From Elusimicrobia bacterium HGW-Elusimicrobia-3 (GTDB taxonomy: Bacteria; Elusimicrobiota; Elusimicrobia; Elusimicrobiales; UBA9959): 62,449 nucleotides of DNA. The stretch lies in the NCBI GenBank assembly GCA_002840355.1, contig PHAL01000017.1, positions 1 through 62,449 on the forward strand, written 5' to 3'. The notes beneath the pieces are model-generated. The model was not told the origin of the DNA. It worked only from the letters and a program-made list of their open reading frames with translations, and did no database searches. A program made the translations under genes and the position numbers. Positions 1 to 62,449 of the stretch are shown here, piece after piece (position 1 is the first letter of the stretch; each line of letters starts with the position of its first letter).

Positions 1-851
1 TCGGCCGCCACCTTCCAGTAGGAGGGCCGGAAGAACTGGGTGGAAATTATCCCGTCGAGCGCGTCGAAACTGTCGGGGTCCCCCGCCTTGCCGTTAAGAC
101 GGGCTATGGCGGCGTCGATGAACTCTTTTATGCGGGGCGCGCCGGTGTAAAGCGTCCAGAGCATCTTCCGGGCGTGCAGGAACTGCCCTTCCGGATATTC
201 GCTGTCGGGCGCCGGCTCCAGGGTCTTGAGCAGGCTGACAGTGCCGATGAAAGCGGCCAGCTCCGGGTTCTCCGGGCCGAGGGCCGCCTCCAGGGGGGCG
301 ATGTCCCCGCCGAAAACCTTGATGTAGCTCTCCATCCGCAGCGGGAGCCTGAGCCGGTAATAGTTGATGGAAAGCCCCGACTCGTCGTAGGCCAGGCGCA
401 GCTCGCCGTGCTCGAGGGCCTCGGCGTAAAAAGAGCCCAGGAAGGGCGCGAGCAGCCGGCCGCGCAGGTTCTCGTAGGTGTGGTTCCAGTCTATGTCGAA
501 GAAATCCTTGTGCGCGGAATGCGGCCCCCTGGCCAGCACGTCCATCAGCATGGCGTTCTCGCTGTCGTAGGCCATGTGGTTGGGCACGATGTCCTGCATG
601 ATGGACAGCCCCGACGAACCCAGGACCGCCGAAAGCGAGCGCAGGCCCTCCTCCCCCCCCAGCTCGGGGTTGATGACCGCCGGGTCCACAACGTCGTAGC
701 CGTGCAGGCTGCCCGCCCTGGCTTTGAATATCGGCGAGGCGTAGAGGTGGCTGATCCCCAGGCGCGCCAGGTAGGGGACGACTTCTCCCGCGGCGGAGAA
801 GGGAAAGTCCTTATGCAGCTGCAGCCGGTAGGTGGCCAGGGGCGTCTTCAT
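1..851 (-). CDS. treY: Maltooligosyl trehalose synthase TreY, partial
   Basis: TreY isomerises the reducing-end glucosyl bond of maltodextrins to an alpha,alpha-1,1 bond, making the substrate of TreZ. Only the first 283 codons are in the window; the frame is still open at base 1, so the C-terminal part is missing. I see YASP at residues 37-40, HGYDVVDP at 50-57, the GH13 region I motif DIVPNHMA at 87-94, and near the edge FFRPSYWKVAA, which matches the TreY-typical YRLAYWRVAADE region. The ATG overlaps the stop of the upstream GH57 gene by one base (TGATG), so it is probably translationally coupled as the last visible gene of the treS operon. The enzyme is expected to be cytoplasmic. Confidence 0.94.
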   Translation of the reverse strand, partial: MKTPLATYRLQLHKDFPFSAAGEVVPYLARLGISHLYASPIFKARAGSLHGYDVVDPAVINPELGGEEGLRSLSAVLGSSGLSIMQDIVPNHMAYDSENAMLMDVLARGPHSAHKDFFDIDWNHTYENLRGRLLAPFLGSFYAEALEHGELRLAYDESGLSINYYRLRLPLRMESYIKVFGGDIAPLEAALGPENPELAAFIGTVSLLKTLEPAPDSEYPEGQFLHARKMLWTLYTGAPRIKEFIDAAIARLNGKAGDPDSFDALDGIISTQFFRPSYWKVAA

Positions 852-3283
852 CAATAGTCGAACCTCACTTTCAGGTCGGCGCTGGCGCGGCCGAAGAGTT
901 CCAGCCAGCGCGCGGCTTCGGCCCCGCCGGCGGCCGCGGCCGCCTTCTTCGCGGCGGCCAGGGGGCGGCCGGTCTTGAAGAAAATATTCTGCACGCGCCA
1001 CAGGTTCATTTCCAGCCCCAGCGGCGCTACGGCCTCCAGGATCTCCGTGATGCGTTCCAGGCCGGCCGGGTCCTCAGGCCCGGCGGCGAAGACGTCGGCC
1101 AGGAGGTTGAGGGCGCCGGTAAGTTCCAGTCCTATGGCGGACTTGTCCACGGCCAGCGAGAAGCGCCCTATCAGTTCCGAGGCGCGGCGCAGGCCGGCCG
1201 CGTCCACCGGGGACGCCTTGAGCGCGCGGGAGATGTCGTCGTTGAGCACGGACTGCGCCACCGCCACGAAAGCCGCCGGCAGGGGCGCGTGGAGCCTGGC
1301 GGTGACGTCGAGGATGGCGGAATGGTGATTGTAGACCTGCCGGAAGGAGGCCAGCATCTCCTCGCGCGCCGCGGAGAAGATCTGGTCTATGACCTTGCGC
1401 TGTTCGTCCCTGAACAGATGCCACAGCGAGTAGCTGCCTTTCGGAAAGTTTTCGCCGATCAGGCGGGTCATGTCCGCCAGGCTGCCCGCGGCGAAGGCGC
1501 CTTTGATGTTCTCGCGCATGGCGTCGAAGGCCTGCTCCCCCATGAATTCGCGCGCGGCGCCCAGCGTGTTGTAGCCGCCCAGGTAGAGCATGACGAAGCT
1601 GACGCTGTTGACCTCGGTGGTGATCTTCGAGGTGATGTCCACCATCCCCACGCCGAGCCGCTGCGGGCCCGACTCCAGTATCTCCAGCGCCCGCTTCTTG
1701 ATGCGGTAGCAGTAAAGGTCGGTCTCGTCCTCGGTCCGCTCGAAAACCGAGGAGACCCCGTAATGTACTCCCACGCGCAGCAGGTCCAGGGCGGCGGGTT
1801 TCACGAACAGCTCGTAAACTTTGCGGCCGTTGCCGTATTCCTCCACGTTGCCCGGCGCGCGCTCCAGCAGTTCCAGGAAGGCGTTCTCCAGTTCCACGCC
1901 CGAGGCCTGGGCCGCGAGCTGTATGGCACGCGCGGCGTAGCCCATAACCTGCACTGTCTCTATGCCGGAGATCTCGTCGAAGAACCAGCCGCAGCTGGTG
2001 TACATCAGCATCGCGTTGCGCTGCATCTCCAGCAGCCGCGCGGCTTTCAGCCTGGTTTCCGCGGTAAGCTCTCCCGCGAGGTGCCGTTCGAGGAAGGCGG
2101 CCAGCGCGGCGTCGGAGCGGTCCAGCACGACGTCTATGTAGGCGTCCCTGGCGGCCCAGGGGTCCTTAAGCAGCCCCTCGGCCTGCTTCTCGTAGATCTG
2201 CGCCAGGTTGTCGCGCAGCCAGTCCAGCGCCCCGCGCAGCGGCGCGCGCCACTTCTGGTGCCAGCCGGGCCTGCCGCCCGAGTTGCAGCCGCAGTCGGAG
2301 CGCCAGCGCTCCACGCCGTGCGCGCAGCTCCAGGAGGAGTTGTCCCAGATCTCGGCCTCCCAGGCCGGCGGGAACTTCTCCAGGAATTCGCCGTAGACCG
2401 TCAGCTTTAAGGAGGAGTCCTCCTGGGCGTTATGCAGGCAGTAAGCCAGCGCCATGTCGCCGTGGCGGTGGTGGTGCCCGTAGGTCTCTCCGTCGGTAGC
2501 TATGTGGGAGAGCTGCGGCTCATCCGGGCTCGGGTCGAGGGCGCCGGTGAGGCGCTTGAGGAAGACGTCCCCGTCGTTGAGCATGCCGTTGAAGGCAATT
2601 TCCCTCGAGAGCGGGCCGTCGTAGAAAAAAACGGTTATGGCCGCGCCGCCGGGAAGGCGGCAGAGGTAGGGGCGCCTCGGGTCCACCTTCCCGCCCGAGA
2701 CGTCGTGCCAGTTCTCGTCCCCGGCCTTGCGCACGCGCCGCGCCTGCCCGGGGGCGAGTATGGTGAATTTTACGCCGTGCTCCGCCAGGACCGCGAGCGT
2801 CTCCTGGTCGGCCGCCGTTTCGGGCAGCCAGATGCCCTCGGACTTGCGGCCGAAGCGCGCCTCGAAATCGCGCAGGCCCCACAGGACCTGGGTGCGCTTG
2901 TCGCGGGCGTTGGCCAGCGGCATGATCAGGTGGTTATAGCACTGCGCTATCGCCGAGCCGTGACCGGAGAACAGTTCGCGGCTCTTCGCGTCGGCCTCCA
3001 GGACCGCCCTGTAGGTGCCGGGGTGGCGGCGCTCCAGCCAGCTCAGCAGCGTCGGGCCGAAATTGAAGCTCATGCGGGAGTAGTTGTTGACGATGTCCGC
3101 GACGCGGCCCTCACCGTCGAGCAGGCGCGAGGCGGTGTTGGGGGCGTAGCACTCCTCCTTGATGCGCTCGTTCCAGTCGTGGTGCGGGCGGGCGGAATCC
3201 TGCAGTTCCACCTCTTCCAGCCAGGGGTTCTCGCGCGGAGGCTGGTAGAAGTGCCCGTGCACGCAGGTATAGCGGTTGGTCAT
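851..3283 (-). CDS. GH57-family glycoside hydrolase with DUF3536 domain
   Basis: 810 residues. The N-terminal half is a GH57-type deacetylase-like barrel: HGHFYQPPREN near residues 9-19, GIWLPETA at 150-157 (position of the GH57 nucleophile Glu) and DGETYGHH at 264-271 (expected acid/base region). The C-terminal half matches the DUF3536 pattern as I remember it. GH57 enzymes act on alpha-glucans (amylase, 4-alpha-glucanotransferase, branching); the exact activity of the DUF3536 group is not settled. Its place between treZ and treY, overlapping treZ by 4 bases, suggests it trims or rearranges glucans feeding the TreYZ route. No signal peptide, so probably cytoplasmic. Family sure, substrate unknown. 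Confidence 0.88.
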   Translation of the reverse strand: MTNRYTCVHGHFYQPPRENPWLEEVELQDSARPHHDWNERIKEECYAPNTASRLLDGEGRVADIVNNYSRMSFNFGPTLLSWLERRHPGTYRAVLEADAKSRELFSGHGSAIAQCYNHLIMPLANARDKRTQVLWGLRDFEARFGRKSEGIWLPETAADQETLAVLAEHGVKFTILAPGQARRVRKAGDENWHDVSGGKVDPRRPYLCRLPGGAAITVFFYDGPLSREIAFNGMLNDGDVFLKRLTGALDPSPDEPQLSHIATDGETYGHHHRHGDMALAYCLHNAQEDSSLKLTVYGEFLEKFPPAWEAEIWDNSSWSCAHGVERWRSDCGCNSGGRPGWHQKWRAPLRGALDWLRDNLAQIYEKQAEGLLKDPWAARDAYIDVVLDRSDAALAAFLERHLAGELTAETRLKAARLLEMQRNAMLMYTSCGWFFDEISGIETVQVMGYAARAIQLAAQASGVELENAFLELLERAPGNVEEYGNGRKVYELFVKPAALDLLRVGVHYGVSSVFERTEDETDLYCYRIKKRALEILESGPQRLGVGMVDITSKITTEVNSVSFVMLYLGGYNTLGAAREFMGEQAFDAMRENIKGAFAAGSLADMTRLIGENFPKGSYSLWHLFRDEQRKVIDQIFSAAREEMLASFRQVYNHHSAILDVTARLHAPLPAAFVAVAQSVLNDDISRALKASPVDAAGLRRASELIGRFSLAVDKSAIGLELTGALNLLADVFAAGPEDPAGLERITEILEAVAPLGLEMNLWRVQNIFFKTGRPLAAAKKAAAAAGGAEAARWLELFGRASADLKVRFDY

Positions 3284-5084
3284 AAGTCCGTCCTCCTGAA
3301 AACCTTGAAACTTTCCGGCGGCAGCGCCGCGGCGGCCGGGGCGTGGCGGGGCGCCGCCCCCCCCTCAGAAGAGAAGATCTGTGCCCAGCGGCCCGGCGGC
3401 AGCGTGCGCGCGGCGGCGCGGCGCCCGAAATTGAACGCCGTGTAGGTGGAACTGCGGCCCTTGCGGCGGAACAGCGAAAGGGTGCGGTTCTCGGGGTTCG
3501 CCCTGACCACCAGGTCCTGCCTGCCCACCGGGCCCAGGGAGGGCTCGGCCCGGCGCAGCGCTATCAGGCGCCGGTAGAAGTCCAGCGTCTCGGCGTGCCT
3601 GCCGACGCCGGGCTTGCTCCAGTCCAGCCGGCTGCGTTCGAAGGTCTCGGCGGCCTGCGGGTCCGGCGGCTCCTGCTTCCAGCCGAAAGCCGCGAACTCC
3701 TTCTTGCGGCCCTCCCTTACGGCCGCGACCAGGGCCTCGTCGCCGTGGCTGACGAAATAGAGGAACGGGTTGGTCTCGCCGTACTCCTCGCCCATGAAAA
3801 GCAGCGGCACGTAAGGCGAGAGCAGCACCGCCCCCGCGGCCAGCCTGAGCCGTTTGGGGGTGGTCAGCGCCGTGAGGCGCTCGCCGAGCAGGCGGTTGCC
3901 GACCTGGTCGTGGTTCTGCGAGCTGACCACGAACCTGGCCGGCGGCAGCCCTCCGGCGGGGGCGCCGTGCATGCGCCGGCGGTGCGGCGACCAGGCCCAG
4001 TCGTAGACGAAGGCCTCTGAGCAGGCCTTGACCAGCGCCTGGAACCCGCCGAAATCCTCGTAGTAGCCCTGGCGTTCGCCGGTCAGCAGCGAGTGCAGCG
4101 CGTGATGAAAATCGTCCGACCACTGCGCGTGCAGCCCGTAGCCCCCCTCCTCCTCCGGGCGGATAAGCCTGGGGTCGTTGAGGTCGCTCTCGGCGATCAG
4201 CAGCAGTTCCCTGCCGCGCTCCGCGGCCAGCGCGCGGGTCCTGTCGGCCAGCTCCGTCAGGAAATGCCTGGCCCCCAGGTCGTAGATGCCGTGTACGGCG
4301 TCCAGGCGCAGCGCGTCCACGTGGAAATCCCGGAGCCAGTACAGCGCGTTCCCGATGAAGAACTCCCTGACGGGCACGCTGTCCGCCCCGTCGAAATTGA
4401 CGGCCCTGCCCCAGGGCGTGCGGTAATGGTCGGTGAAATAAGGGCCGAAGGCGTCCAGGTAGTTGCCCTCCGGGCCGAGGTGGTTGTACACCACGTCCAG
4501 TACCACGGCCAGGCCGGCCTTATGGCAGGCGTTCACCAGGCGCTTGAGCCCGGCGGGCCCGCCGTAAGAGGCCTGCGGCGCGTAGGGGTAAACACCGTCG
4601 TAGCCCCAGTTCCTCTCGCCCGGGAACTGCGCCACGGGCATCAGTTCCAGCGCGGTCACGCCCAGGGCCTTGAGATAGTCCAGCCTGGCTTCCACGCCGG
4701 CGAAGCCGCCCTCCCGGGTGAAGGTTCCGGGGTGGAGTTCGTAGATGATCAGCTGCTCCTGGGGCAGGCCCTTCCAGGCCCCGTCCTGCCAGGCGAAGGC
4801 GGCCTGGTCGACCACCTCGGAGGGGCCGTGCACGCCCAGCGGCTGAGAGCGCGAGGCCGGGTCGGGTCGGGGTTCGCCGCCGTCCACCGAGTAGGTGTAC
4901 AACGTGCCCTGCCCGGCGCGCCGGGAGTACGCCTCCCAGTAACCGCCCGTATTCTTCATTTTCAGGCCGGGCCCGGGTGAGTCGCCCAGCCGCAGCTCGA
5001 CCGAGGCGGCGCGCGGTGCCCATACCCGGAAAAAAGTCCCCTCCCCTTCGGGGAAGGCGCCGCAGGGTTGCGGTGTGCCCGGGG

Positions 5085-5088
<4 letters not shown>
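3280..5088 (-). CDS. treZ: Malto-oligosyltrehalose trehalohydrolase TreZ
   Basis: TreZ hydrolyses the alpha-1,4 bond next to the trehalose end of maltooligosyltrehalose, releasing free trehalose. 602 residues, normal for the family. An N-terminal CBM48/E-set domain (about 10-90) is followed by a GH13 barrel with DVVYNHLG (198-205), RLDAVH (261-266, nucleophile Asp263), LIAESDLND (297-305, acid Glu300) and NHDQVGNR (392-399). All catalytic residues appear present. It overlaps treS-mak by 4 bases upstream and the GH57 gene by 4 bases downstream, fitting one polycistronic message. It works directly with TreY on glycogen-derived chains. Confidence 0.95.
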
Positions 5089-8423
<3,335 letters not shown>

Positions 8424-8491
8424 GTTGTTTTACGCGCCGGCCCTGCGCGGCGGACATGCTATTTCCCGCGGGGAAGGCCGGCGACCCTTAT

Positions 8492-8520
8492 ATATTAGTT
8501 ATAAACATGAAAACAATCAA
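8492..8520 (-). promoter_or_regulatory. Predicted sigma-70-type promoter of the treS-treZ-GH57-treY operon
   Basis: On the minus strand TTGATT (8520-8515) and TAATAT (8497-8492) are separated by 17 bases, close to consensus. Transcription would start near 8485, leaving a leader of about 60 bases before the treS ATG at 8423. The surrounding AT-rich stretch stands out from the GC-rich neighbourhood. Confidence 0.6.
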
Positions 8521-8583
8521 CCCATACCGGCACCCGGCCGGCTCCCGTAACAACATCGCAATATGAATCCGGCCCCCTTCCGG

Positions 8584-8589
8584 TATAAT
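8584..8589 (+). promoter_or_regulatory. Predicted -10 box of the SH3b gene
   Basis: A perfect TATAAT lies 44 bases before the ATG at 8634. I see no good -35 hexamer at the usual distance. A strong GGAGG (8625-8629) precedes the start codon with a short 4-base spacer. Confidence 0.45.
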
Positions 8590-8633
8590 ATGATCATGGG
8601 CGCAGCGTTTACCGCGCGCCAAAAGGAGGCGTT

Positions 8634-9104
8634 ATGAAGACAACGATTCTGCTGCTCGCGCTGGCGCTCGCAACGCCCGCCGCCGCCGCCGACATGATGA
8701 GCGTGTCCGCCGAACAGGCCAATATACGCAGCGGCCCCGGCTCGGATTTCGAAGTGGTCTGGGCCGCCGGCAGGTATTACCCCCTCGAGGTGCTCGACCG
8801 CGAAGGCAACTGGGTGCGCGTCGGCGACTACGAGAACGAGGAGGGCTGGATCTACAAGTCCCTGCTCTCCAAGGCGCCCGCCGTGGTCATCGTCACGCGC
8901 AAGGCCAATATCCGCAGCGGTCCCGGCATGGATTACTCCGTGGCCTGGGTGGCCGAGAAGGAATGCTCGCTGAAGGTGCTGGATATGCGCGGCGACTGGT
9001 ACCAGGTTTCCGACGGCGAGGAGACGCTGGGCTGGCTGCACAAGGACGTCACGTGGGGTTTCTCCGGCAACTCTGAACTGGAGGCGGGCGGCGCCGAGTT
9101 CTGA
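8634..9104 (+). CDS. Secreted tandem SH3b-domain protein
   Basis: 156 residues: a signal peptide (about 1-19, ending in an Ala-rich cleavage region) and two bacterial SH3 (SH3_3) domains at about 23-75 and 83-140. Each has the family's ANIRSGPG motif followed by a V-A/G-W block and a GWIYKS/GWLHKD end. Such domains usually bind peptidoglycan or sit in envelope sensor proteins; no catalytic domain is attached. It stands alone between the two trehalose operons, with its own -10 box, a GGAGG ribosome site and a rho-independent terminator. A role in sensing or strengthening the wall under osmotic stress is inference from position only. Confidence 0.82.
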   Translation: MKTTILLLALALATPAAAADMMSVSAEQANIRSGPGSDFEVVWAAGRYYPLEVLDREGNWVRVGDYENEEGWIYKSLLSKAPAVVIVTRKANIRSGPGMDYSVAWVAEKECSLKVLDMRGDWYQVSDGEETLGWLHKDVTWGFSGNSELEAGGAEF

Positions 9105-9124
9105 GCCGGTCCGCAGCAAATGAG

Positions 9125-9150
9125 AAAGGCCCGGTCCGACCGGGCCTTTT
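9125..9150 (+). terminator. Rho-independent terminator after the SH3b gene
   Basis: A perfect 10-base stem (AAGGCCCGGT / ACCGGGCCTT) with a 3-base loop ends in TTTT, 20 bases after the SH3b stop codon. Confidence 0.85.
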
Positions 9151-9215
9151 CATTTCCCTCCCCCGCGCCGCTCGCGGCGGTAGCCCTCCGTGGCACCCGC
9201 GGGCTGGCGCGGGTA

Positions 9216-9244
9216 TTGACTTGCTTATTAATACTGGTTATCCT
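9216..9244 (+). promoter_or_regulatory. Predicted sigma-70-type promoter of the NarL-type regulator
   Basis: TTGACT (9216-9221) and TATCCT (9239-9244) are 17 bases apart. The start would be near 9251, giving a leader of roughly 110 bases before the ATG at 9365, in which I recognise no known RNA motif. Confidence 0.6.
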
Positions 9245-9364
9245 ATACGCAGGGGGAAGGACCGGTCTGCGGTCCTTGCAGTTTCTATTTCATAACGCAG
9301 GATTCTTTTTACAAGCTTCGCGGCCGCCAGCGGGTTCCTCATGTGTGAAGCGGCCGCGTCTGTT

Positions 9365-10012
9365 ATGAGCAAAAAGAACCAGGATATTATAAGGGTCTTC
9401 CTGATAGACCATCATCCCGTGGTCCGGGAAGGGGTGCGCGCCTGCCTGACCGGCCAGGGCGGTTTTTCCCTGGTGGGCGAAGCCTCCGACGATAAGGAAG
9501 CGCTGCGCAAGCTCCGGAAGGCCGCACCTGAGATCGTGATCCTGGACGTAAACCTGCCCGGCCTGGACGGCGGCAGACTGGTCAGGCAGCTGACGCAGAC
9601 CGTTCCCGGCGTCAAGATAATCGTCTTCAGTATCCACGCCAGCCAGGAGTATGCGGGCCTGATGGCGCGCCATGGCGCTCACGGCTTTGTGGCCAAGGAC
9701 CAGCCTATAGCCAGGCTCGTCGAAGCCATCCGGCGGGTCCGCAAGGGCGGGCTTTTCTTCCCTGCCGGCACGGCCGACGCCAGCCTGGTCCCGGACGCCT
9801 CCCCTTCGGACCCTGCCCTGACGACTCGCGAGTTGGAAGTGCTTTCCCTCATCGTGGAGGGACTGGCCAATAAAGAGGTGGGCCGCAAGCTCGGTATCAG
9901 CGTGCGTACCGCCGAGACCCATCGCCAGCACCTCATTCGCAAACTCGGCATCAACAGCGTTTCCGGCCTGACTAAATATGCCATACAGCACGGGCTTACG
10001 GCGCTGGGCTAG
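9365..10012 (+). CDS. NarL/FixJ-type response regulator (REC + LuxR HTH)
   Basis: 215 residues from the ATG at 9365; an in-frame ATG at 9341 would add eight residues of unlikely sequence. The receiver domain (8-125) has phosphoacceptor Asp61 (ILDVNLPG) and Lys111; the acidic pocket reads Asp15-His-His, where DDH is more usual. The LuxR-type helix-turn-helix spans about 151-205 (LTTRELEVLSLI, NKEVGRKLGIS). It is a transcription regulator phosphorylated by a histidine kinase. No kinase is adjacent on its strand; the one in the otsAB operon (12010-13431) is the nearest. Control of the flanking trehalose operons is a guess from position. Confidence 0.9.
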   Translation: MSKKNQDIIRVFLIDHHPVVREGVRACLTGQGGFSLVGEASDDKEALRKLRKAAPEIVILDVNLPGLDGGRLVRQLTQTVPGVKIIVFSIHASQEYAGLMARHGAHGFVAKDQPIARLVEAIRRVRKGGLFFPAGTADASLVPDASPSDPALTTRELEVLSLIVEGLANKEVGRKLGISVRTAETHRQHLIRKLGINSVSGLTKYAIQHGLTALG

Positions 10013-10125
10013 GCCGAGCCCAAAAAGACGTGGACGTAGTCCCTTCAAACTTTCGTGGCTGATTTGCCCGCAGCCTCACGCGGCAGCCCCGTTCATACTG
10101 ACGGGCGGCGGCTGGTACTGAGGGT

Positions 10126-11346
10126 TTACAGGTGTATGAAGTCCCGGCGTCCGCTCTCTAGGTAGAGGGCTATGAGCAGGTAGTCGCGCAGGTGGCGCGT
10201 CAGCAGGAAGTTCTCGCGCACATGCTCGCGGCCGTTCTCGCCCAGCCTTTTGGCGTAGGCCGGTTCGTGCAGCAGGCGCTTCATCCAGTAGGCGGTGCCT
10301 TCTATCGTGCGCGTGAGTATGCCCGAGTACTTGTGCGTTATCTGCAGCGGTATGCCCCCCACCGCCCCGGCGATGACGGGCTTGCCCTTCCACAGCGCCT
10401 CCGAGACCGTCAGGCCGAAACCTTCCTTCAGCGACTTCTGCAGTATTATCGCCGAGGCCCGCTGTATGGCGTTGATCTCCACGTTGCTCGTGGGCGCCAG
10501 GCACAGTACTAAAATGTCCGGGTTCCCCTCCGCGGCCGCCCTGGCCTCGGCCAGCACCTCGGCCCCTTCCGGGTCGTCGTCGGCGCTGCCCCCCACCAGC
10601 AGCAGCCTGGCGGTGACGTAGGGCTGTATCAGTTTGAAGGCGGCTATCACGCCCAGCGGGTCCTTGAGCCGGTCGAAGCGCGAGACCTGCGTGATCAGCG
10701 GTTTGTCCAGCGGTATCTCCAGGCGCCGCATGATCGCCGAGACTTCCTCCTCCGAAAGCTCCTTGTTCTTGTCCGCCAGCGGGTCTATGGACGGCGGCAC
10801 CTGGAACTGCTTGACCGGCAGCTCCTGCGAGAAGGCCGGTGCCGAGATGACGGCGGCGTCGTAGCGCGACACGTAGCCCTTCAGGAAGTTCCAGACGTCG
10901 TCCTGGCGGTTGGACATGTCTATGTGGCAGCGCCAGACCCACTTGGCCCCGGCGGGCTTGCGGTCTATCAGCCCGGCCGGCTGCGGGTCGTGGATGAGCG
11001 CCAGGTCGGCGCCCAGGTCCATCGTGTCCATGTTCATTTTCAGCGTGTCGCGGTAGAGCTGGAAGTCGGCCGGCGTCAGCTCCTGGCGGGTCCCGTGTAT
11101 GGCGTTGTGGAACTTCTTGGTGACGGCGTAGAAATCCTCGCCGCCCTTGATCAGCTCCCAGCGCGGCCTGATGCCCAGCTCCGTCATCATCGGCAGCATG
11201 CGGTTGAGTATCTCCGCCACGCCGCCGCCTACGGCGGTGGAATTGACGTTGAGGATGGACTTGCCCTGCAGGCGCGAGGCGATGATCTTCAGTTCCTCTA
11301 TCGCCGACGCTCCGGCCGCGGGCGCGTATTCGTCTATCTTAGGCAT
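10126..11346 (-). CDS. treT: Trehalose glycosyltransferring synthase TreT (GT4)
   Basis: 406 residues. TreT makes trehalose reversibly from NDP-glucose and glucose. The N-terminal domain carries NSTAVGGGVAE (35-45) and an FYAVTKKFHNA block (72-82), both typical of TreT/trehalose-phosphorylase GT4 proteins; the C-terminal domain has SRFDRLKDP (222-230) and the EX7E motif EGFGLTVSE (308-316). A GT4 trehalose phosphorylase is the main alternative, since the two are hard to tell apart by eye. It is last in the otsA operon and its start overlaps the DUF5752 gene by 8 bases, implying coupled expression. Cytoplasmic. Confidence 0.85.
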   Translation of the reverse strand: MPKIDEYAPAAGASAIEELKIIASRLQGKSILNVNSTAVGGGVAEILNRMLPMMTELGIRPRWELIKGGEDFYAVTKKFHNAIHGTRQELTPADFQLYRDTLKMNMDTMDLGADLALIHDPQPAGLIDRKPAGAKWVWRCHIDMSNRQDDVWNFLKGYVSRYDAAVISAPAFSQELPVKQFQVPPSIDPLADKNKELSEEEVSAIMRRLEIPLDKPLITQVSRFDRLKDPLGVIAAFKLIQPYVTARLLLVGGSADDDPEGAEVLAEARAAAEGNPDILVLCLAPTSNVEINAIQRASAIILQKSLKEGFGLTVSEALWKGKPVIAGAVGGIPLQITHKYSGILTRTIEGTAYWMKRLLHEPAYAKRLGENGREHVRENFLLTRHLRDYLLIALYLESGRRDFIHL

Positions 11347-12013
11347 TGGAGGTCTCCCCGAGACGTTTCTCTATTATGCGGATGATGCGCTTGCGCAGGC
11401 CCTCCAGCGTGTAGGAGTACGGGTCCAGGCGGGATATCTCCCGGCCCACCTCCTCGTCCCCGAATTCCTGCCTGAACCAGTGGGAGAAGTCGTCCACGCC
11501 GTAGGGCGGGCGCAGCCGGGCCTCGAACACGTGCAGGTACAGGCTCGAGGAGTTGACCTCGCGCAGGCATTCCAGGAAAGAGGCGTAGTCACTGGCGGCG
11601 CAGGAGGTCGGCAGCGAGAAGCGCACGGCGCGCATGAAGTGGAATTCCCGGCCCGGCGCTACCGTGCGAGCGGGGCCGGGATTGGCGGCCAGGTTGCGCT
11701 CTATCGTGGCCGTGAAGGCCGCCCGGATGTCGGCCAGAGAGTTGTAGCGGACGATGTCTATGGCGGTCAGCTCCTCCCCCAGCCTGTCGGCCTGGACGGT
11801 GTTGGTGACCCAGTAGGCGAAATCGTTCGCCCCCTCCGGCACCAGGTGGTGGAACTGTTTTATGAAGCGGTGGGTGTGGTAGTAGATCACCTCGTCGTCC
11901 GCCTGCTTGATGCCTTCCAGCAGCTCGTTGATGTTGAAGGCCTTGCGGCCGGTCACCTCGGCGAGCGTCAGCCTGTTGCGGAACCTGAACAATTCTTTCG
12001 CCGTCGCGCTCAT
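11339..12013 (-). CDS. DUF5752 family protein
   Basis: 224 residues, soluble, no signal peptide. It resembles the DUF5752 family, which I recall as often lying next to TreT-like glycosyltransferases; the biochemical role is unknown. Visible landmarks are the FRFRNRL start, the VIYYHTHRFIKQFHHL block (about 43-58, His-rich), and a C-terminal helix ending in RIIRIIEKRLGE. It overlaps the histidine kinase gene by 4 bases and treT by 8 bases, so it is made in step with both. A subunit or regulator of TreT is the simplest idea, without direct evidence. Confidence 0.72.
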   Translation of the reverse strand: MSATAKELFRFRNRLTLAEVTGRKAFNINELLEGIKQADDEVIYYHTHRFIKQFHHLVPEGANDFAYWVTNTVQADRLGEELTAIDIVRYNSLADIRAAFTATIERNLAANPGPARTVAPGREFHFMRAVRFSLPTSCAASDYASFLECLREVNSSSLYLHVFEARLRPPYGVDDFSHWFRQEFGDEEVGREISRLDPYSYTLEGLRKRIIRIIEKRLGETSNA

Positions 12014-13431
12014 TTCTCCCCCTTCCGGCCGCCCGCCCTGGCCGCGGGGCAGTAGACCGGCACCACGAAGCTGATCTCGGTGCCGCGGCCCGGCTCGGAC
12101 TTGACGTCCAGGAACGCCGCGTGCCGGTCGGCCGCCAGCTTGCAGAAAGCCAGGCCCAGGCCCAGGTTCCTGGGGCTGCGGGACATGGTGCTGTATTTCT
12201 TGAAGATCTCCTGGCGGAAAGTGTCCGGGATGCCTTCCCCCTCGTCGCTGACGTAGATGGAAACGCGGTCGGCGTCGCGCAGCCTGGCGCCCAGCTTGAT
12301 CTTGCCGCCCTCGGGGGTGTACTGGATGGCGTTGAGGACCAGGTTGCCGACCACGCGGCGTATCAGGTCTGCGTCGCCGAAGATCCAGCAGCCGGCCAGG
12401 TCGGGGCTTACCGCGTATTCCCAGCGCTTTCCCGCGGCCGCCACCGAGGCCTCGTTCTCCGGCGCGCAGCCGTTGAGGAAGGTCTGCAGGTCTATGCGCT
12501 CCCGCTCCGGCTGGTACTGCGGGTTGTTGAGCTTGGCGGTGTTGAGCACGTCGGAGATCATCTTGGTCAGCAGCGCCAGTGAGGACCTGGCGATGGAGGA
12601 GAGGCTCTCTATCTGCCGCTTGTCGTAGCTGCGGCGGTCGTCTTCGTTGAGGAGCAGGTCCAGGGACGCCTTGAGGGCGGTCACGGGCTGCTTGAGATCG
12701 TGCACCGTCATCTCGAAGAAGTCGTTCTTCATGGCGTCCGATTCTTTGCGCCTGCCCTCTTCCTCCCTGAGCCGGCCGTGCAGCGTCTTTAGCGTGCGGG
12801 CGATGGAGCCGGTATCCGTGCCCAGCGCGCCGCTAGGCAGCTCGGGCAGCTTCTCCGAGTTGACGTTCTCGGCGAGGTCGAGCAGCCAGTTAAGCTCCTT
12901 GCCCAGCTTGATGGAGAGCGCCCAGGCGGCCAGGGTTATGAACGCGGTGAAGATCACGCCTATCAGCGTTCCCCGCCACGCCAGGTTCGCCGCCGCCTCG
13001 TCCACGCCCACCACGGAGACGCCCAGCCGGACTTCGCCCACCACCTCGCCGTCCGCCACTATCTCCCTGCCCGTGTCGAAGACTTCGTCGCCGGGATGAA
13101 AAACGTCCGGGTCCCGGCTCTTGCCGTTCATTTTCAGGCCGCTCTCGGTCATCTTGTAGATAACGGCCCCTTTCGCGTCGGTGACCTGCAGGTAACTGAT
13201 GTACTTGAAGCGGTCGAAGCTCTGCAGTATTTCCTTGAGCCGCTGCGTGTTGCCGGTTTTGAGGTAATGGGAGGACATCTCCGAGATGAAGTCCGAGAGA
13301 TAGTCGGTCCTGTCCTGCGTGCGCTCCAGCATGGCCTGGCGCAGGCCCAGCGTACGCTCCGCCACCATCACCAGGGAGAAGGTCAGGCTCAGGGCCGACA
13401 GCGCTATCAGCAGTTTCACGCGTAGTTTCAT
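12010..13431 (-). CDS. Membrane sensor histidine kinase in the otsAB-treT operon
   Basis: 473 residues. TM1 (about 7-26), an extracytoplasmic sensing domain (27-150), TM2 (153-173), a linker with coiled-coil character, a HisKA domain with H-box VHDLKQPVTAL (phosphoacceptor His244), and an HATPase domain with N-box NLVLNAIQYTP, DEGEGIP and GLGLAFC. It therefore looks fully active. It lies between otsB and DUF5752 with ATGA overlaps at both ends, so it is produced with the trehalose enzymes. There is no response regulator in the operon; candidates are the NarL-type gene at 9365 or an unlinked one. The periplasmic domain's ligand cannot be read from sequence. Confidence 0.9.
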   Translation of the reverse strand: MKLRVKLLIALSALSLTFSLVMVAERTLGLRQAMLERTQDRTDYLSDFISEMSSHYLKTGNTQRLKEILQSFDRFKYISYLQVTDAKGAVIYKMTESGLKMNGKSRDPDVFHPGDEVFDTGREIVADGEVVGEVRLGVSVVGVDEAAANLAWRGTLIGVIFTAFITLAAWALSIKLGKELNWLLDLAENVNSEKLPELPSGALGTDTGSIARTLKTLHGRLREEEGRRKESDAMKNDFFEMTVHDLKQPVTALKASLDLLLNEDDRRSYDKRQIESLSSIARSSLALLTKMISDVLNTAKLNNPQYQPERERIDLQTFLNGCAPENEASVAAAGKRWEYAVSPDLAGCWIFGDADLIRRVVGNLVLNAIQYTPEGGKIKLGARLRDADRVSIYVSDEGEGIPDTFRQEIFKKYSTMSRSPRNLGLGLAFCKLAADRHAAFLDVKSEPGRGTEISFVVPVYCPAARAGGRKGEK

Positions 13432-14204
13432 TTTTGTCTCCTAGAAGCTGCAATGAATCTCAGCAGCCGCAATACCTCGGCCTGGGCGGCTACGTAGTAG
13501 AGCGCCGCCGAGCCGGCCCGGCGCCCTACCCGCACCGTAACCCCGCTGGCGGCCAGCGCGGTGAACATGTCCTCGTCGGTAAGATCGTCGCCTACCGCTA
13601 TCGCGGCCGCCGCCGAAAGCTTTTTGGCCAGCCGCAGCACCGCGTCCCCCTTGTGCGGCGCCCCCTCCGGGCGCAGTTCGAAGATCTTGTGGCCCCGGGT
13701 CCAGCGCAGGCCGTCGCTCCCGGCCGCCCCCAGCGCCCGCATGCGCGCGAAAAAGCCGGCCCGGTACGCGGGCTTGAGGTTGCGGTAGTGGACGCTGACG
13801 GAGAAGACTTTGTCTTCCACCAGCACCCCGGTGCCTTCCGGGAAGCGCTCGCGCAGGTCGGCCGCGGCCGCGGCCAGCCGGCGGCGGACGCGGGCCGCGC
13901 CTGCGTCGCGCCAGGCCAGTCCGGGGCCCTGTATCTCCATGCCGTGGTTGCCGCCGTAGTAAAGCCCGGGGATCCCCACCAGCCTGCGCACGTTGGGCAG
14001 GGCTCGGCCGCTGAGGATGAAGACGCCTACCCCGGGGCGCGCCGCCAGCGCGCGCAGGGCGGCGCGGAACTCCGGGCGCAGCCGGGCCTGCCCGGGGGTT
14101 TCGGCCAGCGCGGCCAGCGTGCCGTCGAAGTCGAGCGTCACCAGCAGCCTGCCGGCCGCCAGCCAGCCCGCTATCTCCTGCGCGTGTTTCCAGAAAGCCC
14201 GCAC
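13428..14204 (-). CDS. otsB: Trehalose-6-phosphate phosphatase OtsB
   Basis: 258 residues, HAD superfamily. It dephosphorylates trehalose-6-phosphate to trehalose. Motif I LDFDGTL has Asp25 and Asp27; SGR (motif II region) follows at about 64-66, the GGNHGMEI block is typical of OtsB, and VGDDLTDEDMF gives motif IV acids. Length is normal. It begins one base after the otsA stop and overlaps the kinase gene by 4 bases. Its partner OtsA is directly upstream. Confidence 0.93.
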   Translation of the reverse strand: MRAFWKHAQEIAGWLAAGRLLVTLDFDGTLAALAETPGQARLRPEFRAALRALAARPGVGVFILSGRALPNVRRLVGIPGLYYGGNHGMEIQGPGLAWRDAGAARVRRRLAAAAADLRERFPEGTGVLVEDKVFSVSVHYRNLKPAYRAGFFARMRALGAAGSDGLRWTRGHKIFELRPEGAPHKGDAVLRLAKKLSAAAAIAVGDDLTDEDMFTALAASGVTVRVGRRAGSAALYYVAAQAEVLRLLRFIAASRRQK

Positions 14205-14205
14205 G

Positions 14206-16449
<2,244 letters not shown>

Positions 16450-16470
16450 GTCGGTCCTTATCCGCGCTGT

Positions 16471-17493
16471 TTATTTCCCGAACTGGTAGGACACGTAAAG
16501 ATTGGCCGCGTACAGCGCCGCCAGTATCAGCGACGCCACGCTCAGGCGTTTGAGGTGGTGCTTGCTCTCCACCGCCAGCGCGCCGAGGGCTATGACCTGC
16601 ATTATGACCGCCAGGCCGGCCATCACCATCGTGGACAGGGCGTCGCCGAAGGAGGCGCCGGTGAAGATGCGGTTCCCGACCAGCAGGCTGGCGGCGGCCA
16701 GCACCACCAGCACGAAGGCGTTGGCTCCCAGTACATTGCCCACGGCCAGGTCGTATTCCTTCTGGCGGGCGCAGGCGAGGGCGTTGGTGATCTCGGGCAG
16801 GCTGGTGACGATGCCGAGCATCGTGGCCCCCGCGAAAGTGGCGGCCAGGCCGTAATGGTCGCTGAGCCTGTGCACGGCGCTGCCCAGGTACATGGCCGCT
16901 ACTACGATGATCCCGGCCGTCAAAGCGTAGGCCGCCAGGATCCCCCACATGGGGAGGCCGGAGAAGACCGTGGGCACGACCATTTCCTTGTCGAAGGACT
17001 GCCTGGCCATGCGGAAAAGAACGAACTGGCCTACTGCGTAGAGAGCTATGATGCCGGCCGGGGCCGCCAGCAGGAACAGCGGGGAAATGGTTATGCCGCC
17101 CGTGCCGGCGGCCATGCCCAGCGCCAGGCCCGCCATCAGCACGCCCAGCAGCGCCGTTCCCAGCAGGCCGGTGGCCAGGTGGCTTTTGGAGATCTTGCCG
17201 CCGTAGAGCGGTTCGGGGACGGCCACGTCCACCAGGACGAGTATGAAAATGTTGAAAATGATGCTGCCCAGTATGCCGCCGAGGGCCAGGCCGTAGGCCC
17301 CTTCCAGCGTTACGGTGACGGTCGTGACCATCTCCGGCAGCGTGGTGGCGAAGGAGAGCAGTACGGCCCCGGCCCAGGCCCGGCCCAGCCCCAGCCTCTC
17401 GCCGAGCTCGCCGCTGATCCTGCCGATGGCTATCCCGGCTCCCACCACGAACAGCGCGGAGACCGCGAAAATTATCCAGTCGTTTGTCGGCAT
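16471..17493 (-). CDS. Calcium/sodium antiporter family protein (CaCA, YrbG-like)
   Basis: 340 residues from the ATG at 17493, chosen because GGGGGGAA lies just before it; an in-frame start at 17532 is less likely. About ten membrane segments in two inverted halves. Both alpha-repeat motifs are seen: SFATTLPEMVTTV with GGILGSIIFN in the first half and GIVTSLPEITNAL with GNVLGANAF in the second; the first has GG where GN is usual. The family exchanges Ca2+ (or another cation) for Na+ or H+. It heads the operon otsA-otsB-kinase-DUF5752-treT, linking ion balance with trehalose synthesis. Ion specificity is not readable. Confidence 0.87.
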   Translation of the reverse strand: MPTNDWIIFAVSALFVVGAGIAIGRISGELGERLGLGRAWAGAVLLSFATTLPEMVTTVTVTLEGAYGLALGGILGSIIFNIFILVLVDVAVPEPLYGGKISKSHLATGLLGTALLGVLMAGLALGMAAGTGGITISPLFLLAAPAGIIALYAVGQFVLFRMARQSFDKEMVVPTVFSGLPMWGILAAYALTAGIIVVAAMYLGSAVHRLSDHYGLAATFAGATMLGIVTSLPEITNALACARQKEYDLAVGNVLGANAFVLVVLAAASLLVGNRIFTGASFGDALSTMVMAGLAVIMQVIALGALAVESKHHLKRLSVASLILAALYAANLYVSYQFGK

Positions 17494-17604
17494 ATTTCCC
17501 CCCGGAACGGCGGCGACAGCCCCGTAAAACACAGCCGCCTTCCGGCATTGACCGGAATGGCGGCCCGACCATTCCCAACCTCCGGAGGCTGCTCCGGACC
17601 CATT
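17494..17604 (-). promoter_or_regulatory. Structured leader before the antiporter-otsA operon
   Basis: About 110 bases between the predicted start of transcription and the ATG at 17493. Three inverted repeats: TCCGGAG/CTCCGGA (17581-17598); GGAATGG/CCATTCC (17569-17575 with 17554-17560); and an 11-pair stem with one bulge (17535-17545 with 17552-17563). The second and third share bases 17554-17560, so they exclude each other, as in riboswitches or attenuators. I could not match it to a known class. Confidence 0.4.
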
Positions 17605-17610
17605 GGGGCT

Positions 17611-17616
17611 ATTCTA
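17611..17616 (-). promoter_or_regulatory. Predicted -10 box of the antiporter-otsA operon
   Basis: TAGAAT on the minus strand in an AT-richer patch shared with the divergent gene at 17680. No clear -35 hexamer. The predicted start near 17604 leaves the structured leader described separately. Confidence 0.4.
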
Positions 17617-17661
17617 ACATTTTACCCCGGAAGCCGGAAGCCGTTTTCCCCTTGTAATTTG

Positions 17662-17667
17662 TATAAT
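17662..17667 (+). promoter_or_regulatory. Predicted -10 box of the CPA antiporter gene
   Basis: A perfect TATAAT 12 bases before the ATG at 17680, with no Shine-Dalgarno between them, so the message would have only about 5 leader bases. Confidence 0.5.
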
Positions 17668-17679
17668 TAATCCACCCTC

Positions 17680-18891
17680 ATGAACACCGAGATCATACTG
17701 GTCGTCATCAGTTCCATCGTGCTCGTCTCCTACCTCTTCGACATGTTCTCGGGGCGCACGCGTCTGCCTTCGGTGGTGCTGCTCATCCTCTCCGGCCTGG
17801 CGCTGCGCCTGCTCTCCGACTGGACCGGCTACGCTATCCCCTACCTGGGCTACGTGCTCGCGCCCCTGGGCACGGTAGGCCTGATACTGATAGTGCTGGA
17901 GGCCGGCCTGGACCTGGAACTGAACCTGGAAAAAGCTTCGCTGATCCGCAAAAGCCTGCTCTCGGCGGCGGCGGGGCTGGGGCTCTGTCTGGCCGGCATC
18001 TCCGGCGTTTACATGCTGCTCTTCGAGGTCCCGGCCCGGGTCGCGCTGCTCAACGCCCTGCCGCTGGCCATCATCAGCAGCGCCGTCGCTATCCCGGGCG
18101 CCAGGCTGTTCTCGGAAGCCCGGCGCGAATTCATCACCTACGAGAGTTCCTTTTCCGACATCCTGGGCATTTTGGTCTTCAACTACCTGGCGCTCAACGC
18201 CTCGTTCGGGGCCGGGGCTTTCTTTTCTTTCGGTTTCGAGGTCTTCGTCACGGTGCTGCTCTCCCTCTTCTTCTCGCTGGGCCTGACCGCCCTGGTGGAG
18301 CGGATCGACCACCAGGTCAAGCACCTGCCGGTCTTCGCCATCCTGCTGCTGGTCTACGCGACGGCCAAACTGATGCACTATTCGCCGCTGATCCTGGTGC
18401 TGGTGTTCGGGCTCTTCCTCAACAATATCACCCTGTTCATCCGGGGTAATATGCGTTTGTATTTCAGTCTAGACAAGATAGGGACGGAGGTGCGCCTGTT
18501 CAAAAGCGTCATCTCCGAGACGACGTTCGTGATCAAGACCTTCTTCTTCGTGCTGCTGGGGTATACGGCGGATATTCCCAGGCTTCTCGACCGGTCCGCG
18601 CTGGCCGTAGTGCTGCCGGTGCTGCTGCTCATTTACGCGTCCAGGGTGCTTTCGCTGCGCCTGCTCTGGCCGGCGCCCACGGCCGCCGCGCTGACCTACG
18701 TGGCCCCGCGCGGACTGATAACGATACTGCTTTTCATGGGTATTCCCGACGAGCTGCGCATCAGGCTGCTGCCCGACAGCGTGCTGCTCTGGACGATACT
18801 GCTGACGGCGCTGGTGCTGACCTGGGGCGTCTTCAAGCACGCCGGGGACGCGGAGCCGCCCCCCCTCCCCGCCCGGGCCGACCAGGCCTGA
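17680..18891 (+). CDS. Monovalent cation:proton antiporter (CPA family)
   Basis: 403 residues with about 11-12 membrane segments and a short hydrophilic tail. The pattern is that of NhaP/Kef-type Na+/H+ or K+/H+ exchangers: a helix near 75-85 with LEAGLDLE, the unwound-helix region IPGARLF, an ESSFSDILGI motif (about 155-164; the usual form is ESLFND), and a GLITILLF region near 349. The Asp of the S-D pair is kept; the Asn before it is Ser, which bears on electrogenicity in this family. Divergent from the Ca2+/Na+-type antiporter operon and probably part of the same ion/osmotic island. Cation specificity unknown. Confidence 0.85.
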   Translation: MNTEIILVVISSIVLVSYLFDMFSGRTRLPSVVLLILSGLALRLLSDWTGYAIPYLGYVLAPLGTVGLILIVLEAGLDLELNLEKASLIRKSLLSAAAGLGLCLAGISGVYMLLFEVPARVALLNALPLAIISSAVAIPGARLFSEARREFITYESSFSDILGILVFNYLALNASFGAGAFFSFGFEVFVTVLLSLFFSLGLTALVERIDHQVKHLPVFAILLLVYATAKLMHYSPLILVLVFGLFLNNITLFIRGNMRLYFSLDKIGTEVRLFKSVISETTFVIKTFFFVLLGYTADIPRLLDRSALAVVLPVLLLIYASRVLSLRLLWPAPTAAALTYVAPRGLITILLFMGIPDELRIRLLPDSVLLWTILLTALVLTWGVFKHAGDAEPPPLPARADQA

Positions 18892-18898
18892 AAACAGG

Positions 18899-18923
18899 AA
18901 AGCCCGGTCAGCCGGGCTTTTTT
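18899..18923 (+). terminator. Rho-independent terminator after the CPA antiporter
   Basis: AAAGCCCGG and its complement CCGGGCTTT with a short loop, followed by a run of T, 8 bases after the stop at 18891. It sits between convergent genes and may also end the minus-strand operon. Confidence 0.8.
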
Positions 18924-20145
18924 ATTTCGCGGTCTGCGCGCCCCGTTCCTTCTCCCGGGCCAGGCGCTCCAGCAGGAAGGCCCGTACGTTCCCCTTATGC
19001 GGGCGCAGCAGCGCCGGGGTGAGAACAATGTCCGGGACGGCCAGGGCCGCCGGTTCCGTGGCGCGCGAGGACACGCCGATCTCCAGGCCGCTGTGCGGCA
19101 GCGTGAAAGTTTCCGGCGGGCGGTAAGCGTCCCGCGGGCCGCCGCTCTCCTCGCCCAGCAGTTCCGCGGCGCCCAGCGCGCGCAGGCGCGCGGCAAGCAG
19201 CGCGGCGGCATTGGCGGTGCCCGGGCCTATCAGCAGCTTGACCCGCCCTTTGAAGATCTCGTCCTGCTCCCTGGCCGGCGAACCGGCCCCGGCGGCCAGG
19301 TAAGCCAGCAGGTAGGAGGCGGCGCGGGGATCGGTGCCGGCGTTGCGGCGCAGGTCCAGCACCAGGGCGCCCACGCGCTGGCGCCGCAGCTGGGCGAAGA
19401 CCGCGTCGCAGGCCCTGCGCCAGGCCCTGTTAAAGTCTGCTCCGGGCAGGTCCACCCAGGCCACGCCGCGCGATACCAGCAGTTTTGGTCGGGCCTCTTC
19501 CTGCGCGCCGGCGAGGCGGCGGAATTCCCAGGCCGAAACCAGCGGCGTCTCTTTTACCCGTACTTTGCCGTCGGGCGTGCTGAACCGCAGCCGCACGGCC
19601 GGTTTCCCCTCCAGCAGCCCTGAAATGTCCCACCAGAAGCCTTGCTCCGCGCAGAAAGCCGCCCGGCGGTAGCGGCCGTCGGAGGCGGAGACCCGCTCGA
19701 GCAGCGGCGCGATGAAAGTTTCGAACGGTACTCCGTCGATGGCGGCCAGTTCGGCACCGGCCAGCTCCCCGTCCGCGGCCGCGTCGATCACGAACCTGCC
19801 CAGCCTGTAGTCCACGGTGAAGGGCGGGTACTTCAGCTCCGGGTCCTTCCACTTGCGCCGCGGCCGCCAGAGCGGGCGGGTATTGGCGTCCCCGAGCCCC
19901 GCGCCGGCTTTGTAGAGCAGGTAGGCCAGGTCCCTGACCGTGAGTCGTTCGAACTCGTCGAGGCGCAGGCCCGCCTCCTCGTGCGCGGCATGACGGAGGC
20001 CGTCCCAGCGTTCGGGCGTCAGTCCGGCGCGCGGCAGCGGGTGCGCTTTGTCTATTTTGACGAAGAAGGCGTCGATGTCGGCGGCGGCCTCGCGGCGGGT
20101 GAGGCGCTCTTTCTGCAGGTAGGGCGAGTTCAGGACGGCGCTCAC
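18922..20145 (-). CDS. S41-like peptidase fold protein without the catalytic serine
   Basis: 407 residues, start GTG, no signal peptide or membrane segment. The C-terminal part has the layout of C-terminal-processing peptidases: GALVLDLRRNAGTDPRAASY, then KLLIGPGTANAAAL, then AAELLGEESGG. In active S41 enzymes the second block reads roughly GTFSSA with the nucleophile Ser; here it is Ala-Asn-Ala. No PDZ domain is obvious, though residues about 110-160 may form one. It may be a binding protein or pseudo-enzyme. It begins 3 bases after pgi without a ribosome site, so it is probably coupled. Function unknown. Confidence 0.6.
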   Translation of the reverse strand: MSAVLNSPYLQKERLTRREAAADIDAFFVKIDKAHPLPRAGLTPERWDGLRHAAHEEAGLRLDEFERLTVRDLAYLLYKAGAGLGDANTRPLWRPRRKWKDPELKYPPFTVDYRLGRFVIDAAADGELAGAELAAIDGVPFETFIAPLLERVSASDGRYRRAAFCAEQGFWWDISGLLEGKPAVRLRFSTPDGKVRVKETPLVSAWEFRRLAGAQEEARPKLLVSRGVAWVDLPGADFNRAWRRACDAVFAQLRRQRVGALVLDLRRNAGTDPRAASYLLAYLAAGAGSPAREQDEIFKGRVKLLIGPGTANAAALLAARLRALGAAELLGEESGGPRDAYRPPETFTLPHSGLEIGVSSRATEPAALAVPDIVLTPALLRPHKGNVRAFLLERLAREKERGAQTAK

Positions 20146-20148
20146 CGT

Positions 20149-21777
<1,629 letters not shown>

Positions 21778-21787
21778 GGTTTTATCC

Positions 21788-22987
21788 TTATTTGTTCAGC
21801 GCGCGCTTGAATTCTCGGGTCAGCGCGGGCACCAGTTCGTTGACGTCGCCCACTATGCCATAAGTGGCCACCTTGAAGATAGGCGCGTCGGGATCCTTAT
21901 TGATGGCCACGATGGTCTTGGCCGATTGCATGCCTATCAAATGCTGGATCTGGCCTGAGATGCCGCAGGCGATATAGAGCTTGGGCACCACGGTCTTGCC
22001 GGTCTGCCCGACCTGGTGCGAGTAGCCTATCCAGTCGGCGTCCACGGCGCTGCGGCTGGCGCCCACGGCGCCGCCCAGCACTTTCGCCAGCTCCTCGAGT
22101 TGCGCGAAGTTCTCCTTGCCGCCCATGCCGCGGCCGCCGGCCACTATGATGTCGGCCTCGGAGATGTTCACCGTGCTGGCGAGCTCTTCCACCACTTCGA
22201 TCAATCTGGTCCTGGAGGCGAAGGTTTCCTCCGGGTAGACATTGCTGACTACTTCCACGCCGCGGCCGGGACGCACCGGCGCTTCCTGCATCACCTTGTG
22301 GCGCACGGTGGCCATCTGCGGCCGGTGGTTGGGCGCTATGATGGTGGCCATGATATTGCCGCCGAAGGCGGGGCGGGTCTGCAGCAGCAGGCGTTCCTTG
22401 GTGTCCACGTCGAGGCCGGTGCAGTCGGCCGTCAGGCCGGCGTTGGTCCTTATGGCCACGCGCGAGATGAGGCTGCGGCCGATGGTGGTGGCGCCGCAGA
22501 GCAGCGCCTCGGGCTTGTATTCCTCCACGAGCTTCACCAGCACGGCGGTATAAGGATCGTCCTGGTAGGCGGCGAGCGCCGGGTGGTCCACCAGGTAGAC
22601 CTTGTCGGCGCCGCGCTCGCCCAGCCGGCCGGCGGCGGTCTCCATGTCGTGGCCCAGCAGCACGGCGCAAAGCTTCACGCCCAGCTTGTCGGCCAGGCGG
22701 CGGCCTTCGCCGAGCAGTTCGAAAGAGATGCTCTGGATGACGCCTTTCTTCTGCTCGCAGAATACCCAGACGTCCTTGTAGGCGGACAGGTCCCGCTTGG
22801 GACCGGCGGACTTTTCCAGCTCTATCGCCGAGAACTTGCAGGCGGCCACGCAGGCGCCGCACAGCGTGCACTTGGCCATGTCTATGACCGCCTTGCGGTC
22901 GGCCATGTGTATGGCGCCGAAAGGGCAGGCCTTCACGCAGAGCGTGCAGCCGGTGCATTTGTCGAGCAGGATCCTGATGGAGGCCAT
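21788..22987 (-). CDS. etfA: Electron transfer flavoprotein alpha subunit with N-terminal 2[4Fe-4S] ferredoxin domain
   Basis: 399 residues from the ATG at 22987, which overlaps the etfB stop (TAATG) and has GGGAGG upstream; the frame extends further upstream but that is antisense-like sequence. Residues 1-60 hold two CxxCxxCxxxC clusters ([12 protein letters not shown] and [11 protein letters not shown]). The rest is EtfA: an N-terminal ETF domain and a C-terminal FAD domain with [14 protein letters not shown] and [11 protein letters not shown] fused ferredoxin is known from CarE of the electron-bifurcating caffeyl-CoA reductase, so this ETF may bifurcate or pass electrons to ferredoxin. Acts with EtfB and the acyl-CoA dehydrogenase just upstream. 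Confidence 0.93.
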
Positions 22988-23769
22988 TACACTACCTCCC
23001 CTTTGAGCAGCTCCACGAGTTCCCTGGCCACCTCGCCGGTGGCGCCGGAGATCATTTCCCCTCCCTTGCGGGGTTCCGGGGTGAAGATCTTGACTACGCG
23101 CGTGGGCGAGCCGTCCAGGCCCAGCGCGGCAGGGTCGGCGTCCAGGTCGGCGGCCGTCCATTTTACCAGCTTGGCCGACTTGGCGCGCATCATGCCCTTG
23201 AGCGACGGCATGCGGGGCGTGTTGATCTCTTTGACCACGGTGAACAGGCAGGGCAGCGGGACTTCCACCACGTCGTAGCCCTCCTCGGTCATGCGCTCCA
23301 CCCTCGCGCTCTTGTCGTTTATCTCCACGATCTTTTTCACGTAGGTGACCTGCGGAATATCCAGGTGCGTGGAAATGCCGGGCCCCACCTGGGCGGTATC
23401 CCCGTCGGAAGCCTGCTTGCCGCACAGCACCAAGTCGTAAGCGTCCAGTTTCTGGATGGCGCAGGCCAGCGTATAGGAAGTAGCCCAGGTATCCGAGCCC
23501 GCGAACTTGCGGTCGCTCACCAGCACGCCCTCGTCGCAGCCGAGGCCTATGGCCTCTTTCAGGGCGGTCTCGGCCTGGGGCGGCCCCATGGTCACGGCCG
23601 TCACCTTGCCGCCGCAGCGCTCCCTGATGCGCACCGCCTCTTCTATGGCGTAGGCGTCGAACGGGTTGATGACGCTCTCCACCCCGTCGCGAATAAGCGT
23701 ATTCGTGACCGGGTCGATCCTGACGTCGGTAGTATTGGGAACCTGTTTAATGCAGACGATTATGTTCAT
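22987..23769 (-). CDS. etfB: Electron transfer flavoprotein beta subunit
   Basis: 260 residues, normal length. The start MNIIVCIKQVPNT is typical, with the adenosine-binding region following and a GKQASDGDTAQVGP motif at about 120-135 resembling the variant found in bifurcating ETFs. It begins one base before the end of the gap after the dehydrogenase stop (23771) and its stop overlaps the etfA start. Pairs with EtfA to form the FAD-containing heterodimer. Confidence 0.94.
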   Translation of the reverse strand: MNIIVCIKQVPNTTDVRIDPVTNTLIRDGVESVINPFDAYAIEEAVRIRERCGGKVTAVTMGPPQAETALKEAIGLGCDEGVLVSDRKFAGSDTWATSYTLACAIQKLDAYDLVLCGKQASDGDTAQVGPGISTHLDIPQVTYVKKIVEINDKSARVERMTEEGYDVVEVPLPCLFTVVKEINTPRMPSLKGMMRAKSAKLVKWTAADLDADPAALGLDGSPTRVVKIFTPEPRKGGEMISGATGEVARELVELLKGEVV

Positions 23770-23770
23770 G

Positions 23771-24925
23771 CTATTTCTTGAGGGCTTCCTTGATCATGTT
23801 GGCCGCGATGACGTTGCGCTGGATCTGGTTGGTGCCCTCGTAGATCTGCGTGATCTTGGCGTCGCGCATGAACTTCTCAACCGGGTAGTCGCGCATGTAG
23901 CCGTAGCCGCCCATGATCTGCACCGCGTCCACGGCCACCTTCATGGCCACGTCGCTGGCGAACAGCTTGGCCATGGCGGATTCTTTGGAGACGGATTTGG
24001 CGCCGGAGTCGACCATGCGGGCCACCGAGTAGGCCAGCGCGCGCGCGGCCTCGATCTGCGTGCCCATGTCGGCGAGCATGTGCTGCACGGCCTGGAAGCT
24101 GGAGATCGGAGCGCCGAACTGCACGCGGGTGCGGGAGTAGTCGAGGGCGCAGTCTAGGGCGCCCTGCGCTATGCCCACGGCCTGCGCGGCTACGCCGGGG
24201 CGGGAGGTGTCGAGGGTCTTCATGGCCACGATAAAGCCCATGCCCTCGCGCGAGATCAGGTTGGCGGCCGGCACCTCGCAGTCGGTGAAGATCACCTCGC
24301 GGGTCGCGCTGGCGCGTATGCCCATCTTTTTCTCTTTCTTGCCGAACTCCATGCCCTTGGTGCCCTTCTCCACGATAAAGGCGCTGGCGCCGCGCACGCC
24401 CTTGGCCTTATCGGTCAGGGCTATCACGGTGTAAATTTCGGCCTCGCCGGCGTTGGTGATCCACTGCTTGGTGCCGTTGAGGATGTACTTGTCGCCCTCC
24501 TTGCGGGCCGTCGTCTTGATGGACCCGGCGTCGGAGCCGGCTTCGGCCTCGGTGATGCAGAAAGCCGCCAGTTTTTTGCCGCTGGCGATGTCGGGCAGGT
24601 ATTTCTTCTTCTGCTCCTCGGAGCCGTGCAGCAGGATGGGCAGGGTGCCCAGGCCGGTGCCGGCGTAGCCCAGCGCGATGCCGCCGCAGGCGCGCGAGAG
24701 CTCCTCGGTCACCAGGCACATCTCCAGGATGCCGCCGCCCATGCCGCCGTAGGCCTCAGGCAGGTAGATGCCGAACAGGTCGCTCTCGGCCAGTATCTTC
24801 ATGACCGGCCAGGCGAATTCCTCGCTCTCGTCGTACTGGGCCGCCACGGGCTTGATCTTCTCAACTGCGATCTTGCGCGCCAGGTCGCGTATCATGATCT
24901 GGGATTCGGTGAGTAAGTAGTCCAT
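23771..24925 (-). CDS. Acyl-CoA dehydrogenase (Bcd/Acd type)
   Basis: 384 residues from the ATG at 24925, set by AGGAG upstream; a longer in-frame start at 24991 is unlikely. FAD enzyme of short-chain acyl-CoA dehydrogenase type: CLVTEELSRACGG, AFCITEAEAGSDAG, the TKQWITNAGEA region, GIRASATREVIFTDCEVP, and near the end QIMGGYGYMRDYPVEK followed by QIYEGTNQIQR. The Glu of YEGTNQIQR is the expected catalytic base of short-chain enzymes. First gene of the run etfB-etfA-pgi-S41-like. It may work in either direction: oxidation of acyl-CoA, or enoyl-CoA reduction with the ferredoxin-type ETF. Exact substrate unknown. Confidence 0.93.
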   Translation of the reverse strand: MDYLLTESQIMIRDLARKIAVEKIKPVAAQYDESEEFAWPVMKILAESDLFGIYLPEAYGGMGGGILEMCLVTEELSRACGGIALGYAGTGLGTLPILLHGSEEQKKKYLPDIASGKKLAAFCITEAEAGSDAGSIKTTARKEGDKYILNGTKQWITNAGEAEIYTVIALTDKAKGVRGASAFIVEKGTKGMEFGKKEKKMGIRASATREVIFTDCEVPAANLISREGMGFIVAMKTLDTSRPGVAAQAVGIAQGALDCALDYSRTRVQFGAPISSFQAVQHMLADMGTQIEAARALAYSVARMVDSGAKSVSKESAMAKLFASDVAMKVAVDAVQIMGGYGYMRDYPVEKFMRDAKITQIYEGTNQIQRNVIAANMIKEALKK

Positions 24926-25070
24926 AAAAGTTGCTCCTATGCGGGCGAAGGTCCGGGGCGGGGCGCCTGAGGGCCGCGCCGCCGTTTCCAAGTGTAAATG
25001 GTATCAAAAACTAAAATCGCCGCGCAATTTTATATTATATATACGTAAAGATTCGGTAACATCGCTCCTG

Positions 25071-25076
25071 TACAAT
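25071..25076 (+). promoter_or_regulatory. Predicted -10 box of the motA operon
   Basis: TACAAT 34 bases before the motA ATG; GGAG at 25099-25102 is the ribosome site. The 185-base gap between the divergent acd and motA starts (24926-25110) is AT-rich in its middle (about 25015-25060), with several TATA-like stretches but no convincing -35 hexamer and no sigma-28 motif. Confidence 0.4.
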
Positions 25077-25110
25077 TAACCGTAAGGATAACCGTTTTGG
25101 AGATTCAACT

Positions 25111-25884
25111 ATGGATATGATGACGATCGTGGGGTTCATGCTGGGCGGGGCCGTGATGGTCTGGGGCACCTATTCCTCCGGCGTGGCCGGCAATATCTTC
25201 AACTCGCACGGCATCGTGATAGTGCTGGGCGGCACGCTGGCCGCCACCATCATCAACACCTCCTACAAACGCTTCGTGACCGGCATCAGGGCCCTCGGGG
25301 CCATTTTCTCCTCGCCCAAGATGCCCCCCGTGGACGAGGCGGTGCGCATGCTCGTCGGCATGGCCGAGACCGCCCAGAAACAGGGCGGCATCATGGCCCT
25401 GACCAGCGTGGACGCCGGCTTCGCCAACGGCTTCCTCAAGCGCGCCGTGGGCGTGGCCATGGTCAGCGCCGAGTCGCGCGAGACCCGCGCCATACTGGAA
25501 GAGGAGATCCGCCTGCGCCGCCTGGACGTTTCCGAAGACTCCAACCTCTACCGCACCGCCGGCGTCCTTTCCCCGATGTTCGGCCTCATCGGTACGCTGT
25601 TCGGCATCATCCAGACGCTCTCCAACATCTCCGACCCCACCGCCATCGGCCGCTCCATGGCCGTGGCCATCACCTCGGCCCTGTTCGGCATAGGCTTTTC
25701 CAACATGTTCTGCGTGCCGGTGGCCAACAAGATCCGCCTGCGGGCCATGGAGGAGACGCTGGTGCTGCAGCTCATCCTCGAAGGCGTGATAGACATCATG
25801 AGCGGCAAGACCCCCCACCTGATAGACATGCACCTCCGCGGCTACCTCACTCTCGACGGCGGCCCCGCCGCGAAGGGCAAATAA
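25111..25884 (+). CDS. motA: MotA-type stator protein
   Basis: 257 residues, normal for MotA/PomA. Four membrane segments: about 4-24, 32-50, then a long cytoplasmic loop (52-150), and TM3-TM4 at about 152-175 and 188-210. TM3 (VLSPMFGLIGTLFGII) and TM4 (LFGIGFSNMFCVPVANKI) keep the two functional Pro residues. The loop holds the SRETRAILEEEI charged stretch, which in flagellar MotA contacts FliG. With MotB it should form a proton- or sodium-driven rotating unit. ExbB/TolQ are related but lack this loop size. motB follows after 6 bases. No flagellar filament genes are in the window. Confidence 0.9.
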   Translation: MDMMTIVGFMLGGAVMVWGTYSSGVAGNIFNSHGIVIVLGGTLAATIINTSYKRFVTGIRALGAIFSSPKMPPVDEAVRMLVGMAETAQKQGGIMALTSVDAGFANGFLKRAVGVAMVSAESRETRAILEEEIRLRRLDVSEDSNLYRTAGVLSPMFGLIGTLFGIIQTLSNISDPTAIGRSMAVAITSALFGIGFSNMFCVPVANKIRLRAMEETLVLQLILEGVIDIMSGKTPHLIDMHLRGYLTLDGGPAAKGK

Positions 25885-25890
25885 AGACTT

Positions 25891-26517
25891 ATGCGCTTCT
25901 ACGAACGCGAGGACGAACTTGAGAACGAGCTCAACCGGGGCGCGCTGTGGGCCATCACGTACGGCGACATGATGAGCTACCTGATGATCTTCTTCATGAT
26001 CCTCTTCGCCTTCTACAGCTCCAAGAACATCACCTCGCAGTTCTCGGCCAAGGCCATAGAGGAGACCTTCGGCAAGGACACCGAGGTGGCCAGCACGCTG
26101 TTCTCCAAGCACGGCATACAGCAGATAGCCCAGGTGGAGATCTCGGCCAACAAGATCAGCATCAATTTCTCCGATCCCATCCTCTTCACGCCCGGCAGCG
26201 ACGTGCTCAAGCCCTCCTCCTACCCCCACCTGCGGCGCCTGACCGCCGTTTTCAAGGACCTGCCCAACCCGATACAGATAGAGGGGCATACCGACAACCG
26301 CCCGCTGGGGCGCGGCACCCGCTTCCGGTCCAACTGGGAACTGTCCTCGGCCAGGGCCTTCTCGGTGCTGCAGTTCTTCATTAAGGAAGGCGTGGCCCCC
26401 GAGAAGCTCTCCGCCGTGGGCTACGGCGAGTTCAAGCCGGTGCAGACCAACGAGACCACCGTGGGGCGCTCCAAGAACCGGCGCATAGAGATCAACATCA
26501 TAAGGCACGAGATCTAG
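25891..26517 (+). CDS. motB: MotB-type stator protein with OmpA domain
   Basis: 208 residues. A short cytoplasmic N-terminus, one membrane helix (about 22-45) starting AITYGDMMSYLMIFF, with the ion-binding Asp in the YGDMM motif (YADMM in flagellar MotB), then a linker and an OmpA/MotB peptidoglycan-binding domain (about 85-205) with IEGHTDNRPLG, SSARAFSVLQF and SKNRRIEI. It is shorter than E. coli MotB (308). It anchors the stator to the wall. The next gene, a sensor kinase, starts 5 bases after its stop. Confidence 0.9.
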   Translation: MRFYEREDELENELNRGALWAITYGDMMSYLMIFFMILFAFYSSKNITSQFSAKAIEETFGKDTEVASTLFSKHGIQQIAQVEISANKISINFSDPILFTPGSDVLKPSSYPHLRRLTAVFKDLPNPIQIEGHTDNRPLGRGTRFRSNWELSSARAFSVLQFFIKEGVAPEKLSAVGYGEFKPVQTNETTVGRSKNRRIEINIIRHEI

Positions 26518-26522
26518 CGCGT

Positions 26523-28643
26523 ATGAAACTGACCACGAGGTTCCTGCTGATCCTGCTGGGCATAGCGGTGCTCCCGCTGGTGCTGGCCGTCGGCTGGAAC
26601 GTCTATCAGTACAACTCCTCCGTGGCCAGCTATTTCGAGCTGCACAAGGGCCTGTCGCGCCTTTCGGCCGCCAACGTGGACGAGTGGCTCAAGAACACCA
26701 ACCGCAACCTCGCCTTCCTCTACGAGTTCGAGAACCCCCTGCGCGGCAGGAAGGTGGACGAGACGCAGGTGATACAGCAGGCGGCCCGCATCAATTCCGA
26801 CATCATGTCGCTGGCGCTGGTCTCGGCCGACGGGAAGGAGCTGTTCTTCCTGCAGAGCGAGAGCGTGCGGGAGAAGAAGTCCCTCGCCTCCTTCCAGGCG
26901 GCGCTGGTGGCCAAGGCCTCCGACAGCGGCGTGGTCTCCACCGGCGACCCCATCTGCCTGCGCGCGCAGACCTACTTCCCGCTGGCCTACCCGCTGGTGG
27001 ACGGACGCGTGGTGGTGTTCCATTTCTCGATGGACAAGCTGCTGGGCAAGATCAACTCCCAGAAGACCGGCGCCAGCGGCCGCGTCTTCATCTCCGACCG
27101 CCAGGGCAAGCCGCTGCCCTGCCAGGACATGAAGGGGCTGGATTACGCCCCCGGGGACCTGCGCAAAGTCTTCCGGAGCGGCGGCCGCACCGGCACGCTG
27201 TCCAAGTTCCTTTTTTCGGAAGAGGAGTTCGCCGGCGCCTACGCCGCCATCGAGGACCTGGACTGGGCGGCCGTCTCGGTACAGTCCGAAGAGGAACTCT
27301 ACGGCAAGCAGCGCAAATCCATCATCGTCTTCGGGGCGCTCGCCGTCGTCATCTTCGCCATCGCGATGGTCGTGGTGTTCCTGGTCTCCAACCGCATCAT
27401 CCGCCCCATCAACAACATGGTCGGCGGCGTCAAAGGCTTCCTGCGCACGCAGCACCTCGACAGCGTGATCCCCGCCGAGGGCTGGCCCGAGATCAAGTCG
27501 CTCGTGGGCGTGCTCAACCGCCTGATGCTGGAATTGCAGGCCTACCGCGCCTTCCAGCTCAACCAGATCGTGGAAGAGAAGGGCAAGGCCCAGGCGCTCA
27601 TCGACACCATTTCCGACGGCGTACTGCTCATAGACGACCGCGGCTCCCTGATCTACTGCAACAACACCGCGCTGAAGCTGCTCGGCATTCCCAAGATCTC
27701 CCCGGAGGTGGCCGTCCCCCGCTCGGTCAAGAACGAGGCTTTCTTCAACGCGCTGACCGAGATGCTTGGGCACAAGGAGAAGTACCTCAAGACCGAGGTG
27801 GACGCCCCCCTCGTCAACGAGACTTCCACCGTGACCAAGAGTTTCCGCGTCATCTCCAACCAGTTCCTGCTGGCCACGCTCAAGCGGCCGGGCCGCGTCA
27901 TCATCATCCGCGATATCACGAGCGAGAAGGAGATCGAGAAAGCCAAGGAAGACTTCTTCCACATGATCACGCACGACATGCGCGCCCCGCTGTCTACGCT
28001 GCAGGGCTATACCGAGCTGCTGATGAAGAAGATCGGCCCCTCCCCCGCCACCGACAAATATCTGGCCAGCATGCTCTACTCGTCGCGCCGCCTGCGCGGC
28101 ATGATCGACGACATCCTCAACGTCACCAAGCTCGAGCGCGGCACGATGACGCTGCAGCTCGACAATGTGGACGCCGAGGCGCTGATCACGCGCATCAAGG
28201 ACAACCACGAGCCCGTGGCGGGCCCCAAGAACATCAAGCTCACCGTGGCGCCGCTCCCCGCCAAGATCCTCGTCACGGCCGACCCGGTCCTGCTCGAGCG
28301 CGTCATCACCAACCTGATGGGCAACTCGCTCAAGTTCACCCCCGGCGGCGGCAGCATCACCCTCTCGGCCTGGGAGGACGACAAGCAGGTGTTCTTCGCC
28401 GTGGAGGACACCGGCCCCGGCATCCCCGAGGCCAAGCGCAAGGAGATCTTCGAGAAATACGGCCAGATGGAAGAGCACAAGAGCCAGGGCTTCGGCCTGG
28501 GCCTGGCCATGTGCCAGCTGACGGTGCAGCTGCACAAGGGCGACATCTGGGTGGAATCCGAGGTGGGCAAAGGCAGCAAGTTCATCTTCACCGTGTCCAA
28601 GACCATGGCGGCCCCGCCCCCGCCCATCCCCTCGCCCTCTTGA
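26523..28643 (+). CDS. Sensor histidine kinase (extracytoplasmic sensor, HAMP, PAS, HisKA, HATPase)
   Basis: 706 residues. TM1 (about 7-27), a large extracytoplasmic domain (28-260) of probable double-Cache type, TM2 (about 265-290), HAMP (about 291-340), coiled coil, PAS (about 355-470), HisKA with ITHDMRAPLSTL, and HATPase with NLMGNSLKFTP, EDTGPGIP and GFGLGLAMC. A Pro-rich tail (PPPPIPSPS) ends the protein. All kinase motifs are intact. It follows motAB and precedes two lone receiver genes, so it probably controls motor activity or expression; the ligand is unknown. Confidence 0.9.
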   Translation: MKLTTRFLLILLGIAVLPLVLAVGWNVYQYNSSVASYFELHKGLSRLSAANVDEWLKNTNRNLAFLYEFENPLRGRKVDETQVIQQAARINSDIMSLALVSADGKELFFLQSESVREKKSLASFQAALVAKASDSGVVSTGDPICLRAQTYFPLAYPLVDGRVVVFHFSMDKLLGKINSQKTGASGRVFISDRQGKPLPCQDMKGLDYAPGDLRKVFRSGGRTGTLSKFLFSEEEFAGAYAAIEDLDWAAVSVQSEEELYGKQRKSIIVFGALAVVIFAIAMVVVFLVSNRIIRPINNMVGGVKGFLRTQHLDSVIPAEGWPEIKSLVGVLNRLMLELQAYRAFQLNQIVEEKGKAQALIDTISDGVLLIDDRGSLIYCNNTALKLLGIPKISPEVAVPRSVKNEAFFNALTEMLGHKEKYLKTEVDAPLVNETSTVTKSFRVISNQFLLATLKRPGRVIIIRDITSEKEIEKAKEDFFHMITHDMRAPLSTLQGYTELLMKKIGPSPATDKYLASMLYSSRRLRGMIDDILNVTKLERGTMTLQLDNVDAEALITRIKDNHEPVAGPKNIKLTVAPLPAKILVTADPVLLERVITNLMGNSLKFTPGGGSITLSAWEDDKQVFFAVEDTGPGIPEAKRKEIFEKYGQMEEHKSQGFGLGLAMCQLTVQLHKGDIWVESEVGKGSKFIFTVSKTMAAPPPPIPSPS

Positions 28644-28662
28644 AAACCGGGCGCATTTGAAA

Positions 28663-28668
28663 TATACT
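28663..28668 (+). promoter_or_regulatory. Predicted -10 box for a leaderless receiver-gene transcript
   Basis: TATACT, then 6 bases, then the ATG at 28675. No Shine-Dalgarno intervenes. The arrangement matches that at 33591, 37361, 37480 and 59838. Confidence 0.4.
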
Positions 28669-28674
28669 AAACGC

Positions 28675-29061
28675 ATGGGACAGAATATGGGACTGATGCT
28701 TATCGTTGACGACAACGTGGAATTCCGCACGATGATCTCCGACTATTTTACGGACCTCGGCTTCACGGTGGAGATAGCCGAGAACGGGCGCGAGGGCCTG
28801 CTGAAAGCCAAGGCCATCCGCCCCGACATCATCCTCTGCGACGTGATGATGCCCGACATCGGCGGCATAGAGGTCATCCGCGGCCTGCAGGCCGACGACG
28901 AGACCCGCGCCATCCCGGTGCTGGTCATCACCGGCACCTTCTTCGACAAGGACATGAGCGAGCTGTTCCGCCAGGAGTCCAACTGCCGCGAGTTCATGAG
29001 CAAGACCGTGGAACTCTCCTACCTGCAGAAGAAAGTAGAGGACCTGACCAGGAAGAAATGA
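28675..29061 (+). CDS. Single-domain response regulator (REC)
   Basis: 128 residues from the ATG at 28675, chosen because of the -10 box 6 bases upstream; ATG 28687 has a GGGA before it and is the alternative. A receiver domain only: acidic pocket Asp12-Asp13, phosphoacceptor Asp56 (ILCDVMMPD), ITGT, and a Lys near SKTVE. With no output domain it may act like CheY, by binding a partner such as the FliG-like protein across the convergent junction, or serve as a phosphate sink for the upstream kinase. It overlaps the next receiver gene by 4 bases. Confidence 0.88.
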   Translation: MGQNMGLMLIVDDNVEFRTMISDYFTDLGFTVEIAENGREGLLKAKAIRPDIILCDVMMPDIGGIEVIRGLQADDETRAIPVLVITGTFFDKDMSELFRQESNCREFMSKTVELSYLQKKVEDLTRKK

Positions 29062-29432
29062 CCCCCCGTCCCGTTATCCTGATAGTGGACGACGAACCCG
29101 ATTACCTGCGCATCGCCTCCCGCATAGCGGCCAAGGCCGGCTGCGCCGTACTGACGGCCGCGGCGGCGCTGCCCGGCGTGGCGCTTGCCGCCGGCGAAAA
29201 ACCCGACCTGATCCTCCTCGACGTGGGCCTGCCCGACGTCAGCGGTTTCGAGGCCGCCCGCCGCATCCGCAAGGTCCCCGCGCTGGCTAAAACCCCCATC
29301 ATCTTCTTTACCGTGCGCTCCGAGCTTGACATGGTCTCGCAGGGCCTCGCCCTCGGGGCCGCCGGCTACGTGCTAAAGCCGTTCGACCCCGACGAACTGC
29401 TGCGCCGCATCGCCGCCGCGCTGCCCGCATGA
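29058..29432 (+). CDS. Single-domain response regulator (REC)
   Basis: 124 residues, a second stand-alone receiver: Asp11-Asp12 in VDDEPD, phosphoacceptor Asp55 (ILLDVGLPD), and LKPFDPDEL with the conserved Lys. All key residues present. ATGA overlaps link it to both neighbours, so the three receiver genes are one unit. It may relay phosphate or act by protein contact. It is not a duplicate of the preceding gene, since sequence outside the motifs differs strongly. Confidence 0.88.
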   Translation: MTPRPVILIVDDEPDYLRIASRIAAKAGCAVLTAAAALPGVALAAGEKPDLILLDVGLPDVSGFEAARRIRKVPALAKTPIIFFTVRSELDMVSQGLALGAAGYVLKPFDPDELLRRIAAALPA

Positions 29433-30109
29433 AGCCTGCCGCCGCCTGCCTTACCTCCGATCCCGCCGCGCGCGCTTTCTACCGCTCCGCGCTGCCGGGC
29501 TTCACGCTCAAGTTCTACCCCACCGCCGCCGCTTTCCTGAAAGCCCCCCCGGCCGCCGGGCTGGCCGTACTGGACGCCGCGCTGCCCGACATGGGCGGCG
29601 GCGACCTGGTGGCCGTGCTGCGCGGCTCTCCCAAAACCGCCGGCCTGCTGCTGGTGCTTACCGGCGGCGCTCCTTATTCCCCGGCCGCCGCCGCCGCCTC
29701 TTTCGACAGCGGCGCCGACGAGTATTTCGCCTTCCCGCCCGACCCCCTGCTGTTCCGGGCGCGGCTGCTGAACCTGCTGGGGCGCGGCCCCTCCGGCCGG
29801 CCGGCGCCCGAGAAACCGGCGGAGTACGAGTTCGGCGACCTGCGCGTCTCCCCCGAGGCCCGCACGGTCAGCGTAGCCGGCAAAAAGGCCCGCCTGACCG
29901 CCCTGGAATTCGACATTCTGCTGTACTTCCTCCGCAACCAGGGGCGCGTGGTCTCGCGCTACGTGCTGCTGGAGCAGGTGTGGAAGGACGCCGCCGAAGC
30001 CGGCCCCCGCGCCGTGGACAAGCGCATAGAAGCCCTGCGCCGCAAACTGGGGCGTTATGGGGCCAAGATCGGGACGATCTTCAGGCTGGGTTATATTTTC
30101 AGGTTGTAG
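29429..30109 (+). CDS. OmpR-type winged-helix regulator with degenerate receiver domain
   Basis: 226 residues. The C-terminal winged helix (about 130-226) is typical: LTALEFDILLYFLRNQGRVVSRYVLLEQVW, RAVDKRIEALRRKLG and FRLGYIFRL. The N-terminal receiver keeps a possible phosphoacceptor Asp (LAVLDAALPD) but starts CLTSDP instead of the DD pair, and the usual DYLxKPF reads EYFAFPPDP, without the Lys. It probably does not respond to ordinary phosphorylation and may bind DNA constitutively or through dimer partners. Ends 22 bases before a bidirectional terminator. Confidence 0.85.
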   Translation: MKPAAACLTSDPAARAFYRSALPGFTLKFYPTAAAFLKAPPAAGLAVLDAALPDMGGGDLVAVLRGSPKTAGLLLVLTGGAPYSPAAAAASFDSGADEYFAFPPDPLLFRARLLNLLGRGPSGRPAPEKPAEYEFGDLRVSPEARTVSVAGKKARLTALEFDILLYFLRNQGRVVSRYVLLEQVWKDAAEAGPRAVDKRIEALRRKLGRYGAKIGTIFRLGYIFRL

Positions 30110-30130
30110 GGGCGGACGCCGGGTTGCGGC

Positions 30131-30155
30131 GGGCGGGAGCTATCCCGCCCTTTTT
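30131..30155. terminator. Rho-independent terminator between convergent operons
   Basis: GGGCGGGA / TCCCGCCC, loop GCTA, followed by TTTTT on the plus strand. It closes the motA-regulator operon. The minus-strand HATPase gene ends at 30158, so the same stem may help there, although the T run is only on the plus side. Confidence 0.8.
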
Positions 30156-30157
30156 CA

Positions 30158-32143
30158 TTATACGCCCAGGGGCAGGCGCACTTCCACTATCGCCCCGCGT
30201 TCCTTCTTGTTGGTCACTTCCAGCGTGCCGCCGTGCTTCTCGGCTATGCGGCGCGCCACGGCCAGGCCTATGCCGGCCTTGCCCTTGTCGGTGGTGTTGA
30301 ACGGGGCGAAAAGCTTGTCCAGCGCCTCGCGGGCGAAGCCCGGGCCGGTGTCTTCGAAGGTGAACACGGCCTGGCGCCCGTCCTCGGAGCTCTTCAGCGT
30401 CACACGCAGGCTGCCGCCCTGCTGCAGGCGCTCGTAGGCGTTCTTGATGAGGTTGTAGAAGAGCATCTTTACGCGCTCTGGCGCCAGCCGCGCGCGCAGG
30501 CGCGGGTTGAGGATGGCGGCGGTGATGGAGATCTTGCGCTGCTTGAAGGCGCGCTCCCACTTGCCCGTCTCTACGGAGACAAGGGAAGCGAGGTCCGTGT
30601 CCTCCATGTCGGGGGTCTCGGGGTCCAGGTACTCCTGCCAGCCTTTGAGCAGGTTGACGGAGGCGAAAAGCGTCTTGAGCGCGGGCTCGAGCGCCTTGCG
30701 CTCGGCGGCGGGGATGCGCAGGTTGAAGTTCTTGAGCTCCTTGGCGGAGCGCTCCAGCGAGACCAGCATCCGGGCGGAGAAATCGGCCTGTTCGCGCTTG
30801 AGCAGCCCGGTAAATTTAATATTCTTGCGGCGCAGGTCCTCGTTCTCTATCTCCAGGTCCGCCAGTTTCTTCTGGTCCTGCGCGCGGGCGGCCTTGCCGG
30901 CGCCCAGCGCCAGTTCGCGCTCCTCCACCGACTTGAGCAGGCGCGCCGAATAATCGGCGGCCGAGCCCAGTTTGGTCTTGAGCGCGTCTATCTCGGCTTC
31001 CAGCGCCTTGATCTTCAGCAGTTCCCGGCGGGAGACTTCCTTCTCCTGCGTCAGGGCGCCCTTGGCGTCGCGCAGCAGGCCGTTGACCTTCTCCAGGTCG
31101 GCCTCGCGGGTCTTTAGCATGGAGGCGGCGGCCGCGCTCTTCTCCTGCGCCTCGGCCAGCGCCGACTTGAGCGCGGCCGCGCGGTTCTGCAGCTCGAAGA
31201 CCTGGGTGACCGCGCCCGAAAAATTGGTGCGCTGCTCCTGCGCCTTAACAGAGTGCTCGTCGGCGGCCTGGCGCAGGCGCTCGGCCTCCTCCCGGGAGGC
31301 GTCCAGGCGGGCGCGCAGCGAGGCGGCTTCATCGGCGGCGGCGGTCAGGGCGGCTTCTTTCTCGGCGAGGGCGGCCTTCAGGGCGGCGGCGCGGTTTTCC
31401 AGCGCCAGCTTCTCCTCGCCGGAGATCCGGGCCCCGTAGGCGGCCTCGCCGACGGCCTTCTTAAGTTCTTCCAGTTCAGCGCCTGTCTGCCGCAGCGCGG
31501 CGCGCTGTTCGGCCAGTTCTTTTTCCGCGCCGGCCAGCGTCAGGCGCGCGGCCTTCTCCCCCTCCCCGGCGGCGGCCAGCGAGGCGGAGGAGGAGGCGGC
31601 GGCGCGTCTGGAGGCTTCCAGGCGCTCCAGCAGCTCCTCGTAAAGCGGGCGGGCCTTGCCGGTGGCGGCTTCGTCGGCGCGCAGCAGCCGGTCTATCTCG
31701 GGCAATTCCATGATGGCCGCCAGCTTGCTCCTGAACGAGGCAATGGCCTCGTCGCGGGCGGCCAGGGCCTCCTGCAGGTTCCTGGACCTGGCGCGCAGGT
31801 CCTCCAGTTCGGGCGCGGCGGCGGCCAGCTCCGTCTCCTTGCGCAGCAGGGCGCTCCGCAGTTCCTCGGCTTCGCGCGCGGCCGCGGCGGCGGCGGCCAG
31901 CCGCTCCGATCCCTCTCCGGCGGCGGCGCGCAGCCGCTCGGCTTCCGCTTTCAAATGTCTTTCGCGGGCGTGGCTCTCCGCCAGTTGTTTTTCAAGCCTG
32001 GCCGCCCTGGAGGCGGCGAGCGCCAGGCTCTTGCGCGCTTCGGCGCGTTCCGCTTCCGAGCGGGACGAGGCGTCCTGGGCCTCGCCCACGGCGCGCCACA
32101 GGTAGTCCAGGTCGGAGTCGAAGGCGTCGGCCGGGCGGCTCAC
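30158..32143 (-). CDS. Long coiled-coil protein with C-terminal HATPase domain
   Basis: 661 residues from a GTG at 32143 that overlaps the FliF-FliG stop (GTGA); the frame reads further upstream but only antisense-like sequence. Residues about 15-470 are almost continuous Ala/Glu/Lys/Arg-rich coiled coil. The C-terminal ~110 residues are a histidine-kinase-type ATPase: FYNLIKNAYERL (N-box), FEDTGPGF (G1) and GIGLAVARRIAEKHGG (G2). I find no HisKA H-box; the segment before the ATPase (SARMLVSLERSAKELKNF onward) has no suitable His. No membrane segment. It may be a scaffold or ATP-dependent partner of the FliF-FliG protein. Function unknown. Confidence 0.78.
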   Translation of the reverse strand: MSRPADAFDSDLDYLWRAVGEAQDASSRSEAERAEARKSLALAASRAARLEKQLAESHARERHLKAEAERLRAAAGEGSERLAAAAAAAREAEELRSALLRKETELAAAAPELEDLRARSRNLQEALAARDEAIASFRSKLAAIMELPEIDRLLRADEAATGKARPLYEELLERLEASRRAAASSSASLAAAGEGEKAARLTLAGAEKELAEQRAALRQTGAELEELKKAVGEAAYGARISGEEKLALENRAAALKAALAEKEAALTAAADEAASLRARLDASREEAERLRQAADEHSVKAQEQRTNFSGAVTQVFELQNRAAALKSALAEAQEKSAAAASMLKTREADLEKVNGLLRDAKGALTQEKEVSRRELLKIKALEAEIDALKTKLGSAADYSARLLKSVEERELALGAGKAARAQDQKKLADLEIENEDLRRKNIKFTGLLKREQADFSARMLVSLERSAKELKNFNLRIPAAERKALEPALKTLFASVNLLKGWQEYLDPETPDMEDTDLASLVSVETGKWERAFKQRKISITAAILNPRLRARLAPERVKMLFYNLIKNAYERLQQGGSLRVTLKSSEDGRQAVFTFEDTGPGFAREALDKLFAPFNTTDKGKAGIGLAVARRIAEKHGGTLEVTNKKERGAIVEVRLPLGV

Positions 32144-33591
32144 GCGGCCCCCTTCAGGACTATGCGGCCCTTCGCGTTGAGGTCCATCGCCGTAGAGATT
32201 ATCTTCGCCCTCGCGCCGATCACCCGCTCGTCCTCGGGACGGGTCATCATCAGGTCCTTGACCACCAGGCGCACGTCCTCGGGCAGCAGCCGGGTCACGT
32301 TGCCGGTGGCGACCTCGCCGGCGCCGGCCAGGGCGGTGGCCCAGTCGGCGTAAGGCATGGACACCACGAGCGGCTTCAGGTTCTTCTCGTCCAGGCGGCA
32401 CAGGTCGTCAAAAGTGACCATCTTGCTGCGCAGTTCCTCCGAGGCTTTCGGGTCGGCGCGGTTGAGATTGTCCATGATCTCGCTGCGCGCGCCCTCGTCG
32501 ACCAGCGACAGCAGGCGGCCCAGCTTCTCGGCGCCCTTGAGGCTCTTCTCGAGCTTCAGGCGCAGGTCGTTCTCGATCTCGTAGACGCGCTCGGGCTCGG
32601 CCTGCTTGAGGCCCAGCAGGAAGGCGGAGACGGACTGGCGCTTGGCCGGCGGCAGGGCCAGCAGTACCTTGGAGGAAATATGGGGCCTGCGGTCGGCCAT
32701 GTTGGCGATGATGATGGCGGCGTCCTCGTCGGGCAGGTCGGCGATCAGCTCGGCCGAATCGGACGGGGGCAGCTTCTCTATGAAATCGAAGGCCGAGCCG
32801 GCCGTCAGCATGGCGCCGCCCGAGGCGGCCTTGGACTCCACGTCTATGATCTCGCCGAATTCGCCCACCTCGCCGCCCCCGCTTTCGCCGGGGCCGCCCA
32901 GCGCGCCGCCGGCGGGGCCGGCGGCGGCCGCGGCGGGGCCGTTGATGCGGGCGTAATCCACGAAGCCGCTGAGCAGCTTGGAGGCCAGGATGTAGCCGAA
33001 GATCAGCAGCACGCCGAGCGCCAGCGCGCCGAAGGCGGAAGCCACCAGCACCGGGCGTATCTCGGGCGCCTCCAGGGCGCTCTTCCACCAGGGCAGCATC
33101 TCGGCCTTGGCGGTGATGATGGTGTCGCCGCGCTGCTCGCTGACGCGCAGCACTTCGGCTATCATCAGCTTGATCGCGTTCACGCGCGTGTCGGGCACGC
33201 CCCTGTCGAAAACGAGGGAGACGGCGAGCTTCTTGACGCGGAATTCGCTGGTGCGCTGGCTCTCGGCGCGCTGCTGCTTGAGGTACTCGCCGGTCTTCTC
33301 GAGGATGTTGACCGCCGAGTAGCCGGGCAGGGTCAGGTTCTCCTCGGGCGGGGAGCCGGACTCGCTCTTGCTCTTGAGCACCATCTCCCCCTCCACCGTC
33401 ACGAAGGCGCGGGCCCGGCCGCGGCCGAGCAACTGCTCGAGCAGGCGGGACACGTCATCCTGCATGCGGGCCGAGATCTCGGAGCCCTGGGCGGTGGGAG
33501 AAAGGGCCGGGTCGGCCTCCTGCGCGCCCGCGTTAAGGGCCAGGCAGAGGGACAGGACGGCTGAAAGGCGTAGGATTGCGGTCATAATCAC
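32140..33591 (-). CDS. Natural FliF(C-terminal part)-FliG fusion protein
   Basis: 483 residues, start GTG at 33591 (ATG at 33585 possible). A signal peptide (about 1-23); an extracytoplasmic domain (40-165) matching the FliF/YscJ C-terminal domain (SRLLEQLLGRGRARAFVTV; FRVKKLAVSLVFDRG; EQRGDTI); one membrane helix (180-204); a Gly/Ala linker (217-262); then FliG-like middle (265-370) and C-terminal domains (390-480, with VTFDDLCRLDEKNL and LLPEDVRLVVKDL). FliF normally has two helices plus RBM1-2, which are missing here. It could form a reduced inner-membrane ring carrying its own torque face for MotAB. Coded just upstream of the coiled-coil HATPase and convergent with motAB. Confidence 0.8.
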   Translation of the reverse strand: MIMTAILRLSAVLSLCLALNAGAQEADPALSPTAQGSEISARMQDDVSRLLEQLLGRGRARAFVTVEGEMVLKSKSESGSPPEENLTLPGYSAVNILEKTGEYLKQQRAESQRTSEFRVKKLAVSLVFDRGVPDTRVNAIKLMIAEVLRVSEQRGDTIITAKAEMLPWWKSALEAPEIRPVLVASAFGALALGVLLIFGYILASKLLSGFVDYARINGPAAAAAGPAGGALGGPGESGGGEVGEFGEIIDVESKAASGGAMLTAGSAFDFIEKLPPSDSAELIADLPDEDAAIIIANMADRRPHISSKVLLALPPAKRQSVSAFLLGLKQAEPERVYEIENDLRLKLEKSLKGAEKLGRLLSLVDEGARSEIMDNLNRADPKASEELRSKMVTFDDLCRLDEKNLKPLVVSMPYADWATALAGAGEVATGNVTRLLPEDVRLVVKDLMMTRPEDERVIGARAKIISTAMDLNAKGRIVLKGAA

Positions 33592-33597
33592 AGTTAT

Positions 33598-33603
33598 ATT
33601 GTA
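33598..33603 (-). promoter_or_regulatory. Predicted -10 box for leaderless FliF-FliG transcript
   Basis: TACAAT, 6 bases, then the GTG start at 33591; no ribosome site. A TATAAC 7 bases before the internal ATG at 33585 would give the same geometry for the shorter form. Confidence 0.45.
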
Positions 33604-33622
33604 TATAAAGCAGGTTACAAAG

Positions 33623-34954
33623 TTATTTCGGGGATTCAGCGCCGGCCGGCAGGTCTATCCAGAACGATGCGCCGCCGCCCGGGGCCGGGCCGCAGCCCGC
33701 CTTTCCGCCGTGCAGCTCGGCGATGGCCCTGACCAGGGCCAGGCCCAGGCCGGTGCCGCCGTGGCCGGACGCCGCCGAGCCCTGCGTGAACGGGGTGAAC
33801 AGCTTCTGCGCTTCCCCCTCGCGCAGGCCGGGCCCGGTGTCGGCCACCTCGAACCGGCACCTGCCGCCGGTAAGTGCAACGCGCAGCGTGACGGCGCCGC
33901 CCGCCGGGGTGAACTTGAGGGCGTTGGAGAGCAAATTGGTCAGCACATGCGTGATAAGCTCGCGGTCCAGCAGCGCTGCCCCCCCGGGCGGGCCGCCTTC
34001 CACCGCCAGGCTTATCCCCTTCTCCTCCGCTTTCGGCCTCAGGAAATCGGCCGCGTCGCGGGCCAGCGCCAGCGGGTCCTCGGCGGCCGGCCGCAGGTCC
34101 ATCCGGCCCCGCTCTATCCGGGCCAGGTCCAGCATGGCGGTCACGAAATTGGCCAGCCGCCCGGCGTTCTGCTTGATGCGCTCGAAGACTTCCAGGTCCT
34201 CGGACCGGAACCTCTCCTTCTCCTTGAGCAGCAGCGCGGCGTAGGTCTCTATGACGCCCAGCGGCGAGCGCAGTTCGTGCGTGACGGAGGCGGTAAAATT
34301 CTTCTTCATCGTCTCCAGCTCCAGCAGGCGGTCGCTCATCGCGTTCAGCGCGCCGGCCAGCTCGGCCACCTCGTCGGAACCGGAGGCGTCGGTCTTGGCG
34401 CCGAACTTCCCTTCCCCAACCTCCGCGGCTTCGGCGGCCAGGCGCCGCAGGCGCCGCGTCAGCCGCCGGGCCACCAGCAGGCCCAGCAGCGCCGCCGCGG
34501 CCATGGCGCCCAGGAAAGCGGCGGCCAGGTCGCGCCAGACGCCGGCCAGCGCCTCGCGCCGCTCGCCCTCGAGCGCCGCCGACGAGAAGAGCAGCTGCGC
34601 CGTATATTTGCCGCCCCGTATCTCCCGCGGCACGGGGGTTTCGCCCTTCGCCGGCGGGGCCTTGCCCCGGGTCTTTACCGGCCGCAGGCCGCGGCCTATG
34701 TCCAGGCGGCAGGCCGCTATCTCCGCCCGCGACGAGCAAAGCCCTGAAAGGTAATCTACCGCCATCAGCGGGTCGCGGGCCAGGTCGGCCTCGCCGAGCA
34801 TGGCCGCCGCGGACTGCGCCAGGGCCTGCAGGCGGGCCTCCTGCGCCTGCCGCACTGTGCGGTTCTGGAAGCTGAAGAAAATGCCGGAAAGCAGCAGGGC
34901 CGCCGCCAGGGCGGCGGCCATGAGGGCCGCGCTGAACTTGTGGAATAATTTCAT
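33623..34954 (-). CDS. Membrane sensor histidine kinase with HAMP domain
   Basis: 443 residues: TM1 (about 8-30), a short extracytoplasmic region (31-140), TM2 (about 145-165), HAMP (166-220), HisKA with VTHELRSPLGVI, and HATPase with NLLSNALKFTP, ADTGPGL and GTGLGLALV. Intact kinase. It lies between the PorV-like gene (27-base gap) and the FliF-FliG gene (31-base gap with its own -10 box). No receiver gene is adjacent on this strand; the lone receivers across the convergent junction are plausible partners. Confidence 0.9.
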   Translation of the reverse strand: MKLFHKFSAALMAAALAAALLLSGIFFSFQNRTVRQAQEARLQALAQSAAAMLGEADLARDPLMAVDYLSGLCSSRAEIAACRLDIGRGLRPVKTRGKAPPAKGETPVPREIRGGKYTAQLLFSSAALEGERREALAGVWRDLAAAFLGAMAAAALLGLLVARRLTRRLRRLAAEAAEVGEGKFGAKTDASGSDEVAELAGALNAMSDRLLELETMKKNFTASVTHELRSPLGVIETYAALLLKEKERFRSEDLEVFERIKQNAGRLANFVTAMLDLARIERGRMDLRPAAEDPLALARDAADFLRPKAEEKGISLAVEGGPPGGAALLDRELITHVLTNLLSNALKFTPAGGAVTLRVALTGGRCRFEVADTGPGLREGEAQKLFTPFTQGSAASGHGGTGLGLALVRAIAELHGGKAGCGPAPGGGASFWIDLPAGAESPK

Positions 34955-34981
34955 ACGGCTGCGCCTGCTGCCTGTGCCCCC

Positions 34982-36952
34982 TTACCTGGAGAGCCTGATG
35001 ATGCGCTCCAGGGCCTTCTTGGCCTGCGTGTTCTGCGGGTCCAGCGTCAGGATCTTGCGGAAGGAGTCGGCCGCTTTGCCGTATTCGCCCTTCGCGTAAG
35101 CGTCGGCCCCGGCCTGGTAGAGTTTCTCTATCTCCCTGGCGTTGGCCGCCGCGCCGGTGAGCACGGGCTCGGCGGCCGCCTCGTCGCGGTACGAGCTGGT
35201 CTCGGGCTCCCAGGAGGATTCCGTGCCCTGCTTCTTGCGGGCCTCGGCGGTCATCTTGGCCAGCTTGGCCTTCTCCACCGGGTCGGGCTCGGAGCGCGCC
35301 GCCCGCTCCCAGTCGCGCGCGGCGCGGGAGTAGGCGCCCAGCATATAGTTGCACGATCCGCTCTTCTTGAGGGCCATCAGGTAGGCCGGCTCGATGTCGA
35401 GCAGTTCCTCCAGCTTGCGCAGCGCCTCGGAATAGCGCTTCTTGGCGTAGAATTCATCGGACTGGTCCAGCTTGTACTCGGGCCAGCCGCGGCTGAAGTC
35501 GGCGGGCACCTTGTCGGGCGTGATACGGGAGATCTCGCCTGCCTTATCCAGGAAGTTGGCCAGTCCGCCGTCCTGCTGGTTGAGGCTCTGGGCGTAGGCC
35601 AGCTTCTTCATCGCGCGGCTGTCGGCGCCGTTAACGAAATCCCTGACGCCGCTGGCGAGCAGGTCCTCCCAGCGGGCCCGGCCGCGGCCGGGCTCCGGGG
35701 CCAGCGACGGGTAGTAGGCCGCGACGGCCGAGAGGCGGCGCGTGAGGTTGAGCACGGACGAGTCGGGCAGCAGCTCGCCGGCCTTGGCCACCAGCAGTTT
35801 GTTGGCCGCGTAGTAATTCTCGCGCAGTACCTGCTCCTTCACTTCGGCCAGGCGGGGGTCGTTGAGGCTGGCCGTGTCGCGCGCGCCCTTGTAGTTCTGC
35901 GTCTCGCGCAGGCGCTTGTACTGGTCCAGCAGCTCGGTCTCGGCGATCTCGGCCTGGGTGGGCGTGCCGAAATGGTAGGACAGGGCCATGCGGTGGTTGC
36001 CGGAGGTCTCCTTGACCGTCCCGATAGGCAGCATGAAGCCGTAGTCGAACTGGATGCGCTGTATCTTATAGGAGAGGCCTACCGTGGCCTGCTTGAATTC
36101 CCGGTCGCCGGCCCCGAGCGAGCCGCGCACGCCGAACTCGCCCCGGTCGAGGCTGGGGAACACCTTCTCGGCCGCCACCACGAACTGCTTGTCCAGGCTG
36201 CCGTCGGGGCCTTTCTGCAGCCTGGCGTCCGCGGAGAGCAGCAGCCAGAGGCTCTTGAACGAGGCGCCCAGCCGGGCCTTCATCGGCACGGGGTCCTTGT
36301 CGGCCTCGCTGAAAGCCACGTTGGCCTGCATGGCGTTGAGTATGGCCGCGCCGAAGGTCCAGCGCTTGGTAAGGCGGTACAGCGCGCCCAGGTCGGCGTC
36401 CAGGGCGCCGCGGGCGTTGGCGCCGGCCAGCACCGGGTCCGTGGCGCCGTTCTGCGTCAGGTTCGTCTCCACGGCGTTATACGCCTCGTCGAGGCGGGTG
36501 AAGCCGTGGGACAGGTATTTAAGGGACGCGCCTACTGAAAGCTTCTCGTAGCGGCTGCTCCGGTCGAAGCGGTAGCCCCAGGCCACCGTGCCGGTCTTCT
36601 CGTAGTAGACGCCCGAGAGCGAGAAGTCCTGCCAGGCCGCGCCTATGGTGCCGTGGCGGCCGTTGCCGATGGGCACGGCCAGCGCGGCCACGCTCAGGCC
36701 CAGGCTGGAGCCGTCGCTGAGGCCGCCGTGGAAAAGGGAATGGGAGGCCAGCGCTTTCGTGCGCTCCAGGCCGCCGAGGCCGGCCGGGTTGTAATAGACC
36801 GAGGAGACATCGTCGGCCACGCCGGTGACGGCGTCGCCCATGCCGGGGCCCCTGGCCCCGAAGCCCAGGTCCTCGAAGGCCGCCCGGGCGCAAAGCGGCG
36901 CCAGCAGCAGGGCTGCGGTCAGCGCGGTCTTCGTGGCGGTGATGCGGTTCAT
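34982..36952 (-). CDS. PorV/PorQ-like outer-membrane barrel with C-terminal TPR repeats
   Basis: 656 residues. A signal peptide (about 1-24), then a beta-barrel resembling PorV/PorQ and FadL/OmpP1 proteins: ARGPGMGDAVTGVADDVSSVYYNPAGL at about 33-60, in which NPAGL is the hallmark, and repeated amphipathic strands to about residue 335. The rest (about 340-656) is helical with TPR-like repeats, the clearest near the C-terminus (YQAGADAYAKGEYGKAADSF). PorV is the shuttle of the type IX secretion system; here secretion of the nearby C-terminal-domain proteins is an inference. An 8-base gap follows the preceding small secreted gene. Confidence 0.8.
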   Translation of the reverse strand: MNRITATKTALTAALLLAPLCARAAFEDLGFGARGPGMGDAVTGVADDVSSVYYNPAGLGGLERTKALASHSLFHGGLSDGSSLGLSVAALAVPIGNGRHGTIGAAWQDFSLSGVYYEKTGTVAWGYRFDRSSRYEKLSVGASLKYLSHGFTRLDEAYNAVETNLTQNGATDPVLAGANARGALDADLGALYRLTKRWTFGAAILNAMQANVAFSEADKDPVPMKARLGASFKSLWLLLSADARLQKGPDGSLDKQFVVAAEKVFPSLDRGEFGVRGSLGAGDREFKQATVGLSYKIQRIQFDYGFMLPIGTVKETSGNHRMALSYHFGTPTQAEIAETELLDQYKRLRETQNYKGARDTASLNDPRLAEVKEQVLRENYYAANKLLVAKAGELLPDSSVLNLTRRLSAVAAYYPSLAPEPGRGRARWEDLLASGVRDFVNGADSRAMKKLAYAQSLNQQDGGLANFLDKAGEISRITPDKVPADFSRGWPEYKLDQSDEFYAKKRYSEALRKLEELLDIEPAYLMALKKSGSCNYMLGAYSRAARDWERAARSEPDPVEKAKLAKMTAEARKKQGTESSWEPETSSYRDEAAAEPVLTGAAANAREIEKLYQAGADAYAKGEYGKAADSFRKILTLDPQNTQAKKALERIIRLSR

Positions 36953-36959
36953 AGGTCGC

Positions 36960-37361
36960 TTACCTTATAATGACTACTGTTCCTTTATATACCTTCTCTT
37001 CCAGCCTGACCTGGTATACGTAGACGCCGCCCGGGGACTTCTCCCCCCGGTTCGGGTCCCACTCCAGGTCGTAGAATTCACCCGAGCTGTTGTCCGGCAC
37101 GGGCGGCGTGCCGTTGGAGCGCTGCTTGAGGCGCATCTGCGCCACCTCGCGGCCGGAGAGGTCGTAGACCTTCGCGTCCACGGCCGCGTCACGCGGGTTA
37201 TAGCAGCGGAAAATAAAAGTGTCGTTCCTGCCGTCGCTGTTGGGCGTCACCAGGCGGTTGAGCGCCGCGGAACGGCCGAGCGCCGACGCGGAGCAGAACG
37301 CCGCCGCGGGGGCGAGCGCCAGCGCGGCGAGCAGGCAGAGGACGGCTTTGCAGGGCTTCAT
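36960..37361 (-). CDS. Small secreted protein with gliding/FlgD-like C-terminal domain
   Basis: 133 residues: a signal peptide (about 1-24) and one Ig-like domain (33-133) beginning LNRLVTPNSDGRNDTFIF and ending in GGVYVYQVRLEEKVYKGTVVIIR. This is the layout of CHU_C/gliding-motility C-terminal and FlgD Ig domains. Almost nothing else is present, so the protein is a free-standing tail domain. The same domain closes the divergent gene at 37480. Predicted transcript is leaderless (TAGAAT 8 bases before ATG). Probably acts in the periplasm or at the surface with the PorV-like protein. Confidence 0.78.
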   Translation of the reverse strand: MKPCKAVLCLLAALALAPAAAFCSASALGRSAALNRLVTPNSDGRNDTFIFRCYNPRDAAVDAKVYDLSGREVAQMRLKQRSNGTPPVPDNSSGEFYDLEWDPNRGEKSPGGVYVYQVRLEEKVYKGTVVIIR

Positions 37362-37369
37362 ACAGACTA

Positions 37370-37375
37370 ATTCTA
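37370..37375 (-). promoter_or_regulatory. Predicted -10 box, near-leaderless
   Basis: TAGAAT on the minus strand, 8 bases, then the ATG at 37361. No Shine-Dalgarno. It would drive the run of genes small tail-domain protein, PorV-like, kinase. Confidence 0.45.
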
Positions 37376-37467
37376 CTTTTCAATTGTGACTGTTTTGTTT
37401 CATATTTATGGATTCTGCCCGGCGTAACCGGACATCTCTCTGTAATATTTCTGTCGCACGGCCGGTA

Positions 37468-37473
37468 TATAAT
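37468..37473 (+). promoter_or_regulatory. Predicted -10 box for a leaderless transcript
   Basis: A perfect TATAAT, 6 bases, then the GTG at 37480. It argues against the in-frame ATG at 37408, which lies upstream of this box. Confidence 0.5.
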
Positions 37474-37479
37474 TACACT

Positions 37480-39096
37480 GTGAACTTCAGGCGCTTTCTA
37501 TTTTCCCTCCTCGCCCTGTCGGCCCTGCTGCCGGCCGGGCAGGCCCGCGCCTCCAGGCTCACCTCTCCGAGTTTCATAGACATCACCGGCGCCGTCGGCA
37601 ACGGCTCCGCCTACATGGTCTCCCCCAGCTTCGAGATGAACGGCAACGTGCAGGACCTGGCCGTCTCCACGCAGGAGGCCTCGGGCCTGCTGCACCGCAG
37701 CGGCAAGCTGGCCTACTATCCCTTTCCCGCCCCGGTCTTCGACCTGACGCCGGTGATAGTCTCCAGTTATTCCATCCGGCTTACCTGGACCGCCCCGTCG
37801 GCCGACGCCAGCAGGAACGCCGAGGCCGCCGGCTACTACATACTGCGCTACAGCTCCACCGCCCCGGTCTCCACCGACGAGGGCTTCGCATCGGCCCTGG
37901 TCTATGCCCAGGACTGGGCGCCGCTGGAGCCGGGCAGCCAGGAGAGCCGGGTGGTGGAGGGCTTCCAGGCCGGCACCACCTATTACTTCGCGATGGAGAC
38001 GCTCAACAGCCACTACCTGCGCTCGGAGATCTCCAACGCCGCCGCGGCGCTGGCCCTGACCCCGCTGGCCCCGATGAATTTCCAGCTCGCGCGCACCGGC
38101 AACGCCGTCACCATGACCTGGATCCCGCCGGCCGGCTACATGAACCGCATCCCTTTCGACAACCGCTTCAGCCCGTCGTTCCCCTACGAGGTGAAGAAGT
38201 ACGAGGTCTACCGCGCGACGGCCCCCGCCGACGCGGAGTGGGTGCAGATCGCCGAGACTTCCTCCAGCACGCTGAACTGGACGGATATCGTGCCCACCGC
38301 CGACCCTTATTACTACCACGCCCGCGCGGTGAACCAGGCCGGCGTTTCACTGCCTTCCTACGTGCGCTCCAGCGAGTCGGGCGGGCTCTACTTCCTGGCC
38401 CCCGACAACCAGAGCGTCTTCGAGGTGCCCCAGGAGGGCACCGGCAGCTTCTTCTCCTCCTCTGCGGACCCGATGGACGTTTACACGCTCGATATCTCCA
38501 CGCATATCGAGGACCTTAGCGGGCGCGTGGTGAAATCGGTGGAGTTCTCCGCCTACCGCGGCGGCCTCCAGGCGGACCCGCTCTTCCAGCTGGCCAGCAA
38601 GGGCACGCTGAAGCTGTATTACGCCAAAGCCGGCGGCGCCATAGTCCCCTCCGCGGCCTCGGACGCCAAGGCGCTGAGCATGTACTACTACAACGGCGCG
38701 CGCTGGCTGCAGATGTACGGCATAGTGAACGACGCCGAGCGCAGCGTGCGCCTGGACACCAGGCTGCTCGGGCGCTACCAGCTCAGGACCACGGAGCGCA
38801 GCGGCGGTTTCTCGGCGGACAAGGCCGGCCTGACCAACCGGCTGATAACTCCAAACGGGGACGGCAAAAATGATACGATGGTCTTTATTTTCGACAACCC
38901 GCAGGAGAAGCAGGTGAAGGGCAAGATCTACGACCTGCGCGGCGCCCTGGTGGGCACCATGACGGGCGGCCCCGTGACCAATTCCCTCGTCTGGGACGCC
39001 AAGGCCGGCGGCCAGACGGTGCCGGGCGGGGTCTACATCTACCAGCTGGAGGCCGACGGCACCGTCTATAACGGCACCGTGGTGGTGGTTAGGTAA
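37480..39096 (+). CDS. Secreted fibronectin-III protein with gliding/FlgD-like C-terminal domain
   Basis: 538 residues from GTG 37480, which gives a clean signal peptide (NFRRFLFSLLALSALLPAGQARA region) and follows a TATAAT by 6 bases; ATG 37408 would put 24 odd residues in front. Two fibronectin-III-like domains (about 78-195 and 198-305; SIRLTWTAP, YYFAMETLNS, AVTMTWIPP, YYYHARAVNQ), a beta-rich region (310-440), and the tail domain (about 452-538) starting TNRLITPNGDGKNDTMVF and ending GGVYIYQLEADGTVYNGTVVVVR. Expected to be exported and displayed. Followed 15 bases later by the large repeat protein with a GGAGG site. Confidence 0.8.
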   Translation: MNFRRFLFSLLALSALLPAGQARASRLTSPSFIDITGAVGNGSAYMVSPSFEMNGNVQDLAVSTQEASGLLHRSGKLAYYPFPAPVFDLTPVIVSSYSIRLTWTAPSADASRNAEAAGYYILRYSSTAPVSTDEGFASALVYAQDWAPLEPGSQESRVVEGFQAGTTYYFAMETLNSHYLRSEISNAAAALALTPLAPMNFQLARTGNAVTMTWIPPAGYMNRIPFDNRFSPSFPYEVKKYEVYRATAPADAEWVQIAETSSSTLNWTDIVPTADPYYYHARAVNQAGVSLPSYVRSSESGGLYFLAPDNQSVFEVPQEGTGSFFSSSADPMDVYTLDISTHIEDLSGRVVKSVEFSAYRGGLQADPLFQLASKGTLKLYYAKAGGAIVPSAASDAKALSMYYYNGARWLQMYGIVNDAERSVRLDTRLLGRYQLRTTERSGGFSADKAGLTNRLITPNGDGKNDTMVFIFDNPQEKQVKGKIYDLRGALVGTMTGGPVTNSLVWDAKAGGQTVPGGVYIYQLEADGTVYNGTVVVVR

Positions 39097-39111
39097 CGCG
39101 GCGGAGGACTT

Positions 39112-42100
39112 ATGAATTCTTATCCTTTTAAAAATCTGCTCGCAGGCGCGCTGGGGACGCTGCTGTTCACGGCGGCGCCCGCCGGCGCGGTGATAACCCC
39201 GACGATAAACTACCAGGGCTACCTGATCAGCAAGATCACCAATCTCCCCGTGGAGACGCCGCAGGACCTGAAGTTCTATATCTACGACACCCCTACGGGC
39301 ATCACCAGCCCGCTGTTCTCGGAAACCCGCTGCGACGTCAAGGTGACCAAGGGCCGCTACGACGTGGAGATCGGGTCGGCCATAGCCGGAGGCATTCCCG
39401 CCAGCATCTTCGCCGAGCGCGACGGCCTGTGGCTGGAGATACAGGTGGACGGCGACAACGACTGCGCCGGCGCCTTCGAGGCCATGTCCCCCCGCGTCAA
39501 ACTCCAGGCATCACCGTACGCTTTCAGTTCCGTTTACGCCACCACTTCGTCCGTTGCCACCTCGGTGTTCCTGGCCGATACCATTGGCGCGCACCCTTAC
39601 ACCGCCAACGGGGCCATTACCATCTCCACCAACCTGTTCGTGCTGGGCGGCATCTCGGTGGGCTCCATCTCCCCCGGCCAGACGCTGGCCGTGGCCGGCA
39701 TGGTGGAAAGCAAGGGCTCCCTGCCGGCCTGCGCCGACGACAATTCCTGCGGCTTCAAGTTCCCCGACGGGTCCGTGCAGACCAGGGCCGCCGCCCTTAC
39801 CATGTGGGAGGTGGCCGGCCCGCACGTCTACTCCATTAACCCCGGCAATGTGTCCATCGGCGAGGACAACACCGAGCCGCTGGCCAGGCTGCACATCTCG
39901 TCGGCCGCCGGCGACGCCGGCGACCTGCTGCTGGTCTCCACCGGCACCTCTCAGTTGTTTCTCGTCAACGGCCTGGGCCAGGTGCACGGCGGCTCTTTTT
40001 ACGGCGACGGCACCACGCTGACGGGCGTGCTGCGCCAGGCCGGCGACACGATGACCGGCCAGCTGACCCTCTCCGGCTCCACCCTCACCGTGGCGTCTCC
40101 GGCCGGCCTGCTGTCCCCCAAGGTGAAGTTTTCCGACGGGGTTGAGATCTCTTCGGCCCCCGCCGCGCAGCGCGGCGGGCTATTTATCAGCTCGCACGTC
40201 TACCTGCTGCCCGGCGCCACCTTCTACGGCGACGGCTCGGGCCTGATCAACCTGGTTTCTTCCGACACCAGCAAGGTGCTCAAGGACGGCGACACGATGA
40301 CCGGCCAGCTGACCCTGGCCGGCTCCACGCTGACCGTGACCGGCAGCGCTTTCTCCGTGGGCGGCTCGAGCCTCTCGGTCCTGAATGGCAATACGGCCGT
40401 AGGCAGCGCCGCCTACCTGGCCCGCTTGACGGTGGGCGGCGGCATCATCGCCACCTCCAGCATTACGGCCCAGGGGGCCATGCACGCGGCTTCGGTACAC
40501 GCGCCCGCGGGCATCGGCAATTTCTATAACGTGACGGCTGCCACCGGCACTTTCTGGGGCTGGGATCCCGGCACCACTTACAGCCTGGACACGGCCAGCG
40601 GCGTGCTGGTGCGCTCGGGCGTGGTCAACGCCCCCTATTTCATCGGCAACGGTTCGCTGCTGACCAATGTCACCGGCACCGACTCCACCAAGCTGCTCAA
40701 GACCGGGGACACCATGACCGGCAATTTGATAGTTTCCCCTTCCAGCGTAACGCTGGCCTCTTTTGGCGCGCACAAGTACGCCCTCACGGTGGCCAGCGCG
40801 GCCGCCGTGAACGCCTATTCGCTGGCGGTCACCACGTCGGGCAGGGTAGGCGTGCTGGTGCAGACCCCCGCCGCGCCTCTGGACGTGGCCGGCGAGGCAA
40901 TGGTCTCCTACGCCAGTACGGTTAACGGCGCGGCCAAACTGAGCATCAAATCTTATAACGATTACAGCTACATACACTGGACCAACTCCTCTCTGGTGGC
41001 TTCGGGCGGCGTGAACCTGGGCGTGCTGGGCTATCCCGGCGGCCTCGAGCGGGACCTGATCTACAGGGCGGCGGGCAGCGATCCGTGGAACGGCGGGCAG
41101 GAGGTCTTCCGCATAAAGTCCGACCAATTCGGGAACTGGATGTTCGGTATCGGCAGCTCGCCGAGCGTCGCGGACCAGCCGCGTGAAAAGTTCCACGTGA
41201 TGTCGAACCTGCTGGTAAGCAGCACTACGGCCAGCGCCATGCCCATACTCTACGTCAGTACCGCGGCCGGCAAGGTCTCCATCGGCACCAGGACGCAGAC
41301 CCACCTGCTCAGCGTCAACGGCGGCATCAACGCCGTCTCCTCCGTAACGGCGCAGGGCGGCTTCTACGGCAACGGGTCCGGCCTGACTGACCTGGTGACG
41401 GAGTCGCTGCCCGGCCTGATACAGATCTCCACCATCACCGCCCGCACCGGCGGGCTGTACGACGCCGTGCTGTTCAGCACCAGCGTCTACGTGCAGAACA
41501 AGCTGGCGGTGGGCGGCCTGTTCAACCCGGTCGCGGACCTCCACGTTAAAGGCGTGGTGCGCATGGACCAGCGGAATATCGGCGACGAGGTGGTGCTGTC
41601 CCTCGATCCCGCCACCGGCGGCAACACCTATATAGTCTGGAACGAGGGCGCCACCCCCCAGAAGGGCGTGCTGGGTATGCTCTCGTCGGAGCGCGACCTC
41701 GTTTACCGCGGCGGCGCCAGCAACCTGACCAACGGCGTGCAGGTGTTCAGGATAAAGGATACCGGGCCGTTCATCGTCGGCGAGGTCGACAAGAATTTCC
41801 TGCCCGCCTCGCGCATGCACGTGGCCGCCGACCTGACCGTCAGCGCCTCCGGCGCGGGCTCCACCCCCGCGCTGTTCGTTTCCACCGCGGCCAGGTATGT
41901 GGGCGTGAACACCGGCGCGCCGCAGGCCAGGCTGCACGTGGACGGTTACTCACTGTTCGCGTCTTCAGCCTCCATACTCGGCGGCGGCCTGTCCGGCGCC
42001 CAGAGCGCGCTGGAAGTGATCGGCTCCACCCTGGTGGTCCGTAACGACGGCACCGTGGGCATAGGCGTCGCTTCCCCGGCCGAGCGGCTGGACGTGGCCG

Positions 42101-42339
42101 GCAAGGTGAAGGCCGCGGGTTTCGCGGCCTCGCGCGAGCGCGTGAACGCCGTTTGCGGCACCGATACTATCTGCACCGCCGGCTGCACGGCGGGCAAGGT
42201 GCTGATGGGCGGCGGCTGTACCCAGGACGCGGCCGTTTCCCTGGTCAAGTCTTACCCGTCCAGCGACACCGTCTGGACCTGCGAATTCGCCGCCATCACG
42301 AATATCACCGCCTACGCCATATGCTCTACCGTGGAGTAA
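39112..42339 (+). CDS. Large secreted repeat-built surface protein (tail-fibre/adhesin-like)
   Basis: 1075 residues, start with GGAGG upstream. A signal peptide (about 1-26), an N-terminal domain (27-140) ending SPRVKLQASPYAFSSVYA, then a long array of beta-rich repeats: GDTMTGQLTL units about residues 310, 392 and 531; F/Y-Y-G-D/N-G-S-G-L-T-N-L units about 300, 370, 513 and 757; and repeated VGIGT/VSIGT-type segments resembling phage tail-fibre and intramolecular-chaperone neighbours. The last ~60 residues are Cys-rich (seven Cys, MGGGC in the middle). No tail domain of the preceding gene type. It looks like a fibrous surface adhesin; receptor unknown. Confidence 0.75.
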   Translation: MNSYPFKNLLAGALGTLLFTAAPAGAVITPTINYQGYLISKITNLPVETPQDLKFYIYDTPTGITSPLFSETRCDVKVTKGRYDVEIGSAIAGGIPASIFAERDGLWLEIQVDGDNDCAGAFEAMSPRVKLQASPYAFSSVYATTSSVATSVFLADTIGAHPYTANGAITISTNLFVLGGISVGSISPGQTLAVAGMVESKGSLPACADDNSCGFKFPDGSVQTRAAALTMWEVAGPHVYSINPGNVSIGEDNTEPLARLHISSAAGDAGDLLLVSTGTSQLFLVNGLGQVHGGSFYGDGTTLTGVLRQAGDTMTGQLTLSGSTLTVASPAGLLSPKVKFSDGVEISSAPAAQRGGLFISSHVYLLPGATFYGDGSGLINLVSSDTSKVLKDGDTMTGQLTLAGSTLTVTGSAFSVGGSSLSVLNGNTAVGSAAYLARLTVGGGIIATSSITAQGAMHAASVHAPAGIGNFYNVTAATGTFWGWDPGTTYSLDTASGVLVRSGVVNAPYFIGNGSLLTNVTGTDSTKLLKTGDTMTGNLIVSPSSVTLASFGAHKYALTVASAAAVNAYSLAVTTSGRVGVLVQTPAAPLDVAGEAMVSYASTVNGAAKLSIKSYNDYSYIHWTNSSLVASGGVNLGVLGYPGGLERDLIYRAAGSDPWNGGQEVFRIKSDQFGNWMFGIGSSPSVADQPREKFHVMSNLLVSSTTASAMPILYVSTAAGKVSIGTRTQTHLLSVNGGINAVSSVTAQGGFYGNGSGLTDLVTESLPGLIQISTITARTGGLYDAVLFSTSVYVQNKLAVGGLFNPVADLHVKGVVRMDQRNIGDEVVLSLDPATGGNTYIVWNEGATPQKGVLGMLSSERDLVYRGGASNLTNGVQVFRIKDTGPFIVGEVDKNFLPASRMHVAADLTVSASGAGSTPALFVSTAARYVGVNTGAPQARLHVDGYSLFASSASILGGGLSGAQSALEVIGSTLVVRNDGTVGIGVASPAERLDVAGKVKAAGFAASRERVNAVCGTDTICTAGCTAGKVLMGGGCTQDAAVSLVKSYPSSDTVWTCEFAAITNITAYAICSTVE
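40042..40316 (+). repeat. In-frame direct repeats inside the surface-protein gene
   Basis: A 29-base identical stretch occurs at 40042-40070 and 40288-40316, 246 bases (82 codons) apart, encoding the GDTMTGQLTL unit. A third, diverged copy lies near 40707. Recombination between the exact copies would remove 82 codons without breaking the frame. Confidence 0.8.
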
Positions 42340-42342
42340 TGC

Positions 42343-42348
42343 TATAAT
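42343..42348 (+). promoter_or_regulatory. Predicted -10 box of the riboflavin operon
   Basis: A perfect TATAAT directly after the stop of the surface-protein gene; the start would be near 42355, a few bases before the FMN aptamer. Confidence 0.6.
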
Positions 42349-42357
42349 ATCCCTGTA

Positions 42358-42467
42358 GTTCTTCAGGGCGGGGAGCATTTCCCCACCGGCGGTAAAGCCC
42401 GCAAGCTCTAACGAGCAGATCCGGTGTAACTCCGGGGCCGACGGTAAAGTCCGGATGATAGAAGAAC
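42358..42467 (+). promoter_or_regulatory. FMN riboswitch aptamer (RFN element)
   Basis: The closing stem is GTTCTTC (42358-42364) with GAAGAAC (42461-42467). Between them are the conserved RFN blocks: AGGGCGGGG, CCCCACCGGCGGTAAA, GCCCGCAAGCTC with AACGAGCAGA, CCGGTGTAACTCCGGGGCCGACGGTAAAGTCCGGATGA. It binds FMN and controls the riboflavin genes that follow through the terminator at 42505-42536. Confidence 0.96.
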
Positions 42468-42504
42468 GACCCCGCGCGGACGGCTATGCCTTGCCGCGCG
42501 CGGC

Positions 42505-42536
42505 AAAGCCCTGAAGACAGCTTCGGGGCTTTTTTT
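42505..42536 (+). terminator. Riboswitch-controlled terminator abutting the ribBA start
   Basis: AAAGCCCTGAAG pairs with CTTCGGGGCTTT around an ACAG loop and runs into seven T. The T run ends at 42536 and the ribBA ATG is at 42537. The only ribosome-site-like GGGG (42525-42528) is inside the 3' arm, so the hairpin could block both transcription and translation when FMN is bound. Confidence 0.85.
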
Positions 42537-43760
42537 ATGGCTAAAAAGAACATCTTCTCCCCCATCGAGGACATAGTCGCCGACATCCGGCGCGGCCGCA
42601 TGGTCGTCATTACCGACGACGAGGGCCGCGAGAACGAGGGCGACCTGCTGATGGCCGGCCGCTACGCTACCGCCGAAAAGATCAACTTCATGGCCCGCCA
42701 CGGCCGCGGCCTGATCTGCGCGCCGCTGACCGGGGACAGGGCGGAGGCGCTGGACCTGTTCCAGATGCAGCGCGAGAACAAGGACCCCTTCAAGACCAAC
42801 TGGCTGATATCGGTGGACGCCGCCAAGGGCGTCACCACCGGCATCTCGGCGGCCGACCGCGCGCGCACCATAAAGATCCTCGCCGCCCCCGGCTCCCTGC
42901 CCGGCGACCTCACCCGCCCGGGCCACGTCTTCCCCCTCAAGTCCCGCCCCGGCGGGGTCCTGGCCCGCGCCGGCCACACCGAGGCCTGCACCGACCTGGT
43001 GCGCCTGGCCGGTCTTACGGGCGCCGGCGTTATCTGCGAGATCATGAACCCCGACGGCACCATGGCCCGCCTGCCGCAGCTGGCGCGCTTCGCCGTTCGC
43101 CACAAGCTCAAGATGGCCACCATAGCCGACCTGATAGCCTACCGGCGGCGCAAGGAGAGCCTGGTGGAGAAGGTCTCCTCTTCCACGCTGCCCACGGAGT
43201 TCGGCACCTTCTCCATCTCGGTCTACCGCGAGCGCCTCACCGGCCTCGAGCACGCCGCGCTGACCTACGGCAAAATAGGCGACCCGGCGCTGGTGCGGGT
43301 GCACTCGGAATGCCTTACCGGCGACGTGTTCGCCTCCCGCCGCTGCGACTGCGGGCCCCAGCTGCACGCCGCGATGCGCCTGATAGCCAAAGAGGGCTCC
43401 GGCGCCATCCTGTACATGCGCCAGGAGGGCCGCGGCATAGGCCTGGGCAACAAGATCAAGGCTTACAGCCTGCAGGATAAGGGCTACGATACCGTCACCG
43501 CCAACGAGGCGCTGGGTTTCCCCGCCGACCTGCGCGATTACGGCATAGGCGCGCAGATGCTCTGCGACCTGGGCCTGCACCGCCTGCGGCTGATCACCAA
43601 CAATCCCAAGAAGCTGGCCGGCCTTTCCGGCTACGGGCTGAAGATCGCAGGCCGCGTGCCGCTGGTCATCCACCCCAACCAGCACAACGCGCGGTATTTG
43701 AAGACCAAGAGCGACAAGATGGGACACCTGTTCGGGCTGAAGCCCGGGCTGGAAGGCTAA
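42537..43760 (+). CDS. ribBA: Bifunctional 3,4-dihydroxy-2-butanone-4-phosphate synthase / GTP cyclohydrolase II
   Basis: 407 residues. The N-terminal half (about 1-205) is RibB, turning ribulose-5-phosphate into the four-carbon unit: [36 protein letters not shown]. The C-terminal half (about 207-400) is RibA, opening [24 protein letters not shown] with the zinc Cys residues, [14 protein letters not shown] and [11 protein letters not shown] chose ATG 42537 because it fits the family's N-terminus; an in-frame ATG at 42486 would place the terminator hairpin in the coding region. First gene of the FMN-controlled operon. Confidence 0.96.
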
Positions 43761-43771
43761 GGAGAATAAAA

Positions 43772-44230
43772 ATGAAAATAATAGAAGGCGGCTTCAAGGC
43801 CGACAAACTTAAGTTCGCGATCATAGTCTCCCGGTTCAACGATTTCATCACCGGGCGCCTGCTCGACGGGGCGGTGGATTCCCTCAGGCGCCACGGCGCC
43901 GACGAGAAGGATATCACCGTGGTGAAGACCCCCGGCGCCTACGAGATCCCGGTGGTCTGCGAGCGGCTCGCCGCCGGCCCCTACGACGCCATCATCTGCC
44001 TCGGCGCGGTCATCAAGGGCGACACCCCCCACTTCGACTTCGTCGCGCAGGAGACCGCCAAGGGCATTGCGGCCGTCTCGATGAAGCACAAGGTCCCCGT
44101 GGCCTTCGGCATCATCACCGCCGACAACCTGGAGCAGGCCATAGAGCGCGCCGGCGTGAAGCTCGGCAACAAGGGCGCCGAGGCCGCGGTGAGCGCCATA
44201 GAGATGGCCAACCTGTTCAAGCGCCTGTAA
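43772..44230 (+). CDS. ribH: 6,7-dimethyl-8-ribityllumazine synthase
   Basis: 152 residues, typical of RibH, which joins the RibB product with the RibD product and forms icosahedral or pentameric shells. Seen: [18 protein letters not shown], the GAYEIP motif at about 52-57, [17 protein letters not shown] with the catalytic His, and [21 protein letters not shown] precedes the ATG. Ends in a TAATG overlap with ribD. Confidence 0.96.
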
Positions 44231-45318
44231 TGACCCGGCACGAGGCCTGCATGGCCCGCGCCCTGGAACTGGCCAGGCGCGGGCGTTATACCACCCATCC
44301 CAACCCGATGGTGGGCGCCGTGCTGGTAAAGGGCGGCCGGGTCGTCGGCGAAGGCGCCCACCTGCGCTACGGCGGGCCGCACGCCGAGGTGAACGCGCTG
44401 CGCTCCTGCGTCGATCCCGCGGGCGCCTCCATCTATGTAACCCTGGAGCCCTGCTCCACCCACGGCAAGACCCCGCCCTGCACGGAGCTCCTGATCAAGT
44501 CCGGCATCAAGAGAGTCTACTACGGCGCCCGTGACGTGAACCCGGCGCACAGCGGCCGCGGCGCGGCCATCCTGCGGCGGGCAGGAATAAAGGTGACGGC
44601 CGGAGTGCTGGGCAAAGCGTGCGAGGCGCTCAACCCCGCCTTCAATAAATTCATGCGTACCGGCCTGCCCTACGTGACCGTAAAGATAGCGCAGAGCCTC
44701 GACGGGCGCATAGCCGACGCGGCCGGCCGCTCGCGCTGGATCTCCAGCCCCGAATCGCGGCTGGAGGCCCATAAGCTGCGCGCCGAGGCCGACGCCGTGC
44801 TCGCCGGAATCGGCACGGTGCTGGCCGACGACCCCAGGCTTAACGTGCGCGGCGTGAAGGTGCGGCAGCAGCCGTTGATAGTGGCGCTGGACTCCTCCTT
44901 CCGCGTGCCGCGCAAGGCGCAGCTCTTCCAGAACGAGCGCGTGCTCATCGCCACCACGCGCAAGGCCTCCGTCACGGCCATGAAGAAATTCCCCCACAAC
45001 GCCAGAATACTGGTTCTCCCTTCGGAGAAAGGCCGCGTGCCGCTCCGGCCGCTGCTCAAGGAGCTGGGTAAACTGGGGATAGCCCACGTGCTGGTGGAAG
45101 GCGGCGGCCGGGTGGCCGGCTCCTTCATCAGCGAGGGCCTGGCCGACAGGTTCGTCTGCTTCGTGGCGCCCCTGCTCATAGGCGGCACCGATTCGAAGAA
45201 TTCCCTGGTCTGGCCCGACGAGCTCAACGCCGGCAGAAAAGAGCTGGGCCTCCGGCCGCGGCTGGCCTCCATCACGAAAGCCGGCCCCGACCTGGTGCTG
45301 GACCTGAGGTTCGACTGA
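44230..45318 (+). CDS. ribD: Bifunctional riboflavin deaminase-reductase
   Basis: 362 residues. The N-terminal deaminase (1-145) has the zinc site HAEVNAL and PCSTHGKTPPCTELL; the C-terminal reductase (about 147-360) has VTVKIAQSLDGRIAD, SRWISSPESR, DAVLAGIGTVLADDPRLN and HVLVEGGGRVAGSF. It deaminates the pyrimidine made by RibA and reduces its ribosyl chain. Start overlaps the ribH stop, and its stop overlaps the ribE start. Confidence 0.96.
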   Translation: MTRHEACMARALELARRGRYTTHPNPMVGAVLVKGGRVVGEGAHLRYGGPHAEVNALRSCVDPAGASIYVTLEPCSTHGKTPPCTELLIKSGIKRVYYGARDVNPAHSGRGAAILRRAGIKVTAGVLGKACEALNPAFNKFMRTGLPYVTVKIAQSLDGRIADAAGRSRWISSPESRLEAHKLRAEADAVLAGIGTVLADDPRLNVRGVKVRQQPLIVALDSSFRVPRKAQLFQNERVLIATTRKASVTAMKKFPHNARILVLPSEKGRVPLRPLLKELGKLGIAHVLVEGGGRVAGSFISEGLADRFVCFVAPLLIGGTDSKNSLVWPDELNAGRKELGLRPRLASITKAGPDLVLDLRFD

Positions 45319-45920
45319 TGTTCACGGGTATCATCGAGGCGGTGGCGAAGGTGAGAACGGTTTCCTCCGGGAAGCTGGAAGTCGCCGTGCCTGCCGGCTG
45401 GGCGCTCTCGGACGGTGAGAGCGTGGCCGTCAACGGCGCCTGCCTGACCGTGACCGGCCATAAGCCCGGCCTGGCGGCCTTCGCCGTCAGCCCTGAAAGT
45501 TTCTCCCGCACCACCCTGGGCGGATTGAAAGCCGGTTCCATAGTGAATCTGGAGCGGGCGCTGGCGGTGGGCGCGCGGCTGGGCGGCCATTTCGTGACCG
45601 GCCACATTGACGGCACCGCCAGGCTGATCTCGGTGCGCGGCGAGGGCAACAGCCGCGTCGTGGAGGTTGAAAAGTCCCCGGACGCCGTCATGGTGGAAAA
45701 GGGATCCGTAGCCCTCGACGGCGTCAGCCTGACCGTTTACGACATTTCCCGGGCCTCGTTCAAAGCCGCCGTCATCCCCCATACCTGGGCCAATACCGCC
45801 CTGAAGAACCTGAAGCCCGGCGGCCTGCTCAATATAGAGTACGACATACTGGGCAAATACGCCGCCGCCCGGACACCCGGCATCACCAGGGCCTTCCTTG
45901 CCGAGAACGGTTTTATTTAG
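45318..45920 (+). CDS. ribE: Riboflavin synthase alpha chain
   Basis: 200 residues with the two lumazine-binding repeats: MFTGIIE start with VNGACLTV, and HFVTGHIDGTARL followed by VALDGVSLTV in the second half. It dismutates two lumazine molecules into riboflavin. Last gene of the operon, starting in a TGATG overlap with ribD. I see no terminator hairpin in the 3 bases before the convergent small gene. Confidence 0.96.
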   Translation: MFTGIIEAVAKVRTVSSGKLEVAVPAGWALSDGESVAVNGACLTVTGHKPGLAAFAVSPESFSRTTLGGLKAGSIVNLERALAVGARLGGHFVTGHIDGTARLISVRGEGNSRVVEVEKSPDAVMVEKGSVALDGVSLTVYDISRASFKAAVIPHTWANTALKNLKPGGLLNIEYDILGKYAAARTPGITRAFLAENGFI

Positions 45921-45923
45921 CGC

Positions 45924-46073
45924 TTATCTGCCGGGCTTCGCCGCCGCGAGGCGGTGATAGAGCACGCGGAAGTATTTCACCGGGGCCCTGGCGTCCCCGG
46001 CAGCCACGGATTTCTTTCCGCGGGCCAGCACCAGGAGAATGGCGTTGGCCAGGCGCAGGTATTTCGCCTTCAT
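45924..46073 (-). CDS. Small basic protein, unknown
   Basis: 49 residues (MKAKYLRLANAILLVLARG start), about ten Lys/Arg and one short hydrophobic stretch (ANAILLVLA). AAGG lies 7 bases before the ATG, 8 bases after the stop of the 82-residue gene. A longer frame upstream is antisense-like. Real gene status rests on the ribosome site and the tight spacing; no family recognised. Confidence 0.45.
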   Translation of the reverse strand: MKAKYLRLANAILLVLARGKKSVAAGDARAPVKYFRVLYHRLAAAKPGR

Positions 46074-46081
46074 GGCGCGCC

Positions 46082-46330
46082 TTAGCGGCAGGCGGCCGGT
46101 TCCGCGGCCGTCCAGAGATTGCAGAATTCCCTCTCCAGCGTGGCGTAAAACTTCCTGGAATGGTGCAGCCCGGTGAAGGCCCGCTTGCCGTAGCGGAACT
46201 CGCGAGTCCGGCCTTCGGCCGCCAGCGAGACCAGCAGGGCCTGGTGCTCGTCCACTACCGAGCATTCGACTCCCTTCATGGCGTAGAAATCCAGTATTCT
46301 CTGAGCGAAAACGGTGTTTTCTCTGAGCAT
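46082..46330 (-). CDS. Small protein, unknown
   Basis: 82 residues with mixed charge, two central Cys/Val-rich strands (VECSVVDEHQALLVSLA) and a C-terminal part with FYATLEREFCNLW. GGGGGAA is a few bases before the ATG, the same form of ribosome site as the antiporter gene at 17493. Part of a three-gene run of small proteins. I do not recognise a family; a small alpha/beta fold is likely. Confidence 0.6.
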   Translation of the reverse strand: MLRENTVFAQRILDFYAMKGVECSVVDEHQALLVSLAAEGRTREFRYGKRAFTGLHHSRKFYATLEREFCNLWTAAEPAACR

Positions 46331-46358
46331 ATTTCCCCCATCCGCCCCCCGGCGGTAG

Positions 46359-46523
46359 CTAAGCGGCCTCGTAAAGAAGACGGTTGGATAGTTTGAGCAG
46401 CTGCTCGCCTTTGATGTAATAGAAGGTGCGCCGCAGGAATTCGGCCGGGTTTTCCGCCCGGCTGTGCTGTTTCCTGGCGCGGCGCCGCTTGGGCGCCGCC
46501 GTAGATTTTGCGACGTATCTCAT
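46359..46523 (-). CDS. Small highly basic protein, unknown
   Basis: 54 residues. The first 22 are very Lys/Arg-rich (PKRRRARKQHSRA), the remainder is a probable helix (EFLRRTFYYIKGEQLLKLSNRLL). GGAGG sits 4-5 bases before the ATG. A predicted promoter lies upstream at 46634-46663. It may bind nucleic acid, judging only from charge. First of the three small genes. Confidence 0.6.
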   Translation of the reverse strand: MRYVAKSTAAPKRRRARKQHSRAENPAEFLRRTFYYIKGEQLLKLSNRLLYEAA

Positions 46524-46633
46524 CCTGCCTCCCCCGTTAGCGCCTCGGCCGACACCGCAAGGCGGTACCGGCAGCGCGTTATAGTCCCTTTGTGTTTTTC
46601 ACCGGCGCCCCCCCAGGGTACCGGCTTGTATCT

Positions 46634-46663
46634 ACTCTATTTAAAGTTGCTGACTACTGTCAA
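46634..46663 (-). promoter_or_regulatory. Predicted promoter of the small-gene trio
   Basis: A consensus TTGACA (46663-46658) and TAGAGT (46639-46634), 18 bases apart, in an AT-rich block (about 46625-46700) that contrasts with its surroundings. The leader to the ATG at 46523 is about 105 bases; no known RNA motif seen. Confidence 0.55.
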
Positions 46664-46724
46664 CAAGAAAGTGGCAAATGTAACAAAAATCACATTAATC
46701 GCAGGCGTGCCGCGCCGGCAAAAG

Positions 46725-46752
46725 AAAAACGCCGGGGCTGCCCGGCGTTTTT
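46725..46752 (-). terminator. Rho-independent terminator of the nuo operon
   Basis: AAAAACGCCGGG, loop GCTG, CCCGGCGTTTTT: a perfect symmetric stem with T runs on either strand, 15 bases after the nuoN stop. Confidence 0.85.
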
Positions 46753-46767
46753 CTGGGTTAGCGCGGT

Positions 46768-48186
46768 TTAGAACCAGCGGGAGGCCTCGGCGGCCAGGGC
46801 CAGCAGGGGCCGGGAGAAGAGGCCGGCCAGCAGCACGCCGGCGGCCATGAGGAAGACCACCGCTTCGGCCAGCCCGGGGGCTTCAGCGGGCCGGTCGCCG
46901 TCGTTGGCGGGAACTTTCATATACATCACCACGGTGACCCGCAGGTAGTAGTAGATGGAAACGGCGCTCATCAGCACCGCGATCACCACCAGGCTGGTAT
47001 AGCCCGCCGCCACCGCGCCCGCGAAGGCGTAGAACTTGGCGAAGAAGCCCGCCAGCGGCGGCACGCCGGCCAGCGAGAACATGAAGGCGGCCATCGCGGC
47101 CGCGAGCCAGGGCCTGGCCTTGCCCAGGCCGGCCAGGTCGTCTATTTTCGGGCCCTTCTCGTCCCGCTCCAGGATCAGCGCTACGCCGAAGGCGCCTATG
47201 GTGGCCATGGCGTAGACGGGCAGGTAGTACAGCACGGCTTCCCAGCCGCGGGTGCCGCCGAAGAAGGCTACGGCGATGTAGCCCGCGTGGGCAATGCTGG
47301 AATAGGCCAGCAGGCGCTTGAGGCCGTTCTGGGCCAGCGCCGCGAGGTTGGCGAACACGGCGGTGATCACCGTCAGCCACCAGAAGATCTCGCGCACCGG
47401 GCCGCCGTCGAACAGCGAGAACAGCCGCCACAGCAGCACCACGCCGCCGGCCTTGACCGCGGCGCCCATGAAGGCCGAGACCTGCGTAGGGGCGCCCTCG
47501 TAGGCGTCGGGCACCCACATGTGGAAGGGCACCAGCGCCGTCTTGAAAGCGAAGCCGGAGATGACCAGCAGGAAGCCGGCCAGGGCCAGCGGCTGCGCCG
47601 GCAGGGCCGCCTTGAGCGAGACGAAGTCCAGCGACGGGTAGAGGGCGTTGAGCACGGCTATGCCCATCACCGTCATGCCCGAGCCGAAGGCGCCCAGCAT
47701 GAAATATTTGTAGGCGGCCTCGAGGCCCGGCTTGGAGCGGCGTATGCCGGCCAGGGCGTAAAGCGGCAGGCTCAGCAGTTCGAGCGCGATGAAAGCGGTG
47801 AACAGGTCGCCGGCGGCCATCATGACCATCAGGCCTATCGTGGCCATGAACGCCAGGAAGTAGTACTCCCCCTCGTGCTCGGCGGGCGCGGCGGGGCGGG
47901 CCAGCGACAGCGCTATGAACAGGGCCAGTACGCCCATGGCGAAGGCCCACAGGTAGGCCGACAGCGGCGAGAGGTTGAGCGCCCCGCTGAAGAAGGCCAG
48001 CTGCGCAGGCGGGGCGGCCCTGAAGAAGACCAGCGTCACCAGCACCGCGCCCAGCGAGACCAGGCCCTGCGTGCCGCGCAGGGCCTTGAAGAACAGCGGC
48101 AGCAGCAGCACGCCGAAAGCGGCCAGGGTCAGCAGCAGCGGGCCGGCCAGCGCTGAGGCGGCGTAGCTTACGGGGTCGAAATTCAT
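46768..48186 (-). CDS. nuoN: NADH-quinone oxidoreductase subunit N
   Basis: 472 residues, about 14 membrane helices, one of the three antiporter-like proton-pumping subunits. Seen: the SLPLYALAG block, a KYFMLGAFGSG motif with the central Lys, GFAFKTALVPFHMWVPDAYEGAP with Lys and His, and LAYSSIAHAGY. Normal length. Last gene of the nuo operon, overlapping nuoM by 4 bases. Confidence 0.95.
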   Translation of the reverse strand: MNFDPVSYAASALAGPLLLTLAAFGVLLLPLFFKALRGTQGLVSLGAVLVTLVFFRAAPPAQLAFFSGALNLSPLSAYLWAFAMGVLALFIALSLARPAAPAEHEGEYYFLAFMATIGLMVMMAAGDLFTAFIALELLSLPLYALAGIRRSKPGLEAAYKYFMLGAFGSGMTVMGIAVLNALYPSLDFVSLKAALPAQPLALAGFLLVISGFAFKTALVPFHMWVPDAYEGAPTQVSAFMGAAVKAGGVVLLWRLFSLFDGGPVREIFWWLTVITAVFANLAALAQNGLKRLLAYSSIAHAGYIAVAFFGGTRGWEAVLYYLPVYAMATIGAFGVALILERDEKGPKIDDLAGLGKARPWLAAAMAAFMFSLAGVPPLAGFFAKFYAFAGAVAAGYTSLVVIAVLMSAVSIYYYLRVTVVMYMKVPANDGDRPAEAPGLAEAVVFLMAAGVLLAGLFSRPLLALAAEASRWF

Positions 48187-49727
48187 CTCGCCTCCTCCCC
48201 GTCCAGCGCCAGCTTGACCACGGCCGGCGGCGGGGCCGGCTGCTGGCGCGACAGGGTTATGTAATTATCCACGGCGGGCAGGATGCGCCGCAGGAAAGGG
48301 TTGGGCCACACGCCGATGAGGACGATGAAGACCAGCAGCGGCAGCAGGTACGTCCACTCGCGCAGGTCCAGGTCCTTGAGGATCTTGTTCTCGGTATGGC
48401 GCAGCGGGCCGAAGACCACCTGCTGGTACATGCCCAGCATGTAGACGGCCGAGAGGATCACGCCGGCCACGGCCGCCGAGGCCAGCCACGGGTAGACCCG
48501 GAAAGAGCCGAACAGCACCAGCACCTCGCCGATGAAGCCGTTGAGGCCGGGCAGGCCGACGGAAGAAAGCGTGACGATCATGAACACCGCGGCGAAGCCG
48601 GGCATCACCTTGGCCAGGCCGCCGTAGTCCTCGATCTGGCGCGTATGGCGGCGCTCGTAGAGCACGCCGACGAGCAGGAACAGCGCGCCGGTGGACAGGC
48701 CGTGGTTGACCATCTGCAGCACCGCGCCCGAGACGGCCGCGGGCTCGAAGGCCATGGCGCCCAGCATCACGGTGCCGAGGTGCGCCACCGAAGAGTAAGC
48801 CACCATCTTCTTCATGTCGCGCTGGCTCCAGGCCACGAGCGAGCCGTAGATGATGCCCACCACGCCCAGGCCCGCCAGCCATGGCGCGAAAGTGACCGCG
48901 GCCTGCGGGAACATCGGCACCGCGAGGCGCAGGTAGCCGTACACGCCCATCTTGAGCAGCACGCCGGCCAGGATCACCGAGCCGGCCGTCGGGGCTTCCA
49001 CGTGCGCGTCGGGCAGCCAGGTATGGAAAGGGAACAGCGGCACCTTGACCGCGAAGGCCAGTGCGAAGGCGGCGAACAGCCAGAACTGGGCCTGTTCGGT
49101 GAGCGCCCCGGCGTAGAGGGCGGGGATGGAGAAGGTCCAGGCGCCGGCGGCGGCGTGGTGGGCCGAGGCCACCCAGAGTATGGCGGCCAGCATCAGCACC
49201 GAGCCGGCCATGGTGTAGATGAAGAACTTGAGCGCGGCGTAGATCCGGCGCGGGCCGCCCCACACGCCGATGAGGAAGTACATCGGTATCAGCATGGCTT
49301 CCCAGAACAGGTAGAACACGAACAGGTCCAGCGCGGCGAACACGCCCACCATGCCGGCCTCGAGGAAGAGCAGACAGGCGTAGTAGGCGCGAGAGCCCTC
49401 CTTGATATAGTTGAACGACGCCAGCACGGAGAGCGGCACCAGGAAGGTGGTCAGCAGTATCATCAGCAGGCTGATGCCGTCGATGCCCAGCGCGTAATGG
49501 ATGCCGTAAGAAGGGAGCCAGGGCTTGTCCAGGCCGAACTGCATGGCCGCGGCGGCCGCGTCGAAGCCGGTCCAGAGCCGCAGCGACAGGGCGAATACCG
49601 CCAGCGAGGCGGCCAGGGCGTAGCCCTTCAGCAGGCCGGCGCGCTCGCGCGGTATGGCGAAGATGCCCAGGCCAGCGAGGGCGGGCAGCAGCACGGTCAG
49701 GGAAAGCGGGTTGGTGAGCAGTTCCAT
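48183..49727 (-). CDS. nuoM: NADH-quinone oxidoreductase subunit M
   Basis: 514 residues, antiporter-like pump subunit. Key features: LFYLFWEAMLIPMYFLIG with the TM5 Glu, KFFIYTMAGS, FAVKVPLFPFHTWLPDAHVEAPT with Lys and His, and MVAYSSVAHLG. It begins one base after the nuoL stop and overlaps nuoN. Confidence 0.96.
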   Translation of the reverse strand: MELLTNPLSLTVLLPALAGLGIFAIPRERAGLLKGYALAASLAVFALSLRLWTGFDAAAAAMQFGLDKPWLPSYGIHYALGIDGISLLMILLTTFLVPLSVLASFNYIKEGSRAYYACLLFLEAGMVGVFAALDLFVFYLFWEAMLIPMYFLIGVWGGPRRIYAALKFFIYTMAGSVLMLAAILWVASAHHAAAGAWTFSIPALYAGALTEQAQFWLFAAFALAFAVKVPLFPFHTWLPDAHVEAPTAGSVILAGVLLKMGVYGYLRLAVPMFPQAAVTFAPWLAGLGVVGIIYGSLVAWSQRDMKKMVAYSSVAHLGTVMLGAMAFEPAAVSGAVLQMVNHGLSTGALFLLVGVLYERRHTRQIEDYGGLAKVMPGFAAVFMIVTLSSVGLPGLNGFIGEVLVLFGSFRVYPWLASAAVAGVILSAVYMLGMYQQVVFGPLRHTENKILKDLDLREWTYLLPLLVFIVLIGVWPNPFLRRILPAVDNYITLSRQQPAPPPAVVKLALDGEEAR

Positions 49728-51622
<1,895 letters not shown>

Positions 51623-51623
<1 letters not shown>

Positions 51624-51913
51624 CAGCCTTTAAGTTCCTTTATGTTGGCGGCTTCCAGCGTCCTGAAGGCGGAAGCCAGCGTTATGATCAGGGCCAGGCC
51701 CACGCCGGCCTCGGCGGCGGCGATGGCGAACAGCATGACGGCGTAGGCCTGCGAGGCGGGCTGCGGCCCCAGCGCCACGAGGGCCACGTTGGCGGCGTTG
51801 AGCATCAGCTCCAGGAACATCAGCATGCGCACCAGGCTGCCGCAGGTCAGGAAACCGGCCGCGGCGAGCGCGAACAGCAGGAAACTTATGCCGGCGAGGG
51901 TATAGGCGCTCAT
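51623..51913 (-). CDS. nuoK: NADH-quinone oxidoreductase subunit K
   Basis: 96 residues, three membrane helices. The LMFLELMLNAANVALVA stretch carries the first conserved membrane Glu (FLELMLN), and AIAAAEAGVGLALII the second. Normal length. Overlaps nuoJ by 4 bases and nuoL by 1 base. Confidence 0.95.
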
Positions 51914-52404
51914 GCCTCCCTCCTCTTGGCCGCCAGCGTGACGGCGGCTACGATCGAAGCCAGGATCACCAGCGACAGCAGCTCGAACTGGAAGGCGAAG
52001 CGCCCGAACAGCTCGCGCGCCAGCCCCAGCACGCCCGACTCCGAAAAATCCACGTTCCTGACGGCGGTCTTGAGCACGGCGGAAACCTTGACCAGCTCGG
52101 TCAGCAGCACGGCGGCGGCGGCCAGGCCCAGCACGCGGGTGAAGACGTTCTTGGGCTGGTGGTCGCGCCAGGCCTGCGGCATCACGGTGAGCGCCACGAT
52201 GAACAGCGTCATGATGGCGCCGGCGTAAAGGATGACCTGCAGGGCGGCCAGCAGCTGGGCGCTGAGGGCCAGGTACAGGCCGGCGGTGGAGAGCAGCGCG
52301 GCCAGCATCAGCATGGCGGCCTTTACCGGGTCGCGCTGGAAGATCATCAGCAGCGTGGCCAGGGCGGCCAGGCCGCCGAAAAAGTAGACGGCGGCGGCTA
52401 TCAT
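51910..52404 (-). CDS. nuoJ: NADH-quinone oxidoreductase subunit J
   Basis: 164 residues from the ATG at 52404, which overlaps the nuoI stop (ATGA). A longer frame runs upstream to 52725 but only as an out-of-frame shadow of nuoI. Five membrane helices; the TM3 region LLAALQVILYAGAIMTLFIVALTVM is diagnostic. Confidence 0.94.
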   Translation of the reverse strand: MIAAAVYFFGGLAALATLLMIFQRDPVKAAMLMLAALLSTAGLYLALSAQLLAALQVILYAGAIMTLFIVALTVMPQAWRDHQPKNVFTRVLGLAAAAVLLTELVKVSAVLKTAVRNVDFSESGVLGLARELFGRFAFQFELLSLVILASIVAAVTLAAKRREA

Positions 52405-52955
52405 TTCTTGCCCTCCAGGTAGTCGTTGGCCAGGCGGTTGGACGCGCCCAGCGTGGAGGGCTCGCCGGGCAGATTGCGCAGCAGGCCTTCCTTGTTCATC
52501 AGCATCTCGGCGCGGGTCAGCGCGCCGCCGGGGATCTCGCGGGTGTCCATCGCTATGGCGTCCTCGGGGCAGGCCTCCACGCACATGCCGCACATCACGC
52601 AGCGCGCCAGGTCGATGTCGAACACGGCGGGATATTTCTCCACGGAATTTTCGGCGTACTCGGCGGCCTCGATATGGATGCAGTAGGCCGGGCAGGCGGT
52701 CTGGCACATGAAGCAGGCCACGCACTTGGGGCTGCCGTCGGCGCGCAATTTGAGGCGGTGGCGGGTGCGCAGGTTGGCGTTGCCGGGCAGCGGGCGGGTC
52801 TGCTCGGGATACTGCACCGTGGGTATGCCTTTCGGGTTGAAGAGGTTGACGAAGAAATGCCGCATCGTGACGGCCAGGCCGCGGGCTATCTCCGGGAGAT
52901 AGATCCTCTCGAGCAAGTTCAGCGGCCGGTTGTTCACTTTTTTTACGCTTATCAT
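52401..52955 (-). CDS. nuoI: NADH-quinone oxidoreductase subunit I
   Basis: 184 residues, the peripheral-arm ferredoxin with two [4Fe-4S] clusters: CVACFMCQTACP (about 78-89) and CVMCGMCVEACP (about 119-130). It relays electrons toward NuoB. A C-terminal extension after the second cluster includes RAEMLMNKEGLL. One-base overlap with nuoH. Confidence 0.96.
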   Translation of the reverse strand: MISVKKVNNRPLNLLERIYLPEIARGLAVTMRHFFVNLFNPKGIPTVQYPEQTRPLPGNANLRTRHRLKLRADGSPKCVACFMCQTACPAYCIHIEAAEYAENSVEKYPAVFDIDLARCVMCGMCVEACPEDAIAMDTREIPGGALTRAEMLMNKEGLLRNLPGEPSTLGASNRLANDYLEGKK

Positions 52956-54073
52956 CAGATCTTCCCCAGGGCCAGCAGCACCGCGCCGGTTACCAGGATA
53001 TTGAGCAGCGCCAGCGGCAGCAGCGCCTTCCAGCAGAGCCCCATCAGCTGGTCGAAGCGGAAGCGCGGCAGCGTCCAGCGCACGACGAGCAGGAACCAGG
53101 AGAAAAATATGGTCTTCACCGAGAAGGCCCCCACCTGCAGCAGCGCGACCAGGTAATGGTTGAGCGCGAGCGCTTTTCCCCCCGGCAGGATAAAGCCGGT
53201 CTCATAGAGATAGGGCACCTGCCAGCCGCCGAAGAAGAGCGTGGCCGCCAGCATGGCCACCAGGATGATCTCTACGAACTCGGAGAACATGAAGGCCGCG
53301 AAGCGCATGGAGCTGTACTCCATGAAGTAGCCGATGATCTCGCTCTCGCCCTCCACCAGGTCGAACGGGGTGCGCTTGTTCTCGGCGATGGCCGCGACCA
53401 GGAAGAGGATGAAGGCCACGGGCTGCACCACCACGCCCCAGGCCGGCACGAAGCCGAACAGCAGCGCGCCCTGGGCGCGCACCAGGTCCTGCAGGCCGGC
53501 GGTACCGTAGATCATCATCAGGCCCACTAGGGTCAGGCCCAGCACCACCTCGTAGGAGATCATCTGGGCGGCGCCGCGCAGGGCGCCCAGGAGGGCGAAA
53601 TTGTTCTTGGAGGCCCAGCCGCCCAGGAAGACGCCGTAGATGGCCAGGCCCGAGAGGGCCAGCACGTAGAACAGCGCCAGCGGCACCTCGGCGATCTGCA
53701 GGTCCAGCTGGTAGCCGAAGACCATCACGTAGTCGCCGAAGGGAATGAAGGCGAACAGCGCCAGCACCGGCACGAGGGCGAAGAAGGGCGCTAGCGTGAA
53801 GAGCAGCCGCTCGGCCTTGCCGGGCACGAAGTCTTCCTTTAGTATCATCTTTATAGCGTCGGCTATCGGGTGGAAGAGGCCGTTGAGCGCCAGGCCGAAG
53901 ACCGAGGCGCGGTTGGGCCCCACGCGGTCCTGCATCAGCGCGCTCACCTTGCGCTCGGCCAGCGTCAGCAGCGCGGTGAAGCTCATCACGCCGCCGAGGA
54001 AAAGCAGCACCTTCACGGCGGCCGCGCCGGAGAAGAGTAGTATGTCCTTATTGGCTTCGTAGAACTCTATCAT
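52955..54073 (-). CDS. nuoH: NADH-quinone oxidoreductase subunit H
   Basis: 372 residues, eight or nine membrane helices, forming the quinone-chamber base. Seen: LAERKVSALMQDRVGPNRASVFGL, the E-rich loop FDLVEGESEIIGYFMEYSSMRFA, and WTLPRFRFDQLMGLCWKALLPL. Normal length; overlaps nuoG by 4 bases. Confidence 0.96.
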   Translation of the reverse strand: MIEFYEANKDILLFSGAAAVKVLLFLGGVMSFTALLTLAERKVSALMQDRVGPNRASVFGLALNGLFHPIADAIKMILKEDFVPGKAERLLFTLAPFFALVPVLALFAFIPFGDYVMVFGYQLDLQIAEVPLALFYVLALSGLAIYGVFLGGWASKNNFALLGALRGAAQMISYEVVLGLTLVGLMMIYGTAGLQDLVRAQGALLFGFVPAWGVVVQPVAFILFLVAAIAENKRTPFDLVEGESEIIGYFMEYSSMRFAAFMFSEFVEIILVAMLAATLFFGGWQVPYLYETGFILPGGKALALNHYLVALLQVGAFSVKTIFFSWFLLVVRWTLPRFRFDQLMGLCWKALLPLALLNILVTGAVLLALGKI

Positions 54074-55536
54074 GCCATACCCTTCATCGCGTCGGCGGCG
54101 GAATCCAGCCGCAGCGAGGCGCCGCTGTAGGCCGCGAGCTTGTTGAGCACTTCCCAGAGCGGCTTCACGCCCTCCGGGGCGGCCACTGCCGGCTCCACGG
54201 CGCGCTTCAGGCCCTGGTAATTAATGAAGGTGCCCGGGACTTCGAAATAGGAAGCGTAAGGCAGCGTGGCGTAGGCCCCGGCCGGGATGTCGGCGCGGTT
54301 GGTGGCGAAAGCTATCAGCCTGGCGCCGGAGGCCTTGAGCTCTTCCTTGAGCAGGGCGGCGGCGCGGGCCTCGGCGACGACCAGTTTTATCGCGCCCGAG
54401 TTGAGCCTGGCCCGGAACTCCTCCATGCCCAGCCCCCCCTTGCCGGCTTTCACCAGGGCGGCGCCGGCGGCGTTGGGCGAGGGGTCCTTGTTTATCAGGA
54501 TGCCGTCCTTTATGCCGGTCTCGAACTTGAAATCGAAGCAGAAGTGTTCGGTCTTCATCGCGGCGGCCAGCAGGGCCAGCGCGGCGTTGTCCTCCACGGA
54601 CAACCAGGGCGAGCCCAGCACGGCGGCGGCCCCCTTGGCCTCGTCGATGCGCGTGGCGGCCTCGCGCAGGGCGGGCTCCAGGTCGATCAGGCCGTTCTTG
54701 ATGAAGCCCTTCGTCAGGCGGTCGCCGGCGCGCAGGGCCTTGTATGTCATGCGGCCGCGGTCGCAGAGCCAGGTATTGGTCTCGGCGTTGGGGCGGGGCA
54801 TCAGGCGGAAGACTTCCCCCTCGTTATGGTGGGCTTCGGCCAGGCAGCCGGTGGCGCAGCCCAGGCAGACGGTCGGGGCCTTCTTGAGGAACCAGACGCG
54901 AGCCTTAAAGCGGAAATCGCGCGAGGTCCAGGCGCCCACCGGGCAGAGGTCGGCGATATTGAGCGAATAATCGTTGTCGAGCGATTTGCCGGCCTTGAGG
55001 TCTATGAAGGAATGGTCGGCGCGCTCCATCACTTCCAGCTCGGCGGTCTTGGTCACCTCGGAGCAGAAGCGCACGCAGCGGGTGCACAGTATGCAGCGCT
55101 CGTTGTCGAGCATCAAATGCGGGCCCAGCGCCCGCCGCTTCTGGCGGAGTACCTTGTCCTCCTGGGAGAAGCGGCTCTGTGCCCGGCTGTACTCCATATA
55201 GTAATCCTGCAGGCCGCATTCGCCGGCCTGGTCGCAGATGGGGCAGTCGAGCGGGTGGTTGATGAGCAGGAATTCCAGCACGTCGCGGCGGGCCGCCTTC
55301 ACCTTGTCGCTGGCGGTGCTGACCACCATGCCCTCGGCGCACTGGGTAGAGCAGGCGGTCAGCAGCTTGGGCGACTTCTCCACCTCCACCAGGCACATAC
55401 GGCAGTTGCCGGAGACGGACAGCGCCGGATGGTAGCAGTAGCGCGGAATATAGACGCCTGCGGCCTGCGCGGCCTCCAGCACCGTGGTCCCGGCGGGCAC
55501 TTCCAGCGTTTTCCCGTCTAGCGTGATCTTGGGCAT
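54070..55536 (-). CDS. nuoG: NADH-quinone oxidoreductase subunit G, short form
   Basis: 488 residues from the ATG at 55536 (TGATG overlap with nuoF); an earlier in-frame start at 55569 would lie inside nuoF. The N-terminal [2Fe-2S] domain has CYHPALSVSGNCRMCLVE; next come the HxxxC-type cluster region (NHPLDCPICDQAGECGLQ), CILCTRCVRFC, and a CLGCATGC cluster beginning the molybdopterin-oxidoreductase-like part. That part is much shorter than in E. coli NuoG (908 residues). The electron-carrying clusters seem complete; only the non-catalytic C-terminal domain is reduced. Confidence 0.93.
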   Translation of the reverse strand: MPKITLDGKTLEVPAGTTVLEAAQAAGVYIPRYCYHPALSVSGNCRMCLVEVEKSPKLLTACSTQCAEGMVVSTASDKVKAARRDVLEFLLINHPLDCPICDQAGECGLQDYYMEYSRAQSRFSQEDKVLRQKRRALGPHLMLDNERCILCTRCVRFCSEVTKTAELEVMERADHSFIDLKAGKSLDNDYSLNIADLCPVGAWTSRDFRFKARVWFLKKAPTVCLGCATGCLAEAHHNEGEVFRLMPRPNAETNTWLCDRGRMTYKALRAGDRLTKGFIKNGLIDLEPALREAATRIDEAKGAAAVLGSPWLSVEDNAALALLAAAMKTEHFCFDFKFETGIKDGILINKDPSPNAAGAALVKAGKGGLGMEEFRARLNSGAIKLVVAEARAAALLKEELKASGARLIAFATNRADIPAGAYATLPYASYFEVPGTFINYQGLKRAVEPAVAAPEGVKPLWEVLNKLAAYSGASLRLDSAADAMKGMA

Positions 55537-56801
55537 CAGTGTTTCACCGGCGCTTCCGGCGGGCAGCAATGCCCGGCCGCGTGCGCTTCGAACTCGGAAC
55601 GGAATTTCTTTACAAAGCTGATCGCGGGCATGGCCATAGCGTCGGCCAGCGGGCAGATCGTGCGGCCCATCATGTTCTCGGCCACGGACACTATCGTGTC
55701 TATGTCTTTCTTCGTGCCCCGGCCGCTCTCGAGCTTATTGAGCAGTTTCTCCAGCCAGCCGCAGCCTTCGCGGCAGGGCGTGCACTGGCCGCAGCTCTCA
55801 TGGTGGTAGAAGCGGGCCAGCACCTGCAGCAGCTTCACCATGCACTGGCCGTCGTCGATGACGATCACGGCGCCCGAGCCCAGCATGGAACCGGCGGCCG
55901 CGAGCGACTCGTAGTCCAGTTTTACCAGCCAGGCCTCTTCGGCGGTCAGCACGGGCGTTGAGGAGCCGCCCGGGATCACGGCTTTCAGGCGCTTGCCTTC
56001 CTTCAGTCCGCCGCAGCTCTTCTCCAGCAGCTCCTTGAAAGTGACGCCCAGCGGCAGCTCGTAGACGCCGGGTTCGTTGACGGGGCCGCTGACGCAGAAA
56101 AGCTTGGTGCCCGTGCTCTTGCCGCTGCCGATGGCGGCGTACCAGTCGCCGCCCCGCTCTATGATCGCGGGCACGGCGGCCAGGGTCTCCACGTTGTTGA
56201 TCACCGTGGGGCTGGCGAACAGGCCCTTTACCGCCGGGAAGGGCGGCTTCAGCCGGGGCTGGCCCTTGAAGCCTTCCAGCGATTCCAGCAGCGCGGTCTC
56301 TTCGCCGCAGATATAGGCGCCGGCGCCGCGGTGCACGTGCAGTTCGAAATCGGTGCCGGTGCCGAGTATGTTGCGGCCCAGGAAGCCCTTGGCCCTGGCC
56401 GCCGCGATGGTCTTTTCAAGCTTTATGGTCTCGGCAACGAACTCGCCGCGGATATAGATGTAGCCCGAGGCGGCGCCTATGGCGTGGCCGGCTATGGCCA
56501 TACCCTCTATCAGCGCGTGCGGGTTCTTCAGGATCAGCTCGCGGTCCTTGAACGTGCCGGGCTCGCCCTCGTCGGCGTTGCAGACCAGGTAGCGCGGGCC
56601 GGGCGCGTCTTTCGGGATGAAGGACCACTTGAGGCCGGCCGGGAAGCCGGCGCCGCCGCGGCCGCGCAGGCCCGACTTCTTGACTTCCTCGATCACGGCG
56701 GCGGGCGGCATGGCCAGCGCCTTCTTGAGGGCCCTGTAGCCCCCGGCGGCGAAATAGCCTTCCAGCTCCGCGACCTTATCCCTTAAGAGTATGTTTTCCA
56801 T
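55536..56801 (-). CDS. nuoF: NADH-quinone oxidoreductase subunit F
   Basis: 421 residues, NADH- and FMN-binding subunit. Seen: [17 protein letters not shown] (about 44-60), [36 protein letters not shown] and the N3 cluster [14 protein letters not shown] with the later Cys in [10 protein letters not shown]. Extends a little beyond with a Cys-containing tail (GHCCPPE). 18 bases separate it from nuoE. Confidence 0.97.
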
Positions 56802-56819
56802 TGTGATGCGCGTGCCGCC

Positions 56820-57316
56820 TCAAAGGCCTCTGGCCCTCAAGCGGCCATGTCTCAAGTCTTCCAGCAGCGCGTCCAGTTTGGCCTCGTCGAGGCGTTCGAA
56901 ATATTCTTCGTTGACCTGCATCACCGGGGCGGCCCCGCAGGCCCCCAGGCATTCCACGGCCGAGAGCGTGAACTGGCCGTCCTTCGTCGTCTCCCCCTCC
57001 GCTATGCCGAGCTTCTCCCGCAGCAGGGCCAGCAGGCCGGGGGCGCCGGCCATGTGGCAGGAGATGTTGCGGCAGACCTGCAGGTGGTACTTGCCGGCGG
57101 GCTCGCGGTTGAACATCGTGTAGAAGGTGACGACGGCTTTCACCCGGGAGTAGGGCAGGCCCAGGAAGCGGGCGAGCTCGTCCATGGCCTCCTCGGCCAC
57201 GTAGCCGCTCTCCTTCTGCAGCTCCTGCAGCAGCGGGATCAGCGCGGCGTCGCGCCGCGGGTACTTGGCGCAGAGCTTCTCCGCCTTCGCCTTGAATTCT
57301 TCGGTCACGAAAGCCA

Positions 57317-57317
<1 letters not shown>
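56820..57317 (-). CDS. nuoE: NADH-quinone oxidoreductase subunit E
   Basis: 165 residues, thioredoxin-like [2Fe-2S] subunit. Ligands: VCRNISCHMAGA (two Cys) and VECLGACGAAPVMQVNE (two Cys). The N-terminal helical bundle (RDAALIPLLQELQKE) is present. One-base overlap with nuoD. Confidence 0.95.
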
Positions 57318-58537
<1,220 letters not shown>

Positions 58538-58538
58538 G

Positions 58539-59012
58539 CTAGTCCCTGTGCGCTATGCGCGGCTGACGCTTCTTGAGCGGGTAATCCTTGCGCAGCGGGT
58601 GGCCTTCGAAGCCGTCGTACATCAGCACGCGGCGCAGGTCGGGGTGGCCTTCGAATTTGATGCCGTACATGTCCCACACCTCGCGCTCGAACCAGTTGGC
58701 GCCGGGCCAGAGGGGCGTCAGCGAGGCCAGCGCGGGCTGTTCCCCCCCGACCGGGCATTTCAGGCGCAGGCGGTAGTTGTGCTTCGTGGAGTAAAAATGG
58801 CAGACCAGCTCGTAGCGCGGCTCGCGCGGCAGGTAGTCGGCGGCCGTCAGGTCCATCAGCATGTCGAAGCCGAGCTCGTCGCGCAGGAAGGCCGCGACGT
58901 CCGCCAGGGCCTCCTTCTTCACGGCCACGGTCTCGTCGCCGCGGAACGAGTGCGTTTCCAGCACGGCGTCCGGGAATTTGGACCTCACGGTTTCTATCAG
59001 GTAGCTGGTCAT
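58539..59012 (-). CDS. nuoC: NADH-quinone oxidoreductase subunit C
   Basis: 157 residues from the ATG at 59012, which overlaps the nuoB stop; the frame runs upstream only as a shadow of nuoB. Typical of the 30-kDa subunit: MDLTAADYLPREPRYELVCHF, SLTPLWPGANWFEREVWDMYGIKFEGHPDLRRVLM, and a GHPLRKDYPL motif at the end. Confidence 0.95.
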   Translation of the reverse strand: MTSYLIETVRSKFPDAVLETHSFRGDETVAVKKEALADVAAFLRDELGFDMLMDLTAADYLPREPRYELVCHFYSTKHNYRLRLKCPVGGEQPALASLTPLWPGANWFEREVWDMYGIKFEGHPDLRRVLMYDGFEGHPLRKDYPLKKRQPRIAHRD

Positions 59013-59494
59013 TTGTATTTCTTGTCCAGTACGGATTCGGTGGCGACCTTCTGCTGCAGCTTGACCAGCGCGTCCAGCACGGCCTCGGGGCGCGGCGGGC
59101 AGCCGGGGATGTAGATGTCCACCGGGATGATCTTGTCTATGCCCTGCACGGTGGCGTAATTGTCGTAGAAGCCGCCCGACGTGGCGCAGACGCCGAACGA
59201 GACCACCCACTTGGGCTCGCACATCTGGTCGTAGACGCGCTTGAGCACCGGGGCCAGCTTCTCGTTGACGGTTCCCACCACGAACAGCACGTCCGCCTGG
59301 CGCGGCGAGAAGCGCGGGTACTCGGCGCCGAAGCGCGAGATGTCGTAGGTGGAGGCGAAGGCGGACATGAACTCCATGCCGCAGCAGGCGGTGACGAAAG
59401 GGTAGTTGAATAGCGAGTATTTGCGCGCCCAGTTGACGGCCTCGTCGAGGCGCGTGGTCAGGTAGGAGTGGCCGAAGGCGGTCTCTAATCCCAT
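59009..59494 (-). CDS. nuoB: NADH-quinone oxidoreductase subunit B
   Basis: 161 residues from the ATG at 59494 with GGAG upstream. It holds cluster N2 next to the quinone site: ACCGMEFM (tandem Cys), FGVCATSGGFYDNY and YIPGCPPRPEA. Also RQADVLFVVGTV and PKWVVSFG. Overlaps nuoA by 10 bases. A longer frame upstream is an antisense-like shadow of nuoA. Confidence 0.96.
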   Translation of the reverse strand: MGLETAFGHSYLTTRLDEAVNWARKYSLFNYPFVTACCGMEFMSAFASTYDISRFGAEYPRFSPRQADVLFVVGTVNEKLAPVLKRVYDQMCEPKWVVSFGVCATSGGFYDNYATVQGIDKIIPVDIYIPGCPPRPEAVLDALVKLQQKVATESVLDKKYK

Positions 59495-59838
59495 TCCAGG
59501 GCTCCTTTCTTTACCGCGTAGACCAGCGCGGTGAACAGCACCGCCAGGAAGGCGGTCATGGCCCAGAAGGCCCCCGCCCCCAGCTCCCTCAGGGAGACCG
59601 CCCACGGGTACAGGAAAACTATCTCTATGTCGAACATGACGAACAGCACGGCGACCAGGTAGAAATTGACTCGGGCCATGCCGCGAGGTTCGGTGGCCGG
59701 CGGCATGCCGCATTCGAACGGCTCCTGCTTGACCGCGGTGCGCTTTTTCGGCCCGAAAAGCACGGAAAGCAGCACCATGCCCGCCGCTACGGCGAACGCG
59801 AAGCCCACGGTCATCAATACGGCGAGGTACTGGCGCAT
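59485..59838 (-). CDS. nuoA: NADH-quinone oxidoreductase subunit A
   Basis: 117 residues, three membrane helices, with the diagnostic loop PFECGMPPATEP and NFYLVAVLFVMFDIEIVFLYPWAV. First gene of nuoA-B-C-D-E-F-G-H-I-J-K-L-M-N, all on the minus strand and mostly overlapping. The start has no ribosome site; a TAGAAT lies 7 bases upstream, so the 13-kb message may be leaderless. Confidence 0.95.
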   Translation of the reverse strand: MRQYLAVLMTVGFAFAVAAGMVLLSVLFGPKKRTAVKQEPFECGMPPATEPRGMARVNFYLVAVLFVMFDIEIVFLYPWAVSLRELGAGAFWAMTAFLAVLFTALVYAVKKGALEWD

Positions 59839-59845
59839 TATTTGA

Positions 59846-59851
59846 ATTCTA
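59846..59851 (-). promoter_or_regulatory. Predicted -10 box of the nuo operon, leaderless geometry
   Basis: TAGAAT on the minus strand with 7 bases before the nuoA ATG. No clear -35 and no Shine-Dalgarno. The 84-base space from 59839 to 59922 has no other feature I can support. Confidence 0.45.
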
Positions 59852-59922
59852 CCAAAATAGTCCGGATTGTGGAACCCGCCCGGTCCCGCGCCGCCCGCGG
59901 GATGTATATCTATTATATAAAT

Positions 59923-60633
59923 TTAAGCCTTGAGCAGCAGCCTCAGCGCCGTCATCGCGCCCTTGGTCAGGCGCGCGTCCAGCAGGCCCTGGCGCAGCTC
60001 TCGCAGCTGGGCCTTGCCGGTCCAGTGCCCCTGCCCGCCGGCGGCCAGCCGGGCCGCTATCAGTTCCGCCGCGCGCGCGATCTCCTCGGGCGGCGCGGGC
60101 GGGGCGGCTTTGCGCCCGGCGCGGAGCTCGGTCCGGCCCCGGCCGGCCAGCTCGTAGCAGGCCACCGCCACCGCCTGGCCCAGGTTCATCGACGGCTGGG
60201 CAGGCAGCGTGGGAATGTTGACCACGGCCGAACAGAAAGAGAGGTCCTCCCGGGTCAGCCCGGTCTTCTCGCCGCCGAACAGCAGGCCCAGCCTTGCCGA
60301 GCCGCGGTCAGCGCAGAATTGCGCGGCGTCCCTGAGCGGCAGCACGTCGCGCTCGGGGTTGAGGTAATGCAGGGAGGAGGTGCCCAGCAGCAGGTCGCAG
60401 CCCGCCGCGGCTTCGGGGATGGAGCCGTGCAGCCGGGCGGCGTCTATGACGTCCATGGCCTTGATGGCGGAGACCGAGGCCTCGGCCCGCCAGGTCTTTT
60501 CGGCTTCCCCCCAGTCCGTGGCGAAAGCGCCGACCAGGGCCAGGTCGCTGAGGCCGAAATTGGCCATAGCCCGGGCCGCCGCCCCGATATTATCGGGGTT
60601 CCTGGGCCGTACCAGGATCACCCGGATCTCCAT
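59923..60633 (-). CDS. TrmJ/TrmH-family RNA methyltransferase (SPOUT)
   Basis: 236 residues. The SPOUT fold is shown by VRPRNPDNIGAAARAMANFG (motif 1, about 9-28), LLFGGEKTGLTREDL (motif 2, about 113-127) and IPTLPAQPSMNLGQAVAVACYEL (motif 3, about 140-162). TrmJ methylates the ribose at position 32 of tRNAs with S-adenosylmethionine; an rRNA target is the alternative. The C-terminal region (after 185) is helical. Start overlaps the stop of the HAD gene (TGATG). Confidence 0.88.
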   Translation of the reverse strand: MEIRVILVRPRNPDNIGAAARAMANFGLSDLALVGAFATDWGEAEKTWRAEASVSAIKAMDVIDAARLHGSIPEAAAGCDLLLGTSSLHYLNPERDVLPLRDAAQFCADRGSARLGLLFGGEKTGLTREDLSFCSAVVNIPTLPAQPSMNLGQAVAVACYELAGRGRTELRAGRKAAPPAPPEEIARAAELIAARLAAGGQGHWTGKAQLRELRQGLLDARLTKGAMTALRLLLKA

Positions 60634-61394
60634 CAGCGCGCGCGCCGGAGCGCCGGCCGGAAATCCTTCACGCGCGTTATGCCGGCGCTTAGCCTGGGCG
60701 CGCCGGGGCGGTGCTGCGTCTCTATGAAGAAGGAGGCGGCGCCGGGGAACCGGGCCCGCAGGATGTTGGAGTTGGCCGGCTCGTTCTCGAACACGGCTAC
60801 TACCTCGCCCACGCGGTCTATGTACTCGCTGACCTCTTTCTTGAAGATCTCGTCGTCCTGCTCGAACTCCTTCTTCACTATCGTCATCGTGCCGGCGACG
60901 CCCACCGGGAAGCCGTAGAGGCGCAGCACCTCGGTGGTGCCCACCAGCATGCGGCCCACGTCGCGGCCGGTCAGGTAGATCACGGTGGCCCCGGCCTTGT
61001 GAGCCTTTTCCACGTAGGCCTTGGCGCCGGGCAGCGGCATGTCGTATTTCTGGTATTCATCCGAGAAGAAGCGCCGGGCCCATTCCTCCCGGATGAACTT
61101 TATCTCGGCGGCGTTCCTGACGCGCAGGCGCCGCAGCGTCACGTCCAGGCTGTAGTCCACCACGGACAGGTCCTGGAAGGACGAGAAGGCCGCCGCCAGC
61201 TGCGGCACGCGGCTGTCGAATTTCTCGGAGATCTCGCGCAGGATGAACATCGTGCGCGTGCGGTTGTCGAACAGCGTGCCGTCCAGGTCGAAGATGGCCA
61301 GCGTGGAGCGCCGCTGCGCGGTGCGCAGGGCGATGAGGTCCAGGACGCCGTCGAGCGTCGCCGTGTCTTTGTCCGTTGTACGGGTCTTTTTCAT
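60633..61394 (-). CDS. HAD-superfamily hydrolase
   Basis: 253 residues, soluble. Motif I IFDLDGTLFDNRTRTMF has the nucleophile and acid Asp (about 39 and 41); motif II is IYLTGRDVGRM; a Lys near ITRVKD or FVIKK-type region and EPANSNILRARFPGA give the late motif. A helical cap lies between. GGAGG precedes the ATG. Substrate unknown; a phosphatase is likely. Followed directly by the RNA methyltransferase. Confidence 0.8.
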   Translation of the reverse strand: MKKTRTTDKDTATLDGVLDLIALRTAQRRSTLAIFDLDGTLFDNRTRTMFILREISEKFDSRVPQLAAAFSSFQDLSVVDYSLDVTLRRLRVRNAAEIKFIREEWARRFFSDEYQKYDMPLPGAKAYVEKAHKAGATVIYLTGRDVGRMLVGTTEVLRLYGFPVGVAGTMTIVKKEFEQDDEIFKKEVSEYIDRVGEVVAVFENEPANSNILRARFPGAASFFIETQHRPGAPRLSAGITRVKDFRPALRRAR

Positions 61395-61412
61395 GTTGGC
61401 AGCCTCCCGCGG

Positions 61413-62449
61413 TCACTCCCTGCCGAGATACAGGCCTTTAACCGCGTCTATATAATGGTGCTGGGAGCCGCAATGCAGCTCCCAGAGAAAAGTATGGCCC
61501 GGTACCGGCGACTTGCCGGGTTTATAGTTGCGCAGCTTCATGACGACGCGCTTGTGCTGGCATTTCCCGGGCACCACGCTCGCCGCCTCGTCGCTGTCCC
61601 TGAAACTGGCGGAGGCCTTGGCCAGGCCGGCGAAATCCTTGCCCCGGTCGAATTCGCCCAGGCTGAGAGCGCTGAGCCTGCCCCCGCAGTCCGCGCCGGT
61701 CCGGGCGAAATTGTTGATTTCCGGCAGGGCGAAGGTGTACTGCCAGGGGATATTCGAGCCGCAGTCCAGCGAGCCGTCGGGGGCGATGATCCCCTCTATG
61801 TTTATCAGGTAGGCGCCGGGACTCTTGGCCCGGGCCAGCGCGAGCGCGCCGGCCATGAACTTGCCGGCGGTCAGCCTGCTCTTGGCCTTCTTGGGCTTGA
61901 GCCCGGGCGCCGCCGGATCGGCCGCCTTGAACCTGCTCTTGGCCGGGGCGCCCAGCGCCCAGGTCTTCTCCCCCGCGCAGTCGGCCAGGGCCTTGGTCTT
62001 GCCCTGCGAGACGAACCAGTAGCAGCCTTCGGGACGGCCCTGCGCCGCCGGCAGCAGCCGCACGCGCATCAGCACGTCGCGGCTCAGCGGGTTCGGCTTC
62101 GGGGTGAAGGCCCCGTCCTTCTCCATCTGCCGCAGCACGTCGGCGGGCGCGGCGAAAGCGTAGGGGAGCTTCTTGCGGGGTTCGTCCGTGTTCCGGTATG
62201 GGTTATGCCTGGCCGCGTTGATGAAATTTTCCCCGCAGGCGTTGACGATCAGCCACTGGCCGCCGGAGTGGAACTTGTAATGCCAGGAATTGGAAAAAGA
62301 TCTCCCCGAGCAGGGGATGCTTCCGTCCGGGGCGGTGAAGCCCTCTATCTCCACCAGCTCGGCCCCGCCCAGCCGGAGCCCGGCCTCGGCGGCGGCCGTA
62401 GCGCGCCCTTCGGCCGGCCCGGCGGCCGCGAGGGCCAGTTCGCCGGCCC
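61413..62449 (-). CDS. Protein with duplicated IEG-APDGS domain, partial
   Basis: The frame is open to the window end, so the N-terminus is missing; 345 residues are visible. Two homologous units: VEIEGFTAPDGSIPC...WHYKF...NACGENFINAA and INIEGIIAPDGSLDC...WQYTF...NNFARTGADCGG, about 190 residues apart. Each ends in a domain with Cys and aromatic residues (CYWFVSQG and HTFLWELHCGSQ). A linker with GLKPKKAKSRLTAGKF separates them. A 19-base gap precedes the HAD gene. No catalytic motif recognised; an extracytoplasmic binding role is possible but the signal peptide, if any, is outside the window. Confidence 0.65.
   Translation of the reverse strand, partial: AGELALAAAGPAEGRATAAAEAGLRLGGAELVEIEGFTAPDGSIPCSGRSFSNSWHYKFHSGGQWLIVNACGENFINAARHNPYRNTDEPRKKLPYAFAAPADVLRQMEKDGAFTPKPNPLSRDVLMRVRLLPAAQGRPEGCYWFVSQGKTKALADCAGEKTWALGAPAKSRFKAADPAAPGLKPKKAKSRLTAGKFMAGALALARAKSPGAYLINIEGIIAPDGSLDCGSNIPWQYTFALPEINNFARTGADCGGRLSALSLGEFDRGKDFAGLAKASASFRDSDEAASVVPGKCQHKRVVMKLRNYKPGKSPVPGHTFLWELHCGSQHHYIDAVKGLYLGRE

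Follow-up and report, generated by a model that had tools for sequence, protein, structure and literature searches.

A shortened FliF fused to FliG in Elusimicrobiota, a probable rotor subunit of a flagellum-independent envelope machine

A gene fusing a part of FliF to a part of FliG, denoted FliF(RBM3)-TM-FliG(M,C) and encoding 483 amino acids, lies at positions 32140–33591 on the minus strand of the window, i.e., the whole stretch of 62,449 nucleotides analyzed here (contig PHAL01000017.1 of Elusimicrobia bacterium HGW-Elusimicrobia-3, GCA_002840355.1). The initial annotation, which gave no strand, had placed a FliF-FliG fusion at the same coordinates. The neighboring genes are as follows:

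25111–25884, plus strand: MotA, a PomA-like A subunit of a flagellar-type stator (Pfam, similarity; syntenic in relatives)
25891–26517, plus strand: MotB, with a transmembrane helix carrying the ion-binding Asp in YGDMM and an OmpA peptidoglycan-binding domain (Pfam, alignment)
26523–28643, plus strand: dCache-PAS histidine kinase within the MotAB operon (synteny, domain match)
28657–29061, plus strand: response-regulator receiver protein (synteny, sequence)
29058–29432, plus strand: second receiver protein (synteny, sequence)
29429–30109, plus strand: OmpR-type response regulator (Pfam, synteny)
30158–32125, minus strand: coiled-coil protein with a histidine-kinase ATPase domain, the next gene downstream of the fusion (Pfam, synteny)
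33623–34954, minus strand: HAMP histidine kinase, immediately upstream of the fusion gene (Pfam, synteny)
34982–36952, minus strand: outer-membrane beta-barrel of the FadL/PorV/PorP type with a C-terminal TPR (NF033709; conserved beside fusions)
36960–37361, minus strand: secreted protein of 133 amino acids, a C-terminal domain like those of the CHU_C/T9SS type B kind (Pfam, synteny)

The start of the coiled-coil gene is uncertain, its open frame extending to position 32401. The barrel has a FadL-like fold, and its structure matches include a type IX chain; its score falls below the cut-offs of both the PorV and the PorP subfamily (55 versus 90 bits for NF033709), and the barrel beside paralogue C22 reaches 147 bits against the cut-off of 90. 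A search for a type IX core protein, the SprA/Sov translocon (SprA_N), run without a positive control, gave no match.

The fusion itself comprises the following parts, in order from the N-terminus:

33523–33591, minus strand: N-terminal signal peptide, residues 1–23, ending in LNAGA/Q (sequence; hydrophobic segment 1–19)
33370–33501, minus strand: first half of RBM3, helix-strand, residues 31–74, with a predicted helix at 34–55 and strand at 60–74 (model)
33250–33369, minus strand: putative shortened beta-collar insert, residues 75–114, between the RBM3 halves as in FliF (low model confidence)
33097–33249, minus strand: second half of RBM3, strand-helix, residues 115–165 (Pfam FliF_C match, model, profile-profile alignment)
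32977–33051, minus strand: single transmembrane helix, residues ~181–205, equivalent to the second FliF helix, TM2 (sequence, model)
32806–32976, minus strand: cytoplasmic Gly/Ala-rich linker, residues 206–262, with the Gly/Ala-rich stretch visible at ~217–250 (sequence, alignment of relatives, model)
32542–32805, minus strand: FliG middle domain, FliG_M, residues 263–350 (Pfam; 4fq0, Z 11.9)
32155–32469, minus strand: FliG C-terminal stator-facing domain, FliG_C, residues 375–479 (Pfam; 8ucs_H, MotAB-bound FliG, Z 12.7, rmsd 1.8)

Translation starts at GTG in the window, and in relatives at an ATG two codons downstream. RBM1, RBM2, the first FliF helix and FliG_N are missing, and a signal peptide, which is found in most fusions across the phylum, and one helix stand in place of the two transmembrane helices that are a hallmark of FliF. 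The linker varies between relatives and is modeled with pLDDT below 50 over residues 218–262.

The FliG part is identified by Pfam matches to FliG_C (375–479, E 3e-15) and FliG_M (303–350, E 1.3e-5) and by the AlphaFold2 model, of which residues 263–479 match FliG ~100–323 with Z 17.9. FliG_N, which binds the FliF tail, has no Pfam match in the fusion, the structure match begins at about FliG residue 100, and a disordered linker occupies its place between the transmembrane helix and FliG_M. The FliF part is more diverged: the Pfam FliF_C match (residues 99–158, E 0.0045) is below threshold, and this weak signal is confirmed by paralogue C22, in which FliF_C exceeds the Pfam cut-off, by profile-profile alignment and by the fold match of the model. 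Fusion types A and B align to FliF 231–381 with probabilities of 95% and 98%, respectively, and the type in the window aligns to types A and B with 96% and 95% and directly to FliF 231–381 with 75%, over 42 columns only; reversed controls gave 0.7% or less. Model residues 31–155 match FliF RBM3/S-ring structures (Z 6.7) in a model with a mean pLDDT of 64.6 and low confidence in this region. The fold search may overlook families, and no claim is based on an absent match. Sequence and model together thus indicate a FliF-specific RBM3 domain in the window type, most strongly through its paralogues. The severely shortened FliF of the initial annotation, the signal peptide in place of the first helix and the Gly/Ala linker to FliG are borne out by these data.

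Eighteen related metagenome-assembled genomes (MAGs) carry the gene in fused form, with its neighbors in the same order. All orthologues (18/18) are fused, none appears to be a pseudogene, and ten-gene synteny around the fusion is identical among close relatives; one relative (L064) has the locus without MotAB. The closest pair has a dN/dS of 0.11 for the whole fusion and 0.05 for the FliG part, i.e., the gene is under purifying selection. The clean reading frame noted initially also holds. Homologues with two separate genes, proposed at that stage as the sign of an assembly join, were found only as different genes in rare flagellated relatives.

The host is an Elusimicrobiota genome, 97% complete, that contains five FliF-FliG fusions, each with one MotA beside it. 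One of the five is split into halves (C76 and C68) that form a single gene in congeners. The six MotA_ExbB genes of the genome are all accounted for by these five MotAs and one protein of 218 amino acids, the size of TolQ/ExbB. The MotA of the window is PomA/MotA-like rather than TolQ-like, and the ion-binding Asp of MotB is kept in four aligned clusters and in one of the two MotBs of the fifth. A MotAB stator of the flagellar type is present in the host. By contrast, the FlhA export gate, the YscJ_FliF domain (RBM1/2, PF01514), FliM/FliN of the C-ring (SpoA) and rod/hook proteins (PF00460) were not detected in the host genome in searches whose positive controls were recovered, and a hidden flagellum is accordingly rejected.

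Of 340 Elusimicrobiota genomes, 151 contain FliG_C, in up to eight copies each, and 5 contain FlhA. In the flagellated Elusimicrobiota examined, fliF and fliG are separate, and the fusions cluster as a single group, distinct from the flagellar FliF and FliG of the same phylum. Copy numbers of FliG_C and MotA_ExbB correlate in the 59 genomes of the family (r 0.83) and in the subset of 40 with a completeness of 90% or higher (r 0.80). Typically the fusions adjoin a FadL/PorV-type barrel with TPR, MotA and one or two MotBs, and an operon in the order barrel-TPR, fusion, coiled coil, MotA, MotB recurs in diverse genera. That a flagellum is lacking, that each of the five paralogues has a MotA of its own and that the system extends phylum-wide was not part of the initial annotation. 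No report of this fusion or system in Elusimicrobiota was found in the searchable literature, which left out key Elusimicrobiota genome papers.

These findings suggest that the fusion is probably the rotor subunit of a flagellum-independent, MotAB ion-driven rotary machine of the envelope, which likely acts on the outer-membrane barrel. The RBM3 part would lie in the periplasm and, judging from its fold, probably oligomerize into a ring like the S-ring, with one helix per subunit spanning the inner membrane. In the cytoplasm, FliG_M and FliG_C would form the torque ring, covalent fusion replacing the clip between the FliF tail and FliG_N. MotA from the same locus would push on FliG_C, and the OmpA domain of MotB would anchor the stator to peptidoglycan. 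Since no FlhA, rod or FliM/FliN was detected, such a machine would lack an export gate, an axle and a switch ring, and its output would most likely be a moving periplasmic ring. The movement would most likely be passed to the FadL/PorV-type barrel with its TPR arm, which might then move surface proteins, or load them, much as gliding or type IX systems do.

The functional residues of FliG bear on how torque would be produced. The FliM-binding EHPQ motif is altered to EDPW or EEPW in most type A members and to other letters in types B and C, as expected if FliM is absent. The stator-facing acidic residue equivalent to D288 is Glu in 33 of 33 type A members. Among the charged torque residues compared (K264, R281, D288, D289 and R297), most are lost in the type of the window, including K264 and D289, and its MotA is without several of the interface charges of PomA; stator contact in this subfamily must therefore differ from the textbook one.

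The reduced torque charges of subfamily C, the frequent adjacency of an outer-membrane barrel and the lack of a detectable FliM/FliN switch would also suit a non-rotating force transducer, in which MotAB would slightly move or tilt the FliG/RBM3 ring to pull or push an outer-membrane partner, as ExbBD-TonB or TolQR-TolA do. We regard this as unlikely: MotA is of the flagellar type, retaining both FliG domains on an RBM3 ring would be costly for a simple pull, and type A invariably retains the acidic torque residue. A surface-contact or mechanical sensor, with the histidine kinases of the locus reading the load at the stator-rotor contact, is quite improbable. In its favor, the synteny around the fusion of the window takes in three histidine kinases and three receiver proteins, and the C22 cluster also has a histidine kinase; however, kinases are inconstant in the phylum-wide operon, in which the barrel and MotAB are usual, and the regulators could equally control expression. 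The fusion could be viewed as a decaying, functionless flagellar remnant, given that flagellar motor parts alone remain and a few relatives are still flagellated, but strong purifying selection, five copies in the host and up to eight elsewhere, the pairing with MotA and the distinctness from flagellar genes of the phylum lead us to reject this very improbable reading. A part of an injectisome or of residual type III export, as proposed for the Chlamydia fusion (PMC4768692), is hardly credible in a 97% complete genome with no detectable FlhA/SctV, RBM1/2 (SctJ-like) or SpoA. That two genes were joined by faulty assembly or binning, or that the gene is a contaminant, has a negligible probability and is rejected, although all data are from MAGs, owing to the fused orthologues and conserved gene order in 18 independent relatives, the identical architecture of other paralogues in the genome and the undivided C76/C68 gene of congeners.

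The preferred rotary machine shares with the flagellar motor RBM3 and TM2, FliG_M and FliG_C, a PomA/MotA-type MotA and a MotB with Asp and OmpA domain. It differs in its covalent fusion without RBM1, RBM2, TM1 and FliG_N, in its several copies per genome and in a host with no FliM/FliN, FlhA or rod detected. The closest precedent is the FliF-FliG of Chlamydiaceae, in which a natural short FliF is joined to FliG-like sequence in presumably non-flagellated bacteria (Bergeron, 2016; PMC4768692). The Chlamydia protein has ~330 amino acids, an RBM2-like domain, two transmembrane helices and, among FliG domains, only FliG_M as described, FliG_C not being reported; FlhA and an injectisome occur alongside it (PMC4768692). 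In Elusimicrobiota, by contrast, RBM3 is kept, FliG_C is present and MotAB is adjacent, and neither a retained RBM2-like domain nor FlhA was found in the host. The initial claim of a new ring architecture is qualified in one respect by this precedent, a natural short FliF-FliG fusion of another kind. Engineered fusions in Salmonella and in Vibrio (for the latter, PMC11481574; PDB 8z4d) show that FliF and FliG, when covalently joined, can still form a functional ring; they reside in complete flagella and their FliF is not cut to RBM3. The sporulation ring protein SpoIIIAG is similar in its single RBM with collar and one-helix anchor (5wc3, Z 5.5 with the model of the fusion) and differs in having no FliG, no MotAB and another context.

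GldLM/PorLM of Bacteroidota gliding and type IX secretion belongs to the MotAB superfamily; this motor sits in the inner membrane, is driven by ions and works with PorV/PorP-type outer-membrane proteins and CTD proteins. The locus in the window likewise combines inner-membrane motor genes of this superfamily with a barrel resembling PorV/PorP, though below the subfamily cut-offs, and a protein with a CTD-like domain; GldLM/PorLM is not known to have a FliF/FliG rotor, and the SprA/Sov of such systems was not found in the host by the search without positive control. We lean modestly toward a new class of rotary nanomachine, with a one-protein RBM3-FliG rotor, a dedicated MotAB and a periplasmic ring acting on a PorV-type barrel, in cells without a flagellum, an export gate or a switch ring. 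With up to eight FliG_C genes per genome, individual versions could have distinct roles at the surface. The fusion is found over most of the phylum beside its own ion-driven motor genes in bacteria without flagella, which therefore probably run a rotary machine made from flagellar motor parts for a task other than turning a flagellum. A minimal flagellar motor core, stator and fused rotor, has long been retained in these bacteria, which bears on the capacity of the FliF ring, FliG and MotAB to work as a module apart from type III export.

The gene at 32140-33591 on the minus strand encodes a product of 483 residues. The initial annotation had described it as a FliF-FliG fusion with a shortened FliF, and Pfam, profile-profile alignment, and the predicted model all bear this out, with an RBM3 part, one helix, and the FliG middle and C-terminal domains arranged as follows:

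N-terminus: signal peptide, ending LNAGA/Q
Residues 31-165: helix-strand-insert-strand-helix domain
Residues ~181-205: single transmembrane helix
Residues 206-262: Gly/Ala-rich linker
Residues 263-350: FliG middle domain (Pfam FliG_M, 1.3e-5)
Residues 375-479: FliG C-terminal domain (Pfam FliG_C, 3e-15)

The protein has neither RBM1 nor RBM2, and it also lacks the first transmembrane helix and FliG_N. Because the Pfam match to FliF_C is weak (0.0045), the FliF part was checked by further routes. FliF_C exceeds the Pfam cut-off in the paralogue on host contig C22. In profile-profile alignments, the periplasmic segment aligns to FliF 231-381 with a probability of 95% in type A fusions (the subgroup of contig C83) and 98% in type B (that of contig C63); the window type aligns to the same region directly at 75% over 42 columns, and to types A and B at 96% and 95%, respectively, with reversed controls at ≤0.7%. 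In the AlphaFold2 model (mean pLDDT 64.6), residues 31-155 resemble FliF RBM3/S-ring structures (Z 6.7), residues 263-479 resemble FliG from residue ~100 onward (Z 17.9), and FliG_C resembles the MotAB-bound FliG of 8ucs (Z 12.7, rmsd 1.8).

The same fusion, which the initial annotation had proposed to seek in related genomes, was recovered by a genome contig scan in 18 relatives from Elusimicrobia MAGs (64-96% identity in 17, 49% in one), fused in every case where the contig spans the complete gene. Comparison with the relative at locus L050 gives a dN/dS of 0.11 overall and 0.05 for the FliG part. The window fusion is a real, maintained gene. Its locus comprises, in order, CHU_C, an outer-membrane barrel with a TPR domain, a histidine kinase, the fusion, and a coiled-coil kinase, followed on the facing side by a response regulator, two receivers, a PAS kinase, MotB, and MotA; this order is identical among window-type relatives where contigs permit comparison. 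The sole window-type locus without MotAB is L064 (UBA11697), otherwise conserved; among the relatives, only the L066 fusion is more diverged than the one at this locus. The genes adjoining the motor locus at 42486-45920 of the window are an unremarkable set for riboflavin synthesis, with RibBA, RibD, and their neighbours.

FlhA, YscJ_FliF (the RBM1/2 domain), FliM/FliN, and rod proteins were not found in the 97% complete host genome, in searches whose positive controls all worked. Of 340 genomes across the phylum, 151, from 69 of 100 genera, encode FliG_C, and five encode FlhA. Counted from phylum-wide tables, FliG_C is present in 1/166 genomes of families f2 and f21 and in 150/174 elsewhere. 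These two large families of small genomes, probably host-associated and probably the gut Elusimicrobiaceae and Endomicrobia, hold nearly all FliG_C-negative genomes; most other families possess the domain. In three flagellated genomes (G166, G110, and G117), fliF and fliG are separate neighbours with FliF of normal length. They are also separate in flagellated G168, where FliG is short and FliF is clipped by the end of the fetched stretch; its flagellar operon with FlhA (L100:1024-1770, G168:C208) encodes a FliG of just 248 aa, and FliG_C was not found anywhere in that genome.

A tree built from 51 sequences sets flagellar FliF+FliG (from three Elusimicrobiota and one Thermotogae) apart from all fusions with a local support of 0.993, and the fusions divide into three old groups, A, B, and C (C22 and the window). 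This topology fits one origin of the fusions, from neighbouring fliF and fliG genes; divergence is high, however, and only the flagellar group roots the tree. A lone FliG-like gene of 346 aa (L099:8336-9376, G326:C15), in a genome without FlhA, looks like a fusion copy that lost its FliF part, since it nests within type A. Some type A fusions (L045 on G003:C8, G196:C79, G212:C136, and G213:C64) continue into open frames of ~1000-1280 aa, perhaps through a join with the coiled-coil protein encoded downstream. One transmembrane helix separates the RBM3 and FliG parts in all complete fusions examined. In twenty stretches from diverse genera, a FadL/PorV-type barrel with TPR recurs ahead of the fusion, which is followed by a long coiled-coil protein, MotA, a single MotB or two of them, and a lipoprotein; certain parts are missing from some of these stretches. 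Tandem MotB pairs follow MotA at type B loci (L079, L081, L082, L083, L084, L089, and L014).

FliG_C and MotA genes are matched in number in the host genome. The host carries five FliG_C genes (contigs C83, C78, which is that of the window, C22, C68, and C63), and four of the five fusions are intact; the fifth is in two halves, one at an end of contig C76 and the other at an end of C68, which form one open frame in congeners, e.g., G127. Six MotA_ExbB genes comprise five MotAs, every one adjoining one of the five fusions, and one gene of TolQ/ExbB size (218 aa, C11). Within the family, FliG_C and MotA_ExbB copy numbers correlate (r 0.83, n=59; r 0.80 in 40 genomes ≥90% complete), with significance inflated by shared ancestry. 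MotA belongs to the flagellar PomA/MotA type, as both its match to the PomA model (1.7e-45, versus 6e-4 for TolQ) and its structure matches indicate. The ion-binding aspartate of MotB is kept in four aligned clusters and in one of two MotBs of the fifth. That fifth cluster (L013, C68) carries a second MotB beside MotA, with Asp in one MotB-like protein (YSDL) and Gly at that site in the other (YIGVM), which suggests a possible asymmetric stator axle. The equivalent of E. coli D288, an acidic stator-facing residue, is Glu in 33/33 type A fusions, and the FliM-binding EHPQ motif has changed there, in most cases to EDPW or EEPW; such a change is expected given that FliM is absent. In the window type, the torque charges of FliG are mostly lost and MotA is without several PomA interface charges; thus, the pair has probably drifted together.

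A natural FliF-FliG fusion has already been described in Chlamydiaceae (PMC4768692); it keeps RBM2, with FlhA alongside, whereas the window fusion lacks RBM2 and its host lacks FlhA. According to a 2025 survey, which left the function open, 11% of non-motile species have rotor proteins but no filaments (PMC12199754). No description of the Elusimicrobiota system was found in the literature searched; its novelty is provisional because subscription papers lay outside that search.

We read the window fusion as the rotor of a MotAB-driven machine that works independently of a flagellum. The covalent fusion would make the FliF tail-FliG_N clip unnecessary, and RBM3 by itself is a fold that forms rings, SpoIIIAG and the S-ring being examples; we infer that the fusion would form a ring, rotate, and couple to the outer membrane. 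The window barrel is FadL-like in its predicted structure (mean pLDDT 55), its structure matches also include a type IX secretion chain, and it scores 55 bits, under the PorV/PorQ cut-off; the barrel beside the C22 fusion scores 147 bits, above it. The small CHU_C protein beside the window barrel is similar to the type B sorting domains of type IX secretion. Adjoining the motor locus, and kept in relatives, are an Fn3 protein whose C-terminal domain is of the CHU_C type and a repetitive secreted protein of 1075 aa (37408-42339). Because PorP-like proteins of Bacteroidota anchor type B CTD proteins, according to one report (PMC9143113), this analogy suggests that the system may have a surface-protein role.
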